The notes under the pieces are model-generated. The model saw nothing but the letters and a program-made list of their open reading frames with translations. It was not told the DNA's origin and ran no database searches. Source: Acidisoma sp. L85 (lineage in GTDB: Bacteria; Pseudomonadota; Alphaproteobacteria; Acetobacterales; Acetobacteraceae). Taken from it: 64,000 nucleotides of DNA. Below, one piece after another: positions 1 to 64,000 of this stretch. The first letter of the stretch is position 1. Every line of letters starts with the position of its first letter. The stretch lies in NCBI RefSeq assembly GCF_009765865.1, contig NZ_LMUQ01000025.1:62001-126000 (forward strand), written 5' to 3'. Made by a program: the position numbers and the translations under genes.

Positions 1-835
1 TGATGTGGAACTCGCCGTCCCGCAAGGTAGCCGACCCCAGGAAGACCGCGGCGAAAGCGGTAAGCAGATAGCTATCGGCGGCGCTGGTGGTGCCGCTGCC
101 CAAAGCCGAGGCCAGAAGGATGCCGGTGATCGCGGCGCAGACACCCGCCACCATGAAGCCCATGATCTTGATGCGATCGACACGGATGCCGCTGAACCGC
201 GCGGCGAGCGGATTGCCGCCCACCGCCTGGATGCTTTGACCAATGGAAGTGCGCTCGACCAAAACCCAAAGCAGAGCTGTCACGACAATCATGATGAGCA
301 CGTTGTGCGGAATGCCCCACAATCTCCCCAAGGCGATATTGACAAAGCTATCGGGCACGCCCGCGGCAATTGGGGCGCCGCTGGAATAGGCGAAGTTCAG
401 GCCTACGACGATCGTGCCGGTGCCGAGTGTGGCAATCACCGAATTGACGCCGACTTTAGTGACGATGAGGCCGTTGATCAGACCGATCAGCGCGCCGACC
501 AGCAGCACGATCGGAATTGCAACGGCCGGCGGCAGACCGTCATTGACCATGAGGCCGGTGACGAGAACGCCCTCGAAACTGGCGGCGAAACCGATGCTGA
601 GGTCTAGCTCGCCGACGATGACGGCAACGGTCAGGCCGCCCGCAATGATCAAGGCGAGCGCTGCCTGGTTGAGAACGTTGATGCCGTTCGACAGCGTCGG
701 AAAGGCGGCGGGTGCCATGGCGGAGAATGCGCCGATCATGATCACCAGCCCGACGATCGTGCCGTATTTGGCCAGCAGCGACGGCAGCGCGCTGGTTTTC
801 TCCTGCTCGGGCGCGGCGCCTGACGCGGTCGTCAT
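1..835 (-). CDS. Sugar ABC transporter permease, RbsC-like (3' end outside window)
   Basis: Inner-membrane permease of a ribose/xylose-type (CUT2) importer. The 278 visible residues begin MTTASGAAPEQEK and then run as alternating hydrophobic helices, with the family-typical stretch GGLTVAVIVGELDLSIG near residues 65-80 and GVNSVIATLGTGTIV later. The C-terminal end lies beyond the left edge. The ATG (835-833) overlaps the TGA of the upstream ATPase gene (834-832) as ATGA, so the two are translationally coupled. Substrate is inferred only to be a sugar or sugar-like compound; the family alone does not tell which. Confidence 0.9.
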   Translation of the reverse strand, partial: MTTASGAAPEQEKTSALPSLLAKYGTIVGLVIMIGAFSAMAPAAFPTLSNGINVLNQAALALIIAGGLTVAVIVGELDLSIGFAASFEGVLVTGLMVNDGLPPAVAIPIVLLVGALIGLINGLIVTKVGVNSVIATLGTGTIVVGLNFAYSSGAPIAAGVPDSFVNIALGRLWGIPHNVLIMIVVTALLWVLVERTSIGQSIQAVGGNPLAARFSGIRVDRIKIMGFMVAGVCAAITGILLASALGSGTTSAADSYLLTAFAAVFLGSATLRDGEFHI

Positions 836-2415
836 GATGGCTGAGATTCCTCGGTGCTGAGATAGCTGGCCTGGACCAGGGCCTCGCGGGTGATGGCAGC
901 GCCGCGCAGCTCCGTGGCGATGCGGCCCTCCACCATGACGAGGACGCGGTCGCAGAGGCCCGGCAGTTCCTCCGTCTCGGAGGAAATCACGATGATCGAC
1001 ACGCCTTGAGTGGCAAGTTCGCGGATGATGCGATGGATTTCCTGGCGCGCGCCGATATCGACGCCGCGCGATGGTTCGTCGAGGATGAGCACGCGCAGAC
1101 TACGCGAAAGCCATTTGCCGATCACGACTTTCTGCTGATTGCCGCCGCTGAGTCGGCCGACAGGCGTCGCGACATTGGGCATCTTGATGAGCAGCCGCTG
1201 GCTCATCTCCTGCGCCTGTTTATCGCGGCGCCGCATGCTCATAAGTGGCAAAGGTGGCGCGACATGCAGGCCGAGCAGCGAGGTCAGGCTGAGGTTGAAG
1301 GCCACGCTCTTCGCCAGCACCAGGCCCTCCGAGCGCCGTTCCTCGGGCACTAGACCCACACCCGCCTCGACCGCATCATGCGGAGTGCGCGGCGTGAAAG
1401 CGCGGCCACAGAGCGTCATCTGGCCGCCCTGCATGGCATCGGCGCCGAAGATCAGCCGCACGGTCTCGCTGCGGCCGGAGCCAACGAGGCCACCCAGACC
1501 GAGCACCTCGCCCTTATGGAGGTCGAAGCTGACATCGCGTACGGCACTGCCGCGACGGAGGTTCCGGACGCTGAGCGCAATCTCGTCGCTTTCCGGAGCG
1601 ATCACGTTTGCAGCGGCGAGCGCGAAAGTCTCCGGCTTGTCCGTGCCGACGATCGCTTCGACCAGGCGGGCGCGGTTGAGGCTAGCACGGTCGATTTGCG
1701 CAGCGAGCAGGCCGTCCCGGAAAGCTGTCACGTGGTGGCAGAGGCCAGTGATCTCATCAAGCCTATGCGAGACGTACAACACCGCGACGCCATTGCCCGA
1801 AAGGTCGCGCACGATGCGGAACAGGTTGTCGCATTCATGGGCCGAGAGGGACGCGGTGGGTTCGTCCATCACGATGAGACGCGATCGGCGCACCAGGGCA
1901 CGGCAGATCGAGACCAGCCAGCCTTCGGCCACGCTCAACGCGGCAGCGGGAGTTTCAAGCGAAAACCTGATGCCGACGCGGGTGGCAATGGGCTGGACGA
2001 GCTGACGCACGCGGCGCCAGTCGACCAGGCCGAGCGTGCTGGCTTTGGGAACGCCGAGCATGATGTTTTGCAGCGCCGACATCCGCGGTACGAGGTTGAG
2101 CTCCTGGTGGATGAAGCTCAGCCCGAGCGCGGTCGCCTGATCCGGCGTCGCGATGGAGACGGGCGTGCCGTCCACGGAGATTTCGCCTGCGTCCGGGGAT
2201 TCCAGCCCAGCGAGGATCTTGATTAGCGTGGACTTGCCGGCGCCGTTCGCACCGACAAGCCCATGGATCTCGCCAGCGCGAAGGTCGAGATCGACACCCT
2301 TTAGCGCGCGCACACCGCCATAGTGCTTGCGCAGGCCGGTGACGCGAACCAGTGAAGATACGGTCGCTGGTGTAGCGGTCTCCGCGCCGACAGGCTGGAT
2401 GGCGCTATTTCCCAA
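832..2415 (-). CDS. Sugar ABC transporter ATP-binding protein, RbsA-like (two ATPase domains)
   Basis: 527-residue tandem ATPase that powers the CUT2 importer. Domain 1 has a normal Walker A (GANGAGKST, about residue 56) and Walker B (RLIVMDEPTAS), but its signature reads LSVAEGW, not LSGGQ. Domain 2 has the degenerate Walker A typical of this family (GLVGSGRSE), a good signature (LSGGNQQKV) and Walker B (VLILDEPSRGVDIGA). Such asymmetry is normal for RbsA/MglA/XylG. Its start overlaps the end of the binding-protein gene by 11 bases, and its end overlaps the permease start, giving the order binding protein, ATPase, permease. Confidence 0.93.
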   Translation of the reverse strand: MGNSAIQPVGAETATPATVSSLVRVTGLRKHYGGVRALKGVDLDLRAGEIHGLVGANGAGKSTLIKILAGLESPDAGEISVDGTPVSIATPDQATALGLSFIHQELNLVPRMSALQNIMLGVPKASTLGLVDWRRVRQLVQPIATRVGIRFSLETPAAALSVAEGWLVSICRALVRRSRLIVMDEPTASLSAHECDNLFRIVRDLSGNGVAVLYVSHRLDEITGLCHHVTAFRDGLLAAQIDRASLNRARLVEAIVGTDKPETFALAAANVIAPESDEIALSVRNLRRGSAVRDVSFDLHKGEVLGLGGLVGSGRSETVRLIFGADAMQGGQMTLCGRAFTPRTPHDAVEAGVGLVPEERRSEGLVLAKSVAFNLSLTSLLGLHVAPPLPLMSMRRRDKQAQEMSQRLLIKMPNVATPVGRLSGGNQQKVVIGKWLSRSLRVLILDEPSRGVDIGARQEIHRIIRELATQGVSIIVISSETEELPGLCDRVLVMVEGRIATELRGAAITREALVQASYLSTEESQPS

Positions 2416-3361
2416 GAGCGTCGGGATGTTCCTTGATGAAGTCAGCGACGGTCGCCGACGTCACCACGACGGGAGGAACCTCGACAGCCTTGGGCTGCCA
2501 CGACTTTCCAGCGGCGATGGCATCGGCGACCGTATCGACTAGCGTGACGCCCTCCTGTTCGCTGTTCTGCCAAGCCGTGGCTTCCATGAAGCCCTTCTGG
2601 ATCGCAGCGATGGCCTGGGCGTTGCCGTTCTCGCCATAGACCTTCACATCCGTCCGCATCTGCTGGCGGAGCGCGGAGATGGCGCCGATCGCTGGATCGT
2701 CCCAGCAACCCCAGATCGCGAGCTTGCCGCCGGCCGGATGTGCCGCGAGCCAGGCGGTGGCGTATTGCGCGCCGTCCTGGAAATAGCCGGGAATGCGGAC
2801 CTCGTTCTTGGTGACCTTGATCCCCGGCGTCTTGGCGAGAATGCCATCCATCACCTCCTCGCGCTGCCGGCACACCTCGCCGGTGTGATAGGTCAAAGCG
2901 AGCAGTGAGCCGTTGGGACCGAGGTAAGCGGCAGCGGCGGTGATGATCGGGATGGCCAGGGGACCACCGCTGCCATTGGTCGCGACGATGCCGTTGCCGA
3001 GCCCACCACCCCAGGTCGCGACCGGAATATTGGCGGCCCTAGCGGCGGCCAGGCCCGCGCCGAGTGAGGTTGCTGGAAAGACGAGATCGATGATCGCGCC
3101 GGCTTTCCGCTGCACGAGATTCTGAATCGCGGCATTCGCCTGATCGGCGCTGCCTGCCGCGTCGATAACCGAAACGGTCCAGCCCTTAGCCGCCGCTTCC
3201 TTCTGCGCGCCTCGAATGAATCGCGCGTTATTGGCTTCGTTCGCGGAAATCGAGACGAGGCCAAGGAGGAATTTCGGAGATTGCGCCTGTGCGTGAGGCA
3301 GTTGGCCCCAGAGCACGGGCACCACGACTGCGGCCAGCAAAAGCAGACGGTGGGTCCGCAT
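2405..3361 (-). CDS. Periplasmic sugar-binding protein (Peripla_BP_4 family)
   Basis: 318-residue ligand-binding subunit of the RbsABC-like importer. I chose the ATG at 3361 rather than a longer frame because AGGAGG lies 7 bases upstream and the protein then starts with a textbook signal peptide (MRTHRLLLLAAVV..., cleavage probably after AQA near residue 27). The mature part has the ribose-binding-fold pattern: LGLVSISANEANNARFIRGAQKEA at the start, then ADQANAAIQNLVQRKAGAIID. It is the first gene of the operon; a LacI-like palindrome lies upstream at 3477-3490. Ligand unknown. Confidence 0.9.
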   Translation of the reverse strand: MRTHRLLLLAAVVVPVLWGQLPHAQAQSPKFLLGLVSISANEANNARFIRGAQKEAAAKGWTVSVIDAAGSADQANAAIQNLVQRKAGAIIDLVFPATSLGAGLAAARAANIPVATWGGGLGNGIVATNGSGGPLAIPIITAAAAYLGPNGSLLALTYHTGEVCRQREEVMDGILAKTPGIKVTKNEVRIPGYFQDGAQYATAWLAAHPAGGKLAIWGCWDDPAIGAISALRQQMRTDVKVYGENGNAQAIAAIQKGFMEATAWQNSEQEGVTLVDTVADAIAAGKSWQPKAVEVPPVVVTSATVADFIKEHPDALGK

Positions 3362-3476
3362 CGGGCGTCCTCCTGGATATATCTCTTTGGACAAGAGCAT
3401 TTTTATGTGGAACCTCGCGGCTCAACCGCAGGCTAGAGGATCAGTCGAGACGGGGTCAATGGGGCGGGAGTTGTGC

Positions 3477-3490
3477 GCTAACGGGTTAGC
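3477..3490. promoter_or_regulatory. LacI-like operator palindrome upstream of the sugar ABC operon
   Basis: GCTAAC-GG-GTTAGC is a perfect 6-bp inverted repeat with a 2-bp centre, 116 bases upstream of the binding-protein ATG. Compact palindromes with a central CG/GG step are the usual form of LacI-family operators, and RbsABC-type operons are commonly under LacI-family repressors. A half-conserved second copy (GCTAAC-CC-GTCAGG) begins at 3630. No lacI gene is visible in the window, so the regulator would lie to the left. Confidence 0.4.
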
Positions 3491-3605
3491 AATGAGTTTG
3501 GTCTAGCTTTCAACCGACCTTGAAGATCTGCCGTTCCGTACCGTTTCCGTTATGGTGGGATTGATCGGTAAACCGCGACAGCAACACAGAACAGGAACCC
3601 GGACC

Positions 3606-3755
3606 TTGAACTTTCTCTACGAACTTGTCGCTAACCCGTCAGGGACTTGGGCCGCCGCTTCGATGCCGACCAGGATTGTCGCTATCAGCTTAAGTGTCGC
3701 GCTCATCTACATGATCGGCAGCGCGATCGTACGCGCGGCAACGACGCGCAGGTAG
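3606..3755 (+). CDS. Possible small single-pass membrane protein
   Basis: A 49-residue frame starting at TTG 3606, with AGGAA about 9 bases upstream. Residues 20-40 (RIVAISLSVALIYMIGSAIV) form one hydrophobic segment followed by a basic end (RAATTRR), the layout of a small membrane peptide. It occupies the 367-base space between the sugar ABC operon and the ABC-F gene, which otherwise holds only the operator-like palindrome. No family is recognised; chance coding is quite possible. Confidence 0.28.
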   Translation: MNFLYELVANPSGTWAAASMPTRIVAISLSVALIYMIGSAIVRAATTRR

Positions 3756-3768
3756 GTGCTAGCGACAC

Positions 3769-5403
3769 CTATGCGGCCTTGCCCTTTTTCTTCTTCTTTC
3801 CCTCTCGCGCGATCTGACTGGGAGCGGGGCTACCGCCCTTCGCGCGGTCGAGCACGAAACGCGCGTATTCCTCCATGTCACCGTCAAATGGCACAACCGT
3901 GCCATCGGCGGCGAGCCACAGGCGGTCGGCGACAAGTTCCATGAGCGAACGATCATGGGTGATGAGGATCACCGCGCCCTCGTAGTCGTTCAATGCGTCG
4001 AGCAAAGCGCGGCGGCTGTCGATGTCGAGATGGTTCGTGGGCTCGTCCAGAATCAGCAGATGCGGTGCCGCATGAGCGACCAGGTTCAACAGCAGCCGGG
4101 CGCGCTCGCCGCCTGACAGATCGAAGACAGTCGTCTCCTGCTTGCTGAAGCCCAACCCCCATTGCGCCAGCCGCGAGCGTCGCGCGGTTTCGCTGATTTC
4201 CGGCATGGTGCGTCGGGCGATCTCGAGGGGTGTGTCATCCGGATCCATCGCCTCGATCTGATGCTGATGGAACCAGCCGACTTTGATACGGCCTTCGCGC
4301 GCCATGCGGCCGGAGCGGATCGGCAGCACGCCAGCGGCCATCTTCGCGAAAGTCGACTTGCCTGCACCATTGACGCCCAGCAGCCCGATCCGGTCGTCGG
4401 TATCGAGCCGCAGGTCGAGGCCGCGCAGGATCGGCGGATCGTCGCCATAACCGACATCGACGTTTTCCAGCCGCATGAGCGGTGGCGCGAGCGGCCGCAC
4501 GGGCGAGGGCAGGATGAATGGCGACACCCGCTCCTCGATCGTCTCGGCCACCGGCTCCAGCTTGGCGAGGCGCTTCATGCGGGATTGCGCCTGAGCCGCC
4601 TTGCTTGCCTTGGCGCGGAAACGATCGACGAAGCTTTGCAGATGGGCCCGCTCGGCCTCCTGCTTCACGCGGGTCGCGGATAGGAGGCGCAGCCTCTCCG
4701 CACGCCGGCGCTCGAAATCATCATAGCCGCCGGTATAGAGGTCGAGCTTGCCTTCGGTGACATGCAGAATGTGCTGCACCGAGTTGTTCAGCAATTCGCG
4801 GTCGTGGCTGATGATGAGCGCGGAATAGGGATATTTCTGCAGGCGCGCCTCCAGCCACAGCGCGCCTTCCAGGTCGAGGTAGTTCGTGGGCTCGTCCAGA
4901 AGCAGAAGGTCAGGCTGGGCGAAAAGTGCGGAGGCCAGAGCCACGCGCATCCGCCAGCCACCGGAGAACTCCGCCATGGGCCGCGCCAGATCCTCGGTCG
5001 AGAAGCCGAGGCCGCTCAGGATTTCGGCGGCGCGAGCGGGGGCGCGGTCTGCGTCGATCTCCTCGAGCCGCATGTAGATGTCGCCCATCCGCTCGGGCTC
5101 GGCGGTCTCAAGCTCCGCATAGAGCGCGTCGCGGGTCGTGTCGGCAGCGAGGATTGTCTCAATCAGGGAGATCGGGGTCGCCGCGTGCTCCTGATCCACG
5201 GCGGCGATACGGGCCGCCTTGGGCACGACGATCTCGCCGCCATCCGGCTGCAAGGTGCCGAGGATGAGCTTGAAGAGGGTCGATTTGCCGACGCCATTCC
5301 GGCCGACGAGGCCGACCTTGGAGTTCAGTGGCAGCGTGACGCTGGCGCGGTCGAAGAAGCGGCGTCCCCAAGCGTTGAAGACGAGGTTATCGATCTGGAT
5401 CAT
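3769..5403 (-). CDS. ABC-F family ATPase (ribosome-associated, Uup/EttA group)
   Basis: 544 residues, two ABC ATPase domains and no membrane segment. Domain 1: Walker A GRNGVGKST (about residue 34), signature FSGGWRMRV, Walker B LLLLDEPTNYLDL. Between the domains is the charged P-site-tRNA-interaction-motif linker (RRRAERLRLLSATRVKQEAER...). Domain 2: Walker A GVNGAGKST, signature LSGGERARL, Walker B LLILDEPTNHLDI. ABC-F proteins act on the ribosomal E site to relieve stalling or protect against antibiotics. The tail ends in a short lysine block (GKKKKKGKAA) and lacks the long coiled coil of Uup. Monocistronic, minus strand. Confidence 0.92.
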   Translation of the reverse strand: MIQIDNLVFNAWGRRFFDRASVTLPLNSKVGLVGRNGVGKSTLFKLILGTLQPDGGEIVVPKAARIAAVDQEHAATPISLIETILAADTTRDALYAELETAEPERMGDIYMRLEEIDADRAPARAAEILSGLGFSTEDLARPMAEFSGGWRMRVALASALFAQPDLLLLDEPTNYLDLEGALWLEARLQKYPYSALIISHDRELLNNSVQHILHVTEGKLDLYTGGYDDFERRRAERLRLLSATRVKQEAERAHLQSFVDRFRAKASKAAQAQSRMKRLAKLEPVAETIEERVSPFILPSPVRPLAPPLMRLENVDVGYGDDPPILRGLDLRLDTDDRIGLLGVNGAGKSTFAKMAAGVLPIRSGRMAREGRIKVGWFHQHQIEAMDPDDTPLEIARRTMPEISETARRSRLAQWGLGFSKQETTVFDLSGGERARLLLNLVAHAAPHLLILDEPTNHLDIDSRRALLDALNDYEGAVILITHDRSLMELVADRLWLAADGTVVPFDGDMEEYARFVLDRAKGGSPAPSQIAREGKKKKKGKAA

Positions 5404-5497
5404 GGTCAGGGGTGCCGAAGAAGGGAGGAGCCGCGAGAGGGCGGGTGCATGGCGCGGCTTCCTACAGGCTTTCCACCCCAGCGACCAATGGTCTTAG

Positions 5498-6799
5498 TCA
5501 GGCGAGGGTCCCGCAGGACGCATCGGCGGCGACCGACCCTTGCCTCGCCCGGTCGCGACCGATCAGCGCCAGCCCCTCCGCGACAGAGACGAATTCGCCC
5601 CCGCCTGAGACCTTCTCGGCCCCGAAGCGATGCTCGAACAAAGTGCGGACGGCTGGGACGAAGGAGGTTCCGCCAGTGAGGAAGACACGGTCGATCTCCT
5701 CCGGTTTCAGCCGTGCGGCGTCGAGCGCCTGCTGGATGGTGCCAGAGATCCGCCTGAGATCCTCGGCGATCCAGCCCTCGAATTCATGGCGGGCGATCAC
5801 GCGTTCTGTGGCGAAGTCGCCATGGGCGAAGCGCAGGGTGGCGGTCTCGTCGCGGGATAGTTGGGCCTTCACGGCGCTGACGGTCTGGTAGAGCTGGTAG
5901 CCGAGTTCGTCCTCGATCAGGCGGATCAGCGTTCTGAGGCGATGCGGATGGGCGCTGGCGGCGGCCACCTCTTCGATGGCGCGGAGGGTCTTCGGGGCGC
6001 GCATAAGCGACAGACGATGCCAGCGGGCGAAGCCGGAGAAGTATTCAGGCGGCACCGGAAGCTCGGTGCCTGTGACGGTATAGACGTCGCCCTTGCCCAG
6101 CAGCGGCGAGACCACCTTGTCGATGATGCGATAATCGAAGGTATCGCCGGCGATGCCGATGCCGGCGTAGCCGAGGGGACGGACGCGCGTCGCATTGTGC
6201 GGGTCGAAGCGCATGACCGAAAAGTCGCTGGTGCCGCCGCCGAAGTCGCCGACCAGCACCGTCGCGGGCGCCCGCAGGGTGCGGGCGAAGCGATAGCCCG
6301 CGGCTTCGGGCTCCAGCGCGACGTCGATGGCGGCGTAGCCGGCTTGCGCGAAGGATGCGCGGAGCCTGGTCTCACCAAACGCATCATCCGCGAACTCACC
6401 AGCGAAGCGAACCGGACGCCCGGCGACGACCGACGCCTTGGTGGCATCCACCGGGAGGAGGTCGCGCAGGAAGAGCGAGACCATGTCCTCGAGCGTGAAG
6501 ATCCGGCCGAAGATATTGGTGCGGGTAAAGCTGCGCTGGGCGAGATACGTCTTCATTGACATGATGAGACGGCTGTCCAGCGGGTCTTCGAGGTAGCTCT
6601 GAACGGCGGCGGGACCGGCGGCGTGCTCCAGCGTCCGGCGGCCGCGCGTCTCCTTGGTCCAGAAGCAGAGCACCGTGCGGAAGACATCCAGCGTGGATTG
6701 GCCGAGCGGATAGGTCTCGGTGGTTATGCTGCCGTCATCGGCCAGGCTCGCGACCACGCTGTTGGTGGTGCCGAAATCAACGCCGATCAGCCGCGTCAT
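5498..6799 (-). CDS. Hsp70-family ATPase domain protein, YegD-like
   Basis: 433 residues, only the actin-like ATPase half of Hsp70. Visible motifs: phosphate-1 loop GVDFGTTNSVV at residues 6-16, phosphate-2 VGDFGGGTSDFSVM, and the adenosine motif VFLTGGTSFVPAV near the C terminus. There is no DnaK substrate-binding domain and no EEVD-like tail, which matches YegD, a DnaK paralogue of unclear role. It lies 94 bases upstream of the ABC-F gene on the same strand. Client and function are unknown; nucleotide-dependent switching is inferred from the fold. Confidence 0.85.
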   Translation of the reverse strand: MTRLIGVDFGTTNSVVASLADDGSITTETYPLGQSTLDVFRTVLCFWTKETRGRRTLEHAAGPAAVQSYLEDPLDSRLIMSMKTYLAQRSFTRTNIFGRIFTLEDMVSLFLRDLLPVDATKASVVAGRPVRFAGEFADDAFGETRLRASFAQAGYAAIDVALEPEAAGYRFARTLRAPATVLVGDFGGGTSDFSVMRFDPHNATRVRPLGYAGIGIAGDTFDYRIIDKVVSPLLGKGDVYTVTGTELPVPPEYFSGFARWHRLSLMRAPKTLRAIEEVAAASAHPHRLRTLIRLIEDELGYQLYQTVSAVKAQLSRDETATLRFAHGDFATERVIARHEFEGWIAEDLRRISGTIQQALDAARLKPEEIDRVFLTGGTSFVPAVRTLFEHRFGAEKVSGGGEFVSVAEGLALIGRDRARQGSVAADASCGTLA

Positions 6800-6902
6800 C
6801 CGCTGGTTCCCACCCCGTCGAAGGGGGTGGGTTCAACGCGAAGCTCGAGCCGGATGCAAGAGCTACTGAGCGGTAGGTGCCCTGCGGTAAGTCGTAGCCG
6901 CG

Positions 6903-7637
6903 TTACAGGAGGCCGCCGGCGGGCGCCGGGCGGGCGCGCTGATTGTAGAGGAGCTTGGACCGCCGCTCCCGCTCCTCCTCCGGCAGCTTCGCCGGGTCAT
7001 CGGCTAAATCGGCACCCACTGCCATGCCGCGCTGCACCGCCGGTCGGGCGGCGAGTTCGTTCAGCCAGCGCTTGAAATACGGGAATTCCTCGATGTCCTG
7101 GCCTTGCCCCTGCCAGTTCACCGCCCAGGGATAGGAGATCATGTCCGCGATTGAATAGGCATCGCCGGCCAGATAGCGGTGGTTGAACAGCCGGTTGTTC
7201 AACACGCCGAAGATCCGATTAACTTCATCGGTGAAGCGCCGCACCGCATAGGACTGGTCGCCCTTGGTATCGCCGAGCCTGCGGAAATGGCCGCATTCTC
7301 CGGATTTCGGGCCTTGGTTTGCCATCTGCCAGATCACCCACTCCGTGACCTCGACCTTGCCGCGCAGGTCCTGCGGGAAGAATTTGCCGGCCTTCTCCGC
7401 CACATACAGCATGATCGCGCCGGATTCGAAGATGCTGAGCGGCGCTCCGCCATCGGCCGGAGCGTTATCGACCAGCACCGGCATGCGGTGGTTCGGATTG
7501 ATCGCGAGAAACTCCGCCGTGAACTGGTCGCCGCGACCAATGTTGCAGGGAACGACGCGATAGTCCGAGCCGAGCTCCTCCAGCAGGATGGTTACCTTCT
7601 TGCCATTGGGCGTGGGCCAGTAATGCAGATCGAACAT
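6903..7637 (-). CDS. Glutathione S-transferase family protein (YghU/YfcG-like)
   Basis: 244 residues. The N-terminal thioredoxin-like half begins MFDLHYWPTPNGKKVTILLEE, where the Thr/Asn-rich TPNGKK replaces the usual Tyr/Ser catalytic site, and carries the glutathione-binding FESGAIMLYVAEK motif about residue 75. The all-helical C half includes YLAGDAYSIADMISYPW. This is the pattern of Nu-class (YghU/YfcG) enzymes with disulfide-bond reductase activity. Start at 7637 is set by an AAGGAA ribosome site; the longer frame into the cupin gene is unlikely. It follows the cupin gene by 19 bases and is probably cotranscribed. Confidence 0.88.
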   Translation of the reverse strand: MFDLHYWPTPNGKKVTILLEELGSDYRVVPCNIGRGDQFTAEFLAINPNHRMPVLVDNAPADGGAPLSIFESGAIMLYVAEKAGKFFPQDLRGKVEVTEWVIWQMANQGPKSGECGHFRRLGDTKGDQSYAVRRFTDEVNRIFGVLNNRLFNHRYLAGDAYSIADMISYPWAVNWQGQGQDIEEFPYFKRWLNELAARPAVQRGMAVGADLADDPAKLPEEERERRSKLLYNQRARPAPAGGLL

Positions 7638-7656
7638 CGTCGCGGTTCCTTTTCTG

Positions 7657-8166
7657 TCAGGCTTCCGGCTGCTTATGGATCGGGTCGATCCATAAGACTT
7701 CCTCGGGCGGCTCGATGGGATCGACATCCGTGATATTGACGACCACCGCCTCGTTGTCCGAGCGGACGAGGACGCATTCGAGGGGCTGGTCGGGTGCCGC
7801 GTTGATCTCCTGGTGCGGCACATACGGCGGTACGTAGATGAAGTCGCCGGGATTGGCTTCCGCCACGAATTCGAGGCGCTCGCCCCAGCGCATGCGCGCG
7901 CGTCCGCGCAACACGAAGATCACACTCTCGAGCGCGCCATGGTGATGCACGCCAGTCTTGGCGTTCGGCTCGATCGTCACCTTGCCGGCCCAGATCTTCT
8001 GCGCGCCGACTCTCGCGTGGTTGATCGCGGCCTGGCGAAACATGCCCGGAGTTTGCGCGGTATTGGGATCGAGCTGATCGCCCTTTATCACGCGGACGCC
8101 GTCATGCTTCCATGGCGGCGCATCCTTGTCGTGTTCGTGCGAATGGCCGTGATCATGGTCGGTCAT
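7657..8166 (-). CDS. Cupin-domain protein with His-rich N terminus
   Basis: 169 residues. The N terminus is MTDHDHGHSHEHDKD, a likely metal-binding tail. The cupin core shows motif 1 as KTGVHHHGALESVIFVLRG (metal ligands HHH and E) and motif 2 as PGDFIYVPPYVPHQE. Small single-domain cupins of this kind bind a divalent metal and may be isomerases, dioxygenases or sensors; the reaction cannot be called from sequence. Lies 58 bases after cysE and 19 before the glutathione transferase, same strand. Confidence 0.82.
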   Translation of the reverse strand: MTDHDHGHSHEHDKDAPPWKHDGVRVIKGDQLDPNTAQTPGMFRQAAINHARVGAQKIWAGKVTIEPNAKTGVHHHGALESVIFVLRGRARMRWGERLEFVAEANPGDFIYVPPYVPHQEINAAPDQPLECVLVRSDNEAVVVNITDVDPIEPPEEVLWIDPIHKQPEA

Positions 8167-8224
8167 GGCGCTATCTCTCCCGCCGGTTATACCGACTTCG
8201 CCGGATGCTGGACGCGGCGAGCGG

Positions 8225-9088
8225 TCAGATCGCGTAGTTGAAGGAGTCGTAGGCCAGTTCGCTCAACAATTCCGTGACGTCGCGATCGGTGCCCGAGGTA
8301 TCAACACGCACCGGCCGCGCGGGGACGCCGGCTACCGTCGTATACGGCTCCACGCTGTTCAGCACGACGGAACCCGCGGCGATGCGGGCGAAAGGCCCGA
8401 TCTCGATATTGCCGAGGATCTTGGCGCCGGCACCAATCATCGCGCCGCGCCGCACTTTGGGATGCCGGTCACCGTCGTGCTTTCCGGTCCCGCCGAGAGT
8501 CACGTCCTGGAGCAGCGACACGTCATCCTCGATGACCGTGGTGGCGCCGACAACCAAGCCGGTTGCGTGATCGAGGAAAATACCGCGCCCGATCTTCGCG
8601 GCAGGGTGGATATCGGTCTGGAACACCTCGGAACTGCGGCTTTGCAGATATAGTGCGAAATCGCATTCGTGTTGCCGCCACAGCCAATGGGTCAGGCGGT
8701 GCGCCTGAATGGCGTGGAATCCTTTGAAATACAGAAACGGCTCGATGAGCCGGCTGCAAGCGGGGTCGCGGTCGAGCACCGACGTAATATCGGCGCGCAG
8801 CCCCAAACCGATCTCCGGCGTGTCCGACGCCGCGCGATGGAACGCCTGGACAATGAGGGAAAGCGATATCACCTCATTCTTCAGGCGCGTCGCGATGCGG
8901 TGAAACATCGCAGCCTCGAAACTCGGCTGGTTCAGGATGGAATCGAGGAACAACGGCGCGAGCATCGGCGCCACCGCATAGGCCTGCTCGGCCTCCAGCC
9001 TCAATTGCTGCCAGATCACGTCGGTCTGCGAGTCCTGACTATCGCGCGAGACGATGGTCAGGTGGCTCAGCCTGGGATGCGCCATCAC
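8225..9088 (-). CDS. cysE: Serine O-acetyltransferase
   Basis: 287 residues. Makes O-acetylserine from L-serine and acetyl-CoA, the first step of cysteine synthesis. The N-terminal helical SATase domain (VIWQQLRLEAEQAYAVAPML) precedes a left-handed beta-helix of hexapeptide repeats, including DIHPAAKIGRGIFLDHATG and VSLLQDVTLGGTGK. The catalytic His lies in the DHATG turn. The C terminus ends FNYAI; a terminal Ile is the residue that inserts into cysteine synthase in the CysE-CysK complex. It sits 13 bases downstream of cysK, so one operon makes both partners. Confidence 0.95.
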   Translation of the reverse strand: MMAHPRLSHLTIVSRDSQDSQTDVIWQQLRLEAEQAYAVAPMLAPLFLDSILNQPSFEAAMFHRIATRLKNEVISLSLIVQAFHRAASDTPEIGLGLRADITSVLDRDPACSRLIEPFLYFKGFHAIQAHRLTHWLWRQHECDFALYLQSRSSEVFQTDIHPAAKIGRGIFLDHATGLVVGATTVIEDDVSLLQDVTLGGTGKHDGDRHPKVRRGAMIGAGAKILGNIEIGPFARIAAGSVVLNSVEPYTTVAGVPARPVRVDTSGTDRDVTELLSELAYDSFNYAI

Positions 9089-9101
9089 CGGATCACTGAT
9101 G

Positions 9102-10016
9102 TCAGATGCTCAGGAAGTCCGGGACCGACAGGTAGCGTTCGCCGGTGTCGTAGTTGAAGCCGAGGACGCGAGAGCCAGACGGCAGGTCCTTTATCTTGGC
9201 GGCGATGGCGGCCAGCGTGGCACCTGACGAGATGCCGACCAGCAGTCCCTCCTCCCGCGCCGAACGGCGGGCATAGTGCTTGGCGTCATCCGCCGAGACC
9301 TGGATCACGCCATCCAGGAGGCTGGTGTCGAGGTTCGCCGGGATGAAGCCGGCGCCGATGCCCTGAATCGGATGAGGTGCCGGGGCGCCGCCCGAGATGA
9401 CCGGCGACAAAGCGGGCTCGACCGCGAACGCCTTCAGCTCCGGCCAATGCGCCTTCAGCACGCGCGCGCAGCCTGTGAGGTGCCCACCGGTGCCGACGCC
9501 GGTGATGAGCACGTCGAGCCCCTGAGGGAAGTCTGCCAAGATCTCGCGCGCCGTTGTTTGGACATGGATGTCCACGTTGACGGGATTCTCGAATTGCTGA
9601 GGGGTCCAGGCACCGGGGGTTTCCGCGAGCAGTTCCTGGGCACGGGCGATCGCGCCCTTCATGCCCTTCTCCCGCGCGGTCAGATCGACGGTCGCGCCAT
9701 AGGCCTTGGCCAATTGGCGACGCTCGATCGACATGGATTCCGGCATCACCAGGACGAGCTTGTAACCCTTCACCGCGGCGACCATGGCGAGGCCAACGCC
9801 GGTATTGCCCGAAGTCGGCTCGATAATGGTGCCGCCGGGCTGGAGCTGGCCGTTCGCCTCGGCGGCCTCGACCATGGCCAGCGCGATGCGATCCTTGATC
9901 GAGCCGCCTGGATTAGTGCGCTCGGACTTGATCCACACCTCAGAATCGGGAAATAGGCGAGCCACGCGGATATGCGGCGTGCCGCCGATGGTCGCCAGAA
10001 CGCTTGAAGCCCTCAT
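9102..10016 (-). CDS. cysK: Cysteine synthase (O-acetylserine sulfhydrylase)
   Basis: 304-residue PLP enzyme that converts O-acetylserine and sulfide to cysteine. The PLP lysine lies in [11 protein letters not shown] (K about 42), the substrate loop is [12 protein letters not shown], and the phosphate-binding glycine loop is [10 protein letters not shown]. Start at ATG 10016 follows GAGAGAAAG; an upstream in-frame extension is ignored because the family begins just before this point. First gene of the cysK-cysE pair. A short AT-rich dyad upstream (10222-10235) may control it. Confidence 0.95.
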
Positions 10017-10221
10017 TGTCTTTCTCTCAGTGCTAAAAGCGTGACAACGCCTAACGTCGCGGCAGAAATTTCCTCGTCTATCGGACCGTAACACACGGTC
10101 GCTCGCCGGTGTATGTCTTCCCGGGAATGCCCCCTTTGCGCTGGAAAGGGTGGGATTAGCGATGGTCGCCCGGCGCTCATTGGGAGAGTTTATGATATGC
10201 GAGTGGCTTTTGTATATGGTC

Positions 10222-10235
10222 ATATTCACTAATAT
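10222..10235. promoter_or_regulatory. AT-rich dyad in the cysK / VRR-NUC divergent spacer
   Basis: The roughly 300-base spacer 10017-10316 holds no gene. It is GC-rich except for an AT-rich block at about 10187-10250, which contains the small perfect dyad ATATT-CACT-AATAT. Being 200 bases upstream of cysK and 80 upstream of the nuclease start, it is the likeliest promoter/operator zone for one or both. No named regulator site is recognised. Confidence 0.3.
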
Positions 10236-10316
10236 AAATAGTCTATCCCTGTGGGCAACTGGCCAATCCTGCACCGCTTCTTGGGGTAAGCCTCGCCGTG
10301 CTAGCCTCGCCGCGTG

Positions 10317-12038
10317 ATGAGCACCGCGCCCACACTGCTGCCGCCCGACTACTATCTCGACCACTTCCATCAGGTGATCGACGGCGTCACGTCTCGTTAC
10401 GGGTTCCTGTTGATCGATGGCGAGAGAGATCATCTCCGGCATGTTATGGGGCTGAGCGTCCCGGCCCGCATGCTTTACGCGCGGCTGGTGAACCGGCGCG
10501 GGCCTTGCTTCCGGGTCGGACGCCTCGCCTACCCCGAGATCGGAGCGCTGGACCGCCCTTTGGCGGAGTTGCTCGGGGCGGGGCTGCTTGTAGCGTGCGT
10601 GGAGGACCTTGCACCGGGTCCGACGGCGGAAGCGCTCAACTGCTTCACGCATGCCGAGCTCAGGGTGAGCCTGAGAGGCCAAGCGTTGCCGCGGCTGGCT
10701 CGCAAGGAAATACTGTTGGCTTGGCTGCACGAATGGGATGGGCGCCCAGCCTGGCTACTACAGTTGCTGACTGGACAGCCAGTCGTTCGGCTGCCGACCG
10801 GCGATCCCTGGCATTTTCTACGGTTTCTCTTCTTCGCTGATCTACGCGATAATCTCTCGGATTTCGTGACGCAGGCGCTTGGCCATGTTGTTCTTGAGCA
10901 GGTCACGCCCGAGCATCTCCGCGCGCATTTTCAAAATCGCCAGGAAGCCGATGACGCCTATCGCATGGCGATGCTCTATGCGGCGTTCCGTCGTCTACGC
11001 GATACCCAATCCGCGTCGGAGACGCTCGGCTGGTGGCATCACCAAAGCGTGGAGCGCGGCGTGCTTACCGCCGGTGTGGCGCTGTTCGACCGGCTGGTCG
11101 ATCGCCTCGGGCGAAGGCTCGAACGGGAGGGAGCGACGGATGACGCGCTTGCGCTCTATGCGACAAGCCCGGTCGCGCCGGCACGCGAGCGGCAGGCCCG
11201 GCTTCTGATCAAGCGTGGCGACCGGGTCGCGGCACGCGCCATAATCGACGCCATGCAGGCGGCGCCATGCCACGCCGAGGAAGACTATACGGGGCGGCAG
11301 TTGCTAATGAGACTGGAGAAGACGTCGCGACGCAGCGAGGCGCGGAGCTACCAGGGAACGAGCCGGTGCGTCGTCATCGACTATCCCGAAGGTGGCGTCG
11401 AAGCGGCGGTTCTGGCGCATTATCGATCCGAGGGCTGGCACGGAACGCATTCCGAGAACTGGCTATGGAAATCGGGTTTCGGGCTTTTGTTGTGGGACAT
11501 CATCTACGATCCATCGGTCGGGACGTTTCATTCGCCATTGCAATTCGCGCCCGGCGATCTTCACGAGCCTTTGTTCTACGAACGGCGGAAGGCCGCGATC
11601 GAGGACCGCCTGCTTCGCTTGGCGGAACCGCGGGCCGCACTCGCATTGATGGAGCGTCACTACCAGGCCAAGCATGGTATCGCCAACCCGTTTGTTTACT
11701 GGCACGACGAGCTGCTTTCCGTTCTTGAGATCATGGTCCATCGGCTGCCGACCGAGGGACTCGCCGCCGCACTCAGGCATTTGGCGCAGGATGTCGGGCG
11801 CCGCTCACGCGGCCTGCCCGACTTGTTCCTCTGGACGGATCAGACCTATCGCTTCATCGAGATCAAGTCGGCGAACGACCAGCTCTCCGCGCATCAATAT
11901 CAATGGCTGCAATTCCTCGAAGAGACCGGGATCCATGTTTCGCTTGAAAGGATCGAGCGGCCGGGTTTCGCGCGCACTCGGAAGGGCGACAAGAGCCGCC
12001 CGACGCACACCGGGACCGACGAGGCGCGTTCAGCCTAG
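10317..12038 (+). CDS. FAN1-like structure-specific nuclease with VRR-NUC domain
   Basis: 573 residues. The C-terminal VRR-NUC (PD-D/ExK) domain is clear: GLPDLFLW (D about 502), then [19 protein letters not shown] (E515, K517), plus an upstream acidic position probably in [10 protein letters not shown]. The long N-terminal part resembles the wing/TPR-like region of FAN1 ([28 protein letters not shown]). FAN1 enzymes cut 5' flaps and help repair interstrand crosslinks; bacterial copies are known. A GTG at 10314 precedes the ATG, neither with a strong ribosome site. Its stop codon overlaps that of the facing DUF302 gene by three bases. Confidence 0.85.
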
Positions 12039-12433
12039 GTTGCAGCCTCTTCGGCGACCGCCGCCAACATTGTCGTCATGCCGCCCAGGACTTGCCAAAC
12101 GCCGGGCAGATCTCCATGCCGCGCTGCAAGCCATTCCGGGTCATCATAGGCGAGCCAGGTTTGGGATGCCTCATCCTCCCAGACCAGGGCTTTGAGTGGC
12201 AGATCGATCCCCATCGTTTGTGCCGTTTGCATGAGGGGCGTTCCCGCCTTCGCGTTGCCGAAAATGAGCAGTTCGGTCGGCCGCAGCGTCAAGCCCACCT
12301 CCGCAGCGGCTTCGGCATGGTCGATACGCGCCAGAACGGTCACGCCCCGGGCGGTCACCGCAGCGGCGAGACGGTCCATCGTCTCCTTTGGACCGTGGCT
12401 GCTTGCACATGTCGTCAAGCCTTCGATCTTCAT
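12035..12433 (-). CDS. DUF302 family protein
   Basis: 132 residues, beginning MKIEGLTTCASSHGPKETM and containing the core ARIDHAEAAAEVGLTLRPTEL, FGNAKAGTPLM and DLPLKALVWEDE, which are the conserved stretches of DUF302. Function of the family is unknown; it is small, soluble and common in proteobacteria. Start at 12433 is set by GGAGAGG upstream; a longer frame to 12496 is less likely. It converges on the VRR-NUC gene with overlapping stop codons (TAG on both strands, 12035-12038). Confidence 0.82.
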   Translation of the reverse strand: MKIEGLTTCASSHGPKETMDRLAAAVTARGVTVLARIDHAEAAAEVGLTLRPTELLIFGNAKAGTPLMQTAQTMGIDLPLKALVWEDEASQTWLAYDDPEWLAARHGDLPGVWQVLGGMTTMLAAVAEEAAT

Positions 12434-12528
12434 GGCGATAACCTCTCCCCACAGGCCTAAGATGAGATTTGACGCCGGATACCGATTTGAACGCAAGATC
12501 TACGGCGCGCGCGCGATGGCTGTTCGGG

Positions 12529-13203
12529 CTATTCGTTGGAAGTTCGCGCTGGCGGATAGTATTGCGGCGCCTCCCTGCGGTCGGCCATGCCGTAGTCACG
12601 GATAATGCGGACCTGGCGATGACGCAGCCTGCCGGTGTCCGCGACATGTGGCCTCCAACGATCGGCGGCATCAGCATTCCGCCACGAGGCGAGAAGCAGC
12701 GCCTTTCCCGGAATGTAGATGCTGTCGAAAAGCTCATGGTCCAACAGTTCCGCGGAGCCAGAGTCGCGCGCACCTAGCTCAACGGAAGGGTCGGCATCTG
12801 TGGGGTTTCCGACCGCCATCGGCATCAATTCACTGATGGTCATCCTCTTGGCCTCGCCAACCTCCGTCACATCGAATCTTTGCTCTCGCAAGCTATGACC
12901 CTGCGGAATGTTGGTGTCGGCGACGATCTCGCCGACGAGAAGATGATAATCCTCGAATACCTCGAAACGACCTTTTTCCTGAACCCCGTGATGGACTGCC
13001 AGCGTGCGCCAACGGATGACCGCCTTCTCGTCTCGCCAGGTTGAGAGCGACAGGAGCCTGCCCTTTCTGCGCCGACTCTCAAACCGTTCATTGTCAATAA
13101 AGCCGTCGATCTTCTCGAGTTCGGGCTTCAGGAACCTGGCAAGCTCAAGGTATTCGTCGAACCGTTCGGCTTTGGGTTGGACTTCAAAGATGACAGCGAA
13201 CAT
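12529..13203 (-). CDS. Antibiotic-biosynthesis-monooxygenase (ABM) domain protein
   Basis: 224 residues. The first about 95 residues fit the dimeric alpha/beta-barrel ABM fold: MFAVIFEVQPKAERFDEYLELA, ERFESRRRKGRLLSLSTWRDEKAVIRWR, with the characteristic WRDEKA segment. The second half repeats a weaker version (ALLLASWRNADAADRWRP), suggesting internal duplication. ABM proteins oxidise or isomerise aromatic compounds or simply bind them. Last gene of the minus-strand run that starts at 17660, 17 bases after the hydrolase, so probably part of the same catabolic operon. Confidence 0.72.
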   Translation of the reverse strand: MFAVIFEVQPKAERFDEYLELARFLKPELEKIDGFIDNERFESRRRKGRLLSLSTWRDEKAVIRWRTLAVHHGVQEKGRFEVFEDYHLLVGEIVADTNIPQGHSLREQRFDVTEVGEAKRMTISELMPMAVGNPTDADPSVELGARDSGSAELLDHELFDSIYIPGKALLLASWRNADAADRWRPHVADTGRLRHRQVRIIRDYGMADRREAPQYYPPARTSNE

Positions 13204-13220
13204 CGTGCTCCTCCTTCGCC

Positions 13221-14216
13221 TCAGGCGTCGTTTGTGCGATCAGGTGAGTCGTCACCGCACAGGAAAGTCTGCGTCTCGCGATAAAGCGCGCGGCGATTTT
13301 CCTCGAGGTGCATGAGATGTGTGGCGCGTCCGATCTTGATGTCGCGCCGGATCCGCGATGCTCGCAAAGCAGACATTAGCCAAGCCGCATCCTTATCCGT
13401 GCAGAGGCTGTCCCATTCGCCGCGAATAATCGCGACGGGCGCCTGAATAGAGGCCGGGTCGTAGGCGAGTTCGCCGCCCCATGCGTCGAAAATGTCCTGG
13501 AATGCGCCGCTGGGTGTCTTCACCGCCGCGGGATCGCGCTCGCGGCTTTCGGGATCGACTTTGAGATAGGCCTCACCCCATTCCTCGAAATGCCGCTTGA
13601 GGAGAACGGGTGGCTCGCCATCGGGAACGTCCGCGACGAACCGGTTCCACTGGTCCGCCAGGGAAATCAGCCGCCAGCCGGGTAGGCGGACGGGATCATC
13701 ACCGCGCTCGCGCTGGGCGATCGCACCGAAGAAGACTAGGCGGTCGATCAATTCAGGGCAGCGGCTGGCAAGGCGGCCGGCAACGATGCTGCCCCAAGAA
13801 TGCGCAACGATCGACAGACCTGGAACGCCGTGATGGGCGCAGATGAAGCGAATCGCGGCTTCGAGTTGGAAGCTGGCGTCCTCGGCCCGGCCGAGCGGCG
13901 CGTGATTTTCAGCCGCCTCTACCATTTCCGGACAGGGGTCCGAGAGGTTACCGAAACCGTGAAAATCGAGGCCCCAAACATGAAAGCCGGCGTCGCCTAA
14001 CTCGTCTCGCCAGGAGCGCCCATCGAAGCGATGCGCGATCGAAACCGCCGAGGGAAAAGTGCCGCCATGGACATAGAGCACGACGCGGCGGTTCGGTGTC
14101 GTGCTCTGGGCCGGCGGCAGATAGCGCAGGAAGAGCGAAAGCGCAGCATGAGGGCTCGGAACGATGAAGTGCTCTTCGCGCAGGTCTAGCTTCGGCGCTG
14201 TGGGCTTGATCGGCAT
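13221..14216 (-). CDS. Alpha/beta hydrolase
   Basis: 331 residues. Oxyanion region VLYVHGGTFPS near residue 50, nucleophile elbow VAHSWGS (Ser about 139), acid EWDSLC and catalytic His in ATHLMHLE near the C terminus. No signal peptide, so cytoplasmic. Start at 14216 has GGAG upstream; a frame from 14282 is possible but lacks support. Sitting beside RidA and a flavin monooxygenase, it may hydrolyse a ring-cleavage or amide intermediate; the substrate is not evident. Confidence 0.85.
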   Translation of the reverse strand: MPIKPTAPKLDLREEHFIVPSPHAALSLFLRYLPPAQSTTPNRRVVLYVHGGTFPSAVSIAHRFDGRSWRDELGDAGFHVWGLDFHGFGNLSDPCPEMVEAAENHAPLGRAEDASFQLEAAIRFICAHHGVPGLSIVAHSWGSIVAGRLASRCPELIDRLVFFGAIAQRERGDDPVRLPGWRLISLADQWNRFVADVPDGEPPVLLKRHFEEWGEAYLKVDPESRERDPAAVKTPSGAFQDIFDAWGGELAYDPASIQAPVAIIRGEWDSLCTDKDAAWLMSALRASRIRRDIKIGRATHLMHLEENRRALYRETQTFLCGDDSPDRTNDA

Positions 14217-14387
14217 GTCTAAATCTCCAGCCTGAACGCGACCGTTATCTTGGGGGCGTCCCGGATGGATGTCGCGCTCCATTACTTCGGGTAAAGCCGA
14301 AGTATGGGTTGACGATGGGTCGCGTATTCCGCGCCCATCTGACGAATGACGCGACAGGCTCGGGCGCGGGCCATGTCTCGGAGGCTC

Positions 14388-14801
14388 TCAGCCCTGCGGA
14401 ATGACCGCGATCACGTCGATTTCGACAAGCCATTCGGGTCGGGCCAAAGCAACCACCACAAGCCCCGTGAACACCGGGTAGACGCCCTTCAACCAGCGGC
14501 CGAGCACGCCGTAGACCGCCTCGCGATGGCGGATATCGGTGAGATAGATCGTCACCTTGCAGATGTGGCCGAGCTCGGAGCCTGCTTCACGCAAAAGCAG
14601 ATCGACATTGGCCATCGCCTTTTCCGCCTGGCCCGCGGCGTCACCGATTGCGACGCTCTCCCGGGTGTCGAGGTCCTGAGCGACCTGGCCGCGCAAATAG
14701 ACAGTGCCATTCGCGACTACCGCCTGGCAGAGATCATTGTCGAGCTTCTGCTCGGGGTAGGTCTCCCGCGTGTTGAACTTGCGGAGGCGCTGATGGGGCA
14801 T
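14388..14801 (-). CDS. RidA/YjgF family protein (enamine/imine deaminase type)
   Basis: 137 residues. The family core is visible: NDLCQAVVANGTVYLRGQVAQD, GDAAGQAEKAMANVDLLLREAGS, VTIYLTDI and WLVEIDVIAVIP, including the Arg in GQV..R region and the C-terminal Glu-Ile-Asp. RidA-type proteins hydrolyse reactive enamines and imines, or act as 2-aminomuconate deaminases in aromatic pathways. It follows the HpaB-like gene by 15 bases. In this setting I infer a pathway role (deaminating a nitrogenous intermediate) rather than general housekeeping. Confidence 0.88.
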   Translation of the reverse strand: MPHQRLRKFNTRETYPEQKLDNDLCQAVVANGTVYLRGQVAQDLDTRESVAIGDAAGQAEKAMANVDLLLREAGSELGHICKVTIYLTDIRHREAVYGVLGRWLKGVYPVFTGLVVVALARPEWLVEIDVIAVIPQG

Positions 14802-14816
14802 TGTGTGGTCCCTCCC

Positions 14817-16292
14817 CTACTCGGCCGCCTTCATGAGCGGAGCCTTGCCGGTGACCCGTTCGTTGAGGCCAGCCGATTTGCGCACAAAGTCCAGCGGTTC
14901 GTCCCAATTGAAGTTGCGATAGACCGCCGCGAGATGCGCGAAGGGTGGCGATTGCGCGAAAAGCTGGAAGGTCAGCCGGTGCCCGGCATAATCCGAATTC
15001 AGCAAATCACGCGCGAAGGCGAGGAGCTTGCGGCGGTCCTCGGCCTCCCAATTCTCGTTGATCGAATAGAATTTCTTGAGCCACGGGGCGGTTTCGGGAT
15101 CGCGGAAGGCAGCGACATCGGGGGTGACGCAGATCTGGCCGCCACAAAGCTCGCGGGCGATGTGCATCATCTCATGCAGTTGCGAACAGGCGAAGACCCG
15201 GCCGGTCATGAGCAGCGACTGGTTCGGCATGAGCAGGCCGCCGGGGCTTTCCTGCGCGGTCACGATCGCCGCCGTCAAATGCGCGTTAATGCCTTCCCGG
15301 TAGCAAGCAAGCTGCGCCAGCTTCTCCTGCACCGCCTGCTGCTTGTCGAGGCCGGTTTGCCGCGCGTTGAACAGCGCCGCGCCGATCAGCATATCGGCGA
15401 GTTTGAGGTTACGCTGCACGAAAGCAAAGGCGCTGTAGCGGTGCAAGGTCGCGCGGATAAAGGTTGCCGCTTTGGTGTGCCGATAGAAGAGCACGTTCTC
15501 CCAGGGAATGAGAACGTCATCGAAGATCACCAGACACTCGACCTCGTCGAAGCGGTTGGAGAGCGGATAGTCCTCGATCGGCGCGCGGCCGGCGAAGCCA
15601 GTGCGACAGATGAATTTGAGATTGGGCGAGCCGAAGTCGCAGATGAAGCCGACCGCGTAGTCCGACAGCTCGGCATCGCCCCAATTCGCGATGGTCGGCT
15701 TCGTGAAAGCCTGATTGGCGTAGGCCGCTGCGGTCTCGTATTTGGCGCCGCGCACGACGATTCCGGCATCCGTCTCCTTCACGACATGCAAGAGCATATC
15801 GGGATCCTGGTCCTGCGGACGTTTGGAGCGATCGCCTTTGGGATCGGTATTGGCCGAGACGTGGAACGGATCCGTCAGAATGGCCTTCTCGACATGGTTG
15901 CGGATATTCGCCGAGAAACGCGGATCGACCTGGTTGAGGATGTCCTGCCCGTCGAACAGCGACCACATCTCGCCAATCGTCTCGTCGCCCACACGCGTGA
16001 CGATGCCGCCGATTTCGTTGAGGACGTGATCGGTCGCCACGCGTTTCGCCTGCCAGTCGGCCTGGGTCCGGGGCAGCTTGAGCGGGATCGAGGAGGGCTC
16101 GCCGCTCTCGGAACGGTAAGTCAGGATGTCGGCATGCGCGGGGTCATGCTGCATGTCGTAGAGGCGCGCGCGGATGTCCACGATCGGCTTGAGCATGGGA
16201 TGAACCGTGACGTCGGGGATCCGCTCGCCATTCATCCAGACCTGGCGACCGTCGCGGAGAGAGTCCCTGTATTGCTGGCCGGTCCGTAGCAT
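14817..16292 (-). CDS. FADH2-dependent monooxygenase, 4-hydroxyphenylacetate 3-hydroxylase (HpaB) family
   Basis: 491 residues, oxygenase component of a two-component flavin monooxygenase. Begins MLRTGQQYRDSLRDGRQVWM, the family hallmark, and contains the flavin/substrate region ADILTYRSESGEPSSIPLK, RPQDQDPDMLLHVVKETDAGIVVRG (loop over the active site), and ECLVIFDDVLIPWENVLFYR. The acyl-CoA-dehydrogenase-like fold is expected to ortho-hydroxylate an aromatic or heteroaromatic ring using reduced FAD from the adjacent reductase. Members hydroxylate 4-hydroxyphenylacetate, chlorophenols, nitrophenols and pyrrole carboxylates, so the true substrate is open. Confidence 0.9.
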   Translation of the reverse strand: MLRTGQQYRDSLRDGRQVWMNGERIPDVTVHPMLKPIVDIRARLYDMQHDPAHADILTYRSESGEPSSIPLKLPRTQADWQAKRVATDHVLNEIGGIVTRVGDETIGEMWSLFDGQDILNQVDPRFSANIRNHVEKAILTDPFHVSANTDPKGDRSKRPQDQDPDMLLHVVKETDAGIVVRGAKYETAAAYANQAFTKPTIANWGDAELSDYAVGFICDFGSPNLKFICRTGFAGRAPIEDYPLSNRFDEVECLVIFDDVLIPWENVLFYRHTKAATFIRATLHRYSAFAFVQRNLKLADMLIGAALFNARQTGLDKQQAVQEKLAQLACYREGINAHLTAAIVTAQESPGGLLMPNQSLLMTGRVFACSQLHEMMHIARELCGGQICVTPDVAAFRDPETAPWLKKFYSINENWEAEDRRKLLAFARDLLNSDYAGHRLTFQLFAQSPPFAHLAAVYRNFNWDEPLDFVRKSAGLNERVTGKAPLMKAAE

Positions 16293-16319
16293 TGGCTCTG
16301 ATTTCCAATCCTGCTCGCG

Positions 16320-16859
16320 TCACATGGAAGGCGATAGAGCCTGGGCAAGCGCATAGGCCTGCCCAGCATAAACCAAAGGTGAGGCGCTTCCCGCAACCGC
16401 ATCCTGCACCTTGCCGATGAGCACGGTGTGGCTGCCGGCGTCGAGAACGTGTTCCACGACGCAATGAAATGAGGCGGCGGCACCGGCGAGGTGCAAGGAG
16501 CCTTCCCCCGCTTCCACCCAATCCGCACAGGCGAAGTCGAAGGGCTTATGACGAGACGAGCGTCCGGCGAAAACATCGGCGACGTGGGATTGCTTGGAGG
16601 ACAGCAGGTTCATCGTGAAGATTCCATGGGCCCTCACGGCATCCGCCACCGGGCTGCGCCGGTTGATGCAGGCGAGAACCATGGGCGGATCGGCGGAGAC
16701 GGAGGCGACAGCACTCACGGTAACCGCCCAGCGGCCCATGTCGCCGGAGGTGGTGATGACCGACACCCCGGTCGCCGCCCCACGCATCGCCCTTATGAAC
16801 CTTTGGCGCGCTTGGTCTCCGTCCAACTCCTGTGATCGCATGGTACGTCGATCGGACAT
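16320..16859 (-). CDS. Flavin reductase, HpaC-like partner of the monooxygenase
   Basis: About 179 residues. The flavin-reductase-like split-barrel pattern is seen in FIRAMRGAATGVSVITTSG, AVTVSAVASVSADPPMVLACINRRS and HGIFTMNLLSSKQ, ending with LVYAGQAYALA, the usual end of HpaC/RutF reductases. It supplies reduced flavin to the HpaB-type oxygenase 27 bases downstream. The start is uncertain: ATG 16859 has only AAAGG upstream; ATGs at 16892 and 16919 are alternatives that add residues not typical of the family. Confidence 0.86.
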   Translation of the reverse strand: MSDRRTMRSQELDGDQARQRFIRAMRGAATGVSVITTSGDMGRWAVTVSAVASVSADPPMVLACINRRSPVADAVRAHGIFTMNLLSSKQSHVADVFAGRSSRHKPFDFACADWVEAGEGSLHLAGAAASFHCVVEHVLDAGSHTVLIGKVQDAVAGSASPLVYAGQAYALAQALSPSM

Positions 16860-16988
16860 GGCGGCATCGGCCTTTAGGAGTTCCTGAAGCATGGGTGACC
16901 ATGGCAGCCGCGGCTGCATTCGTTAAACATATACTTTGTCATCTTTGGTTCAGTAATTCCGATGCAAGAGAGCAGAGTGGTCCCGCGT

Positions 16989-17660
16989 CTACTCGTCCCC
17001 CGGCACCCCGTAGGAGGGCGCAGCTGAAGGATCCAGCGCGCGGGTAACGTAAGCCTCCATCTGCGGCTTCCAGACGTCCCAAAGCGATGCCAGTTCCGTG
17101 ATCGGAGCCTCGTGCCAATCGACGCGGAGGTCGGCGATCGGCCAGGCGACCTCGCCGGCGATGAGCAGGCCGGCCGAACGGATCGGGCCGGCCTCGCCGC
17201 CCGCCGCAAGACCGGCTCGCATCGCGGCGATCACGCGGTCACCCAGATCACCAGGCGTCGTCTCAAAGGCCGCAACGATGCCTTGCGGCACGCCGGGATC
17301 GGCGAGCAGGTTGCCGGCGGAGACCACGTCTTGCCCCCGCGCCTCGGCATGGACGCCGAGAACGTGTTCGCCGGAGAAAACGGCGGTCTCGCCGTTCCGG
17401 TCGATCAGGGTGAGCTGGCGGTATTCGGGGTGGGGCGCCCCGCGTCGCAAAGCCTCGCAGGCCGGTCCCGCCGCGACCCCGAGCGCCAGCAGGTCGAGGC
17501 CGCGCGGCCCGAGCCGCGGATCCGTGATGTTCTGGGTCGTCACCGCCCCCACGTCCGCGCGCAGATGCGCGCAACGGGCGGCGACCGCCGGGGAGGATGA
17601 GGCTACGGCTACGGCAAAGCGGCCGGTGGCGGCACAACGAGCGGCGATCGAGAAGGTCAT
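16989..17660 (-). CDS. DUF1028 family protein (Ntn-hydrolase-like)
   Basis: 223 residues beginning MTFSIAARCAATGRFAVAVASSSPAVAARCAH, with GAVTTQNITDPRLGPRGLDLL and SAGNLLADPGVPQGIVAAFE, the conserved blocks of DUF1028. This family has an Ntn-hydrolase-like fold and is often found near amide- or nitrogen-compound catabolism genes; activity is not established. It is the first gene of the monooxygenase operon, divergent from the LysR gene 126 bases away, so the shared spacer should carry the control sites. Confidence 0.82.
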   Translation of the reverse strand: MTFSIAARCAATGRFAVAVASSSPAVAARCAHLRADVGAVTTQNITDPRLGPRGLDLLALGVAAGPACEALRRGAPHPEYRQLTLIDRNGETAVFSGEHVLGVHAEARGQDVVSAGNLLADPGVPQGIVAAFETTPGDLGDRVIAAMRAGLAAGGEAGPIRSAGLLIAGEVAWPIADLRVDWHEAPITELASLWDVWKPQMEAYVTRALDPSAAPSYGVPGDE

Positions 17661-17679
17661 CGGCTTTCCTCTGCCCTAA

Positions 17680-17714
17680 GTCCGGACAGCGGAGCAGGTC
17701 CCGCCGTCCGGAAC
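17680..17714. promoter_or_regulatory. Candidate LysR-type control site between DUF1028 and lysR genes
   Basis: The divergent spacer 17661-17786 contains the perfect palindrome GTCCGGAC (17680-17687) and a second GTCCGGA (17706-17712), 26 bases apart. Paired half-sites in a divergent lysR/operon spacer are where LysR regulators bind, but a T-N11-A motif was not clearly made out. Low confidence. Confidence 0.28.
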
Positions 17715-17786
17715 AAGATCGCGCGCCCTGCCACCGAGGGTTATCCTACCCGGAACTTCGGCAATGACGATTGAGTGGGAGACGCC

Positions 17787-18704
17787 GTGCGGTTCACGCT
17801 CAAGCAGATCGAATATTTCGTTGCCGCCGCTGAAACCGGCAGCATCACCCTGGCCGCGCAGCGCATCCCGATTTCACAGCCCTCCGTCTCCACGGCGGTT
17901 GCTGGGCTCGAGGAGCAATTTGGAATCCAGCTTTTCATCCGGCATCACGCCCAGGGTCTGTCGCTCACCACTGCGGGTCACCGCTTCCTCAAGGAGGCGC
18001 GGACGCTGCTGCGGCAGGCGGAAGAACTGGAAGCCGCGGCTGGCGAAATCTCGTCACGCGTCTCGGGGCCGCTGGCGATCGGCTGTCTCTCCACCCTCTA
18101 CCCCCTCATGGTGCCCGAGCTGCTGCAATGCTTTCGCGCCGAACATGGGGCGGTGACCGTCGAGGCGGTGGCCGGAAACCAGATCGAGCTGTTCGAGGGG
18201 CTGCGGAATGGCCGGCTTTCCCTGGTGCTGACCTACAACCTCGACATTCCGGCCGACCTCGACTTCACGCCTCTGGCCGAACTGCCGCCCTTCGCCTTCG
18301 TCTCCGCGGACCATCGCTTCGCGGACCGCACGTCCGTGAGCCTCGGGGAGCTGGGTGGCGAAGGCTTCATCCTGCTCGACCTGCCGCTGAGCCGCGAGTA
18401 CTTCCTCGGCCTTTTCGAGAAAGCGGGACTGACGCCGCGCATCATCGGCCGCTTCGCGCATATCGATGTGGTGCGGAGCCTGGTCGCGCGCGGCGAAGGG
18501 TTTGGACTTGCGAATGCGCAGCCGAAGAACCGCGCTTCGCTCGACGGGCTGCCGCTGGCCTATCTGGCGCTGGATGACGCGCCGCAGCCGCCGATCCACG
18601 GGATCGTCACTCTCAAGGGCTCACGCCGCACGCCGGCAATGCAGGCTTTCCTCGGTCTCTGCCACGACAAGCTGCACAACAAGAAGTTACCCGGAACCGT
18701 GTGA
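17787..18704 (+). CDS. LysR family transcriptional regulator
   Basis: About 305 residues. The N-terminal winged helix-turn-helix reads RFTLKQIEYFVAAAETGSIT, LAAQRIPISQPSVSTAVAGLEEQFG; the effector domain starts at GPLAIGCLSTLYPLMVPELL. I prefer GTG 17787 over GTG 17775, because LysR proteins start right at this motif and GGGAG lies 5 bases before it. Divergent from the DUF1028/HpaC/HpaB/RidA operon, which it probably controls in response to a pathway compound. The degraded cyclase gene follows it downstream. Confidence 0.9.
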   Translation: MRFTLKQIEYFVAAAETGSITLAAQRIPISQPSVSTAVAGLEEQFGIQLFIRHHAQGLSLTTAGHRFLKEARTLLRQAEELEAAAGEISSRVSGPLAIGCLSTLYPLMVPELLQCFRAEHGAVTVEAVAGNQIELFEGLRNGRLSLVLTYNLDIPADLDFTPLAELPPFAFVSADHRFADRTSVSLGELGGEGFILLDLPLSREYFLGLFEKAGLTPRIIGRFAHIDVVRSLVARGEGFGLANAQPKNRASLDGLPLAYLALDDAPQPPIHGIVTLKGSRRTPAMQAFLGLCHDKLHNKKLPGTV

Positions 18705-18808
18705 CTTCCCGCGTTGCGGTCTAGACTGTGGTCGGGTGTCGCGCACCCGCCATAATCTTACGATGTACATTCGTTGCCGCGAAATCAGACCCAACCACGA
18801 GGAAGCCC

Positions 18809-19275
18809 ATGGACGTCTCGGAAGGCAAGCCGGCGATCTATGCCGCCGCACAAACGCTCACGAATTTGGAGCGCTAGGAAAGACGATCAAGTCGGTACGC
18901 TCGGTCGTAGCGAGCCACAGGATATCGTGGCGGCAGCGGGACTTATCCGGCGCGGCGCGGTCCTTGCCTTAGGCATTCCGCTGGACCAGAAGGGGCCGCA
19001 GAATGGGTTGTTCGGTGGGCGGTGGGACCCGATCCATACGATGCTCGCGACCGGTGCCATGTTCTGGCGGAACGTTTCGACCAGGCGACAAACAATCTGC
19101 GATATTCTGATGACGCGCTGAACATGTCGATCCAGGCGGCAACGCATTGCGACAGCCTCGGTCACATCTTTCTCGATAATACGATGTACAACGGCTTCGA
19201 GGCACGCCATGTCGATAGCGGCGGCGATACCTGCATTCATCGGCTGCCCAGGCCCTTGGAGCCACTCGAAACCGT
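18809..19275 (+). pseudogene. Cyclase-family (kynurenine-formamidase-like) gene, frameshifted and truncated
   Basis: Starts well (GAGGAAGCCC-ATG; MDVSEGKPAIYAAAQTLTN) but shifts frame near 18870, where the text becomes KDDQVGTLGRSEPQDIVAAAG, GAVLALGIPLDQKGPQNGLF and RWDPIHTMLATG. It shifts again near 19065 to NLRYSDDALNMSIQAATH, CDSLGHIFLDNTMYNG. These are consecutive parts of one cyclase-superfamily metal hydrolase, read in three frames. The C-terminal half is missing. Just before it, CGGGTG-TCGCG-CACCCG (18733-18749) could end lysR transcription. Likely a relic of the neighbouring pathway. Confidence 0.8.
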
Positions 19276-19362
19276 GACTGGTGGATGCGCCGTCCCCTCT
19301 TTTGCTCTCGTGCTTGTCGCGACGGCGATCTGCCGGAGACACGCGAAAAGAACCAACGACCT

Positions 19363-19865
19363 ATGCCTGTTCAAGCGGCGTCACGCCGACCGGCGGCCGC
19401 ATCCTTGCTGATGCCCTTCATATTCACGGCACAGATCGCGTCTTCTGTGTTCCATAGACGCTCTCGACATCTTCTACGATGTACCGGGAATCGATGTCGT
19501 CGTGGCGAAGCATCAAAGCGCCGCATTTATGCGCAGGAGTTATCGACCGCCGCGCAAGTGGGCGCGCCGATCATTGTCCTGATGGTCAGTAACGGACTCT
19601 CCGGCAAGAGCCGCATGCATCAGATCCGGCGCTTCCCAGGACGCCCGTCCGCCACCATGATCGAAGGGCCGGACATAGTCGCCTTCTCGGTCGCTTGGCA
19701 CCTATGCCTAAGGGGTTCGGCCGGCGGCGGGTTGCGAAGCCGCTCTCGGGCGTGCTGTCGCTTATGGGCGCGTCGCACTTCTCGATCTGATCACCGACCG
19801 CGATCGGATCGCCCCGACTGTCCGGCCGGCCGACCAGTCCAACGGCAATATACGAGGGGTCATAG
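19363..19865 (+). pseudogene. Thiamine-diphosphate enzyme (acetolactate-synthase-like), internally deleted
   Basis: ATG at 19363 begins MPVQAAS; after a shift the text reads GGRILADALHIHGTDRVFCVP, then a stop/shift, then IDALDIFYDVPGIDVVVAKH and QSAAFM, the N-terminal 50-odd residues of a TPP-binding enzyme. It jumps at about 19540 directly to AQELSTAAQVGAPIIVLMVSNG and SRMHQIRRFPGRPSAT, which belong near the C terminus of a roughly 550-residue enzyme, ending AYGRVALLDLITDRDRIAP. About 390 residues are missing. Clear decay by one large deletion plus frameshifts. Confidence 0.8.
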
Positions 19866-19927
19866 CGGGAGGGCTCGCGCGGGCGCGGCCAACTCGATCA
19901 GATCGCAGGTGCGTGCGATGACAGAGC

Positions 19928-19959
19928 AAGGCGCGCCCGCAATCTCCGGGGCGCGCCTT
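19928..19959 (+). terminator. Strong hairpin terminator after the TPP pseudogene
   Basis: An 11-bp perfect inverted repeat, AAGGCGCGCCC (19928-19938) and GGGCGCGCCTT (19949-19959), with a 10-base loop and one further T. It looks like a rho-independent terminator (short T run), usable in both directions. It lies between the rightward pseudogenes and the leftward repeat-protein gene. Confidence 0.6.
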
Positions 19960-19969
19960 TGTACATCCA

Positions 19970-19995
19970 GGGCGGCACCGCTAAGGATGCCGCCC
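19970..19995 (-). terminator. Hairpin downstream of the strand-loop-strand repeat gene
   Basis: GGGCGGCA (19970-19977) and TGCCGCCC (19988-19995) form an 8-bp stem with a 10-base loop, 20 bases after the stop codon of the leftward repeat-protein gene (stop at 20016). No T run follows on that strand; the next hairpin, at 19928-19959, could finish the job. Confidence 0.5.
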
Positions 19996-20015
19996 CGTGG
20001 GACAACCGGCTGTTA

Positions 20016-22349
20016 TCACGTGTACAATGTGGAGTGGACACCGACCAAGGTGATGGTGGTGTTATCGCTCAAGGTCAGGACGTCGGATTTGCCCCAACCA
20101 GCGACATTCTCGACGGACTCACTTGCGACCGCGTGCCCGCCGTAGCCTGGATCGAAGAGCAGGGCATCGATACCGATCTTGAAGTTGATGATAGTCTCGC
20201 TGCCCCCAGCATGACCGTAGAGGAAGGCATAGAGGTCGGGGCCCGTGCCACCGATCACGATGGAGTCGCCTGAACCACCCACCACCATGTCGGCATTGTT
20301 ATTGAGCCCGATGAAGGCCTGCCCTGATCCGGTGCGCATTTCCTCGGCGCCGGCGCCGGTGCCGCCTACCATTTCGATGGCGCCCGACCCGCCCGTGATC
20401 ATCGTGTTACCGCTGCCCGCCGCCAAAGCGAGGGCACCGGAGGCGATGTTGAGCACACCGCCCGAGGCCAGCGTGACATCGCCCGCCGTGCCACCGGCGG
20501 AGACGGTGATGATACCGCTGTCTGCGGTGTGGAGGGCGCTGCCGCCGGATCGTAGGAGCATTAAGCCCCCGGTCGCGACCGTGATGCCGCTCGCCTGGAC
20601 GCCGCTCGATATGCTGAGCGTGGCACCTGACCCGATGGTGCCACCGCTTTCGGCCGCACCCGCCGCGAGTTGCAGGTTAGCGCCCGCTAGGAGAAAAGGA
20701 TTGGTCACCGTACCGCCGGTGTCGACAGTCAGCATGCCGCCGCTGTGGATATCGGCGAAATCGGCAACGCCCCCCGAAGCGACGTGTTCGGTTCCACCGC
20801 CCGACAATGCGAAGTCTTCGTCGAGACCGCCCGAGCTCACGACAACGAGACCGAGGTTACTTTCGCCGAGCGCGTAGCCGCCCGATAAAAGGGTCAGTAT
20901 CGCGCCGGCAGCGACAGTCACGCCGTGTAAGGTGGCGCCACTCGATACGGTCAGGCTCGCGCCGGACAGGATTGTGCCCGAGCTTTCGATTGCGCCCGCG
21001 GCGAGCTGTAGGTCGCCGCCCGCCGAAAGGGTTAAGTCGTACACTGTACCGCCGCTATCGACGATCAGGGTCCCGCCGCTGCTCACCACCCCATCGGAAA
21101 CCGAGCCGCCCGACAACACATGCTGAGTCCCGCCACTCAATACATATACCTCTTCGGTCCGCGCACCCGCGCTGACGAGAATGAGGCCAGCATCCTGGTC
21201 ACTACTTCCGTCGTACCCGCCCGCCATAAGGGCGAGCGTTCCGCCGGCGGAGATATTCATGCTGAAAGTGACCGCACCGCTCGATACGGTGAGAGTGGCC
21301 CCGGACAGCACGGTGCCATTCTCCTCCAAGGCGCCAGAGGAGAGGGTGATCAGGCCGCCCGAGGATAATTGCGCGAGATGCTCCGTCGCTCCGCTCGAAA
21401 CGAGAAGGGTGGCGCCCGCAGCGACGGTATCGCTGAAGGCCTTACCGCCGCCACTGAGCACGACGGTGCCGCTATCGGTGGTGCTGGTCGCACTGCCGCC
21501 CGACAGCACAACCATCAAGCCGCCGGACTCCACGACGACGCCGGTGGAGGTAACTCCGTTCGAAACGAAGATGGTATTGCCTGATGTGACTGTGTTGGTA
21601 CTGCTGCTGGTCAGCGATATCCCAATGCCGATGTAGCCCGGATCGCTCCCGCCCTGATACAGGACCAGTGTGCCTCCGAGGGTCGTTGTAGCCGAAGGGG
21701 CTGATGCGCCACTCGAAACGTAAATTACACCCGCGATGGATGCGGTTGCACTGCTTGCCACCGCGCCATCATCGACGCCCAATGTGCCCAGAAGCTGCAC
21801 GAAAGTATCGAGCGCGAAGCCACCGGATAGAACGGTCTCCGCGCCGCCCTCAATAGTGTCGTGGGTCTCCGTTCCTCCTGAGCCAACGATAAGACTACCG
21901 CCAGGAGTCACCACGGAGCTTAGTGCCAGACCGCCGCCGCTGACGATGACGGTGCCGCCATCCCCGGTTCCGACAGCGCTCCCGCCCGAGAGCAGGATCA
22001 GCGTCCCGCCCGAAGCCACGTCAATGCCGCTGGCAGTGACGCCGCTGGAGATAACGAGCGTGGCGCCGGACGAGACTATGCCGCCGCTTTCGACCGCGCC
22101 GGGCTTCAGGTTGAGCACGCCGCCCGAGGACAAATTCGCGCCAAGCTCCGTGCCCCCGCTGGAGACGAGGAGGGTGGCGCCGGCGGCGATGGCATCGCCA
22201 GAGTCGATGCCACCGCCGCTGACCACCACGGTGCCGCTATCGGTCGTATTGATGGCGGTTCCGCCGGGTAGCACAAACATCGTGTGGCCGCTTTGAAGTG
22301 CGACGCCGCTGGAGGTGATTCCACTCGAAACGAATATGGATGCGGTCAA
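20016..22349 (-). CDS. Large strand-loop-strand repeat surface protein with RTX-like C terminus
   Basis: 777 residues, almost wholly Gly/Ser/Thr/Val/Leu-rich repeats such as SSGATLVISSGVTASGIDVA, GGTLILLSGG and LQLAAGAIESSGTILSGASL. Similar blocks recur near residues 76, 330, 442 and 555, a super-repeat of about 112 residues. This is the passenger-type repeat of AIDA-like adhesins (often heptosylated). The tail instead shows MVVGGSGDSIVIGGTGPDLYAF and TIINFKIGIDALLFD, like haemolysin-type calcium-binding proteins, and there is no autotransporter barrel or signal peptide. Type I secretion is inferred. Start TTG 22349 with AGAAGG upstream. Confidence 0.75.
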   Translation of the reverse strand: MTASIFVSSGITSSGVALQSGHTMFVLPGGTAINTTDSGTVVVSGGGIDSGDAIAAGATLLVSSGGTELGANLSSGGVLNLKPGAVESGGIVSSGATLVISSGVTASGIDVASGGTLILLSGGSAVGTGDGGTVIVSGGGLALSSVVTPGGSLIVGSGGTETHDTIEGGAETVLSGGFALDTFVQLLGTLGVDDGAVASSATASIAGVIYVSSGASAPSATTTLGGTLVLYQGGSDPGYIGIGISLTSSSTNTVTSGNTIFVSNGVTSTGVVVESGGLMVVLSGGSATSTTDSGTVVLSGGGKAFSDTVAAGATLLVSSGATEHLAQLSSGGLITLSSGALEENGTVLSGATLTVSSGAVTFSMNISAGGTLALMAGGYDGSSDQDAGLILVSAGARTEEVYVLSGGTQHVLSGGSVSDGVVSSGGTLIVDSGGTVYDLTLSAGGDLQLAAGAIESSGTILSGASLTVSSGATLHGVTVAAGAILTLLSGGYALGESNLGLVVVSSGGLDEDFALSGGGTEHVASGGVADFADIHSGGMLTVDTGGTVTNPFLLAGANLQLAAGAAESGGTIGSGATLSISSGVQASGITVATGGLMLLRSGGSALHTADSGIITVSAGGTAGDVTLASGGVLNIASGALALAAGSGNTMITGGSGAIEMVGGTGAGAEEMRTGSGQAFIGLNNNADMVVGGSGDSIVIGGTGPDLYAFLYGHAGGSETIINFKIGIDALLFDPGYGGHAVASESVENVAGWGKSDVLTLSDNTTITLVGVHSTLYT

Positions 22350-23000
22350 AGAACTGAACCTTCTATAGGGATTTGCTGAGATCGAGGACTTGTTGAAATC
22401 GTGACGTGAGCTGCGCTAAGTGCGAGTATGGTGGCGCGCAGCCTCCGATTCGCATGGCAGTCTGATGGCTCCTGTTGGACGCGAGACGGAGGCGTAAGCC
22501 GCTGACGCCCAGGCTTCAGGCAGGGTGGATTGAATTCTTCCTAGCTCAATAAAGATTTTTCAGATTTCATTGGTTATTCATAAAGATTCTTTTTTACTGC
22601 GCGGATTGATGATTAATACCTGCTAAAACTCCACTTGATCGTAAGCGTTCTCCGTTGAGTGACATGCCAGACTGCGCCCCCAACAGTACAGCCTTATTTC
22701 GGCCTATGCGGGCGCGCTGAGATGAGAGGAACATCGGCGACGACTGGCTAAGAACGTAAATCGATGCTGTGTCGTAATCATTAACACCGGGCAATTTCCG
22801 GATTTAATGAGCCGCTACGCCGCTAGGCTTGAATAAGCCCACGACAAAGGGCTGATCCGCAGGATCAAGGGCGCACTCATTTAGAAATGGTGACGGACAC
22901 AAGCGGGCGCGGCTCCGCGCGGCCCAGACATCATTCTTCTGCCGATTGTCCCCGGCAAGCCCGGTCGCAGCTAGAGGCGTGGGCTTTCAGTGACCTAAAG
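22350..23000. other. Spacer without a convincing gene, upstream of the repeat-protein gene
   Basis: About 650 bases. The stretch 22540-22660 is clearly AT-rich against the surroundings and contains two similar strings, AATAAAGATTTTT and CATAAAGATTCTTTTTT, about 30 bases apart. This is the likely promoter zone of the leftward repeat-protein gene. The remainder has no frame that resembles a known protein and no mobile-element ends that I can see. Confidence 0.4.
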
Positions 23001-23192
23001 TCACCAGGCTACTGCCACGAGCGACGGATCGGCTTGAGCCATGACGCGATCTGCCTCCGCGCTTTCGTCCCAGCCGGCCAGCCAGGCGGCCCAGGCGGGC
23101 GTCCAGGGCTTGTACGGATTGGCATTCCGTACCGTTCCGGAACCGCGCGCGGTCAGTCCCTCCAGGAAATAAGCCACCTGCCTATGCAGCAT
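23001..23192 (-). CDS. Small Rmf/CrpP-like protein
   Basis: A 63-residue frame: MLHRQVAYFLEGLTARGSGT, VRNANPYKPWTPAWAAWLAG, WDESAEADRVMAQADPS... The block G.x(n).R-x-NPY-x(n)-AWLAGWDE matches the ribosome modulation factor core, where E. coli Rmf has CPY...WLGGWREAMADRV. Alphaproteobacteria carry short Rmf-like proteins of this layout. Start ATG 23192 is supported by AGAGG 8 bases upstream. Rmf dimerises 70S ribosomes in stationary phase; here a ribosome or nucleic-acid role is inferred only from similarity. Confidence 0.5.
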   Translation of the reverse strand: MLHRQVAYFLEGLTARGSGTVRNANPYKPWTPAWAAWLAGWDESAEADRVMAQADPSLVAVAW

Positions 23193-23398
23193 CGCCAGCA
23201 CCTCTGGATCTCACGAGCGACGCACGTGATAGGCGAGTTTCTTAACAAACTCCATCGAAATACACGCGAGGAGCGAGTCTCGCTGCCTAAACCCTCGGCT
23301 CCCGTGGTGTTGAGTTGCGAGGACATAGCTTCGGGCGTTTTCTATCTCTACGGCGGGGGAGCCCGGGAAGAAAGCTCTCCGGCTTTGGAGGAACGAGA

Positions 23399-23653
23399 AT
23401 GAAGACCTACCGGGTCGAGGCGCATTGGGACGACGAGGATGGCGTCTGGTGGGCTGAGAGCAAGGAGATGCGCGGCCTTGTCGCTGAGGCGGCGACGGTC
23501 GAGCTGCTGTCTCAGGTGCTGCAGGATCTTGTTCCGGGACCCATCAGCCTGAATCTACCGGCGGCCCCGTCGGCCGAGCGTTTTCGGTTCCATGAACGCC
23601 GGCGGGCCGAGACCGATCAAGCGCGGGAAAGCGTGGCGACCATCCGGCGGTAG
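23399..23653 (+). CDS. DUF1902 (HicB-like) antitoxin-type protein
   Basis: 84 residues starting MKTYRVEAHWDDEDGVWWAE, then SKEMRGLVAEAATVELLSQV and LQDLVPGPISLNLP. This is the HicB/DUF1902 partial RNase-H fold, an antitoxin module. Start is fixed by the strong ribosome site GGAGGAACGAGA-ATG. HicB-type genes usually lie next to a HicA toxin of about 60 residues; none is visible on either side (the next gene, 21 bases away, runs the other way). It may be an orphan antitoxin. Confidence 0.72.
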   Translation: MKTYRVEAHWDDEDGVWWAESKEMRGLVAEAATVELLSQVLQDLVPGPISLNLPAAPSAERFRFHERRRAETDQARESVATIRR

Positions 23654-23673
23654 CCCGGAGGCAACGGCCGTCG

Positions 23674-24102
23674 TCAGCCGGGGTTGCAGCGGCGGTGGCT
23701 AGCGGGAAAGTCGGAGCATTCAAGACCGCGGGAATCCCACAGGAACTGGATGGCATCCTCCTGGCGGGGCCCACCCACATAGGCCTGGATAACCGCGACC
23801 CGACCGTCTGGACCGAAGGTGAAGGTAACGTCGATCGTGCGCCTCGTCTGGCCGTCGAGGGTATTGCTTAAGAATTCCAGACTGTCGCCGGTGGCCATGC
23901 CGGCTGCGGACATTGCTGACTGCACCTGATGGCGTGTCGCGCCGCGCAGGGACAAGAGCGACCGCTCGGTCGGTACTCTGCGAGACGCGGAGAGGCTCGC
24001 GGCGTCATTGCCGGTGTTCCAGCTTGTCACAAGGATCGCGGCGCTCATCGATGCGAGCAAGACCACAACCGCGACGAGCCCACTCGTCCTCCCGAGGTCC
24101 AT
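23674..24102 (-). CDS. Hypothetical protein with N-terminal membrane anchor
   Basis: 142 residues. Residues 8-28 (GLVAVVVLLASMSAAILVTS) form one membrane anchor or uncleaved signal; the rest is a small soluble domain (RSLLSLRGATRHQVQSAMSA, TIDVTFTFGPDGRVAVIQAY). The beta-rich end with conserved-looking FGPDGRV resembles small envelope proteins, but I recognise no family. AAAGGGATG before the ATG supports the start. It converges on the DUF1902 gene 20 bases away. Confidence 0.55.
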   Translation of the reverse strand: MDLGRTSGLVAVVVLLASMSAAILVTSWNTGNDAASLSASRRVPTERSLLSLRGATRHQVQSAMSAAGMATGDSLEFLSNTLDGQTRRTIDVTFTFGPDGRVAVIQAYVGGPRQEDAIQFLWDSRGLECSDFPASHRRCNPG

Positions 24103-24180
24103 GACATCCCTTTATTCCGATGTCAGCGCCGCACTTCAGAAACGGCGACAGAGGGCCGGATTTTGGAATGGCGCGCGCCA

Positions 24181-24420
24181 CTAATCTTCTTCGTTGTCCT
24201 GAATAAACCTCACGCAGATCGATACTGACGGATCTTGGCGGCTGGAAGGGGCGACTGGCAATGCGATCGGATGGTGCTCCACGTACAGCACTACCAGGAA
24301 GCCTGCGGAGCCACGAATGGTGCCGACGACAATTCGATCGCCGGGTACCGGGAGTGTTTCGAAACGGAACGTCCCATAGTTCGAGACATCCTCTTCCCCA
24401 TGAAGCAACGCATCAATCAT
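24181..24420 (-). CDS. Hypothetical small protein
   Basis: 79 residues, acidic at the end (QDNEED): MIDALLHGEEDVSNYGTFRF, ETLPVPGDRIVVGTIRGSAG, FLVVLYVEHHPIALPVAPSS. The pattern GDRIVVG...VLYVEHHP suggests a small beta-barrel domain, and I believe similar uncharacterised proteins occur in other alphaproteobacteria, but no function is known to me. GGGAGG 6 bases before the ATG is a good ribosome site. Confidence 0.55.
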   Translation of the reverse strand: MIDALLHGEEDVSNYGTFRFETLPVPGDRIVVGTIRGSAGFLVVLYVEHHPIALPVAPSSRQDPSVSICVRFIQDNEED

Positions 24421-24660
24421 CCCGGACCTCCCGGGCTGGGGTTGTTATCCTGGCTGCTGGAACGCGAACTCGCAGGTGTTATTTTCTTGGCGCAACAAGC
24501 TAAGACGATCGGCTGGCGCGAAAACACGGCCTCACAAGCTAAACGGCCGCGAGACGCTCCTCGGACGCCCGTTCAGGTGGCGACGATGAACATAGGACGA
24601 CGGGTGAAGTCAATGCCCAGTTAGTACTACGCACCGACGGTGATGGACGGCCCTCCGTCT

Positions 24661-24692
24661 CACGCTTTGCGCAAAGCTGGGCGCAAAGCGTG
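24661..24692 (-). terminator. 12-bp inverted repeat downstream of the DUF427 gene
   Basis: CACGCTTTGCGC (24661-24672) and GCGCAAAGCGTG (24681-24692) are perfect complements around an 8-base loop, 54 bases after the stop of the leftward DUF427 gene. A strong hairpin, probably terminating that transcript, though no T run follows. The rest of the 326-base spacer 24421-24746 shows no gene. Confidence 0.45.
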
Positions 24693-24746
24693 GAAGCGCG
24701 GCGCTAGTGGGTCGCGTTGCGCCCTGCGGCGCGAAGTTCCAATCGT

Positions 24747-25130
24747 TCAGCCTGCTGTACGCTCTTCGATGGAATCGACCCGGTCGGGGTAAAAAGCGAC
24801 GTGATCCTTGATCGCGGCAACCGCCGCATAAGGCGACTCGTAGGTCCAGACCGCATTGACCGATCGTTCTCCGCCATGCGGGATGCTGTAATACGCGCTG
24901 TCACCCTTGTAAGGACAGTATGTGTCATGCTGCGTGCGTGCCAGCAGCGCCATCTCGACATCCTTGCGCGGAATGTATTGGACCGCGGGATAGGATGCCT
25001 CACGCAAGGTCAGCGCCGCCCGCGTATCCGCAACGACACGTCCGGCGACAGAAACAATGACGCGAGACGGATTTGCTTCAATTGTGATGGGATGATCGGG
25101 TCCAGGTATTTTGATCGGTTTTTCGGCCAT
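24747..25130 (-). CDS. DUF427 domain protein
   Basis: 127 residues with the full DUF427 pattern: NPSRVIVSVAGRVVADTRAA, EASYPAVQYIPRKDVEMALL, THDTYCPYKGDSAYYSI-like core and VWTYESPYAAVAAIKDHVAF, YPDRV. DUF427 is a beta-tent fold of unknown reaction, common in soil bacteria. It follows the TetR gene by 64 bases on the same strand and may be co-controlled by it. Confidence 0.85.
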   Translation of the reverse strand: MAEKPIKIPGPDHPITIEANPSRVIVSVAGRVVADTRAALTLREASYPAVQYIPRKDVEMALLARTQHDTYCPYKGDSAYYSIPHGGERSVNAVWTYESPYAAVAAIKDHVAFYPDRVDSIEERTAG

Positions 25131-25194
25131 GAGTGCAATTCCTTCGTTGAGACTTTGATTTTGGCCAGGCTTCCGCTTGGTGAGCGGCGTCTCC

Positions 25195-25776
25195 TCAGCG
25201 CAAGATCATTGAAAAAAGTACGTGCTCCAGCCGCTGCAAGGGAACCAGGCTGCGCTGTGCCTTTGCCAAAAGAGTAGCGCCTTGCAAGGACGCCACGATG
25301 AAGCCCGCGACCTCATCACAGTCGATATCCGCCGACACCTCGCCGGCTTTGACTGCCGCCCTGAGACAATCCGCCACCGACTGCTCGACTTCGGCGAATA
25401 TCTCCGTCAATCTTTGACGGATGAGCTCACTATGCTCACTCGTTTCGGCGCTGAGATTCCCCAACAAGCAACCGTTGCGTATGGCTTCTGGGGCAAAATG
25501 AGTCTTGCTGACATCGAAATAGGCCCGGAGCCGCTGAAGCGGCTGCAACGTCTCGTTCCCAAGCGTTTCGTCAATAGCGCGGCGGTTGTTAGCAAAATAC
25601 AGCTCGAGAATCTCAAGCCCAAAGGCCTCTTTCGAGGCAAAGTGATTGGTGAAAGACCCCTGCGGCACGCCGGCGGCTTGGACGATGTCACGTACGCTCG
25701 CACCGCCAAAGCCACGCTCATGCACCACGCGAAGGCCTTGGGTGAGTATCTTGTCCCGGTTCGAGGGCTTGCGCAT
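25195..25776 (-). CDS. TetR family transcriptional regulator
   Basis: 193 residues from ATG 25776. Helix-turn-helix: RDKILTQGLRVVHERGFGGA, SVRDIVQAAGVPQGSFTNHF, SKEAFGLEILELYFA. The C-terminal ligand domain (GCLLGNLSAETSEHSE...) resembles TetR proteins that sense electrophiles or quinones, but ligand is unknown. An upstream ATG (25797) exists, yet the promoter and palindrome at 25781-25810 place the transcript start close to 25776, so a short or absent leader and this start are more likely. Probable targets: itself and DUF427. Confidence 0.87.
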   Translation of the reverse strand: MRKPSNRDKILTQGLRVVHERGFGGASVRDIVQAAGVPQGSFTNHFASKEAFGLEILELYFANNRRAIDETLGNETLQPLQRLRAYFDVSKTHFAPEAIRNGCLLGNLSAETSEHSELIRQRLTEIFAEVEQSVADCLRAAVKAGEVSADIDCDEVAGFIVASLQGATLLAKAQRSLVPLQRLEHVLFSMILR

Positions 25777-25780
25777 CAGG

Positions 25781-25810
25781 CTAATATGGCCGTCCATATT
25801 GATTTGTCAA
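25781..25810 (-). promoter_or_regulatory. tetR promoter with embedded operator palindrome
   Basis: Reading leftward: TTGACA (25810-25805), an 18-base spacer, then TATTAG (25786-25781). The spacer and -10 contain AATATGG-ACGG-CCATATT (25800-25783), a perfect 7-bp inverted repeat. A palindrome lying between -35 and -10 of its own gene is the standard autorepression layout for TetR regulators. The expected transcript start falls at or within a few bases of the ATG at 25776, so the mRNA may be leaderless. Confidence 0.6.
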
Positions 25811-25829
25811 CGTCTCGTCCCGCCGGAAG

Positions 25830-27611
25830 CTAGGCTTCCTTGACCTTCCCGTGCCAGCTTTCGGCCCTGGCGGAGGTTCCCACCACCTGCTCATGCTCCT
25901 TTTCGCCGGGCACGGCACAAAGCCCGACCCGCATCATCCAACGCCCGAGCCTCGGCCAAGCAGTCACGCAGGCGAAGGGAACGGCAAGTAAGGAGCCGGC
26001 CAGCGTGGGAAGAGCCCAGGGCAGGGAACCCGGCGATACGCGCCAAAGCGCCGCACCGAAACAGAAACCGAGCAGCAGTTGCGGCCACAGGCCGCGGGCG
26101 GCCTCTCCGAACGGGAGGCTCTGGCCTTCGCGCTGCTGCGCCTCCCAAATGATCCGCTGGCCGAACAGCAGCCCGACAATGAAGCGCGTTTGGGCCACCA
26201 TCATCACGGGGCCGATCATCAGGGTGAACAGGGCATCCGTCATAGCACCAGCGAGCAAACGTGGTGCGCCGCCCCAGCGACGACGCTCCGCCGGACGCAT
26301 CATAACCTGGAGCACGCCCAGGAGACGTGGCGCGAAACCGAGGGTGAGCATGCCGAAATACATCCCGAAGGCGAGACTGCCGGGGACATGGCCGCGACTG
26401 CCGGAGAGGCCGTGGAGAACGCCCGCCGTCAGCATCAGCACCGAAGCGGGCGCCCCAAGATACATGGCGATGGCATTGCAGAGCTGAAACCGGCCCATCG
26501 GGAGAAGGCCGGGCCGGCCGACCAGCCGGAGATACTGCAAATTCCCCTGGCACCAGCGGAGATCCCGGCTGATGAAGTCCGGCAAACGCGGAGGGTTTTC
26601 CTCCCAACTGCCGAACTCTTCGGCGATGACACGCACCTCCATTCCGGCCGCCCGCATCAGCGTCGCCTCAACCTGATCGTGGCTTAGAAGGTGGCCACCG
26701 AGCAGCTGACGCTCCGGCGAAACGGGCAACTCGCAATAGGAGACGAGCGGCCTCAGGCGGATGAGCGCATTGTGGCCCCAATACGGACCGCTCGACCCCT
26801 GCCACCAGGCAATCCCCGTGGTGTGCGTGCGCATTCCGTGACGCATGCCGAATTGAAAGATACGAGCGAAAGGGCTCGCGGCTGGGCGCCCGGTCACGAG
26901 CGTTTGCAGAATGCCGAGACGGGGGTTGGCCTGCATCACGCGAACCAGCCGCAGAATCGCCGCCGCCGACATCAGGCTGTCAGCATCCAGCACCAGCATG
27001 AAATCGACACGGCCCAGAGCGGCGCAGGCGAAATCACGCAGATTGCCTGCTTTGAACCCGGTATTGGCGGGCCGGCGACGATAAAACACGCCATCCTGCG
27101 AACCGAAGACAGCAGCCTCCGCCGCGCAGATCTCTGGTTGATTACTGTCACTCAGAACGTGGAACTCAAAATGCTCCGCCTCGCCGGTTGCTCTGAGGTC
27201 CTCGCGCATCGTTGCGAGCCGGCTGGCCACGCGTGACACGTCCTCGTGTCGGATCGCGATGCAGATCGCGGTGAGTCGCTCGATCGGCGCGCCTGGTGGG
27301 GTCTCGCGCAGGGCGTCGTTCGTGTATGCGGCGGGGTCGCGTGCGCAGCACAGAATGACGAAACCGATGACCGAATTCCAGAAGGCCAGAAGTGTCCAGG
27401 GAAGTGCGATCAGGAACAGCACAAGCACGGCCACGCCTGCCACGGACCATCCCGTGGCATAGTTGATATAGCCCATCACGAAGCCGAGCCCGCACCAGCT
27501 TGCGAGATTGAGCGCGATCACAAGCTTGCGCCGTGCGCGCAACCGCCTATCCTCGGCAATCGATGGTCTTATGTAAGCCACACTAAGATCGTCCACTAAA
27601 GTCTCCGTCAT
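25830..27611 (-). CDS. OpgH/MdoH-like glucans glucosyltransferase
   Basis: 593-residue inner-membrane GT2 enzyme. Two membrane helices near residues 30-80 precede the cytoplasmic transferase domain, with acidic motifs LSDSNQPE, FMLVLDADSLMS (DxD) and the late LRWCQGNLQYLRL (the Q/RxxRW-type motif); several helices follow. OpgH polymerises beta-1,2-glucan backbones of osmoregulated periplasmic glucans from UDP-glucose. The usual partner opgG is absent next door. ATG 27611 (MTETLVDDL) is preferred; a longer frame overlaps the divergent gene. Stop codon sits in the dyad GGAAGC-TAG-GCTTCC. Confidence 0.85.
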   Translation of the reverse strand: MTETLVDDLSVAYIRPSIAEDRRLRARRKLVIALNLASWCGLGFVMGYINYATGWSVAGVAVLVLFLIALPWTLLAFWNSVIGFVILCCARDPAAYTNDALRETPPGAPIERLTAICIAIRHEDVSRVASRLATMREDLRATGEAEHFEFHVLSDSNQPEICAAEAAVFGSQDGVFYRRRPANTGFKAGNLRDFACAALGRVDFMLVLDADSLMSAAAILRLVRVMQANPRLGILQTLVTGRPAASPFARIFQFGMRHGMRTHTTGIAWWQGSSGPYWGHNALIRLRPLVSYCELPVSPERQLLGGHLLSHDQVEATLMRAAGMEVRVIAEEFGSWEENPPRLPDFISRDLRWCQGNLQYLRLVGRPGLLPMGRFQLCNAIAMYLGAPASVLMLTAGVLHGLSGSRGHVPGSLAFGMYFGMLTLGFAPRLLGVLQVMMRPAERRRWGGAPRLLAGAMTDALFTLMIGPVMMVAQTRFIVGLLFGQRIIWEAQQREGQSLPFGEAARGLWPQLLLGFCFGAALWRVSPGSLPWALPTLAGSLLAVPFACVTAWPRLGRWMMRVGLCAVPGEKEHEQVVGTSARAESWHGKVKEA

Positions 27612-27637
27612 AGCCGTCGTAAACAAACGGACCGAAT

Positions 27638-28630
27638 GTGATCCCCATCGAACCCCAGCCGCTCCCGCGAGCCCTATGGATGTCGGGACCGGGCCGCGCG
27701 GAAATTCGCACGCAAGCGATTGGAGATTTGGCCGCCGGGCAAGTGAGCGTTCGGGCTCTTCAAAGCGGGATAAGCCGCGGCACGGAGGCGCTCGTTTTCG
27801 GGGGCAAAGTGCCCGAGAGCGAATGGGCGCGGATGCGCTGTCCGTATCAGGAGGGCGACTTTCCGTTCCCGGTGAAATACGGCTATGCCATGGTGGGTCA
27901 GGTCGAAGGTGGATCCGTTGCTCTTCAGGGTCGGCGAGTATTTTGTCTCTTCCCGCATCAGACTCGCTTCTTGCTGCCGGAGAATGCCGCGATCGTCTTG
28001 CCGGATGATGTACCAATTCACCGCGCTGTCTTGGCGGGTCAGATCGAAACCGCGCTCAACGCGAATTGGGACGCCGCGCCGCGGATCGGCGATCGGATCG
28101 CGGTCGTTGGCGGCGGGACAATCGGCTGCCTGGTCGCGTGGCTCTGCGCCCGGATTCCTCGGGCGCGTGTCACTTTGATAGATCCCAACCCCATGCGCGC
28201 GGAAGTGGCCAAGACGCTTGGATGTGGCTTCGCTGCCCCGGGAGATGCTGAGGGCGACTGCGACCTGGTGTTCCACGCTTCCGGCACTGGCGAGGGACTC
28301 GCCCTTGCAGTCTCGCTGGCCGGATTTGAGGCTGAAATCATCGAATTGAGTTGGTACGGAACGCAGCCGGTCACCATCGCGCTTGGGGGCGCCTTCCATA
28401 GTCAGCGCTTGACCCTGCGTAGTTCGCAGGTCGGTGCCGTGGCCCCGGCGCGTCGCGCGCGTTGGAGCCATAAGCGGCGGCTGACCCTGGCGCTGTGCCT
28501 CGCCGCCGACCCATGTCTGGACGTGCTCGTCGAGAAAGTGACAAGATTCGATCGCCTTGCCGAGGCATTGCCCGAGATTCTTGGTAAGCCCGGCGCCTTG
28601 TTCCATCGTGTATCGTATGAGTTGGAGTGA
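27638..28630 (+). CDS. MDR-superfamily dehydrogenase of the pteridine-type cluster
   Basis: 330 residues starting at GTG 27638. Medium-chain dehydrogenase/reductase layout: GISRGTEALVFGGKVPESEW and GYAMVGQVEGG in the GroES-like half, then the Rossmann motif AVVGGGTIGCLVAWLCARI. The Cys-His-Asp catalytic zinc ligands of alcohol dehydrogenases are not apparent, recalling BchC-like MDR proteins. First of three tightly spaced genes (4 bases before the next). Only 26 bases separate it from divergent opgH, so its promoter must lie within coding sequence. Substrate unknown. Confidence 0.8.
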   Translation: MIPIEPQPLPRALWMSGPGRAEIRTQAIGDLAAGQVSVRALQSGISRGTEALVFGGKVPESEWARMRCPYQEGDFPFPVKYGYAMVGQVEGGSVALQGRRVFCLFPHQTRFLLPENAAIVLPDDVPIHRAVLAGQIETALNANWDAAPRIGDRIAVVGGGTIGCLVAWLCARIPRARVTLIDPNPMRAEVAKTLGCGFAAPGDAEGDCDLVFHASGTGEGLALAVSLAGFEAEIIELSWYGTQPVTIALGGAFHSQRLTLRSSQVGAVAPARRARWSHKRRLTLALCLAADPCLDVLVEKVTRFDRLAEALPEILGKPGALFHRVSYELE

Positions 28631-28633
28631 AAG

Positions 28634-29038
28634 ATGTTCGCCGTCGAAGTACGTGACCACATCATGATCGCCCATAGCCTGCCCGGAGAGGTTTTCGGTC
28701 CGGCGCAGAAACTTCATGGCGCGACCTTCATCGTCGATGTCGCGTTTTTCCGCGAGACACTTTCGCCCGACAATATTGTCGTCGATATCGGCCGCGCGCT
28801 CGACGCGCTGCGCAAGGCACTGGCGCCGTTGAACTACGCCAATCTTGACGAAGACCCGGCGCTGCGCGGTCAGGTGACCACCACGGAATTCCTCGCGCGC
28901 ACGATCTTCGATCGCATGGCGCAGGCGCGGCGCGATGGCTGGCTCGGTCCTCATGCGGAGGGCGTGAGCCGGATACGCGTAACGCTCAGCGAATCGCATG
29001 TCGCGCGGGCCTGGTACGAGGCGGATGTCGATTCCTGA
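28634..29038 (+). CDS. 6-pyruvoyl-tetrahydropterin synthase/QueD homologue with altered active site
   Basis: 134 residues of the T-fold: MFAVEVRDHIMIAHSL, KLHGATFIVDVAF, NIVVDIGRALDALRKALAPL, NYANLDEDPALRGQVTTTEF, SRIRVTLSESHVARAWYE. His14 and His28 match two zinc ligands, but where canonical enzymes have Cys-x3-His-Gly-His this one reads Ala24-QKL-His28-Gly-Ala30, losing the catalytic Cys and the third His. Family enzymes act on dihydroneopterin triphosphate; here the reaction is probably different. Sits between an MDR dehydrogenase and a glycosyltransferase whose start overlaps its end by 14 bases. Confidence 0.85.
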   Translation: MFAVEVRDHIMIAHSLPGEVFGPAQKLHGATFIVDVAFFRETLSPDNIVVDIGRALDALRKALAPLNYANLDEDPALRGQVTTTEFLARTIFDRMAQARRDGWLGPHAEGVSRIRVTLSESHVARAWYEADVDS

Positions 29039-30059
29039 AGTCGGCTTCGCGATCCCAGGAGACATCGACACCCGCACCGGGGGCTACGGCTATGATCGCC
29101 GGCTGATCGTCGGGCTGCGAGCGCAGGGGTTCGCCATCCGCCATCTCGCGTGGCCTGACGGTTTTCCCTCACCGGATGGTACGGCGCTGGCGGCGGCGGC
29201 GCGTTCACTGGCATCGCAGCCAGACGGTCGCATCGTCATCGTCGATGGACTCGCCTTCGGCGCGATACCGGAACTCGCTGCCGAGGAAGGCGAACGCCTG
29301 CGATTTGTCGCACTCGTCCATCATCCGCTCGTCTTGGAAACGAATGCACCGCGGGGTCTCCACGCGGCCGAGCGGGAAGCTTTGCGCCACACGCGCGCTG
29401 TCATCGTCACGAGCAAAGCCACCGCCGAGACGCTACGCCGCGAATATGATGTGCCGATGGGCCACCTCCTTGTAGCACCGCCTGGAACCGACGCGGCGCC
29501 GCTCGCACCGCGCCACGGCAGGCCGCCACATCTGCTGTCTCTCGGCGCCGTTACACCGCGGAAGGGGCATGACATTCTCGTGGCGGCATTGGCCCGCATC
29601 GCGGATCTGCCTTGGCGCTGCACGATCGCGGGGAGCCTGGACCGCGATATGGATGCTGTTCGCAAACTGCGCGCGCAGATCGAGGCGGTTGGTCTCGGCG
29701 GACGGGTGGTGTTGCAAGGTGAAGTGGACGACGTTGGGCCACTCTTCGCAAGCGCGGACCTCTTTGTTCTCGCCAGCCGCCACGAAGGATTTGGCATGGC
29801 ATATGCGGAGGCTCTGGCACGCGGCTTGCCGATCGTCGGTACGCTCGCCGGCGCCATCCCCGATGTCGTTCCGCGCGAGGCCGGAGCGCTTGTGCCGCCC
29901 GGTGATCCGGCCGCCCTCGGCGCTGCGCTACGGCATCTGCTGTCGGACCGCGAGGCGCGGGAAACGGCCGCAAGTGCGTCCCGCCGCGCTGGCGGACAGC
30001 TACCGCGATGGGGGGATACGATCGATAGCGTCGCATCGCTCCTCCGCCGTCTGTCCTGA
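29025..30059 (+). CDS. GT4-family glycosyltransferase of the pteridine-type cluster
   Basis: 344 residues from ATG 29025 (MSIPEVGFAIPGDIDTRTGG); a start at 28998 is also open. GT-B fold: acceptor-side N half with GGYGYDRRLIVGLRAQGF and LVHHPLVLE; donor-side C half with HLLSLGAVTPRKGHDILVAA, VLQGEVDDVGPLFASADLFV and the sugar-nucleotide motif SRHEGFGMAYAEALARGLPI (E-x7-E). No membrane segment. Overlap with the pterin-synthase-like gene suggests one pathway; I infer glycosylation of a pterin or related small molecule, not of cell-wall polymer. Confidence 0.87.
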   Translation: MSIPEVGFAIPGDIDTRTGGYGYDRRLIVGLRAQGFAIRHLAWPDGFPSPDGTALAAAARSLASQPDGRIVIVDGLAFGAIPELAAEEGERLRFVALVHHPLVLETNAPRGLHAAEREALRHTRAVIVTSKATAETLRREYDVPMGHLLVAPPGTDAAPLAPRHGRPPHLLSLGAVTPRKGHDILVAALARIADLPWRCTIAGSLDRDMDAVRKLRAQIEAVGLGGRVVLQGEVDDVGPLFASADLFVLASRHEGFGMAYAEALARGLPIVGTLAGAIPDVVPREAGALVPPGDPAALGAALRHLLSDREARETAASASRRAGGQLPRWGDTIDSVASLLRRLS

Positions 30060-30063
30060 CGCC

Positions 30064-30804
30064 TCACGTGAAGTCGAGGTCGAACAGCACGTCGTCGCCG
30101 ATCCGATGCGTGCGACAGCGGGGCCGCCTCGCCTCGGCCATATGCGCGATCGGCGGCAGACAGAGACCCGTAGGCCCCGAGCCGATGAGGACGGGGGAGA
30201 CGCAAACATGCAGCCGATGAAGCGCGCCCGCCGCGACAAAGGCGGAAACAGTGCGGCCCCCGCCTTCAATCAACAGGCGCCGGAGCCCGCGGGCCGCCAA
30301 GGCCGCCACCAAAGCATGCGCTTCGATGCGACCGTTCACGGATGGGAGGGCAAGCGCCGTTACGCGCGAGGGCCGGTCTAACGCGCAGGCCTGAACCGCG
30401 ATGCAATCAACACCATCCTCGGCCAGTATTCGCGCATCTGCGGGTAGACGGCCGTTGGGATCGATGACGACACGAACCGGACTTGGTCCCTCACAGTGAC
30501 GCACGGTCAATTGGGGGTCGTCCTTGAGCACAGTGCCGATGCCGACCACCACGGCGTCAACCATCGCCCTGAGACGATGCAGGTGAGCGATAGCCTCGCC
30601 CCCGCCAATCGTGCGGGAGTGACCGGTGGGTGTCGCGATGCGGCCGTCCAGCGACTGCCCCAACTGGCCAAGAACGAAGGTTCCTCGTGCCTCGGCGATG
30701 GGGGCATAGAGCGGCCAAAGGTCGCTCCATTTATCCTGCCGGGCGCTGCTTGCATGCGATGTCGTGGAATGGGACCGAGGCCGCCAATCCGTTATTTCGT
30801 CCAT
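30064..30804 (-). CDS. Stand-alone RibD C-terminal-type reductase
   Basis: 246 residues of the dihydrofolate-reductase-like RibD_C family: FVLGQLGQSLDGRIATPTGH, GGGEAIAHLHRLRAMVDAVV, VGIGTVLKDDPQLTVRHCEG, RVVIDPNGRLP, RRLLIEGGGRTVSAFVAAGA. The zinc deaminase domain of RibD is absent. RibD_C reduces ribosylamino-pyrimidines with NADPH; relatives act as dihydropterin reductases. It converges on the glycosyltransferase gene four bases away and probably belongs with the pterin cluster by function. Start 30804 has GAGG 6 bases upstream; 30822 is an alternative. Confidence 0.85.
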   Translation of the reverse strand: MDEITDWRPRSHSTTSHASSARQDKWSDLWPLYAPIAEARGTFVLGQLGQSLDGRIATPTGHSRTIGGGEAIAHLHRLRAMVDAVVVGIGTVLKDDPQLTVRHCEGPSPVRVVIDPNGRLPADARILAEDGVDCIAVQACALDRPSRVTALALPSVNGRIEAHALVAALAARGLRRLLIEGGGRTVSAFVAAGALHRLHVCVSPVLIGSGPTGLCLPPIAHMAEARRPRCRTHRIGDDVLFDLDFT

Positions 30805-30878
30805 CCCAAGCCTCGCTTTCATCCCCTAGAACACGCCGCTGCTTCGATCTATTCGATCCGGCGCTTGTTAGATGAGGA

Positions 30879-31916
30879 TTAACGCGAAACGGGGTAGACG
30901 ATCACATCTCCTTCGACATGGAGGCCAACCAGGTCGCCCACCGAGGGGCTCACATGCCCTGGCACCAGGGCGGTGACGGCCGTCTGTAGCCCTTCCAGCG
31001 CTAACATCACGCTGCAGTCGTGACCGTAATAAGTCACTGATTCGACGGTCGCAGGATGGCCCGTATCCGGACCGCTCAGGCGAATTTGCTCCGGGCGGAT
31101 GAGGACCTCGGCCGCACCGGGCCGACAAGGGCGTGTCAGCGACAGGGTCCCGAGGAAGCAACTCACATGTTCCCTGGCCACTACTCCCGGCAGCAGCACG
31201 GTCTCGCCCAGAAAGCGCGCGAGGGCGACATCGACCGGGTTGCGATAGAGCGCCTTCGGATTGTCCATCTGGACGAGCGCGCCATCCCTCAGCACAGCCA
31301 CCTCATCGCCCATTGAGAGCGCTTCGGCCTGGTCATGGGTGACGAGCAGCGCTGTGGAGCCGGAGGCGATAAGGGCCTGTGCGACGGCTTGCCGGGTCTC
31401 GATGCGAAGTGCCGCGTCGAGTGCGGAGAATGGCTCGTCCAGCAGGATGAGCGGCGGCGACGGCGCCAGCGCCCGCGCGAGTGCGACGCGTTGCTGCTCG
31501 CCGCCGGAGAGTTGGTGCGGCAGGCGGTCGGCATAGGATGGCGGCAGGCCGACCATCGTCAGCAGTTCCGTCACCCGGGCACGCGCTCGACGTTGCCTTC
31601 GAGGCAATCCGAAGGTGATGTTGTCGGCAACGGCCAGATGGGGGAACAGCGCGCCTTCCTGAGCGACGTAGCCGACATGCCGCTGCTCCGGGCGAAGGTG
31701 CAGCCCAGGGCCGGACACCCGGACCCCCGCGATGGTGATGCTGCCCGCATCGGCGCGATCGAAGCCGCAGATGAGGCGGAGAAGCGTGGTCTTGCCGCTG
31801 CCGGACGATCCCAGGATTGCGACCAGCCGCCGCGAGTCCACCGATAGCGTCAGGTCGCGCAGCACGGCACCCGATCCGAAGGACTTGGTCAGCCCTTCAA
31901 GCCGCAGCTCAGCCAT
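30879..31916 (-). CDS. Ferric iron ABC transporter ATP-binding protein, FbpC-like
   Basis: 345 residues. Walker A GSSGSGKTT (about residue 36), Q-loop YVAQEGALFPHL, signature LSGGEQQRVALARAL, Walker B LILLDEPFSALD, switch His VTHDQ. The C-terminal part (LIRPEQIRLSG...) is the TOBE-type regulatory domain of FbpC/FutC ATPases. Third gene of a binding protein, permease, ATPase operon read leftward; 15 bases after the permease. Provides energy for periplasmic Fe(III) uptake. Confidence 0.9.
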   Translation of the reverse strand: MAELRLEGLTKSFGSGAVLRDLTLSVDSRRLVAILGSSGSGKTTLLRLICGFDRADAGSITIAGVRVSGPGLHLRPEQRHVGYVAQEGALFPHLAVADNITFGLPRRQRRARARVTELLTMVGLPPSYADRLPHQLSGGEQQRVALARALAPSPPLILLDEPFSALDAALRIETRQAVAQALIASGSTALLVTHDQAEALSMGDEVAVLRDGALVQMDNPKALYRNPVDVALARFLGETVLLPGVVAREHVSCFLGTLSLTRPCRPGAAEVLIRPEQIRLSGPDTGHPATVESVTYYGHDCSVMLALEGLQTAVTALVPGHVSPSVGDLVGLHVEGDVIVYPVSR

Positions 31917-31931
31917 GTCGCACGTCTTCCC

Positions 31932-33482
31932 TCACGGCAGGTGGGCCGCGCCGAAGCGTCGGGCGAGAACCCAGGCGGAAAGAAGGGAGAGCGCTGCCAT
32001 CAACGCGGCGTAAGGCGCGGCGGCGGCGAAAGCCAGTGTCGTGGTGTTGGCCCAGACCTGAACCGCTAGCGTGCGCGTGCCGATCGGCGCCATCAGGAGG
32101 GTCGCCGTCAACTCGGTCACCACAGAGACGAAGACCATGGCCGCCGCGGCACCCAGGCCCGGCGCCGCCAGCGGCAGCAGTACCCGCAAGGAGGTCGCGA
32201 ACCATCCGAGACCAGCGGCCCGGCTCGCCTCCTCCAAGCCGCGCTGTACCTGCCCGAATGCGGCGCGCACGCTGACCAGAGCCAGCGGCAGGAACAGGAT
32301 GGCATAGACGATCATGAGCAACGCTGCGGATTGATAGAGCGGCCGCAGCAGGGTGATCGTCAGCGACACCATCGAAAGCGCGACCACGATGCCGGGCAGA
32401 CCCTGAGCCAGATAAGCGGTGCGTTCCAGCAGCGCGATAAGCCGCCCGTCATATCGCGTGGCAAGAAAGCCAAGCGGCAGTGCCAGCGCCATCGCGATCG
32501 CCGTACCGCCAAGCGCAAGCCTCACCGAGGACCAGGTCGCACTCGCCAACGCGGGTAGATTGACCGCCGCGACCGAGGTCGCAGCGGAGTTATGTTGCGT
32601 GCACCAATAGAGAATCATGCCGAGTGGCGCTCCAAGTGTTACCAGAGCCAGAACGGCGAAACCGGCCAGAACCGGCAACCGAAACCAGCCGAGGGCGACA
32701 GGCGGCGTACGGCGTGCCGCTCCTCGCGCGACACGGCCATAGCGGGCATTCCCCCTCGCCCATTGCTCGCCCGCCAAACACAGCAGGCACAACAGGATGA
32801 GCACCATGCCGAACAAGGCGGCTTCGGAGCTGTCGTAGCTTGTGCGGTAGATGGCGAAGATCTCGGTCGTGAAGGTACGGAAGCGGAGAAGCGCGAAGGC
32901 GCCGAACTCGGTCAGTGTGTTCAAGGCCACCAGCAGGATGCCGCCGAGCAACGCGGGACGTAGCTGCGGCAACACGACCCTCGCGAAGCTCCGCCAGGGA
33001 CCGAGGCCTAGACCGCGTGCCGTCTCCTCAAGCGCAGGGTCCATGCCGCGCAGGGCGGCGGCGACCGGCAGATAGATGAGGGGGAAGTAGGAACAGCTCA
33101 CCACGAGCAGGGCGCCGCCGAAATCCTGCAGCGCCGGGCTCATGGAGACCCAGGCGAAGCTGGCGATGAAGGATGGGATCGCCAGCGGCACTACCGCCAG
33201 CACCGCCCAAAGGCGCCGGCCAGGCAGATCCGTCCGCTCGATGAACCATGCGGCGGCAGTCGCGACGATAGTCGTCACCACCGCCGTCGCCGCGATCAGC
33301 CCAAGCGTGTTGAGCAGCAATTCACCGACCAGTGGGCGGAACAGCAGGGAGGCGGCATCCGCCGGGCCGACCCCCGCCGCCAGACCGGCCGTCCAGGCTA
33401 TGGGGATCAGAACCAGAAGCCCCGCAACCGTCGCCGCCGCGACCAGGGCAGCGGGCGGGCGGCGCGTGGATGTCCAGCTCAT
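31932..33482 (-). CDS. Ferric iron ABC transporter permease, FbpB-like (fused two-unit)
   Basis: 516 residues with about twelve hydrophobic helices, two BPD_transp_1 units in one chain as usual for FbpB/SfuB. EAA-like loops are visible in ETARGLGLGPWRSFARVVLP (first half) and EASRAAGLGWFATSLRVLLP (second half), where the ATPase docks. Start ATG 33482 lies 19 bases after the binding-protein gene. No odd features. Confidence 0.9.
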   Translation of the reverse strand: MSWTSTRRPPAALVAAATVAGLLVLIPIAWTAGLAAGVGPADAASLLFRPLVGELLLNTLGLIAATAVVTTIVATAAAWFIERTDLPGRRLWAVLAVVPLAIPSFIASFAWVSMSPALQDFGGALLVVSCSYFPLIYLPVAAALRGMDPALEETARGLGLGPWRSFARVVLPQLRPALLGGILLVALNTLTEFGAFALLRFRTFTTEIFAIYRTSYDSSEAALFGMVLILLCLLCLAGEQWARGNARYGRVARGAARRTPPVALGWFRLPVLAGFAVLALVTLGAPLGMILYWCTQHNSAATSVAAVNLPALASATWSSVRLALGGTAIAMALALPLGFLATRYDGRLIALLERTAYLAQGLPGIVVALSMVSLTITLLRPLYQSAALLMIVYAILFLPLALVSVRAAFGQVQRGLEEASRAAGLGWFATSLRVLLPLAAPGLGAAAAMVFVSVVTELTATLLMAPIGTRTLAVQVWANTTTLAFAAAAPYAALMAALSLLSAWVLARRFGAAHLP

Positions 33483-33501
33483 CCGCGAGCCGATTGGGGA
33501 C

Positions 33502-34545
33502 TCAGATCAAGCCTGCCTCGCGCAGCAGCTTCGCCGCTGGCTGGTCATCCCCAAGCTTGGTCAGGGAGATCGCGGGCGGCTGAAGGTCGGCACGAGGCTT
33601 CATCAGCGAGTTCACGGCCACGCCGGCGGCTAGCGGGTACTCGAAGTCGACATCGGATTGCGCCAGCATCGTCTGGGTCGGCTTGGCGACCAGGAAGGCA
33701 AGGAACCTCTGCGCCGCTTCCTTGTTCTTGGACGACGCGAGGATGCCCGCGCCCGAGATATTCACCAGCGCTCCCGCATCGCCATTGGTGAAGTGATAGA
33801 CCTTCGCATGCGTCTTTGCAGCGCCCTGCTCGGTCAGAAGGCGAGCCCAATAGTAGCTGTTGATGATCCCCGTTGCGACCGAGCCGCGATCGACGGCGGC
33901 GACCACGCCCTCATCGTCATCGAAGATCTGCGCATTTGCCTTGAGCCCCTTGAGCCAGGCGAGTGTCGCATCGTGCCCCTTCTCGGCCAGCACGGCGCTG
34001 ACCAGCGGCAGGAAGTCGCTGTCGCTGGGGGCGATGGCGATCTTGCCCTTCCATTCCGGTTTGACGAGATCCAGCATCGACACCGGCAATGCGTCTTCCT
34101 TAATCAGCGCTGGGTTGAAGGTCAGCACGTTCTCGCGTGCCAGCACGCCAACCCAATCACCGCTCGGCGCGCTGTCCTCGCGCGGCACGGCCGCCAGCGT
34201 GCCCGCATCGACTGGCGCCAGCAGCCCTTTCTCGTCCAGCAACACGAGTTCCGGGGAGTTCTCCGTCATGAAAATGTCGGCCGGGGAAGAAGCACCCTCC
34301 TGCACGAGCTGGTTGGCGATGTCCGGCCCCTCGCCCTCATGGGCCTTTACCTTGATCCCGGTCTCCTTCGTGAAGGCGTCGGTCAGCATGTCGATGACCT
34401 GCTCATGCTGCGCCGAATAGAGAATGAGGGCCGGCGCGTCCGCGGCCTGGGCTGTGTTCATGACGGCCGGCACGCCCAGCAACGCCGCGAGGGCGGCAAG
34501 CACGGGCAACTGCGCATAGTGGTTGCGGCGGAAACTGGGGGACAT
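33502..34545 (-). CDS. Periplasmic ferric-iron-binding protein, FbpA-like
   Basis: 347 residues from ATG 34545; a longer frame from 34638 lacks a ribosome site. Signal peptide MSPSFRRNHYAQLPVLAALA... with cleavage after AQA (near residue 35). The mature protein starts ADAPALILYSAQHEQ and holds the tandem tyrosines of Fe(III) binding in IINSYYWARL. CAGGAG upstream is the ribosome site, and it lies in the arm of a small hairpin (34546-34559). First gene of the FbpABC operon. Confidence 0.9.
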   Translation of the reverse strand: MSPSFRRNHYAQLPVLAALAALLGVPAVMNTAQAADAPALILYSAQHEQVIDMLTDAFTKETGIKVKAHEGEGPDIANQLVQEGASSPADIFMTENSPELVLLDEKGLLAPVDAGTLAAVPREDSAPSGDWVGVLARENVLTFNPALIKEDALPVSMLDLVKPEWKGKIAIAPSDSDFLPLVSAVLAEKGHDATLAWLKGLKANAQIFDDDEGVVAAVDRGSVATGIINSYYWARLLTEQGAAKTHAKVYHFTNGDAGALVNISGAGILASSKNKEAAQRFLAFLVAKPTQTMLAQSDVDFEYPLAAGVAVNSLMKPRADLQPPAISLTKLGDDQPAAKLLREAGLI

Positions 34546-34559
34546 AGGAGACGGCTCCT
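34546..34559 (-). promoter_or_regulatory. Hairpin that includes the fbpA ribosome binding site
   Basis: Leftward, AGGAG-CCGT-CTCCT ends one base before the ATG. The left arm is the Shine-Dalgarno sequence, so a 5-bp stem could hide it. Small and possibly chance, but placed exactly where translational control would act. Confidence 0.35.
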
Positions 34560-34669
34560 GGCGACTGCGTGCGTGGGCATAATTGCGAACGCCTCTCAAT
34601 TGCAGTCGATAGGGCGTGGCTGAGCCGCGGTCAATCACTCGAAAGGTTTCAGACTGGCTGGCTCGCCTG

Positions 34670-35497
34670 TCAGTGGACGCCGCGGATCAAGCCGGCGACC
34701 AGGAAGCGATTCAGAACGAGTGCCACAAGGATGATGGGGATGGTGCTGATATGGGCCATGGCGCCCAAGGTGCCCCAGCTGCTGGTGGTCGGGCCGCCAA
34801 AGGCCGTCAGCAACGCGACCGAGAGCGGACGCGTCTCGGCGCGAGTGAGGAAGGCCGGATTGAGGTAATCGTTCCAGGCGAACATCATGCAGAGCAGCGC
34901 AGAGGCTACGACGGAGGTGCGGACAAGCGGCAGCGCCACGCGCCAGAAGGCGCCAAAGCCGCCGCACCCATCGACGATGGCCGCATCCTCGATCTCGGTC
35001 GGGACCGTGCGGAAGGCGGTGTACATCATCCAGGCCACGAAAGCCGTGCTGAGCGTGGCGTTCATCAAGATCACCGCCCACCAGGTCCCGAGCAGATGGA
35101 TTTGCCGCATGAAAAGGTAAAACGGGATGAGTGTGACAACGGTGGGAACGCCACGGATCGCGAGAAACACATAGGCGAGGATAATGGCGCCGCGATGCCG
35201 CGCGCGGGCCAATGCGTAACCGCAAGGGATGCCCAGCAGCAGCGAGAGCAGCGTCGATCCGGCGCTGATCACCGCGCTGCCGAGTGTCAGTTTCGCCAAA
35301 TCGAATTGCTGCGCGATGATGACGAAGTTCGCGAGACCTGGAACGAACCACGGTAGCGGCGGCGTGGATTGTATTGCCCTCGAAGGCTCGTAGGCGGTCA
35401 AGGCGAGCCACAGCACAGGTGCCAGAAAAACGACCAGCGCAATTATCACCGCGGAGCGCTGGGCGACCAACGTGGGGCGGGAAAGGCGGCGGCTCAT
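34670..35497 (-). CDS. Sugar-type ABC transporter permease, MalG-like
   Basis: 275 residues starting MSRRLSRPTLVAQRSAVIIA. Six helices; the EAA loop is TEIEDAAIVDGCGGFGAFWR, VALPLVRTSVVASAL. CUT1-family (MalG) permease of the importer encoded leftward from 37710. Its ATG overlaps the TGA of the MalF-like gene (ATGA, 35497-35494). The matching ATPase gene is not in this operon, so a shared MsmX-like ATPase elsewhere is likely. Confidence 0.9.
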   Translation of the reverse strand: MSRRLSRPTLVAQRSAVIIALVVFLAPVLWLALTAYEPSRAIQSTPPLPWFVPGLANFVIIAQQFDLAKLTLGSAVISAGSTLLSLLLGIPCGYALARARHRGAIILAYVFLAIRGVPTVVTLIPFYLFMRQIHLLGTWWAVILMNATLSTAFVAWMMYTAFRTVPTEIEDAAIVDGCGGFGAFWRVALPLVRTSVVASALLCMMFAWNDYLNPAFLTRAETRPLSVALLTAFGGPTTSSWGTLGAMAHISTIPIILVALVLNRFLVAGLIRGVH

Positions 35498-36399
35498 GCC
35501 TGGTTCATCCGCCGGTCCAGCGAACGCAGGGTCACAATGAGCAGCGCCACCATCAAGACGATGCACAGGGTCATCAGGATGGAAATGGCTGAGCCATAGC
35601 CGATATCGAAGAAGGTCAGTCCTTCTTTGGCGGCGAGGAGCATCAGAAGGTTTGTGCTGTCGCCGGGGCCTCCGGCTGTCGCGGCGAAAACGATGTCGTA
35701 GGTTCTGAAAACGTCGGTGAAACGCAGCGCGAGCACAAGGAACAGGGACGGCAGCAGCATCGGCAGGATGATGCGCGTGAGACGCCTGGTGCCACCCGCG
35801 CCGTCGATTTCGGCCGCGTCGAGGATATCCGCGGGCAGCGCCTTCAGCGCCGCCAGCAGGATCAGCGCCACCAGCGGCGTCCACTCCCAGACATCGATCC
35901 CCATCATCGTCGCCAGCGCCGTATGGGTGTCGCCAAGCAGACCTTGCGGCGGCGCGAGACCGGCTTGCAGAAGCCAATAGCCGATCAGTCCGAAGCTGGG
36001 ATCGAGCAGCGCCCTGAAGATGAGCCCGACAACGATTGGCGTGACGGTGATCGGCACCAGCATCAAAGTGGTGGCAAATCGGTTGAAGGCGCTGTCCCGC
36101 CACAGCAGCAGCGCGAGGCAAAGCCCGCAAACCAATTCGGCCGCGACGCATCCCACGGTGAAGATTATCGTCACCACAAGGGACCGGCGAACGGTGGGAT
36201 CGGTGAGAGCGTCGGTATAATTTCGCAAGCCGACGAAATGGTGGATCCACGGCTGCATCAGGTTCATCTGAAACAGGCTGAACCCCATGCCGCGCAGGAT
36301 GGGGTAAAGCGCGAAAACCGCGACATGGATCGCGGCTGGCGCCGCCATCAGACATAGGAAGATCGATCGCCGCTGAAGCGGCGTCAGGCGGAAGCTCAT
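35494..36399 (-). CDS. Sugar-type ABC transporter permease, MalF-like
   Basis: 301 residues from ATG 36399 (MSFRLTPLQRRSIFLCLMAA); TTG 36408 is a weaker choice. Six helices with the EAA loop ADILDAAEIDGAGGTRRLTR, IILPMLLPSLFLVLAL. Partner of the MalG-like permease, to which it is coupled by an ATGA overlap. Follows the binding-protein gene across a 28-base gap filled by a stable hairpin (36411-36425). Confidence 0.9.
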   Translation of the reverse strand: MSFRLTPLQRRSIFLCLMAAPAAIHVAVFALYPILRGMGFSLFQMNLMQPWIHHFVGLRNYTDALTDPTVRRSLVVTIIFTVGCVAAELVCGLCLALLLWRDSAFNRFATTLMLVPITVTPIVVGLIFRALLDPSFGLIGYWLLQAGLAPPQGLLGDTHTALATMMGIDVWEWTPLVALILLAALKALPADILDAAEIDGAGGTRRLTRIILPMLLPSLFLVLALRFTDVFRTYDIVFAATAGGPGDSTNLLMLLAAKEGLTFFDIGYGSAISILMTLCIVLMVALLIVTLRSLDRRMNQA

Positions 36400-36410
36400 G
36401 CTCGGCAATA

Positions 36411-36425
36411 CCCCGTCGAACGGGG
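36411..36425 (-). terminator. Intercistronic hairpin between binding-protein and permease genes
   Basis: Leftward, CCCCGT-TCG-ACGGGG is a perfect 6-bp GC-rich stem with a 3-base loop, two bases after the binding-protein stop. Hairpins in this position are known in ABC operons (for example malE-malF), where they protect the upstream mRNA and lower permease output. Confidence 0.55.
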
Positions 36426-36426
36426 A

Positions 36427-37710
36427 TCAGAAATAGCGGAGCGCCTGTGTCTGTGCCGCGCTCAGAGCATCCTGCGGTGACGACGCCCCGACCAATGCGG
36501 AATTGACCGCCGTTCCCAGAATATCCTGAATCTGAGGATACTGCGGAACGCGTGGCCGGAAGTCCGGATCGCCATGGGTGAAGCTCTCATCGATCACCGG
36601 GAGAAACGGATACTTCTGGTTCAACTGTGGGTCGTGGATTTCGCTTTTGCGTAAGAAGCTGCCAGCGTTGAGGAGGTTGAGCGCCTTGTGGATCTCGGGA
36701 CTGGTGATCCATTTGATGTAAGCCCAGGCGGCTTCCTTCCGCCGGTCCTCGATATCCGCGTTGATCGCGATGCCCCATCCGCCGATGCCGTAGCGTGGCT
36801 TCATGCCGGTCGCGGTCGGGGTCACCATCAGCGCCGCGGTTTCGGTCACTTTGGACTGCGTCGGATCGAAATAACCGAGCGCGCCGACCGACCATGTTTG
36901 CATATTCGCGGCAAGCCCGTTGCGAAAGCTCGCCTCGCGGCCATCCCAATCCCAATTGACAGCGCCGGGCGGCGCCGCCTTCTGGAAGAGGTCGCGATAC
37001 GTCGTCAGACTTTTCACATTCGGCGCGGCATCGAGTGTCGGTTTGCCGTCCTGCACCAGCACACCGCCGACCTCGGCGAGATATTGCATCCAGTCCTGCG
37101 CACAGGCCGCGCCCTTTTGGCCGTTTGCAACCCAGCCGTATTGATTCCGGGACTTGTCGGTAAGCTTATACGCCGCCGACACAAGCGCCTGCATGGTGGC
37201 GGGCGGTTGCAGATTGGCGGCCTTATAAAGATCCTTGCGATAGGCAAGTACATTCGCGTAGCCGGCGAGCGGAAACGCGACTTGCTTGCCATCATAATTG
37301 CCCAGCGCCGGGAACAACACGGGATAGATGTCGTCGAGCTTCATCTCCTCCGCGTCATGCTTCATCCAATCGTTTAGCGTGACGGTATAGCCGGCCTCCG
37401 CGAGTTGCGGCGCCCAAACATTATCGGTGGTCGCGAGGTCGTAGCCCTTGGTGTGTCCGACGTAATCCGTGGTGATCTTGGTCTGGAGTTCTCCGTAGCC
37501 GAGGATGTCGACCAGTATGGTGACGCCGCTTTCCTGTTTGAATCGCTCAGCGAGCGTCTTGATCCCCGGTGAATACTGGTCGTTGACGCAGGCGAGACGC
37601 AGCGTCATGCCGTCGAAAGGCTTGCTCTGGCTCCAGCCGCGTCGGCTCCATGTCATGGCCGCCGCGGTTCCGATACCCGTCGCCAGGAGGGTTCTGCGCT
37701 TCATGCTCAT
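36427..37710 (-). CDS. Extracellular solute-binding protein (sugar type, family 1)
   Basis: 427 residues from ATG 37710. The leader MSMKRRTLLATGIGTAAAMT has twin arginines, so Tat export is likely. Mature region: TLRLACVNDQYSPGIKTLAE, RFKQESGVTILVDILGYGEL, QTKITTDYVGHTKGYDLATT, and the SBP family-1 hinge VAFPLAGYANVLAYRKDLYK. Binds an unidentified ligand for the MalFG-type permeases that follow. The divergent questin-oxidase-like gene, 96 bases away, may metabolise the same compound. Confidence 0.9.
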   Translation of the reverse strand: MSMKRRTLLATGIGTAAAMTWSRRGWSQSKPFDGMTLRLACVNDQYSPGIKTLAERFKQESGVTILVDILGYGELQTKITTDYVGHTKGYDLATTDNVWAPQLAEAGYTVTLNDWMKHDAEEMKLDDIYPVLFPALGNYDGKQVAFPLAGYANVLAYRKDLYKAANLQPPATMQALVSAAYKLTDKSRNQYGWVANGQKGAACAQDWMQYLAEVGGVLVQDGKPTLDAAPNVKSLTTYRDLFQKAAPPGAVNWDWDGREASFRNGLAANMQTWSVGALGYFDPTQSKVTETAALMVTPTATGMKPRYGIGGWGIAINADIEDRRKEAAWAYIKWITSPEIHKALNLLNAGSFLRKSEIHDPQLNQKYPFLPVIDESFTHGDPDFRPRVPQYPQIQDILGTAVNSALVGASSPQDALSAAQTQALRYF

Positions 37711-37806
37711 CCTAAATTCCACCGCTCCGGACCCCTCAGACCTTACGGGAAGCGAAAAGACCACCGCAAGGTTGAATGCTGCCGGCTTGGCGGGCATCCT
37801 GTCGCC

Positions 37807-38823
37807 ATGAATGCAATTGTGACCAATTTGAAGGCAGAGGCGCGCCGCGATAGCGCGGAATTTCCGCCCCTGATGGCCAATCACCTGCCGATGATCCTGG
37901 TGGCGCTCGAGCGGCTCGGCGCGACACCGGACCGGCTCCGCCAGTTCGATCGTGTCTATCGGGACAGTAGCGGACTGCATCCGCCGCCACCGCCGATGCG
38001 GCCAGTCACCGGCGATCAGTGGATGTCGCTGCTGGGCCAGCGGGCGAGAGAGACGGATCTGCGGGCGTTCTTTGTCCAGCAGGTCGCGCGAACTGGCGGA
38101 AAGGTGACGATCCGCGCCGCTCTCCCCGCGCTTGCCCCTGGAATAGGCGCGAGCGCCTTCCATCCCCTGATGCGCCTCGCCTATGGCGTGCTGGAGGATG
38201 ACGAGGAGGAAATCGGCATCGCCCTCGGCTTCTGGGCCGCGACCTATCTGCCGCTTTGTCCGCCCGGAGCAACCAGCGGTCTCACCTCGGATCCGGCCGA
38301 GGTGCTACTGCGCGCCGCAGCTCTACCGGGACTATGCGATGCCATGCCGGAAAGCGATCTCGTCTGGCACAATATGCGGGCTGTCGCGGCGATGCCCTCG
38401 TTTGCGGGAGTCGTTGATTGGCTCACCATCGACGGCGAAACACTCGATCGGATGGCCGCGACATCGCTCGCTCTTTTCGCCGGCACGATGAGCTTCGAGG
38501 CGCTGCATGCCGTCACCGGTTGTCACTGGCTACGACTTCTGCAACCTGTCGCGCCAGATATGGCGCCGTTGCTGCGGCATTTCTGGGTGGCTATTGCCGC
38601 CCTCATGCCGAAGATGGGATTTCCGACGCCACCCTTGGTAGAACAGCTCGCGGATTGGCGGCAAGCACCCTGCCCCGGCTGGTCAGAGATCAAGGCCACT
38701 GCCGTCGCTTCAGATGACGAGCACGATCCCAGTCTGGTCTTTTCGGCCTTCGAGGAGTGGCGCCGCACCGGTGACACCCTCTATCGCCACGTCGCCGCGA
38801 GACGCGTCGGGCTTGTCGCGTGA
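37807..38823 (+). CDS. Questin-oxidase-like family protein
   Basis: 338 residues. Family-typical text: MANHLPMILVALERLGATPD, GASAFHPLMRLAYGVLEDDE, EIGIALGFWAATYLPL, and EALHAVTGCHWLRLLQP, with conserved His in NH, FHP and LHAVTG. Fungal questin oxidase carries out Baeyer-Villiger ring opening of an anthraquinone, without a recognisable flavin motif; bacterial members are uncharacterised. Its TGA overlaps the GTG of the amidohydrolase (GTGA), implying the two act in one pathway. Divergent from the MalEFG-like importer. Confidence 0.78.
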   Translation: MNAIVTNLKAEARRDSAEFPPLMANHLPMILVALERLGATPDRLRQFDRVYRDSSGLHPPPPPMRPVTGDQWMSLLGQRARETDLRAFFVQQVARTGGKVTIRAALPALAPGIGASAFHPLMRLAYGVLEDDEEEIGIALGFWAATYLPLCPPGATSGLTSDPAEVLLRAAALPGLCDAMPESDLVWHNMRAVAAMPSFAGVVDWLTIDGETLDRMAATSLALFAGTMSFEALHAVTGCHWLRLLQPVAPDMAPLLRHFWVAIAALMPKMGFPTPPLVEQLADWRQAPCPGWSEIKATAVASDDEHDPSLVFSAFEEWRRTGDTLYRHVAARRVGLVA

Positions 38824-39998
38824 CGCAACCTCGCAGCTTGACCAATGCTCGCCTTGCCGACGGGCGGCTGGTGGATATCGACCTTCTCGATGGGCGCATC
38901 GCCGCCATATCGCCTGCCACAAGCGCGCCTGAAGCGCAGGACCGGTTGGACCTTTGCGGCAGGCTGCTCGTGCCAGGCTTCGTCGATGGTCACATCCATC
39001 TCGACAAGACATTGCTCGGATTACCTTTCCAGCCGCATCGGCCAGGCGACAGCATTGCCGAGCGGATCGCCGCTGAAAAAGCCTTGCTGCGCCACCTGCC
39101 GATTTCAGTGGAAGCGCGCGCCCATGTTTTGGTGGCGCAGGTGTCTCGCTTCGGCACGATCGCTTTGCGCAGCCATGTCGACATCGACACCGACTACGGA
39201 CTGTCCAACCTCCACGCGCTGCTGAGCGTGCGCGAGGCCGTCCGCGATGTCATGGACATCCAGATCGTCGCCTTCCCGCAAAATGGCATTTTACGTGATG
39301 CTGGCACGGCTGAGTTGCTCGACGAGGCTGTGGCGACTGGCGCGGATCTCGTTGGTGGTCTTGATCCAGCCGGTATCGATGGCGACATCACGGCGCATCT
39401 CGATATCGTCTTCGGCATTGCGGAGCGGCGTGGTGTCGGGATCGATATCCACCTGCACGACCCCGGCGCGCTCGGCTGCTTCGAGTTGCGCGACATCGCA
39501 TCACGAACAATGGCGAGCGGCTTGCAGGGTCGCGTGGCCGTTGCCCATGCCTTCGCGCTGGGCGAGGTCGAGCCCGCGGTCTTTGGCGCCACCGCCGAAG
39601 CTCTCGCCCGAGCCGAGGTCGCGATCATGACGAACGAGCCGGGCGCCGCGCCGATGCCGCCAGTGGGTCGCCTGCGCGACGCGGGCGTGCTGGTCTTCGC
39701 GGGCTCCGACAATATCCGCGACGCCTGGTCCCCCTATGGCAACGGTGACATGCTGGAGCGGGCAATGCTCATCGGCTACCGCCAGGGCATGATGGCGGAT
39801 TCGGACCTCTGCCACACCTTCGCCATGGCGACGGCGCTACCGGCGCGCGCTTTGGGGCTGGGCACCGACTACGGGCTGGCCCCGGGCGCGCGAGCCGATC
39901 TCGTCGCTCTCGATGCCGGTTCTGTTCCCGAGGCAGTTGCCGGGCGGTCCGGCGGTCGCATCGTGATCAAACGTGGACGCGTGCTCGGCCATCGGTGA
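38820..39998 (+). CDS. Cytosine-deaminase-like amidohydrolase
   Basis: 392 residues, GTG start overlapping the previous stop. Amidohydrolase metal site: GFVDGHIHLDKT (HxH), FGTIALRSHVDIDTDYG, IDIHLHDPG, VAVAHAFALG and late Asp in VFAGSDNIRDAWSPYGNGDM. This set is that of CodA-type deaminases, which hydrolyse the amino group of cytosine, creatinine, isoguanine or similar heterocycles. The true substrate is open; linkage to a questin-oxidase-like gene and an importer suggests a cyclic N compound used as nutrient. Confidence 0.87.
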   Translation: MTQPRSLTNARLADGRLVDIDLLDGRIAAISPATSAPEAQDRLDLCGRLLVPGFVDGHIHLDKTLLGLPFQPHRPGDSIAERIAAEKALLRHLPISVEARAHVLVAQVSRFGTIALRSHVDIDTDYGLSNLHALLSVREAVRDVMDIQIVAFPQNGILRDAGTAELLDEAVATGADLVGGLDPAGIDGDITAHLDIVFGIAERRGVGIDIHLHDPGALGCFELRDIASRTMASGLQGRVAVAHAFALGEVEPAVFGATAEALARAEVAIMTNEPGAAPMPPVGRLRDAGVLVFAGSDNIRDAWSPYGNGDMLERAMLIGYRQGMMADSDLCHTFAMATALPARALGLGTDYGLAPGARADLVALDAGSVPEAVAGRSGGRIVIKRGRVLGHR

Positions 39999-40071
39999 CG
40001 ACGGCGCCGCCGAGTGGTCCCCGCCCCGCCGGGACCTATCGGCTCGTGGACCACCGCGTTAGGGTTTGTCG

Positions 40072-41751
40072 ATGACCACTTTCGAGACCCGGCACCATCA
40101 GATGTTCCCCACGCTCGACCCCGCCCAGGTCGAGACGGCCAAGCGTTTCGCCAGTGCCGCGCCGACAGCTTTCGCGCCCGGCCAAGTCGTCTACGGGTTT
40201 GGCGAGCATCACAGCTCCGCCTGGCTCGTGTTGGAAGGGACGATCGACATAGTGCGGCGGGACGGTCTCGACCGCGAGGCATTGGTCACCACCGAGAGTG
40301 TCGGCCAGTTCACGGGCGAATTGAGCCAACTAGCCGGCCAGGGAGCGCTGGCCACTGGGCGAGCCGGGCCGCAGGGCTGCACCGCTTTGCCTTTCGATGC
40401 CGCCCATCTTCGCGCGCTCGTCATCGGCTCCGCGGAAATCGGCGAGATCATCATGCGCGCCTTCATCCTGCGCCGCGTCGCTTTGATCGAGGCAGGTGGC
40501 TCGGGTTCAGTGCTCGTCGGCATTCCGGGTGCCCCCGACCTTGTGCGGCTCCAAGGTTTCCTGGCGCGCAACGGCTACCCCCACTTGGTGGTGGATGCAG
40601 CGGGCACGCCCGAGGGTCGTGCCCTTGTCGAGCGGTTGGGCGTCCTGCCGCAGGATCTCCCCCTGATGGTCTGCGCGAACGGCACCGTGCTGAAGCGGCC
40701 GACCGACGCGGAGGCCGGCGTTTGTCTGGGCATCACTCCTGAGCTCGATCCGAACACAATCTACGACGTGGCGGTCGTCGGCGCCGGTCCCGCGGGCCTC
40801 GCCACCGCGGTCTATGGTGCGTCCGAAGGCTTGTCGGTTCTCGTCTTCGATCAGCGGGCTTTCGGCGGCCAGGCGGGCGCATCGGCGCGGATCGAGAATT
40901 ACCTGGGCTTTCCTACCGGCATCTCGGGCCAGGCGCTGGCGGGGCGGGCTTTTAGCCAGGCGCAGAAGTTCGGCGCGCAGCTGGCCATTCCGCTGGAAGT
41001 GACGCGTCTCGATTGCAGTCACCGCGAGCAGCGGCCCGACGAGCCTCTGCGCCTGGAACTGTCGAATGGGCAGGCGGTCCGCGCCCACATCGTCGTCGTG
41101 GCCTCCGGTGCGCGCTACAGACGGCCCGATATTGCCAACCTCGCGACCTTCGACGGGGCGGGCGTCTCTTACTGGGCGTCGCCGGTGGAAGCCAGGCTTT
41201 GCGAAGGTGGGGAAGTGGCCCTGGTTGGCGGCGGCAATTCCGCCGGGCAGGCCGTGGTGTTCCTGGCGCCGAAGGTAAAGCGGCTGCATCTCATCATACG
41301 AGGGAAGAGCCTCGAATCCTCTATGTCGCGCTACCTGATCGACCGGATCTCAGCTCTTCCCAATGTGGAGCTGCATAGCGAGACCGAGGTGATCGGCCTG
41401 GAGGGAGATCGTACCTCGGGCTTAACTGCGGTGATGTGCCGCAGCCGGAGCAGTGGCGTCACGCAGACACGACCGCTCCGTCACCTCTTCCTCTTCATTG
41501 GCGCCGAGCCGAACGGCGGTTGGCTGAGGGGCTGCGTCGCCGTCGACGGCAAAGGCTTTGTCATCACCGGAGCGGGTGTGGATGCCGAGGGGCGAACGGC
41601 TCAGCTCCTCGAAACCAATTTGCGAGGCGTCTTCGCGATCGGCGATGTACGCGCGGGTTCGACCAAACGCGTGGCCGCCGCCGTAGGGGAAGGCGCGGCG
41701 GTTGTGGCGCAAATCCATGGTGCGCTCGCGAAGGTTGCCCCGCAGATGTGA
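40072..41751 (+). CDS. cNMP-binding domain fused to thioredoxin-reductase-like FAD oxidoreductase
   Basis: 559 residues. Residues about 30-125: cyclic-nucleotide-binding fold (FAPGQVVYGFGEHHSSAWLV). About 145-225: glutaredoxin-like segment (RLQGFLARNGYPHLVVDAAG) without a CxxC. About 235-555: TrxR-like, with FAD motif VVGAGPAGLATAVYGASEG, NAD motif ALVGGGNSAGQAVVF and end GVFAIGDVRAGSTKRVAAAV. The redox CxxC of thioredoxin reductase is replaced by YWASPVEARLC. Start ATG 40072 has TAGGG 7 bases upstream. Possibly a flavoenzyme gated by a cyclic nucleotide; partner unknown. Confidence 0.87.
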   Translation: MTTFETRHHQMFPTLDPAQVETAKRFASAAPTAFAPGQVVYGFGEHHSSAWLVLEGTIDIVRRDGLDREALVTTESVGQFTGELSQLAGQGALATGRAGPQGCTALPFDAAHLRALVIGSAEIGEIIMRAFILRRVALIEAGGSGSVLVGIPGAPDLVRLQGFLARNGYPHLVVDAAGTPEGRALVERLGVLPQDLPLMVCANGTVLKRPTDAEAGVCLGITPELDPNTIYDVAVVGAGPAGLATAVYGASEGLSVLVFDQRAFGGQAGASARIENYLGFPTGISGQALAGRAFSQAQKFGAQLAIPLEVTRLDCSHREQRPDEPLRLELSNGQAVRAHIVVVASGARYRRPDIANLATFDGAGVSYWASPVEARLCEGGEVALVGGGNSAGQAVVFLAPKVKRLHLIIRGKSLESSMSRYLIDRISALPNVELHSETEVIGLEGDRTSGLTAVMCRSRSSGVTQTRPLRHLFLFIGAEPNGGWLRGCVAVDGKGFVITGAGVDAEGRTAQLLETNLRGVFAIGDVRAGSTKRVAAAVGEGAAVVAQIHGALAKVAPQM

Positions 41752-41781
41752 GGTTTACGCAAGCGCCTCGCGTCAAACCTC
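41750..41781. terminator. Bidirectional terminator hairpin between convergent genes
   Basis: GAGGTTT (41750-41756) pairs with AAACCTC (41775-41781), and the inner ACGC/GCGT extends the stem to 11 bp with one bulged base and a 9-base loop. It starts inside the stop codon of the FAD oxidoreductase gene and ends 12 bases before the stop of the facing porin gene. Confidence 0.55.
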
Positions 41782-41792
41782 GTCAAGCTTCG

Positions 41793-43229
41793 TCAGAACT
41801 CGATGTGGGTTTTGAAACCGAAGACCGCGGCGTTCTGCAGGTTGTCCTGAGCGTTCGGGTGGAAAATGTATTGGAAGTCGGGCTCGAAATTTACGCCGCG
41901 AAAGACGTGGATGTCGTAATTCGCTTCCAGTATCTCCTCGTGGGTTTGCACACCGGTCGCGTTGTTGCTGAAGGCTAAACCAAATTCCTGTTCCTGCTGC
42001 TGCGCGCTCGTGAGCTGGTTGCTGACGGTCTGGTAGGTGAAGAGCAGCCCGATCGTATCGAGCGGCCGGGCTTTCCAGAAGCCTCCATCGACGAAACCGG
42101 CGAAGGCTTCGTCGTGATAGACATTGGCGCCCGGATTACTGTGGATATAGCCTGCCAAGGCGATCAGGCCGGCGGTGTCCCCGTCCCCCTGGCGGATCAA
42201 CATCTGGTCCGCCAATGCCCAGAACTGAAACTTGCCGCTGCCGGTCAGGGCTGGCGCGGCAGGCGGTGCTGGCGGATTGCCGTTCGCGTCGACGAATTGC
42301 GTGTAGGGCGAACTGTCGTAGCCAAAGCCGACCTTGTAGTGACCGATCAAACCGCTTTTGCCGAATTTCGGCTCCCAGGCCAGTTCGACGGGCACTTCGA
42401 CGCCGCTGTAGCGGGAGGGATCGATATCGAAGCCGGTGCGGTCGAAAACGTCACTATAAAGGAAAGGATCGACGCCATAGAGGCCGATTTGCACATAGGT
42501 ATCCTCGGTCGGCCGCCCCCGGATCCGGCCGCCGATCGTTGCGTCCGGCCAGGCGCTGAAGCCGAGATCGCCGCCGGATAGCTCCTTCGGATTGCCGCAA
42601 AGCCCGTTGTTCATGAAATTGCAGTTGAGCGGCGAGGCAGCGAAATCATTGCCAACCGGCATCACTCCCGCGGCGATGTCGAGGCGGCCATTGAACAGCG
42701 TCTCTTCGCCATAAACATAGACGAGGTGAACAGCGACATCGCCGCCGGCGCCATAAATCTCCTGCGCAGGCATCAAATTGTCACCGAAGCCCTCGCTGGC
42801 GTTGCTGCCGCCGCGATTGACGAAAACAGTATGGGTCGCGAAGCCCTGGATACCGGCTAACTTCTGCCAGTCGATATCGATCTCGAGCCCGAGCTGATAG
42901 GCGGAGCCGAAATCCCGTTGCTTGCCGCCACTCACATTCCCGGCGGATTCCGACGTGTAGTTGAACATGACATTGATCCCGAGCTTGCCGAGATCCGTGC
43001 GGATGCCACCCCAGTCACCAAATAAATGTTCGGGCTGGGGAAAGTCATCGAATGGCGAAGCTTGCGGCGCGGTCGTCGAAAGCGAAGCGCTGGGACCAAT
43101 ACCGACGCCACTATTCGACTTTTGGGCCCAAACTGGATTGCCGATTGCCACCGCCAAGAGAGCGATGCCTCCGAGCAAAGCGACGCGGGTGATCAGCTTC
43201 CCGATCGATGACTCTCGATTCTTTTCCAT
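41793..43229 (-). CDS. Carbohydrate-selective porin, OprB family
   Basis: 478 residues. Signal peptide MEKNRESSIGKLITRVALLG... cleaved after VWA (about residue 35). The OprB signature HLFGDWGGIRTDLGKLGINV follows, then alternating beta strands, and the chain ends with a terminal Phe (FGFKTHIEF), the outer-membrane insertion signal. Forms a 16-strand-type sugar diffusion channel. Possible partner of the sugar importers in this window. A repeated QQEQEFGLAF strand shows no anomaly. Divergent from the XRE regulator. Confidence 0.92.
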   Translation of the reverse strand: MEKNRESSIGKLITRVALLGGIALLAVAIGNPVWAQKSNSGVGIGPSASLSTTAPQASPFDDFPQPEHLFGDWGGIRTDLGKLGINVMFNYTSESAGNVSGGKQRDFGSAYQLGLEIDIDWQKLAGIQGFATHTVFVNRGGSNASEGFGDNLMPAQEIYGAGGDVAVHLVYVYGEETLFNGRLDIAAGVMPVGNDFAASPLNCNFMNNGLCGNPKELSGGDLGFSAWPDATIGGRIRGRPTEDTYVQIGLYGVDPFLYSDVFDRTGFDIDPSRYSGVEVPVELAWEPKFGKSGLIGHYKVGFGYDSSPYTQFVDANGNPPAPPAAPALTGSGKFQFWALADQMLIRQGDGDTAGLIALAGYIHSNPGANVYHDEAFAGFVDGGFWKARPLDTIGLLFTYQTVSNQLTSAQQQEQEFGLAFSNNATGVQTHEEILEANYDIHVFRGVNFEPDFQYIFHPNAQDNLQNAAVFGFKTHIEF

Positions 43230-43385
43230 TTCCGCGCCACCCTACTCGATTGACATCACGGCTTTGTTTCACCCTTGATAGCACCGTGGCGCCGGTTGTC
43301 GAACAGACGGTAGTGCATCAGGGGTCACCACGGAACCGTCGGTTGAGCAATCCGGAAACGGCGGGACCGATTACCTCCCAGGTCA

Positions 43386-43403
43386 TCGGTCGCTCCTGAC
43401 CGA
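43386..43403. promoter_or_regulatory. Small inverted repeat upstream of the XRE regulator
   Basis: TCGGTC-GCTCCT-GACCGA, a 6-bp perfect inverted repeat ending 17 bases before the ATG of the XRE gene, flanked by a second pair ACCTC...GAGGT. Its place fits an autoregulatory operator. Weak evidence. Confidence 0.28.
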
Positions 43404-43420
43404 GGTGGTAGACCGACAGG

Positions 43421-44257
43421 ATGACACTCATCGCGATGCCATCGAGAGCCGGTTCCGTCGCGCCGATCGGCGCCCAGCTTCGGAACTGGCGGCTGCGGCG
43501 CCGGCTGAGCCAGCTCGATCTCGCCTTGGACGCGGGCATCTCCCAGCGCCACCTGAGCTTCGTCGAGAGTGGCCGCGCCGCGCCAAGCCGCGACATGGTG
43601 CTCCATCTCGCCGAGCAACTCGAAGTGCCTCTTCGCGAGCGCAACATGCTGCTACTTGCCGCCGGTTTCGCGCCTCGCTTCTCGGATCGACCGCTGGACG
43701 ACCCGGCGCTAGCCGCCGCGCGGGGTGTGGTGGAGGCGATCCTGCGCGCTCATGTGCCGCACCCTGCCCTGGCCGTTGACCGGCACTGGACAATGGTGGC
43801 GGCAAATGAAGCGGTGGCGCCTTTGCTGGCTGGCGTGCGCGACGCGGCGCTTTTGCGCGCGCCCGTCAACGTGCTTCGTTTGAGCCTTCATCCTGGCGGC
43901 CTCGCCCGTGCCATCGCAAATCTTCAACAGTGGCGTGCTCATGTGCTGGGGCGCCTAAGACGACAGGTGATCGCGAGCGCTGATCCGATTCTGGCCGCTC
44001 TGCTCACCGAGTTGTCGGATCTTGCTCCGGACGGGAGGGATCGAACCGTGGTCGAGCCATTCAAGGACGAAATCGCGATACCTTTGGAACTTGATACAGC
44101 GCAGGGCCGGTTGTCGCTCATCTCGACGACAACGGTGTTCGGAACACCGACTGAGGTAACATTGTCCGAACTGGCGATCGAAGCCTTTTATCCGGCGGAT
44201 GGCGCAACAGTGGAGCGACTTCAGCGCCTGAATCAGCCTCAACCCGGCGCGCGCTAA
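43421..44257 (+). CDS. XRE family regulator with MmyB-like ligand domain
   Basis: 278 residues. Helix-turn-helix: IGAQLRNWRLRRRLSQLDLA, LDAGISQRHLSFVESGRAAP, SRDMVLHLAEQLEVPLRERN. The second part (RHWTMVAANEAVAPLLAGV) resembles the MmyB-like PAS-related sensor region found in this regulator type. The usual target is the adjacent NTF2-like gene, here 130 bases downstream on the same strand. Effector not known. Confidence 0.87.
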   Translation: MTLIAMPSRAGSVAPIGAQLRNWRLRRRLSQLDLALDAGISQRHLSFVESGRAAPSRDMVLHLAEQLEVPLRERNMLLLAAGFAPRFSDRPLDDPALAAARGVVEAILRAHVPHPALAVDRHWTMVAANEAVAPLLAGVRDAALLRAPVNVLRLSLHPGGLARAIANLQQWRAHVLGRLRRQVIASADPILAALLTELSDLAPDGRDRTVVEPFKDEIAIPLELDTAQGRLSLISTTTVFGTPTEVTLSELAIEAFYPADGATVERLQRLNQPQPGAR

Positions 44258-44387
44258 AAAACGCTTCGAGCGCGAACGACTTTATCGCAAAACGATATTC
44301 TACGACCAGCGAGGTAATCGACGCGCCGCATCTCCGTGGCGATCATCCTGCCGCCGGACTTTCCCGGTTCATCAAAGGATTTTCTCT

Positions 44388-44750
44388 ATGACCGACGCAG
44401 CGACCATCGCGAATCGTTACATTGAAACCTGGAATGAAGCGGACACCATACGGCGACACACGCTCATCGCTAATGGATGGGCCGAGAACGCCAACTACAT
44501 AGACCCGCTCATGCGTGGCGAAGGCCGCGAAGAAATTTCGGGCCTGATCTCCGCCGTGCAGGAGCGTTTCCCCGGTCACGCTTTTACCTTGATCGGACAA
44601 CCTGACGGACATGCTGACCGAATTCGCTTTTCATGGCGGCTTGGGGCACAGAACGGACCCTGCATCGCACAGGGAACCGACTTCGCGGTGGTGGATGAGC
44701 AGGGACGTCTGCTGAGCGTCACGGGCTTCCTCGATCAGGTCGCGGCCTAG
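44388..44750 (+). CDS. NTF2-like/SnoaL-type protein
   Basis: 120 residues: MTDAATIANRYIETWNEADT, NGWAENANYIDPLMRGEGRE, DRIRFSWRLGAQNGPCIAQG, TDFAVVDEQGRLLSVTGFLD. The cone-shaped NTF2-like fold is well supported (W near start, YxDP, GTDF...D.G.L). Members bind or isomerise small hydrophobic molecules. Paired with the XRE regulator, a frequent arrangement in proteobacteria. Ribosome site AAAGGA at about 12 bases. Confidence 0.82.
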   Translation: MTDAATIANRYIETWNEADTIRRHTLIANGWAENANYIDPLMRGEGREEISGLISAVQERFPGHAFTLIGQPDGHADRIRFSWRLGAQNGPCIAQGTDFAVVDEQGRLLSVTGFLDQVAA

Positions 44751-44845
44751 CAGCGCCCTTCCAGCCGGGCGGGCTGCATTGCCTGCTCGGCTCCATCGCC
44801 GCCCCGACCTTCTCCATCGAAGGCGGAAGGAGTAAGATAGCGGCG

Positions 44846-45013
44846 ATGGTTCGCGCTTCGCTTCTTCTCGGCCTTCTTGCCTTGTCCGGTTGCGGTCTGT
44901 TTGCCGCGCCGTGCCGTGTAACCTCCGCCGCGCTCGATGTCGTGCCGGTCGTCGGCCACGCGGCGGCAACACCTACCAATGGTTGTGCCGCCGCCATCGA
45001 TCCCGGCGGATAA
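44846..45013 (+). CDS. Small lipoprotein, DUF6726-like
   Basis: 55 residues, read directly from the sequence: MVRASLLLGLLALSGCGLFA, APCRVTSAALDVVPVVGHAA, ATPTNGCAAAIDPGG. A lipobox LSGC places the lipidated Cys at residue 16; two further Cys (23 and 47) could form a disulfide. The run APCR.TSA.LxxVPVVGHxAAxPT..CAA.ID is the signature of a small alphaproteobacterial lipoprotein family I know as DUF6726. AAGGAG upstream supports the start. Function unknown. Confidence 0.72.
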   Translation: MVRASLLLGLLALSGCGLFAAPCRVTSAALDVVPVVGHAAATPTNGCAAAIDPGG

Positions 45014-45049
45014 TCAACAGTGACGAGTCACAAGATATTGAGGTGATTG

Positions 45050-45075
45050 TGTATCGATACAGGTGTCTCGATACA
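45050..45075. promoter_or_regulatory. Tandem TGTATCGATACA-type operator
   Basis: TGTATCGATACA (45050-45061) is a perfect 12-bp palindrome; TGTCTCGATACA (45064-45075) is a near copy, 14 bases apart. Together they also make an 11-bp inverted repeat (45047-45057 with 45068-45078). Two like palindromes side by side are typical of a TetR-family operator. It lies 79 bases upstream of the membrane-protein gene at 45154. The regulator is not identified. Confidence 0.55.
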
Positions 45076-45153
45076 CAAATTGGTTGATATTTGACGCTTC
45101 CCTCCGTCAAAGAGCCGCCTGAAACGGAATTCTACAGGGTTTAGATAGTTACC

Positions 45154-45906
45154 ATGATAGTGACGGCCGTGGCCGTCGAGGAGGTGCGAGTGCCGTCTGC
45201 CGGAGAACGACCAGTTGCCAAAGTCATTGAGGTCGCAGCCGAAAGGCTTGCGACAACAGAGGCTGGTGGCCTGAAATCCGCAGCGAGCCAAGTTTCGCCG
45301 AGCCACAACGCTGTAATCCTCTGGACGGGTCTCACCGCCACCGATGAGAAGAATGCCGGCTGGCTGAAGGATATTTTCTCGCATGCCGGCTACGACGCTC
45401 CGGGCTCCGCCGAGGCGCCGCCACCGCCCGTCCGGGAGCAGCCCAGGGAGCGCCCGCAAACGCTGGAACAGGCGAGACGGAATGCCGCCCAGCGGCGAGT
45501 TGCCCTGACGCGAGTTTATATGGGAGCGATCGCTTGCGGTCTGTTCTTGTCGGTTGCCGCCGCGGCCGGCGTCGCTTGGCCTAGTCTCCAGTCGGCCTTG
45601 AGCACTCACAAGCCCGCGCTGGCCGCGACCGCCATCAGCCTCCCGACCAAGCATGTCAGCGCCCTCACCCATCACGTCTCCGTGAACCCTGGTCCAAATC
45701 CGGGCGTGGTGCAGCCCGTTCCGGATAGTGACAGCGGATCGAGCCCCTCGGTTTACCCGACACAACCTGTGGAGAAGCCTCCGAAGGCGCTGCTCGACTG
45801 GGCGAAGGGCTGGGATCGAGGCAACGCGTCCGCCCAAGCGCCGTCGGTGCCAGCTCGTCCGACAACTTCAGCGAACCCCTCGACACCGCCCGGAGGTTCC
45901 TCCTAA
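45154..45906 (+). CDS. Hypothetical single-pass membrane protein
   Basis: 250 residues. N part (residues 1-110) acidic/basic and probably cytoplasmic, with a Pro-rich end (PPPPVREQPRERPQ). One membrane helix about 121-142 (YMGAIACGLFLSVAAAAGVA). C part is low-complexity Pro/Ser/Thr (NPGPNPGVVQPVPDSDSGSS), probably periplasmic. A 269-residue antisense frame overlaps it, but this frame has the membrane helix, charge asymmetry and an operator-like promoter. No family recognised; ends 32 bases before the converging urtE. Confidence 0.55.
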   Translation: MIVTAVAVEEVRVPSAGERPVAKVIEVAAERLATTEAGGLKSAASQVSPSHNAVILWTGLTATDEKNAGWLKDIFSHAGYDAPGSAEAPPPPVREQPRERPQTLEQARRNAAQRRVALTRVYMGAIACGLFLSVAAAAGVAWPSLQSALSTHKPALAATAISLPTKHVSALTHHVSVNPGPNPGVVQPVPDSDSGSSPSVYPTQPVEKPPKALLDWAKGWDRGNASAQAPSVPARPTTSANPSTPPGGSS

Positions 45907-45919
45907 AGGCTCGCCCGGC

Positions 45920-45940
45920 GAGCGACCCGCCCGGTCGCTC
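45920..45940. terminator. Bidirectional hairpin at the end of urtE
   Basis: GAGCGACC-CGCCC-GGTCGCTC: a perfect 8-bp stem with 5-base loop, entering the urtE stop codon on the minus strand and following the membrane-protein gene on the plus strand. A neighbouring stem GCTCGC-CCG-GCGAGC (45909-45923) overlaps it and would be an alternative fold. No T run. Confidence 0.5.
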
Positions 45941-46634
45941 AGACCGACAGGTGCCGGCGGACATCTTCCTTGTCCAAGTCATCGCGGGCGCCAGCGACCA
46001 CAACCACACCCCGATCCATCACGGCGAGCGTCTGCGCGAGTTCGTGCGCGAAGTCGTAATATTGCTCGACCAGCAGGATCGCCATGTCGCCGCGTCCCCG
46101 CAGCAACTCGATCACCCGGCCGATGTCTTTGATGATGCTGGGCTGAATGCCTTCCGTCGGCTCGTCCAGCACCAGCAGGCGAGGCCCCATGACCAGGGCG
46201 CGTCCGATCGCGAGTTGCTGCTGCTGGCCGCCTGACAGGTCGCCGCCCCGTCGTTTCAGCATGGTCTTGAGGATGGGGAAGAGGTCGAAGATCTCATCGG
46301 GCACACGGCGCTTGCCGCGTGGGAGCACCGCGAAGCCGGTCTCCAGGTTTTCCTGGACCGTCAGGAGCGGAAAAATGTCGCGGCCCTGCGGCACCCAGGC
46401 AATGCCGCGCTTCGCGCGCTCGTACGCGGGAAGCTTGGAGATCTCCTTGCCCTCCCAGCGGATCGCTCCGTTGCTGATGGGATGCGCGCCGACAATCGCG
46501 CGGAGCAGGCTGGTTTTACCCACACCGTTACGGCCGAGGATGGCGGTGACGGACCCCGCCACCGCCTTCACCGATACGCCGCGCAAAGCGACGGCCGCGC
46601 CGTAATGCAGGCTGATGCCTTCGACTTCGAGCAT
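45939..46634 (-). CDS. urtE: Urea ABC transporter ATP-binding subunit UrtE
   Basis: 231 residues, LivF-like. Walker A GRNGVGKTS, signature LSGGQQQQLAIGRALV, Walker B LLVLDEPTEGIQPSI. The EGIQPSIIKDIG run is characteristic of UrtE versus LivF. Energises urea uptake with UrtD. Last gene of urtABCDE, 11 bases after urtD. Confidence 0.93.
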   Translation of the reverse strand: MLEVEGISLHYGAAVALRGVSVKAVAGSVTAILGRNGVGKTSLLRAIVGAHPISNGAIRWEGKEISKLPAYERAKRGIAWVPQGRDIFPLLTVQENLETGFAVLPRGKRRVPDEIFDLFPILKTMLKRRGGDLSGGQQQQLAIGRALVMGPRLLVLDEPTEGIQPSIIKDIGRVIELLRGRGDMAILLVEQYYDFAHELAQTLAVMDRGVVVVAGARDDLDKEDVRRHLSV

Positions 46635-46645
46635 CGCTGCGCTCC

Positions 46646-47407
46646 TTAACGGCCGAGATAGACGTCGATGACGCGCGGATCGGCGCTGACGTGATCGAGC
46701 GTGCCCTCCGAGAGCACGCTTCCCTCATGCAGCACCGTGACCTTGACGCCGAGCGCGCGAACGAAGGCCATGTCATGCTCCACCACCACGACGCTGCGCG
46801 TGCGGTTGATGTCGCGCAGCAGATGTGCCGTTTGCTCGGTCTCGGAATCGGTCATGCCAGCGACGGGCTCATCGACCAGCAGAAGCTGCGGATCCTGGGC
46901 GAGCAGCATGCCGATTTCCAGCCATTGCTTCTGGCCGTGCGAGAGATTGGCTGCGAGCCTGTTGCGATGCGACGTGAGCCTGATGGTTTCAAGCAGCGCC
47001 TCGACCTTCTCGGTTTCGGCTGCTGTGCGACGCGCACGAAGCGTGAAGCGGGCGCGACGGTCGCCGGCGAGCGCCAGCAGCAGATTGTCCCAGACGGTGT
47101 GGCTTTCGAAGACAGTCGGTTTCTGGAACTTGCGGCCGATACCCAGCGAGGCGATCGCCGGCTCGTCCATACGGGTGAGGTCTGTCGAGGCGCCGAATAC
47201 AACACGGCCGGCATCCGGCCGGGTCTTGCCCGTGATGATGTCCATCATGGTGCTTTTACCCGCACCATTCGGGCCGATCACCGCGCGCATCTCGCCACGG
47301 TCTAGCGTGATGGAGAGGTTGTTAATCGCACGGAATCCATCGAAGGTCTTGTTGACGCCACTGAGGTAGAGAATCGTGTCGGAGGTTGGCCCGATCGGCT
47401 GGTTCAT
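46646..47407 (-). CDS. urtD: Urea ABC transporter ATP-binding subunit UrtD
   Basis: 253 residues, LivG-like. Walker A GPNGAGKST, then MMDIITGKTRPDAGRVVFG and GIGRKFQKPTVFESHTVWDN (the UrtD Q-loop region), signature LSHGQKQWLEIGMLLAQDP, Walker B LLLVDEPVAGMT. The LSHGQKQWLEI signature is the UrtD form. Its ATG overlaps the TGA of urtC (ATGA). Confidence 0.94.
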   Translation of the reverse strand: MNQPIGPTSDTILYLSGVNKTFDGFRAINNLSITLDRGEMRAVIGPNGAGKSTMMDIITGKTRPDAGRVVFGASTDLTRMDEPAIASLGIGRKFQKPTVFESHTVWDNLLLALAGDRRARFTLRARRTAAETEKVEALLETIRLTSHRNRLAANLSHGQKQWLEIGMLLAQDPQLLLVDEPVAGMTDSETEQTAHLLRDINRTRSVVVVEHDMAFVRALGVKVTVLHEGSVLSEGTLDHVSADPRVIDVYLGR

Positions 47408-48570
47408 GCGGGCTTCTCCATTTCGGCGCCGCTCTCACGCAAATCGGCCTGCACACTGTCGATGGCCGCTATGCCCTGCGGCTCGTCCGAGGTCGGCAAA
47501 ATAGCGTCCCGCGCATTCTTGCGGCGCAGGCTGCCGACGATTCCGCGCGGCAGGAAGATCGTGACCAGGATGAACAAACCGCCCAGCGCATAGAGCCAAG
47601 CGCCGGGCAGTGCGCCCGTCAGGATCGTCTTGCCAAGGTTGACCAGCACCGCGCCTAAGATCGCGCCGGACAAGGTACCCCGACCGCCCACAGCAACCCA
47701 GATTACCGCCTCGATGGAATTGGCGGGCGCGAATTCGCTCGGGTTGATGATGCCGACCTGCGGGACATAAAGCGCCCCTCCGATACCTGCGAGCATCGCC
47801 GAAAGGGTCCAGACGACGAGCTTGTAGTATTCGGGCCGATAGCCGAGGAACCGCGTGCGGCTTTCGGCATCTCGCATCGCCACCATCACTTTGCCGAAGC
47901 GGCTGCCGGTGAGCCAACGCGCGCCGATATAGGCGAGCGCCGTGCAGATCGCGGAGATAACCATCAGCGCGGTGCCGGTGCTGCTGCGGCCGATCGGCGC
48001 GCCGAGGATGTCCTTGAAGTCGGTCATCCCGTTATTGCCGCCGAAACCCATGTCGTTGCGGAAGAAGGCGAGCAGCAGCGCGTAGGTCAGCGCTTGAGTG
48101 ATGATCGAGAGATAGACACCGCCGACGCGGCTGCGGAAAGCAAAGAAGCCGAAGATGGCGGCCAGAACGCCAGGAACGATGAGCGCCATGACGATCGCGA
48201 AGGGAAAATGCGCGAAGCCGTGCCAATACCAGGGCAGGTTCTTCCAGCCGAGAAAGATCATGAAATCCGGCAGCTGTGCATTCGCATACACACCGCGTGC
48301 GCCGATCTCCCGCGTGAGATACATGCCCATCGCGTAACCGCCGAGGGCGAAGAAAGCGGCATGGCCCAGTGTCAGGATGCCGGCAAAGCCCCAGACAAGA
48401 TCAACGGCGAGGGCCAGCATCGCGTAGCACAGGTATTTCCCGGCAAGCCCAACGACAAAATCCGAGACATGCAGGGCGCTGGTTGCCGGCGTCCCAAGGT
48501 TCAGGATCGCGAGTATCGCCGCGACGACAATGATGATGACGGGCGTTACGGTGAAAGAAAGGCGGGTCAT
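47404..48570 (-). CDS. urtC: Urea ABC transporter permease UrtC
   Basis: 388 residues, LivM-like with about ten helices. The UrtC-type stretches LAVDLVWGFAGILTLGHAAF, FFALGGYAMGMYLTREIG and GGNNGMTDFKDILG are present, with the EAA-like region MRDAESRTRFLGYRPEYYKL. Coupled to urtB (ATGA at 48570-48567) and to urtD. The extended tail after LPRGIVGSLRRKNARD is variable in the family. Confidence 0.94.
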   Translation of the reverse strand: MTRLSFTVTPVIIIVVAAILAILNLGTPATSALHVSDFVVGLAGKYLCYAMLALAVDLVWGFAGILTLGHAAFFALGGYAMGMYLTREIGARGVYANAQLPDFMIFLGWKNLPWYWHGFAHFPFAIVMALIVPGVLAAIFGFFAFRSRVGGVYLSIITQALTYALLLAFFRNDMGFGGNNGMTDFKDILGAPIGRSSTGTALMVISAICTALAYIGARWLTGSRFGKVMVAMRDAESRTRFLGYRPEYYKLVVWTLSAMLAGIGGALYVPQVGIINPSEFAPANSIEAVIWVAVGGRGTLSGAILGAVLVNLGKTILTGALPGAWLYALGGLFILVTIFLPRGIVGSLRRKNARDAILPTSDEPQGIAAIDSVQADLRESGAEMEKPA

Positions 48571-50207
48571 GCCTCCACCGCCCGTCCCTTGACCGGGAAC
48601 AAGCCACGCGGCCGGCGCTGGATGAACAGGATGATGAGCACGAGCACGACGATTTTACCGAGAACAGCGCCCGCCACCGGCTCCAGAGCCTTGTTGACGA
48701 TGCCGAGCACGAGCGCCGCGAGCGTCGTGCCCCACAGATTGCCGACACCGCCGAAGACCACCACCATGAAGCTGTCGATGATGTAGTTCTGACCGAGATT
48801 CGGCGACACATTGTCGATCTGGCTGAGCGCCACGCCAGCGATCCCGGCGATGCCCGAGCCGAGGCCGAAGGTCATCGCGTCGATCCATGGGGTGCGGATG
48901 CCCATGGAGGCCGCCATGCGACGGTTTTGCGTTACCGCCCGCATCCGCAAGCCCAGCGGCGTGTAGCGCATCACCGCCATCAAAGCCGCGAGTACGATAA
49001 TGGTGAAAACGATGATGGCGAGGCGGTTGAGCGTGATCGTGAGACCACCCAGCGCGAAATAGCCGCTCATCCAGTCCGGCGTGCCGACATTCTGGTTCTC
49101 GGCGCCGAAGATGCTGCGGATCGCCTGTTGCAGGATGAGGCTAAGTCCCCAGGTTGCCAGCAAGGTTTCCAGCGGTCGGCCATAGAGGAAGCGGATCATG
49201 CAGCGTTCGATCAGGATACCGATCGCACCGGCGACCAGAAAGGCGGCCGGGATCGCGACGATCAGGCTGCTGCCAAACATATCCGGAATATAGGCACGGA
49301 AGACCTGCTGCACGCTGAAGGTGACATAGGCGCCGATCATAACCATTTCGCCATGCGCCATGTTGATCACGCCCATCACGCCGAAGGTGATGGCGAGGCC
49401 AGCGGCGGCGAGTAGCAAGACGGAACCGAGGCTCAAGCCGTAATAGACTGTCTCCAGCCAGCTCCACAGACGCAGCGTGAAATCGATATGCGCAATGGCG
49501 GCGGCGGCGGCGGTTGCCACCGGTCCGTGCTCGCCCTGCAGAGATGAGAGCAGGTTGCGCGCTGGCATATCGTCGCGCGCGGCTACCGCGTGGATGGCGG
49601 CGAGCCGCTCGTCGCTGCTCGCGGATGGCGTCGAGAGGATATCGGCGGCTTCCGCTTGCAGGAGTGCCGCACGCGCGGCGGGGTTCTTCTCAATGGAAAG
49701 CGCATGCCGCACACCCGGTAGTGTGGCGGCGGCAGGGTTGGCGAAGATCGCGCTCGCGGCGGCCTTGCGGAGCGCCGGATCCGGGGAGGAAAGATCCAGA
49801 ACGCCAGTCGCCGTCTGGAGCGCATTCTTCACCATATCATTCGCGACGATGCGGCGAACCTGCATGAAAGGTGGGGCGTGAACCGGATCACCTGTCCGCG
49901 CGTTCAGCCATTTCCCGGTCTGCGGATCGTGGATGAAGAGAGCGTGGTCGGGACGGTCGTAGCGCCAAGTATAGAGTGCGTTGTTGCCGAGGGCGTCGAG
50001 AACCTGATGCGCGCGGGCATCGCCGGACAAGGCAACGGCCTGCACGGCCGAAACGATTGAGTCGAAGCTCTGCGAGGCTAGGCCGGCATAGGGATCGGCA
50101 GCCGTATCAGCGCGAGCCTTCGCCCCACCAAAGACAAGAAAAAGGGTAAGCGCCAGGGCACAGCAGAGAGAGGCGAAACCGCGCCGCGTGCCGCCCTTCC
50201 CCGCCAT
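48567..50207 (-). CDS. urtB: Urea ABC transporter permease UrtB
   Basis: 546 residues from ATG 50207: signal peptide (FASLCCALALTLFLVFGGAK), a periplasmic domain of about 220 residues seen in UrtB but not LivH (QSFDSIVSAVQAVALSGDAR...), then a LivH-like membrane part with GLAITFGVMGVINMAHGEMV and RMRAVTQNRRMAASMGIRTP. A start at 50300 is possible but its extra text is atypical. A hairpin containing the ribosome site lies just upstream (50211-50228). Confidence 0.93.
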   Translation of the reverse strand: MAGKGGTRRGFASLCCALALTLFLVFGGAKARADTAADPYAGLASQSFDSIVSAVQAVALSGDARAHQVLDALGNNALYTWRYDRPDHALFIHDPQTGKWLNARTGDPVHAPPFMQVRRIVANDMVKNALQTATGVLDLSSPDPALRKAAASAIFANPAAATLPGVRHALSIEKNPAARAALLQAEAADILSTPSASSDERLAAIHAVAARDDMPARNLLSSLQGEHGPVATAAAAAIAHIDFTLRLWSWLETVYYGLSLGSVLLLAAAGLAITFGVMGVINMAHGEMVMIGAYVTFSVQQVFRAYIPDMFGSSLIVAIPAAFLVAGAIGILIERCMIRFLYGRPLETLLATWGLSLILQQAIRSIFGAENQNVGTPDWMSGYFALGGLTITLNRLAIIVFTIIVLAALMAVMRYTPLGLRMRAVTQNRRMAASMGIRTPWIDAMTFGLGSGIAGIAGVALSQIDNVSPNLGQNYIIDSFMVVVFGGVGNLWGTTLAALVLGIVNKALEPVAGAVLGKIVVLVLIILFIQRRPRGLFPVKGRAVEA

Positions 50208-50210
50208 CAC

Positions 50211-50228
50211 CCTCGGCAAGTGCCGAGG
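50211..50228 (-). promoter_or_regulatory. Hairpin between urtA and urtB overlapping the urtB ribosome site
   Basis: Leftward, CCTCGGC-ACTT-GCCGAGG is a perfect 7-bp stem with a tetraloop, ending 3 bases before ATG 50207. Its right arm contributes GAGG, the probable ribosome site. It sits in the gap after the binding-protein gene, where ABC operons often place stem-loops that set the ratio of binding protein to permease. Confidence 0.45.
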
Positions 50229-50321
50229 ATGATGAGAGGGGCGCAATGACAGAACCGCGTCGGGAGACTTTCGATCGGACAGACATGCAGCGGGCGTCAT
50301 GCGCCTCTCCCCCCGTCCCGG

Positions 50322-51686
50322 TTAGGCCGGTTTAGCGCTGAGGCACTTGCCCTGAACCACGTCGTAATTTCCGCAGGACATTGGCGGCAGCCAGTCGCCG
50401 ATCAGGTCCTTGCTTTCCGGCAAATACGGCGACCAGGGCTGAGCGACGATGGTGCCGGGGGTCTGCCAAACCACATTGAACTGGCCGTCGCCCTGAATTT
50501 CACCGATGAGCACGGGCTTGGTGATGTGGTGGTTGGGCATCATCGTGGCGTAGTCGCCGGTCAGGTTCGGCACGGCGACACCGACCATCGCGTCGATCAC
50601 GGCGTCCACATCCGTGGTATTCGCCTTCTCGACCGCCTTCACCCACATGTTGAAGCCGATATAGGCGGCTTCCATGGGGTCATTGGTCACCCGCTTGTCG
50701 TTTTTGGCGAATTTCTTGAAGTCGCTGATGAACTGGGCATTCGCGGGCGCATCGACGCTCTCGAAGTAATTCCAGGCGGCGAGATGGCCGACCAGCGGCT
50801 TGGTGTCGATGCCGGCCAATTCCTGCTCGCCGACGCTGAAGGCCACGACCGGGATGTCGGTCGCCTTGATCCCCTGATTGCCGAGTTCCTTGTAGAAAGG
50901 AACATTGGCGTCGCCGTTGATGGTGGAGACCACGGCGGTTTTCTGGCCCGAGGAGCCGAAGCTCTTGATCTGGGAGACGATGCCCTGCCAGTCGGAATAG
51001 CCGAAGGGCGTGTAGTTGATCATGATGTCCGAGGCCGCGACGCCCTTGGACTTCAGATAGGCTTCCAGGATCTTGTTCGTGGTGCGGGGATAGACATAGT
51101 CGGTTCCGGCCAGAACCCACCGCTTTACGTGCTCGGTGTTCATCAGGTAGTCCACCGCGGGGATCGCCTGCTGGTTCGGCGCCGCACCGGTGTAGAAGAC
51201 ATTGCGGCTGCACTCCTGGCCCTCATACTGGACCGGGTAGAACAGGATGCCGTTCATCTGCTCGAAAACCGGCAGCACCGATTTGCGGGAGACGCTGGTC
51301 CAGCAACCGAAAGTGGCCGAGACCTTGTTGACGCTGAGGAGCTGCTTGGCCTTCTCGGCGAAAAGCGGCCAGTTGGAGGCGGGATCGACCACCACGGCCT
51401 CGAGCTGACGGCCAAGCACGCCGCCATTCGCGTTCTGCTGGGCAATCAGCATCAGCATGACTTCCTTGAGCGGAGTCTCGCTGATGGCCATGGTGCCGGA
51501 GAGTGAATGGAGGATACCGACCTTGATCGACCCGGAGGATTGCGCCCGTGCCCGGCTGCTGCCGAGAACGGTGGTGCCGAGAGTGACCGCGGCGGCCGCG
51601 GCCAACCCGAGCTTGCCGAGGTCGCGCCGTCCTGGGCCGGCGGGCGCCACGGATGTGTCTTCGTTTCTGACTGTCTCGTCCGTCAT
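50322..51686 (-). CDS. urtA: Urea ABC transporter substrate-binding protein UrtA
   Basis: 454 residues. Tat-like leader with twin Arg (GRRDLGKLGLAAAAAVTLGT), cleavage after ARA about residue 48. Mature text is UrtA-specific: SIKVGILHSLSGTMAISETP, LFYPVQYEGQECSRNVFYTG, RWVLAGTDYVYPRTTNKILE and VVWQTPGTIVAQPWSPYLPE. First gene of urtABCDE; 170 bases from the divergent kinase gene with a shared palindrome at 51770-51795. Binds urea in the periplasm. Confidence 0.95.
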   Translation of the reverse strand: MTDETVRNEDTSVAPAGPGRRDLGKLGLAAAAAVTLGTTVLGSSRARAQSSGSIKVGILHSLSGTMAISETPLKEVMLMLIAQQNANGGVLGRQLEAVVVDPASNWPLFAEKAKQLLSVNKVSATFGCWTSVSRKSVLPVFEQMNGILFYPVQYEGQECSRNVFYTGAAPNQQAIPAVDYLMNTEHVKRWVLAGTDYVYPRTTNKILEAYLKSKGVAASDIMINYTPFGYSDWQGIVSQIKSFGSSGQKTAVVSTINGDANVPFYKELGNQGIKATDIPVVAFSVGEQELAGIDTKPLVGHLAAWNYFESVDAPANAQFISDFKKFAKNDKRVTNDPMEAAYIGFNMWVKAVEKANTTDVDAVIDAMVGVAVPNLTGDYATMMPNHHITKPVLIGEIQGDGQFNVVWQTPGTIVAQPWSPYLPESKDLIGDWLPPMSCGNYDVVQGKCLSAKPA

Positions 51687-51769
51687 GGGCTCAGCTCCTA
51701 AAGGGGGACAGCTTCGTTGCGGGATCGTTCAGCTATACGGCTCCGAAACTGAGCAGCGCTTCGCCGTTG

Positions 51770-51795
51770 CGCCATACGCGAAACTGCGTATGGCG
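51770..51795. promoter_or_regulatory. 10-bp inverted repeat in the urtA / kinase divergent spacer
   Basis: CGCCATACGC (51770-51779) and GCGTATGGCG (51786-51795) are perfect inverted repeats around GAAACT. It lies 84 bases upstream of urtA and 62 upstream of the kinase. Size and spacing suit a dimeric LuxR/NarL-type response regulator, such as the one at 55237. I did not find a convincing sigma-54 site or NtrC box in this spacer. Confidence 0.55.
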
Positions 51796-51856
51796 GGTTT
51801 GCGCCGGCCTCCTCTCCTCTTGGCGGCAGCAACGTTGACGGGGAGAGGCTGAGCGG

Positions 51857-54800
51857 GTGAGCAAGCTTCAACCGGCGGCACCACGCGCGGCACGCCAGCG
51901 CATCGTGCCGACGCGGCGGGAGTACAACCGCTGGGTCGCCAATCAGACGCTCGAGGATTACGCTCTCCGCTTCACCGCCAAGAGCGCCCGCAAGTGGTCG
52001 GCGCTACGCGTCGCCAATACGGCGCTGGGTGCCGTGTCCTTTCTGGCGCTGGAGGCAATCGGCGGCGGCATTACCCTCGCCTATGGTTTCACCAATAGCG
52101 TCGCCGCGATCGTCTTCGTCAGCATCATGATTTTCGCGATCAGCCTGCCGGTTTGCGTGCATGCGGCGCGGGCGGGCGTGGATGTCGATCTGCTCACGCG
52201 CGGCGCGGGCTTCGGCTATATCGGCTCGACGATCACCTCGCTGATCTACGCGTCCTTCACCTTCATCTTCTTCGGCATCGAGGCCGTGATTCTCGCGGCG
52301 ATGCTGCAGGCATTTTTCGGCGTGCCGGAATGGCTCGGATATATTCTTTGCGCCGTCGTGGTGGTGCCACTGGTCACCCATGGCATCACCTTCATCAGCC
52401 GGTTGCAGCTGTGGACGCAGCCGATCTGGTTCGTGCTCAACCTGGTGCCGATCGCGGCGATGCTGGTCGTCCATCCGGAATGGCTCGGCGGCTGGGCGCA
52501 CTATGGCGGAGACCATCAAGCGAGCAACGGTTTTCATCTTGTTGCCTTTGGCGCCGCCGCCTCGATCCTTTTCGCGCTGATCACGCAGACGGCCGAGCAG
52601 GTCGATTTCATCCGCTTCCTGCCGCCGCGCAAAAGCATGAGCGGCCTGCGGTGGTGGATGGCGCTGTTGCTCGGCGGTCCTGGCTGGATCGCCATCGATA
52701 TCGTGAAGCTTCTCGCGGGCTCGCTGCTCGCCTATGCGGCTTTGCGGACCGGGCTTATTCCGTCACGCGCCGTGCAGCCGGCGGAGATGTACCGGCTCGC
52801 ATTCAGCACCATCGCCTCGCCGGGGATGGCGATCGCGTTGACCGCCGCGCTGGTCGTGCTGTCGCAGATCAAGATCAACGTCACTAATGCCTATGCCGGG
52901 TCGCTCGCCTGGTCGAATTTCTTCTCGCGGCTGACCCATAGCCATCCGGGTCGGGTGGTCTGGCTGATCTTCAACATCGCCATCGCCCTGCTGCTGATGG
53001 AGACAGGGGTGACCCAAACCATCCAGCATACGCTGGTGGTCTATTCGGATATCGCCGCCGGATGGATGGGCGCGCTGGTGGCGGATCTCGTCGTCAACAA
53101 ACGCCTGGGGCTCAGCCCCAAGGGAATCGAGTTCAAGCGCGCGCATCTCTTCGACATCAATCCGGTCGGTGTCGGAGCGATGCTGCTGGCGGTGATCCTC
53201 TCGCTCTGCGCCTATGCCGGGCTGCTGGGGCCGGTGGCGGGCGCACTTTCGACCTTCGTGGCTTTCGGCTCAGCCTTCGTGGCGGCGCCTGTCATTGCCT
53301 GGGCCACCGGCGGGCGAACCTATCTCGCGCGCCGTGGCCGTGCGGCCTGGGCCTCGCGCGGCACCATCCCCTGCCGGGTCTGCGAGCATGCCTTCGAGCC
53401 TGAGGATATGGCCTATTGCCCGGTCTATGCCGGACCGATCTGCTCGCTTTGCTGCTCGCTCGATGCGCGCTGCCATGATGCCTGTAAGCCGCATGGCCGC
53501 ATCGCCGCGCAGGTGACCAAGCCCCTACGGGCGGTGCTGCCTGAGGCAATCGTCAACCTTGTGAACGTGCGGCTGGCGCGCTTCGCCGGCGTGTTCTTCC
53601 TCTTCGCCGCCGGCACCGGCCTGTTGCTGGTCGCCATCGCCGCCCAGACGATTGGCGAGGCGCCGTTGACGCATGAGGTGGCGCGCGCGGCGTTCTGGAA
53701 GACCTTCCTCATCATGCTGGTGATCGGTGGCGTCGTGTCCTGGCTGGCGGTGCTCGCGCAGGAAAGCCGGCGAACGGCGGAGGAGGAGACCCGGCGGCAG
53801 ACCGGGCTGCTGCTGGACGAGATCGGCGCGCATCAGCGGACCGACGCGGCGCTGCAACGCGCCAAGGAGGCCGCCGAGGCCGCAAGCCGCGCCAAAAGTC
53901 GCTACGTGGTCGGCATAAGCCATGAACTACGCAGCCCGCTCAACGCCATCCTCGGCTATGCGCAGCTTCTGGAAAAGGACACCGACATCCCGGCGCGAAA
54001 GCGCGAGGGTTTGCGCATCATCCGGCGCAGCGGCGAACATCTCACCGCGCTGATCGGCGGATTGCTCGATATCTCCAAGATCGAGGCGGGGCATATCGAA
54101 CTTTACCGCGATGAAATCCGGCTACCGGAATTCCTCGATCACCTCGTGCAGATGATGCAGCTTCAGGCGGAGACGAAGGGCATCGAATTGGTCTATCGCG
54201 CGGAAGGGCTGCCCAGCCTGGTCTATGCGGATGAGCATCGCATGCGGCAGGTGCTGATCAATCTGCTCTCCAACGCCATCAAGTTCACCGATCGTGGCCG
54301 TGTCACCTTCTCGGTCCGTTACCGCAGCCAGGTCGCCGAGTTCGAGATCGCCGATACCGGCCGCGGCATAGCGGCCAGCGACATCGCGCGTATTTTCGAG
54401 CCGTTTCAGCGCGCGGGCGACGCGCAATCGACCCCTGGGACCGGACTTGGCCTGACAATCGTCCGGCTGCTGACCGAGGTCATGGGCGGCGAGGTTACGG
54501 TCGCCAGCAGCGAGATCGGCAAAGGAAGCCGTTTCCGGCTGAGGCTCATGCTGTCGGAGGCTGCCGAAACCTTGCGGCCTAGCCCACCAACGCTGGAAAT
54601 CACCGGCTATCGCGGGCGGCGCCTTACCGTGCTTGTCGCCGATGATGATCCGTCGCAACGCGCGTTGATGCTCGATTTGCTTACGCCGCTCGGCTTCACC
54701 GTCATGGGGGCGGCTGGCGGTGTCGATTGCCTGGAGATGGCGGCACAGTGGCGTCCCGATCTCATTCTGCTCGACCTGTCGATGCCCGACATGACGGGAT

Positions 54801-55240
54801 GGGACGTGGCGGCGCGCTTGCGGGACGATGTTTACGCGCGCGCGCCGATCGTCATCATCTCCGCCAATGCGCGGGAGTTGGAGGCAGCGCCGCGCGAAGG
54901 GCAGCACCATGACGACGTCATGGCGAAACCGCTGCGGCTCGATCTTCTTCTGGAAACGATCGGGCGGCTGCTCGGCGTCGAATGGATGCGGCTCGAAAGC
55001 GATGTCGCGCCCGTCGCTGAATCGGCGGCGACGCTGACACCCGCGCAGCTCGATGAGCTGCGGGCGCTCGCGGCCATCGGCTATGTGCGGGGCATCCGCC
55101 AGCGGCTCGACAGCCTGGGCGACGAGTTCCCCGCTTTGAGCGCCGCGCTGGAACCTTTGCGGGCTCCAATCGCTGAATATCGCCTCGACGATTTTGTTCT
55201 GGCACTCGACCGCGCCGGTGCCGCGGTGACCGCTTCGTGA
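51857..55240 (+). CDS. Hybrid histidine kinase with NCS1 (purine-cytosine permease) sensor domain
   Basis: 1127 residues. About 30-490: twelve-helix NCS1 transporter-like domain (ALGAVSFLALEAIGGGITLA, TQTAEQVDFIRFLPP, KINVTNAYAGSLAWSNFFSR). 506-543: eight-Cys cluster (CxxC...CxxCC...C...C). About 575-640: two more helices. About 645-685 coiled coil. HisKA with His689 (GISHELRSPLNAILGYAQLL), HATPase N box NLLSNAIKFTD and DTGRGIA. Receiver about 920-1035 with Asp973 (LILLDLSMPDMTG), then a helical tail. GTG start. Probably senses urea or a related compound for urt/ure control. Confidence 0.9.
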   Translation: MSKLQPAAPRAARQRIVPTRREYNRWVANQTLEDYALRFTAKSARKWSALRVANTALGAVSFLALEAIGGGITLAYGFTNSVAAIVFVSIMIFAISLPVCVHAARAGVDVDLLTRGAGFGYIGSTITSLIYASFTFIFFGIEAVILAAMLQAFFGVPEWLGYILCAVVVVPLVTHGITFISRLQLWTQPIWFVLNLVPIAAMLVVHPEWLGGWAHYGGDHQASNGFHLVAFGAAASILFALITQTAEQVDFIRFLPPRKSMSGLRWWMALLLGGPGWIAIDIVKLLAGSLLAYAALRTGLIPSRAVQPAEMYRLAFSTIASPGMAIALTAALVVLSQIKINVTNAYAGSLAWSNFFSRLTHSHPGRVVWLIFNIAIALLLMETGVTQTIQHTLVVYSDIAAGWMGALVADLVVNKRLGLSPKGIEFKRAHLFDINPVGVGAMLLAVILSLCAYAGLLGPVAGALSTFVAFGSAFVAAPVIAWATGGRTYLARRGRAAWASRGTIPCRVCEHAFEPEDMAYCPVYAGPICSLCCSLDARCHDACKPHGRIAAQVTKPLRAVLPEAIVNLVNVRLARFAGVFFLFAAGTGLLLVAIAAQTIGEAPLTHEVARAAFWKTFLIMLVIGGVVSWLAVLAQESRRTAEEETRRQTGLLLDEIGAHQRTDAALQRAKEAAEAASRAKSRYVVGISHELRSPLNAILGYAQLLEKDTDIPARKREGLRIIRRSGEHLTALIGGLLDISKIEAGHIELYRDEIRLPEFLDHLVQMMQLQAETKGIELVYRAEGLPSLVYADEHRMRQVLINLLSNAIKFTDRGRVTFSVRYRSQVAEFEIADTGRGIAASDIARIFEPFQRAGDAQSTPGTGLGLTIVRLLTEVMGGEVTVASSEIGKGSRFRLRLMLSEAAETLRPSPPTLEITGYRGRRLTVLVADDDPSQRALMLDLLTPLGFTVMGAAGGVDCLEMAAQWRPDLILLDLSMPDMTGWDVAARLRDDVYARAPIVIISANARELEAAPREGQHHDDVMAKPLRLDLLLETIGRLLGVEWMRLESDVAPVAESAATLTPAQLDELRALAAIGYVRGIRQRLDSLGDEFPALSAALEPLRAPIAEYRLDDFVLALDRAGAAVTAS

Positions 55241-56121
55241 ACCGGCGCGACATCGTTCTGGTGGTCGATGACTCGCCAGGCACGCTCGGCGTTCTCAATG
55301 AGACGCTGGAGAATGCCGGCTACACGGTGCTGATGGCGCAATCCGCTGCCGCGGCGATGATGGTCATCGCGCGGGTGCTGCCCGACATCATCCTCATCGA
55401 CGCCATGATGCCCGATATGGATGGTTTCGAGGCTTGCCGACGCATGAAGCGGAATCCGGCGCTCGCCTCCGTTCCCATCGTCTTCATGACCGGCCTCACG
55501 GAAAGCGAGGATGTGGTACGCGGATTGGAGGCCGGCGGCGTGGATTACGTCACCAAACCGCTGCAACTCGACGAAGTCGTGGCCCGGATAAGCGTCCACC
55601 TGATGGGCGCGCGGCGCACGCGAAGCGCTCATGCCGCGCTCGACACCGCCGGCCGCTTCCTGCTCGCGACCGACGCCCAGGGCAATCTCGCCTGGTCAAC
55701 ACCCCAGGCGGCGCGTCTGCTAGCGAAGGCCGGAATCTCGGAAACGGCCTGCGACTGGGTGGCGGCCTGGCTTGGCGAAGCGGGCGAGCGATTGCCAGGA
55801 GAAGTCGCGGCGACGGCGGGGCAGTCACCGTTGCTGCAATTCGTCTATGTCGGACGGCTGGCGGCCGATGAACTGCTCTTCCGCGTGCAGGAACGCCAGA
55901 CATCGAGCGAGGAATCCCGCCTCCGCGAGCGTTTGGGTCTGACCGCGCGCGAGGCCGAAGTTCTGCTCTGGATCGGGCATGGCAAATCGAGCCGGGATAT
56001 CGCCGAGATCCTTGGTCTCAGTCCTCGCACGGTGCAGAAACACCTGGAGCAGATCTACACGAAACTCGGAGTGGAGAACCGCGCCGCCGCTGCGGCGGTC
56101 GCGGTGCGCACCATCGGGTAG
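55237..56121 (+). CDS. LuxR-type response regulator paired with the NCS1 kinase
   Basis: 294 residues; GTG start overlaps the kinase stop (GTGA). Residues 1-125 receiver: IVLVVDDSPGTLGVLNETLE, phospho-Asp in IILIDAMMPDMDGFEACRRM, Thr in FMTG, Lys in YVTKPLQLDEV. Residues 130-225: a PAS-like linker (FLLATDAQGNLAWSTPQAAR). Residues 232-290: LuxR helix-turn-helix LTAREAEVLLWIGHGKSSRD, IAEILGLSPRTVQKHLEQIY. Expected to bind DNA after phosphotransfer from the kinase; the palindrome at 51770 is a candidate site. Confidence 0.92.
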   Translation: MNRRDIVLVVDDSPGTLGVLNETLENAGYTVLMAQSAAAAMMVIARVLPDIILIDAMMPDMDGFEACRRMKRNPALASVPIVFMTGLTESEDVVRGLEAGGVDYVTKPLQLDEVVARISVHLMGARRTRSAHAALDTAGRFLLATDAQGNLAWSTPQAARLLAKAGISETACDWVAAWLGEAGERLPGEVAATAGQSPLLQFVYVGRLAADELLFRVQERQTSSEESRLRERLGLTAREAEVLLWIGHGKSSRDIAEILGLSPRTVQKHLEQIYTKLGVENRAAAAAVAVRTIG

Positions 56122-56135
56122 GTGGCGACCCGGGA

Positions 56136-57071
56136 TCAGAGCTTGTCTTTTGCCAGCATCATATGCGCGCCCTTCACCATATCGACGATCTGCGTCACCC
56201 GCAGATCACCCGCAAGCGAGCACAGCATATAGGCCTGGTTGGGCGAGAGATTGGTGCGGGCGCAGACGTGATCGACCATTTCCAGAACAGCCTGCTTCGC
56301 GGCGTCGTCCAAATCCTCATCTAGACCGATCGAGATGAGATGCGTGGCGGTCTCGGCAAAGGGGCGTTTGAGATGCAGGTCGCGCCGCACCGTCAGGCGA
56401 AAGGTGCCGGTGAGGCCGATTTCGAGCGCCGAGATGCAGACCTCGCCATCGCCTTGCACGCCGTGACCGTCGCCGGCCATGAACAACGCGCCATCATTGA
56501 AGATGGGAAGGTAGAGGGTGGCGCCGGGCTTGAGTTCCTTGTTGTCCATATTGCCGCCGAAAGCGCGCGGCTGCACGGAACTGCACGGACCCCAGGCCGG
56601 CGGGGGCGCGACGGCAATGATGCCGAAAAAAGGATCGAGCGGCAGGCGCGTGCCCCAAGGCAGTTCGACCGTCGATGCCGCAAGATCAACCTTCGGATGG
56701 ATTGTTTCGTAGTCGGTAAAAACCTCCGGCGCCGCGCCAAGCAGGGGCATGATGGCGGTGAACCCCCACTCCATCCAAGGACGCGCCTCCAGGATTTCGA
56801 CCTCAAGCGTGTCGCCGATGCGCGCGCCCTCCACATAGACCGGGCCACTCATGAAATGACCGCCGTGCGGCTCCGGAAAGGCCTCCAGCCCGCGTCGCCA
56901 GATTTCCGGAATGGCGCGCCCGTCTGTTGGCATGCGATCGAGACCGCCGGCTGGCAAAGCGGACAAAGCCACGGTATCGCCGGAGGCGACGCGCAGTACC
57001 GGTGGCACCGCGGCATCCAAGATGCCGCGAAGCATGGTCTCGGGGACGAAGGGAAGCTGGTGATGCGCCAT
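56136..57071 (-). CDS. Acetamidase/formamidase family protein
   Basis: 311 residues. FmdA_AmdA family text: GPVYVEGARIGDTLEVEILE, LDPFFGIIAVAPPPAWGPCS, PRAFGGNMDNKELKPGATLY, MAGDGHGVQGDGEVCISALE, CARTNLSPNQAYMLCSLAGD. Zinc-dependent hydrolysis of formamide or acetamide to ammonia and the acid. No signal peptide. Lies between the NCS1 two-component genes (converging) and ureG, so it widens the island from urea to short amides. Confidence 0.9.
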   Translation of the reverse strand: MAHHQLPFVPETMLRGILDAAVPPVLRVASGDTVALSALPAGGLDRMPTDGRAIPEIWRRGLEAFPEPHGGHFMSGPVYVEGARIGDTLEVEILEARPWMEWGFTAIMPLLGAAPEVFTDYETIHPKVDLAASTVELPWGTRLPLDPFFGIIAVAPPPAWGPCSSVQPRAFGGNMDNKELKPGATLYLPIFNDGALFMAGDGHGVQGDGEVCISALEIGLTGTFRLTVRRDLHLKRPFAETATHLISIGLDEDLDDAAKQAVLEMVDHVCARTNLSPNQAYMLCSLAGDLRVTQIVDMVKGAHMMLAKDKL

Positions 57072-57132
57072 GGGACTGATCCTGCGATGCCGTCACCATC
57101 GAAAACCAATGTGGGCGCGAGCGCAACCGCTT

Positions 57133-57759
57133 CTAAGCGGCGCCGGCAAGCCCGCCCTGACGCTCAATGAAAGCGGCGATTTCGGCGACGCCGTGCCCGG
57201 CTCGGATATTGGTGAAAACGAAAGGCCGCTCGCCGCGCATTTTGCGGGAATCCCGGTCCATCACTTCCAGGCTGGCGCCGACATGAGGCGCGAGATCGAT
57301 CTTGTTGATCACCAGAAGATCGCTGCGTGTTATACCGGGCCCACCCTTTCGCGGGATCTTGTCGCCTGCGGAAACGTCGATGACATAGATGGTGATGTCG
57401 GCAAGCTCCGGGCTGAAGGTCGCCGCCAGATTGTCGCCGCCGCTTTCAATGAGAATCACATCCAGAGCCGGGAAGCGGCGTCGCAATTCCGCAACACCCG
57501 CCATATTGATGCTGGCATCCTCGCGAATGGCGGTGTGCGGGCAGCCACCGGTTTCGATTCCGAGGATGCGATCCGGAGTTAACGAGCCGGCCCGCGTGAG
57601 GAACTCGGCATCCTCCTTGGTGTATATGTCGTTGGTGATGGCCGCGATCTCGTAACGGTCACGAAATTGCTTGCAGAGCGCGTCCATAAGCGCGGTCTTA
57701 CCGGTGCCGACCGGGCCGCCGACGCCGACACGCAGCGGGCCATGGGAAGAAGCATGCAT
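57133..57759 (-). CDS. ureG: Urease accessory GTPase UreG
   Basis: 208 residues. P-loop [18 protein letters not shown], then [32 protein letters not shown] (Cys-Pro-His nickel motif), [20 protein letters not shown] and the NKxD motif [11 protein letters not shown]. Drives GTP-dependent nickel insertion with UreF and UreD. Ribosome site GAGGTGA. Separated from ureF by 584 bases, unlike the tight order upstream. Confidence 0.95.
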
Positions 57760-58343
57760 CTCTAAGTCACCTCAATCCGATAAAGGCGCTCCAGGCGCAT
57801 TACGTGGTTAGCGAGGCGGGGTAGAGCGCGCAAGCAACCGTTTCTCGAGGCGTGGCCCGCACGTCGTTGCGGTGTGCCGCTCGTGGAGCGCACGCCGAGC
57901 GATCGGCACAAGTCATTCCGAAGTCGGATCATATCGAATGGCAAAATAAATTCACTGTTAACCTGAAACGGCAATAAAGGTTCTCATTCAACAGATGGAG
58001 AATTCTCTTGGGAATGACAAATCCTGCCGGCAAAGCGCGCCTTGGCGTGTCGTCTGCGGGCGAAATTCCGGAACTCGACGACAACGCCTGGAAAAGTCTC
58101 CGCGAGTTCTAGGCCAAAACTAAATTTGCTCGAACGCGACGAACCTTCTGCCAGCGTCGAGTAACACCACGCTCTGCAACAACACGGCCCTCACGACGGG
58201 CGCGCAGACCTACCAAGGCGGGTTCAGTCCGTCGACGTTTGCGATGTTCACCCTACCGGTACTCGGCCTTGGCTGTGCGGCCTACACCGTTTACAACCGC
58301 CGTCAGCCTCTTGGATATGTGCGACCGACCGACGTGTAGCCCG
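57760..58343. other. Non-coding or decayed spacer between ureF and ureG
   Basis: 584 bases inside an otherwise packed operon. No known protein is visible. Two short plus-strand frames stand out: a 32-codon peptide at 58014-58112 (MTNPAGKARLGVSSAGEIPE...) and, ending at 58339, a stretch without a start that has a membrane-like segment followed by Arg-Arg (FAMFTLPVLGLGCAAYTVYN). They may be remnants of an insertion or tiny genes; neither has a good ribosome site. ureG may need its own promoter here. Confidence 0.35.
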
Positions 58344-59015
58344 TCAGCTGCGGAACAGACGCGTGTATTGTGTCTCGTGATGCAGGGCAGCCAATTCGGC
58401 GCGTAAGGCGGCGGTGCCGAGATCGTCGAGCGTCGCCGCGCGTGTTTCCTCCGCCACGGATAGCAGAACAGGTTCCAGCGCCGCCAGAATGCGCAAGCCC
58501 GCCTGCTGGCCCAGAGGCACGAGACGCACCGCCGCCGAAACGAGATTCGCGGCGAAGGCGTGCAGCAAACCCAGCGTCGCCCGCTCCTCTGGCACGCCAT
58601 GCGCGGCGGCAACGGCGCCGACAGCGATAGGATACGCGATGTCGCCTTCAGCGAGCCGCGCCAAAACAGGCGCCGGCCAGGCGGCGGCGGCGAGGAGGAA
58701 GGCGCGGCCCTGGGCAGTCGTCTCCAGAAAGCGTTCGCGGCCGAAGGGCAAGGCGGCGCCAAGTTCCGCCAGTTCAGACAGCGCCGCCCAATCCTCGGCC
58801 GTCGTCGCGCGATGACTGTGGCGCAGCAGGATAGCGTCAGTGCGGCCGCTACCTTGTTCCAGGATATCCACGAGCCAGGCGACCAAACCGGCAGTGCTGC
58901 GCGCGTCCCCCCTTTCGATCGCCCATTCGAGGCCGTGGCTATAGGCGAAACCTCCTGTTGGGAAGGCCGGAGACAGCCAGGCAAGCAGGCGCAAAAGCCC
59001 GCCGTCCTCAGTCAT
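58344..59015 (-). CDS. ureF: Urease accessory protein UreF
   Basis: 223 residues, all-helical: LLRLLAWLSPAFPTGGFAYS, HGLEWAIERGDARSTAGLVA and VRLVPLGQQAGLRILAALEP. The SPAFPTGGFAYSHGLE block is the UreF hallmark; the C terminus (QYTRLFRS) ends as usual. Acts as the GTPase regulator in the UreDFG nickel-loading complex. Start overlaps the end of ureE by 8 bases. Confidence 0.94.
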   Translation of the reverse strand: MTEDGGLLRLLAWLSPAFPTGGFAYSHGLEWAIERGDARSTAGLVAWLVDILEQGSGRTDAILLRHSHRATTAEDWAALSELAELGAALPFGRERFLETTAQGRAFLLAAAAWPAPVLARLAEGDIAYPIAVGAVAAAHGVPEERATLGLLHAFAANLVSAAVRLVPLGQQAGLRILAALEPVLLSVAEETRAATLDDLGTAALRAELAALHHETQYTRLFRS

Positions 59016-59493
59016 GATGATGGTCGTGGTCGCCGTGATGATGGTGATGGCCGCCAGTGCCGGGGGCGTAGGCGCCGGATTCGGGATCGAATGGCGCGTC
59101 GTTCTCCTCCGCGTGTCCGCCGAGACCTTCGACCATTTCGGCTATGACATGGTCGTACCGGATACGTATCTGGCCCGGCAGGAACTGCACCGGAAGATGA
59201 CGGTTGCCGAGATGCCAGGCGATGCGCATCAGGGCATCCTCGTCATGGGCGTGGATGTCGAGCACGCGCTCCGCCATGGCTTGCACCGCGATGAGCCGCC
59301 CGTCCTCCAGGCGCAATGCATCGCCAGCGCGCAGAGCAACGGCTTGGGGAAGGTCGAGCATGACTTCGCCACCAGCCAGAGTTTTGAGGAGGAAGCGGCG
59401 ACGATGGCGGTGGTCGTGGTCAAGCAACACGGCATCGGTGGCTTCGGACGTGGACCAGCTACCGGCGGGAATGTATTCGGTCGCGCGGATCAT
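59008..59493 (-). CDS. ureE: Urease nickel chaperone UreE
   Basis: 161 residues from ATG 59493 (MIRATEYIPAGSWSTSEATD); a longer frame runs through the palindromic repeat and is rejected. Core: LLDHDHRHRRRFLLKTLAGG, LAWHLGNRHLPVQFLPGQIR-like (IAWHLGNRHLPVQF), with the metal His in GNRHLPVQ. The tail is His-rich (GGHHHHHGDHDHHHD), for nickel storage and transfer to UreG. Separated from ureC by the inverted repeat at 59522-59583. Confidence 0.93.
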   Translation of the reverse strand: MIRATEYIPAGSWSTSEATDAVLLDHDHRHRRRFLLKTLAGGEVMLDLPQAVALRAGDALRLEDGRLIAVQAMAERVLDIHAHDEDALMRIAWHLGNRHLPVQFLPGQIRIRYDHVIAEMVEGLGGHAEENDAPFDPESGAYAPGTGGHHHHHGDHDHHHD

Positions 59494-59521
59494 GCGAGTG
59501 TTACTTACCCGCGACCCACCC

Positions 59522-59583
59522 CGGCCCCTCCCTTTCAGGGAGTGGACATGCGTTCTGCACCCCTCCCTGAAAGGGAGGGGCCG
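59522..59583. repeat. 21-bp perfect inverted repeat between ureC and ureE
   Basis: Left arm 59522-59542 (CGGCCCCTCCC...) and right arm 59563-59583 (its exact complement, ...GGGAGGGGCCG) with a 20-base loop; further partial pairing extends outward. Text of this kind (CCCTCCCTTTCAGGGAG) is a dispersed REP-like palindrome in several alphaproteobacterial genomes. As RNA it would be a very stable hairpin inside the urease transcript, possibly a processing or attenuation site. Confidence 0.7.
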
Positions 59584-59627
59584 GGGGTGGATTCGCCCAA
59601 GCGGCAAAGCGCAGCATGGTCAGCGCC

Positions 59628-61334
59628 TCAAAACAAGAAATACCGCTGCGCCATCGGCAACACCGTCGCCGGCTCGCAAGTCAGGATCACGCCATCCGCG
59701 CGTACTTCATAAGTCTCGGGATCGACCTCGATTACCGGCGTCGCGTCGTTATGGATCATGGAACGCTTGCCGATCCCGCCACGCGTATTGGAGACCGGCA
59801 GCAACTGCCGCGTGAGGCCCAGGCTGCGGCCGAGATCCGCGTCGATCGCCGCACCCGACACGAACAACACTGACGACAACACCAAACTGCGGCCGTAACC
59901 GCCGAACATCGGCCGCGCATGCACCGGCTGAGGCGTCGGGATCGAGGCATTGGGATCGCCCATCATCGCCATCGCGATCGTACCGGCTTTCAACACCAGA
60001 TCGGGCTTCACGCCGAAGAATGCCGGCGACCACAGCACCAGATCGGCGATCTTGCCGACCTCGACCGAGCCGATATAGGCCGAGACACCCTGAGCGATGG
60101 CCGGGTTCATGGTATATTTGGCGATGTAGCGCTTCACCCGCGCATTGTCGGCAGCACCATCACCCGGCAAAGCGCCACGCTGCACCTTCATCTTATGCGC
60201 TGTCTGCCAGGTCCTCGTGATCACCTCGCCCACACGGCCCATCGCCTGGCTGTCCGAGCTGATGATTGAGAAGGCGCCGAGGTCGTGCAGAATATCCTCC
60301 GCCGCGATCGTCTCGCGCCGGATGCGGCTTTCGGCGAAGGCGATGTCCTCGGGGATCGAGGGGTCGAGGTGATGACAGACCATGAGCATGTCGAGATGCT
60401 CGTCCAGCGTGTTAAGCGTGTAGGGGCGCGTCGGATTGGTCGAGGACGGGATGACATTGGGCAATCCCGCCACACGGATGATGTCCGGCGCATGGCCGCC
60501 GCCCGCGCCTTCCGTGTGGTAGGCGTGGATGGTGCGATCCTTGAAGGCGGCGATCGTGTCCTCGACGAAGCCGCTTTCGTTCAGCGTGTCGGTATGGATC
60601 ATCACCTGCACGTCGAAGCGATCGGCGACGGAGAGACAGTTGTCGATGGCGGCGGGCGTGGTGCCCCAATCCTCGTGCAGCTTCAGCGCGGCGGCACCGG
60701 CACGCACCATTTCCTCCAGCGCCTCGGGGCGCGTCGCATTGCCCTTGCCCGCGAACATGATGTTGATCGGCAGCCCTTCCGCCGCCTGCATCATGCGCCC
60801 GAGATGCCAAGGTCCTGGCGTGCAGGTGGTGGCGGAGGTGCCTGTCGCCGGGCCGGTGCCGCCGCCAAGCAGCGTGGTGATGCCGGAAGCCAGCGCTTCC
60901 TCGACCTGCTGCGGGCAGATGAAATGCACATGCGCATCGAAACCGCCGGCAGTGAGAATCTTGCCCTCGCCGGCGATGATCTCCGTCCCCGGACCGATGA
61001 TGATATCGACATTCGGCTGCGTGTCGGGATTACCGGCCTTGCCGATGGCGGCAATGCGGCCGTCCCTGAGCGACACGTCGGCTTTCACGATGCCCCAATG
61101 ATCGATGATCAGCGCATTGGTGATGACGGTGTCGGCGGCCCCGGCCGCATTGGTGACTTGGGACTGGCCCATGCCGTCACGGATGACCTTGCCGCCGCCG
61201 AACTTCACCTCCTCGCCATAAACTGTGAAGTCGCGCTCGACCTCGACGAATAATTCGGTATCGGCCAGCCGTACTCGGTCCCCCACGGTGGGGCCGAACA
61301 TATGGGCGTAGGAATGGCGGGACATGCGGGCCAT
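59628..61334 (-). CDS. ureC: Urease alpha subunit UreC
   Basis: 568 residues, the catalytic subunit that splits urea into ammonia and carbamate. The bridging carbamylated Lys is in [14 protein letters not shown] (K218). Nickel His: [30 protein letters not shown]; nickel Asp in [11 protein letters not shown]. The mobile flap is [20 protein letters not shown] with catalytic His about 321. Start ATG 61334 ([15 protein letters not shown]) follows GGAAGG; a second ATG lies three codons on. All key residues are intact. Four bases after ureB. Confidence 0.97.
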
Positions 61335-61338
61335 GATG

Positions 61339-61662
61339 TCAGCCTTCCAACGCGCCGTTGATCTCGCCACGGAACCCGTAAACCACACGCTTGCCTCGCA
61401 GCGGGATCAGCGTGACCTCCCGGCTCTGCCCCGGCTCGAACCGCACGGCGGTGCCGGCCGCGATATCCAGCCGATAACCGCGCGCCGCGGCCCGGTCGAA
61501 GCGCAGCGCTGGGTTAGTCTCCGCGAAATGGTAATGGCTGCCGACCTGCACCGGGCGATCGCCAGTATTCGCAACCGTTAATTTTACTTCGACGGCACCG
61601 GCGTTGATCTCGATATCACCCGCTAGAGGCAGAATTTCGCCGGGAATCATGGGGCCGCTCAT
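61339..61662 (-). CDS. ureB: Urease beta subunit UreB
   Basis: 107 residues: [80 protein letters not shown]. Standard UreB with the VGSHYHF block. ATG overlaps the ureA stop (ATGA). Confidence 0.96.
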
Positions 61663-61961
61663 CGGATCGGCTCATGCACGGTGACGAGCTTCGTACCGTC
61701 CGGGAAGGTCGCCTCTACCTGCACGTCCTCGATCATCTCCGGCACGCCCTCCATCACCTGCGCCCGGGTCAGCACATGGGCGCCCGCCTCCATGAGGTCG
61801 GCGACGGAGCGGCCGTCCCGCGCCCCTTCCACTACGAAATCGCTGATCAGGGCGATCGCCTCGGGGTAGTTGAGCACCACGCCCCGCTCCAGCCGCCGCC
61901 GGGCGACACTGGCGGCCATGCTGATGAGCAGCTTGTCCTTCTCGCGTGGCGTCAGCTTCAT
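61659..61961 (-). CDS. ureA: Urease gamma subunit UreA
   Basis: 100 residues: [80 protein letters not shown]. Full-length. First gene of the ureABC-E-F run. It does not follow ureD directly, as would be usual: an oppositely oriented orphan gene and about 217 bases intervene, so a promoter is expected at about 61965-62170. Confidence 0.96.
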
Positions 61962-62178
61962 CCGGGCCGGTCTCCCTGCAGAACAGCATGCGGCGCTAGC
62001 CTGTCGCCTCCCGCCCCGCCATGCAAGACCTGGGCCCTATCCTCGAGACGCCGTAGTGGTTTGAAGGCGCACCTTCCGCCACAACTCACCAATTCTCAAT
62101 TGATGCCCCCTCAAGAGTTGGGACGCCCGAAAAAGCGGCGGCTCGCGCCGACTCCGGCACTCGAATGGGAAGCCCGCC

Positions 62179-62670
62179 ATGCCCGATGTCTCCAGAATCC
62201 GAAACAACTCTTCAATGCAGCGAACGATTGAGCAGCCCTCGAAGCCGTTCATTCTCAAGCAGAAAGCATCCCCCGAAGTAGAGCCGCAAGCGCGGGCTCA
62301 GACGACGGCCCAGCATCTGTCGAGCCTCCCCTCAACCCGAGAAAATGTGCCGAGTTTCGGCAAGATGATCGCGTGCTTCGGGAAAATCCTGAAGGAGACG
62401 GGGAAACCTGTGGCGCAATCCGAACGTGGATCGATCGTCGATGCGCGAGGCAGCATGATCTATATTAGAGACAAGACCCAGCCGCATATTCTCGTAAGCC
62501 ACGACGTTAACGATGACAAAACATGCTTCTGGGACATAAGCGACATGAGCTCCGGTAAGCCGAAGCAACTGAAGGGCAAAGATGAAATAAGGGGCATTAA
62601 AGTGATGAAGAAAGCTGCGGTAAGCGCCGCCATCAATCCGTACAGATGGTGGGCGTCTGAATTGTTCTGA
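62179..62670 (+). CDS. Orphan hypothetical gene inserted between ureA and ureD
   Basis: 163 residues on the strand opposite to the urease genes. No family recognised. N part polar and disordered-looking (KASPEVEPQARAQTTAQHLS), then VPSFGKMIACFGKILKETGK, RGSIVDARGSMIYIRDKTQP, HILVSHDVNDDKTCFWDISD and a Lys-rich end. Codon use is visibly more AT-rich than its neighbours (for example the run around 62580-62620), suggesting recent acquisition. Ribosome site GGGAAG 8 bases before the ATG. Its stop faces that of ureD 6 bases away. Confidence 0.55.
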   Translation: MPDVSRIRNNSSMQRTIEQPSKPFILKQKASPEVEPQARAQTTAQHLSSLPSTRENVPSFGKMIACFGKILKETGKPVAQSERGSIVDARGSMIYIRDKTQPHILVSHDVNDDKTCFWDISDMSSGKPKQLKGKDEIRGIKVMKKAAVSAAINPYRWWASELF

Positions 62671-62676
62671 CCGTCG

Positions 62677-63555
62677 TTACAACCGCCAAGCGCGCGGCAA
62701 CGGATCGTCGCCGCGCAGCAGGTTGAGCGTCCCGATCATGCTCCGCCGCAAATCCGCGCCATCTGCGGCGACCGCGCGCATCAGCAGGACACCATTCCGG
62801 GCGGAGACTCCGACTTCCACCGCCCCATCCTCCATCCTGCCACCGCCAAAACGCTCGCGGAGGATTGGGACCATGCCCTCTCCGTCCGGCGAGATCATCA
62901 CGATGGTCGCCAACGCGCGGGCATCGGCCGCGATGGCGGCGCGGGCCATGAGGGCGGCAAGATCGCCCTCCAGCCGCAGCATGTCCTGAAAGACCAGCCA
63001 GCCGCCGATGCGAATCGCGATGCGGTCGCGGAACGTCGCGTCGCGCAGCACCTCGCCCATCGCGACCCTCCCGAACAGCAACGTCTCGATGCCCAGGAAT
63101 TGGGCACCGGCCGCTAAATCCACATTCAGGGTGCGATTGACCCGGCAACCCTCGAAGAGGATCGCCTCCTGAGGCAGCCAGTCGAGCGCTGCGCCTTCAT
63201 CCACTGTGATCCGCGTGGAGATGGTCGCCGGCGGAGAGCCAGTCGTGGCTCGGTAGAAGCGCTCCGCCGCCTGGGTGGTGATGACGGCCCGGCTCCCCTG
63301 GGCAGCGTGGAAATCGAGGGTGAGGTCATCACCGCCCGTAATGCCGCCTGCCGTGTTGAGGATCACCGCCTCGGGCGCGGCACCGGGTTCGGGGCGCGGG
63401 AAGCGTACCTTGAGACAACCCTCCTGGCGCAATTGCATGAGTGCCGTCACCGGGCCTCTGCGGCCGAAACCTAGATTGAGGCGGCCCCGGGATCGCTGCG
63501 CTCGATGAACGGTGCCGAGAACAGGCAAGTCGGCCACCGGCTGCGTGAAGGACAT
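62677..63555 (-). CDS. ureD: Urease accessory protein UreD (UreH)
   Basis: 292 residues: HRAQRSRGRLNLGFGRRGPV, LRQEGCLKVRFPRPEPG, EAVILNTAGGITGGDDLTLD, ITTQAAERFYRATTGSPPAT, LDWLPQEAILFEGCRVNRTL. The NTAGGITGGD and TQAAERFYR blocks define UreD, the scaffold of the nickel-loading complex. First urease gene in the direction of transcription, separated from ureA by the orphan gene. Confidence 0.95.
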   Translation of the reverse strand: MSFTQPVADLPVLGTVHRAQRSRGRLNLGFGRRGPVTALMQLRQEGCLKVRFPRPEPGAAPEAVILNTAGGITGGDDLTLDFHAAQGSRAVITTQAAERFYRATTGSPPATISTRITVDEGAALDWLPQEAILFEGCRVNRTLNVDLAAGAQFLGIETLLFGRVAMGEVLRDATFRDRIAIRIGGWLVFQDMLRLEGDLAALMARAAIAADARALATIVMISPDGEGMVPILRERFGGGRMEDGAVEVGVSARNGVLLMRAVAADGADLRRSMIGTLNLLRGDDPLPRAWRL

Positions 63556-63637
63556 CCCCCGCCACTATCGGTAGCGGCGAAGGATGTCGAGCGGCATTTT
63601 TTTCCAGGGCTGTCCCCGGAGTTTCGCCTCGATCGGG

Positions 63638-64000
63638 TCAGGGCGTGATGGCGACCTTCAGCACACCATCGCGCTGGTTCGCGAACAGATCGTAGGCCTC
63701 CTCGATCTGCTCGAGCTTGAAGCGATGCGTCACCAGACCGCCAAGATCAACGCGACCCGAGGAAATCACGTTGAGCATACGCCGCATCCGTTCCTTGCCA
63801 CCGGGACACAGCGTCGTCCGGATGGATTTATTGCCAAGCCCCGCGGCGAAAGCGTCGAGCGGGATCTTGAGGTCGGATGAATAGACACCCAGGCTGGAAA
63901 GCACGCCGCCGGGCCGGATAACGCGCAAAGCGTTCTCGAAGGTAAGTTGCGTACCCAGCGCCTCGATCGCAACGTCGACGCCCCGGCCATCCGTCAACCG
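63638..64000 (-). CDS. Zinc-type alcohol dehydrogenase, C-terminal part (5' end outside window)
   Basis: About 120 residues: TDGRGVDVAIEALGTQLTFE, NALRVIRPGGVLSSLGVYSS, LCPGGKERMRRMLNVISSGR, VDLGGLVTHRFKLEQIEEAY. This is the Rossmann and C-terminal portion of an MDR alcohol dehydrogenase, with the VDVAIEALG motif and the final HRF.L..I.EAYD. The zinc-binding half is past the right edge, so the class is inferred. Runs toward ureD on the same strand, 82 bases away. Confidence 0.85.
   Translation of the reverse strand, partial: RLTDGRGVDVAIEALGTQLTFENALRVIRPGGVLSSLGVYSSDLKIPLDAFAAGLGNKSIRTTLCPGGKERMRRMLNVISSGRVDLGGLVTHRFKLEQIEEAYDLFANQRDGVLKVAITP

Follow-up and report, generated by a model that had tools for sequence, protein, structure and literature searches.

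In CbrA, CrbS/MxtR and PrlS, as set out in passages of two earlier reports, an SSS permease domain with the LeuT motif precedes the histidine kinase (PMC7918813, PMC5715377), and RpuS is a further transporter-kinase of this SSS/SLC5-STAC kind according to part of another (PMC9100948). The passages on CrbS/R describe a LuxR-family regulator together with an inverted-repeat motif that is required for activation (PMC7918813, PMC5715377). CbrA is termed a rare transceptor in part of a 2026 preprint (PMC13022988). The transporter-kinases found in the portions of the literature searched all use an SSS permease. Two described loci combine genes of the kind considered here. For the Bradyrhizobium genes blr0968-blr0973, the 2010 SIMBAL paper proposed transport of an amide, for example acetamide or formamide (PMC3098086), and passages on Ectopseudomonas guguanensis G3 list a hybrid kinase together with a LuxR regulator next to urtABCDE operon III, with fmdA at the next locus tag (PMC13296017).

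Gene neighborhood and domain architecture

The window, by which we mean the whole 64-kb stretch of Acidisoma sp. L85 DNA that was analyzed, contains on its plus strand a GTG-initiated ORF (51857-55240) encoding a hybrid histidine kinase of 1127 aa, overlapped by 4 bases (GTGA) by the ORF of a LuxR-type response regulator of 294 aa (55237-56121, plus strand). Pfam profiles placed HisKA (residues 680-745; 53894-54091), HATPase_c (residues 792-899; 54230-54553) and a receiver, Response_reg (residues 925-1035; 54629-54961), on the one chain, all above their cut-offs, which identifies the protein as a hybrid sensor histidine kinase; the phospho-acceptor is His689 and the receiver residue Asp973. 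The adjoining regulator combines Response_reg (residues 7-118, with Asp55 as the receiver residue) and GerE/LuxR (residues 235-289), and the pair therefore constitutes a two-component system with a LuxR-type regulator. The Pfam scan detected no Hpt domain in either protein.

Divergent from the kinase, on the minus strand, lies urtABCDE, comprising urtA for the urea ABC transporter binding protein (50322-51686; Peripla_BP_5 and TIGR03407 at 564.7 bits, over the cut-off), the permease genes urtB (48567-50300; PF02653 and operon position) and urtC (47404-48570; TIGR03408), and the ATPase genes urtD (46646-47407; TIGR03411) and urtE (45939-46634; homology to the UrtE of locus L044, TIGR03410, and conserved order). 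Convergent with the regulator, also on the minus strand, are an acetamidase/formamidase-family gene (56136-57071; PF03069) and a urease operon with ureG, ureF, ureE, ureC, ureB and ureA (57133-61961; Pfam matches for ureG and ureC, with the small genes named after their homologues in the annotated operon L201) and ureD (62677-63555; 27% identity to L201 UreD and operon position). The coordinates and overlap of the two ORFs, the positions of His689 and Asp973, and the setting beside urt, formamidase and urease genes all agree with the initial annotation, which had been made from the DNA letters and their translated reading frames.

An NCS1-like fold in front of the kinase

The same annotation had proposed that the kinase begins with a twelve-helix NCS1 sensor. 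Comparison of the N-terminal part with the NCS1 (PF02133) profile in hhalign gave 97.8% (E 1e-12, 422 columns), indicating homology at the profile level, against 1.3% for SSS, 1.65% for UrtC, 0.14% for UrtB and 0.03% for UrtA. The SSS family was rejected as the source of the permease on this profile comparison, and the N-terminal part had no Pfam match to SSF (PF00474). When the AlphaFold model was compared by VIA-align, CodB (7qoa) reached Z 34.4 with an rmsd of 3.3 over 397 residues, followed by Mhp1 at Z 28.2, 27.6 and 25.3 and by the next row at Z 24.1; 397-435 residues were aligned with CodB and Mhp1, at 14-16% identity. The model thus displays the NCS1 variant of the LeuT fold, and the part aligned with CodB spans model positions 21-476, that is, residues 31-486. 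On profile and model together, residues ~31-486 (51947-53314, plus strand) belong to the NCS1 fold. As a separate observation, Foldseek and VIA-align place SSS proteins, including urea-bound DUR3 structures, lower down.

Pfam itself, however, returned no PF02133 (Transp_cyt_pur) match for the kinase at the curated cut-off, none of the 22 rows of alignment A1 (two of them stand-alone transporters) matched that profile at E up to 10, and searches of the N-terminal part against Pfam, NCBIfam and PDB sequences yielded no transporter name above the cut-off (for NCBIfam, among the best 25 of 117). The initial annotation had named the absence of NCS1 from an HMM search as evidence against its reading, and taken literally this is the Pfam outcome; because the NCS1-like family is so divergent, we consider that test too blunt. 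The proposed NCS1 sensor is thus upheld by hhalign and by the fold, with twelve helices fitting the transporter part, though not by Pfam.

Beyond these twelve, the model has two extra long helices (residues ~572-598 and 606-649; 53570-53803, plus strand) between a cysteine module and HisKA, which we interpret as a hairpin that crosses the membrane and runs on into the linker of the kinase. In the module (residues 506-543; 53372-53485, plus strand), eight cysteines are invariant in all 60 aligned rows, suggesting a probable metal site. A fold search with the module and the two helices gave no row at E 0.001, the best being a RING finger at E 1.6; the RING/LIM/PHD-like rows for the module were weak and none was significant. 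Pfam gave no row for a STAC domain between permease and kinase, where the model has the cysteine module and the two helices.

Linkage to urea and amide genes

At least 586 relatives were confirmed; the 80 loci that were named are those with the best scores, so they lean towards close relatives of the window. A urtA-like gene lies divergently upstream of the kinase in 77 of these 80 (within 1 kb in 67), and the linkage to urea genes that the initial annotation proposed to check extends far beyond the Acidisoma genome. The regulator follows directly in 76 of the 80; among the four counted as lacking it (L081, L087, L112 and L127), the gene listing shows one in L087, L112 and L127, missed by coverage and distance limits, and the L081 contig ends nearby. 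All neighbor counts are lower bounds, because contig ends or the 10-kb flank truncate many of the loci. In an even sample of the class, UrtA exceeded its cut-off in 20/20 genomes with a full-length kinase, compared with 74 of all 337 (P 7e-15, kinship ignored); urtA was divergent and within 2 kb in 14 of the 20, and the kinase was not near urt in four, as also in L122. The kinase was present in 52 of 398 sampled Pseudomonadota genomes, about one in eight, and also on Klebsiella plasmids.

The urtA-linked operons of the best-scoring loci fall into two types, urease-linked or formamidase-linked. Among the 77 named loci with urtA, FmdA occurred in 41 of 48 amide-type loci and in none of 29 urea-type loci, and urease in 18 of the 29 and none of the 48. 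Urease and formamidase did not co-occur in any of the 80; a few loci outside the named set have both (L053, L144, L145 and L224), and in L052, also outside it, a 41% identical UrtA lies beside ureG/ureF, with urt and kinase converging. Besides urt and urease, formamidase and aliphatic amidase form a second conserved context. Of the signals offered by the initial annotation (urea, allantoin, hydantoin or a pyrimidine), the last three are not supported; given this second context, urea together with short aliphatic amides is a better match.

On a tree of 51 rows (a quick reconstruction with SH-aLRT support only), the operon type switched twice while the sensor was kept. Alignment A2 takes in 59 of the 80 named loci, with L063 omitted for a stop in its frame, and the tree comprises about half of A2 plus other sets. 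UrtA types were assigned by identity to the UrtA of the window and, for 20 rows, by eye from gene order; L053 was entered as amide-type despite its urease, and L051, L052, L122, L128 and L202 were not entered. Ammonia is a product common to urease and formamidase, and a sensor retained through both switches could respond to this or another compound that arises, directly or further downstream, from both urea and amide breakdown (ammonium, formate or a carbamate). Homologues of the permease near urease in genomes without a UrtA match fit urea uptake better than ammonium uptake, and we hold a product signal to be quite improbable.

Stand-alone relatives and the nature of the signal

Genomes with only a stand-alone relative of the transporter lacked a UrtA match in 9/9 cases, and in 7 of these 9, drawn from only four genera, the relative lies near urease, which suggests that the stand-alone proteins are urea permeases. 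Relatives near urease were found at L136, L137, L139-L143 and L201, and others adjoin an aliphatic amidase (L055, L224-L226). In similarly quick trees, they form two groups when the tree is rooted, with a very long NCS1 outgroup, and one side of a branch when it is unrooted.

Other NCS1 proteins carry nucleobases or allantoin, and the kinase domain and its stand-alone relatives might do likewise, the linkage to urea genes then arising from urea released on breakdown. CodB is indeed the closest fold, and one stand-alone record is annotated 'cytosine permease'. Among the neighbor clusters that were named, however, genes for urea, formamidase and aliphatic amidase predominate; the rarer clusters, mostly unnamed, may include purine or pyrimidine genes. 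In chained low-identity alignments of uncertain register, Mhp1 Trp117 corresponds to Phe and Gln121 to an invariant Glu142. We hold a nucleobase or allantoin ligand to be very unlikely. The same alignments, with the same uncertainty, keep the Asn318 position in the kinase and match Mhp1 Ser312 with Lys339, invariant in the family. We take Ser312 to be a sodium-site residue, and Asn318 and Gln121 to be substrate- or sodium-site positions of Mhp1.

With Lys339 at the Ser312 position, ion coupling may have changed, which would suit a domain that monitors a general state, such as a proton or ion gradient or nitrogen status, with the operon a mere downstream target; ionic strength is the signal proposed, in the passages concerned, for PrlS, a hybrid kinase of the SSS type that works with a LuxR regulator (PMC7918813). 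Since the stand-alone relatives of the same domain lie near urease or amidase genes, a substrate is favored instead, and we regard the general-state explanation as unlikely. The broader possibility, to which we give a little less than an even chance, is that these proteins form a novel branch of the NCS1 fold with urea and short aliphatic amides as substrates, that the stand-alone forms serve as urea permeases in some urease-positive bacteria without UrtA, and that a single ancestral fusion gave rise to a kinase acting as transporter and receptor at once, with an operator of its own.

A candidate operator and proposed mechanism

The 170-bp region between urtA and the kinase contains a candidate operator, TACG-N8-CGTA (51775-51790, no strand assigned), which is the sole such site in the window and lies at the center of an inverted repeat of 26 bases (51770-51795). 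It recurs in 55 of 68 urtA-kinase intergenic regions (the window, L036 and the 66 named loci whose urtA match lies within 800 bases), against 0.2 in shuffles that preserved single-base content only and 11 of 4744 control windows; this count is not independent, because the palindrome was first spotted in the window and then in those regions. The genomes of the genus and 18 kinase loci outside the 68 provide a fairer check. All five genus members bear the palindrome in the kinase-urtA region, in three as its sole place genome-wide, and it is present in 12 of the 18 loci, including L228-L230, which have no urt nearby. In L144 and L145, it also lies in front of the stand-alone transporter. The exact palindrome is absent from 13 of the 68 regions, all of the amide type, and from six of the 18 loci.

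We consider it reasonably likely that the kinase is an NCS1-derived sensor of urea or short amides that, via its LuxR regulator, switches on the adjacent uptake and hydrolysis genes. Adjacency alone does not reveal which gene product is the sensor. The proposed sensor would have originated by fusion of a hybrid histidine kinase to a permease of the NCS1 fold that handled urea or short aliphatic amides and whose transport may be retained. On binding urea or an amide (formamide, for example), the permease domain would move, and this motion would reach HisKA by way of the eight-cysteine module and the two additional helices. The kinase, with a presumed contribution of its receiver, would phosphorylate the regulator, which is predicted to bind TACG-N8-CGTA, to tune its own gene and to activate the divergent operon for uptake, be it of the urt-urease type or of the urt-like type with formamidase or amidase. 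Ligand, operator and target genes would then all be predicted for a compact set of sensor and operator occurring in many genera. The scheme would identify a regulator for the use of urea and formamide, with a bearing on nitrogen cycling in soil and in association with plants. It would also point to what may be a new kind of urea permease, labeled 'cytosine permease' in one record.

Comparison with known systems

Searches of literature on transporter-kinases, NCS1 urea permeases and fmd/urt regulators found no description of an NCS1-type kinase in the portions covered. By description, the Bradyrhizobium blr0968-blr0973 genes are alike in placing a urt-like ABC transporter beside an amidase, and 'kinase' and 'sensor' do not occur in the main text of that report (PMC3098086). 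The kinase and regulator of E. guguanensis G3, also likened by description, are known from annotation only, in passages that contain no transporter-like sensor, operator or mechanism (PMC13296017).

The permease domain resembles CodB and Mhp1 in fold over 397-435 residues and in profile over 422 columns; unlike them, it has no PF02133 match, is attached to a kinase and appears, subject to the uncertain register, altered at substrate- and sodium-site positions. With the SSS/SLC5-STAC kinases, as far as the cited passages describe them, the Acidisoma protein shares a whole permease domain in front of the histidine kinase, so that the likeness to CbrA-type kinases proposed by the initial annotation is apparent in the layout; like CrbS/R, it is paired with a LuxR-type regulator and an inverted repeat, here a candidate operator. 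It departs from the SSS/SLC5-STAC kinases in that its permease has the NCS1 rather than the SSS fold (hhalign 1.3% for the latter), in the cysteine module and two helices that separate permease and kinase, and in its linkage to genes serving urea and amides. If another permease family besides SSS is used in this manner, the transporter-sensor design arose more than once.

Kinase-regulator pair and its distribution

The kinase ORF (51857-55240, + strand, 1127 aa) and the regulator ORF (55237-56121, + strand, 294 aa) are adjacent and share a 4-base overlap (GTGA), just as the initial annotation had placed them; the positions it gave for His689 and Asp973 of the kinase were likewise verified. HisKA, HATPase_c and Response_reg in the kinase, and Response_reg and the LuxR-type GerE in the regulator, each scored above their Pfam cut-offs.

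The kinase was recovered from 5/5 genomes of the genus, and some relative from 67/299 sampled genomes of the family. An even sample of the class yielded a match in 22/337 genomes, and a full-length kinase in 20 of these. In the phylum sample 55/398 genomes had a match, and in 52 of the 55 the open frame reached 894 aa or more. A further scan confirmed at least 586 relatives, of which the best 80 were labelled by organism; these 80 include Bradyrhizobium, Sinorhizobium, Rhizobium, Alcanivorax, Marinobacter, Pseudomonas and Burkholderiales. The closest named relative among the matches listed is from Acidisoma cellulosilyticum (82%), which makes an Acidisoma-like bacterium the probable source of the window. 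The kinase architecture is genuine as well as conserved.

We also observed a kinase relative on a conjugative Klebsiella pneumoniae plasmid (L200; NZ_CP103698.1 60872-84728), 49.6% identical in its N-terminal part, at a locus that also carries urtABCDE, a formamidase gene, a regulator ORF and the palindrome described below; 342 Klebsiella plasmid records contain a match. In Paracoccus sp. TOH (L203; NZ_CP098362.1 182048-201619), a shorter kinase (873 aa) with separate response-regulator genes adjoins a formamidase and an AmiS/UreI-family channel.

Linkage to urea and amide operons

The initial annotation had set the kinase beside urea genes, and this linkage proved conserved: of the 80 named loci (the best 80 of at least 586), 77 have an upstream urtA-like gene in opposite orientation, 67 of them within 1 kb, and 76 have the regulator directly 3' of the kinase. 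Two of the three loci without an upstream urtA reach a contig end within 370 bases upstream; the third, from Azospirillum (L122), is a true exception. UrtA scored above its cut-off (TIGR03407) in 74/337 genomes of the class sample overall versus 20/20 with a full-length kinase. In 14 of those 20, kinase and urtA are divergent and no more than 2 kb apart; a limit of 10 kb takes in 16, and the two genes are separated in the other four (G348 and three members of a single genus). The kinase-operon link is strong.

By identity to the window's urtA, the urtA-like genes of the named loci fall into two separate groups, 36-44% versus 67-90%. The low-identity, amide-type group (n=48) has FmdA, the formamidase family as named by NF045496, in 41 loci, an aliphatic amidase in 17 and urease in 0, whereas the high-identity, urea-type group (n=29) has urease in 18 and FmdA in 0; FmdA and urease co-occur in 0/80 of these best-scoring loci. 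Outside the named 80, operon types mix: FmdA accompanies urease, with urt absent nearby, in L053, L144, L145 and L224, and a 41% UrtA sits beside ureG/ureF, convergent with the kinase, in L052. On the kinase tree, operon type requires 2 changes across 51 rows. The urease genes form a separate convergent unit in the window and lie 3' of urtE on the same strand in L036 and L038. In the window's UrtB (48567-50300; 577 aa), an extended N-terminal part precedes the permease domain (287-559); the UrtB of the amide-type loci L044 and L046 has 308 aa.

A divergent NCS1-fold permease domain

The initial annotation had proposed an NCS1 transporter as the sensor. Taken literally as an HMM match, this failed because Pfam returned no transporter match, even at E 10, for the N-terminal 640 residues of the kinase; the same held for the 22 rows of alignment A1, and a PDB sequence search with these residues retrieved nothing similar. 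The claim found support instead in profile-profile comparison and predicted fold. A profile of 81 family sequences matched an NCS1 profile, built from PF02133 proteins of the window's genome and its relatives, with a probability of 97.8% (E 1e-12, 422 columns), against 1.3% for SSS, 1.65% for UrtC, 0.14% for UrtB and 0.03% for UrtA; as a yardstick, NCS1 versus SSS gave 83%. An AlphaFold model of the N-terminal part (60 input sequences; pLDDT 80.7, pTM 0.82) retrieved CodB first (E 4e-9) and Mhp1 second in Foldseek, and VIA-align ranked CodB (Z 34.4) and Mhp1 (Z 28.2, 27.6, 25.3) above the following row (Z 24.1). From the profile match and this ranking, we conclude that the N-terminal part is, by prediction, a divergent NCS1-fold domain beyond PF02133 as curated. 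Through chained alignments of uncertain register, the invariant Lys339 aligns to Mhp1 Ser312 and Glu142 to Gln121, so that the domain may couple to ions and contact its substrate differently from other NCS1 proteins.

Residues 506-543 contain eight cysteines, invariant in 60/60 aligned rows, which look like a metal site; a fold search with this module gave zero significant matches. Two further long helices follow it in the AlphaFold model.

Stand-alone relatives

Acetobacteraceae also encode the same permease lacking the kinase (~530-610 aa). In alignment A3, the eight-cysteine pattern is entire in four such relatives (L053, L055, L144, L145) and shortened in the remaining eight. All kinase-fused forms lie on one side of a branch (SH-aLRT 99), a topology consistent with one single fusion event.

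The stand-alone gene adjoins a urease operon in L139-L143 (~4 kb away in L137), a different urease (UreC 58% identical) in L136, and an aliphatic amidase in L055 and L224-L226; it lies near the kinase pair and a formamidase in L053, L144, L145 and L224-L226. L138 shows no urease or amidase neighbour in view. Nine genomes from four genera carry the stand-alone form only (one, G212, as a mere remnant); a UrtA match is absent from 9/9, and urease lies near the transporter in 7/9. In L201 (CP125156.1 4486663-4506210), the gene, annotated 'cytosine permease', is directly 3' of ureG within a urease operon. Such placement by urease, CP125156 included, offers the strongest hint of a urea or amide substrate. 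The CP125156 record (5.37 Mb) is labelled a K. pneumoniae plasmid; because it carries rpoD and rpsU, among others, it is probably a chromosome. In G212 (L148; G212:C1 737000-756500), a 100-aa remnant adjoins a 142-aa ureD-like piece, the two apparently decaying together. A more distant relative (L146 8209-9735, genome G155; 23-27% identical, 508-538 aa) has no match to urea or amide reference proteins in the surrounding 19.5 kb.

A candidate operator

The 170-base urtA-kinase intergenic region of the window contains CGCCATACGC-GAAACT-GCGTATGGCG. Its core, TACG-N8-CGTA, is present in 55/68 such regions (urea-type 21/21, amide-type 34/47), against 0.2 on average in shuffles and 11/4744 equal-sized windows elsewhere in the loci; alternative spacings between 2 and 15 each account for 0-2 of the 68, and the second-best four-base arm for 6. 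This is the only copy in the 64-kb window, and the window's urease unit is without one. The 18-base ATACG-N8-CGTAT occurs at one place each in genomes G002, G003 and G004; G001 has two such places and G000 four, and the kinase-urtA region is among them in every genome. Among 18 further kinase loci, the core occurs in 12, before the kinase, between kinase and fmdA/urtA, or near urtA, including three without urt nearby (L228-L230), and is absent from L051, L052, L122, L203, L227 and L231. A second copy directly precedes the stand-alone transporter in L144 and L145, but not in L053.

Proposed mechanism and comparison with known systems

We infer a likely signal chain from ligand binding through DNA binding. 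Urea or a short amide, a supported guess for the ligand, would act on the NCS1-fold domain, which would signal via the cysteine module and helices to HisKA and on to the LuxR regulator; bound at TACG-N8-CGTA, the regulator would control the uptake and hydrolysis operon as well as its own expression.

Neither an NCS1-type kinase nor an NCS1-type urea permease was found in the mainly open-access literature searched. In a genome paper of 2026, urtABCDE is listed with a hybrid kinase and a LuxR regulator as neighbours (PMC13296017), and a 2010 proposal assigned an amide nature to a Urt-like transporter next to amidase genes (PMC3098086). CrbR depends on an inverted repeat (PMC5715377), and a 2026 preprint terms CbrA a rare transceptor (PMC13022988). 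SSS-type transporter-kinases are well documented (PMC7918813); the kinase described here is of the same kind, but its permease is predicted to have the NCS1 fold.
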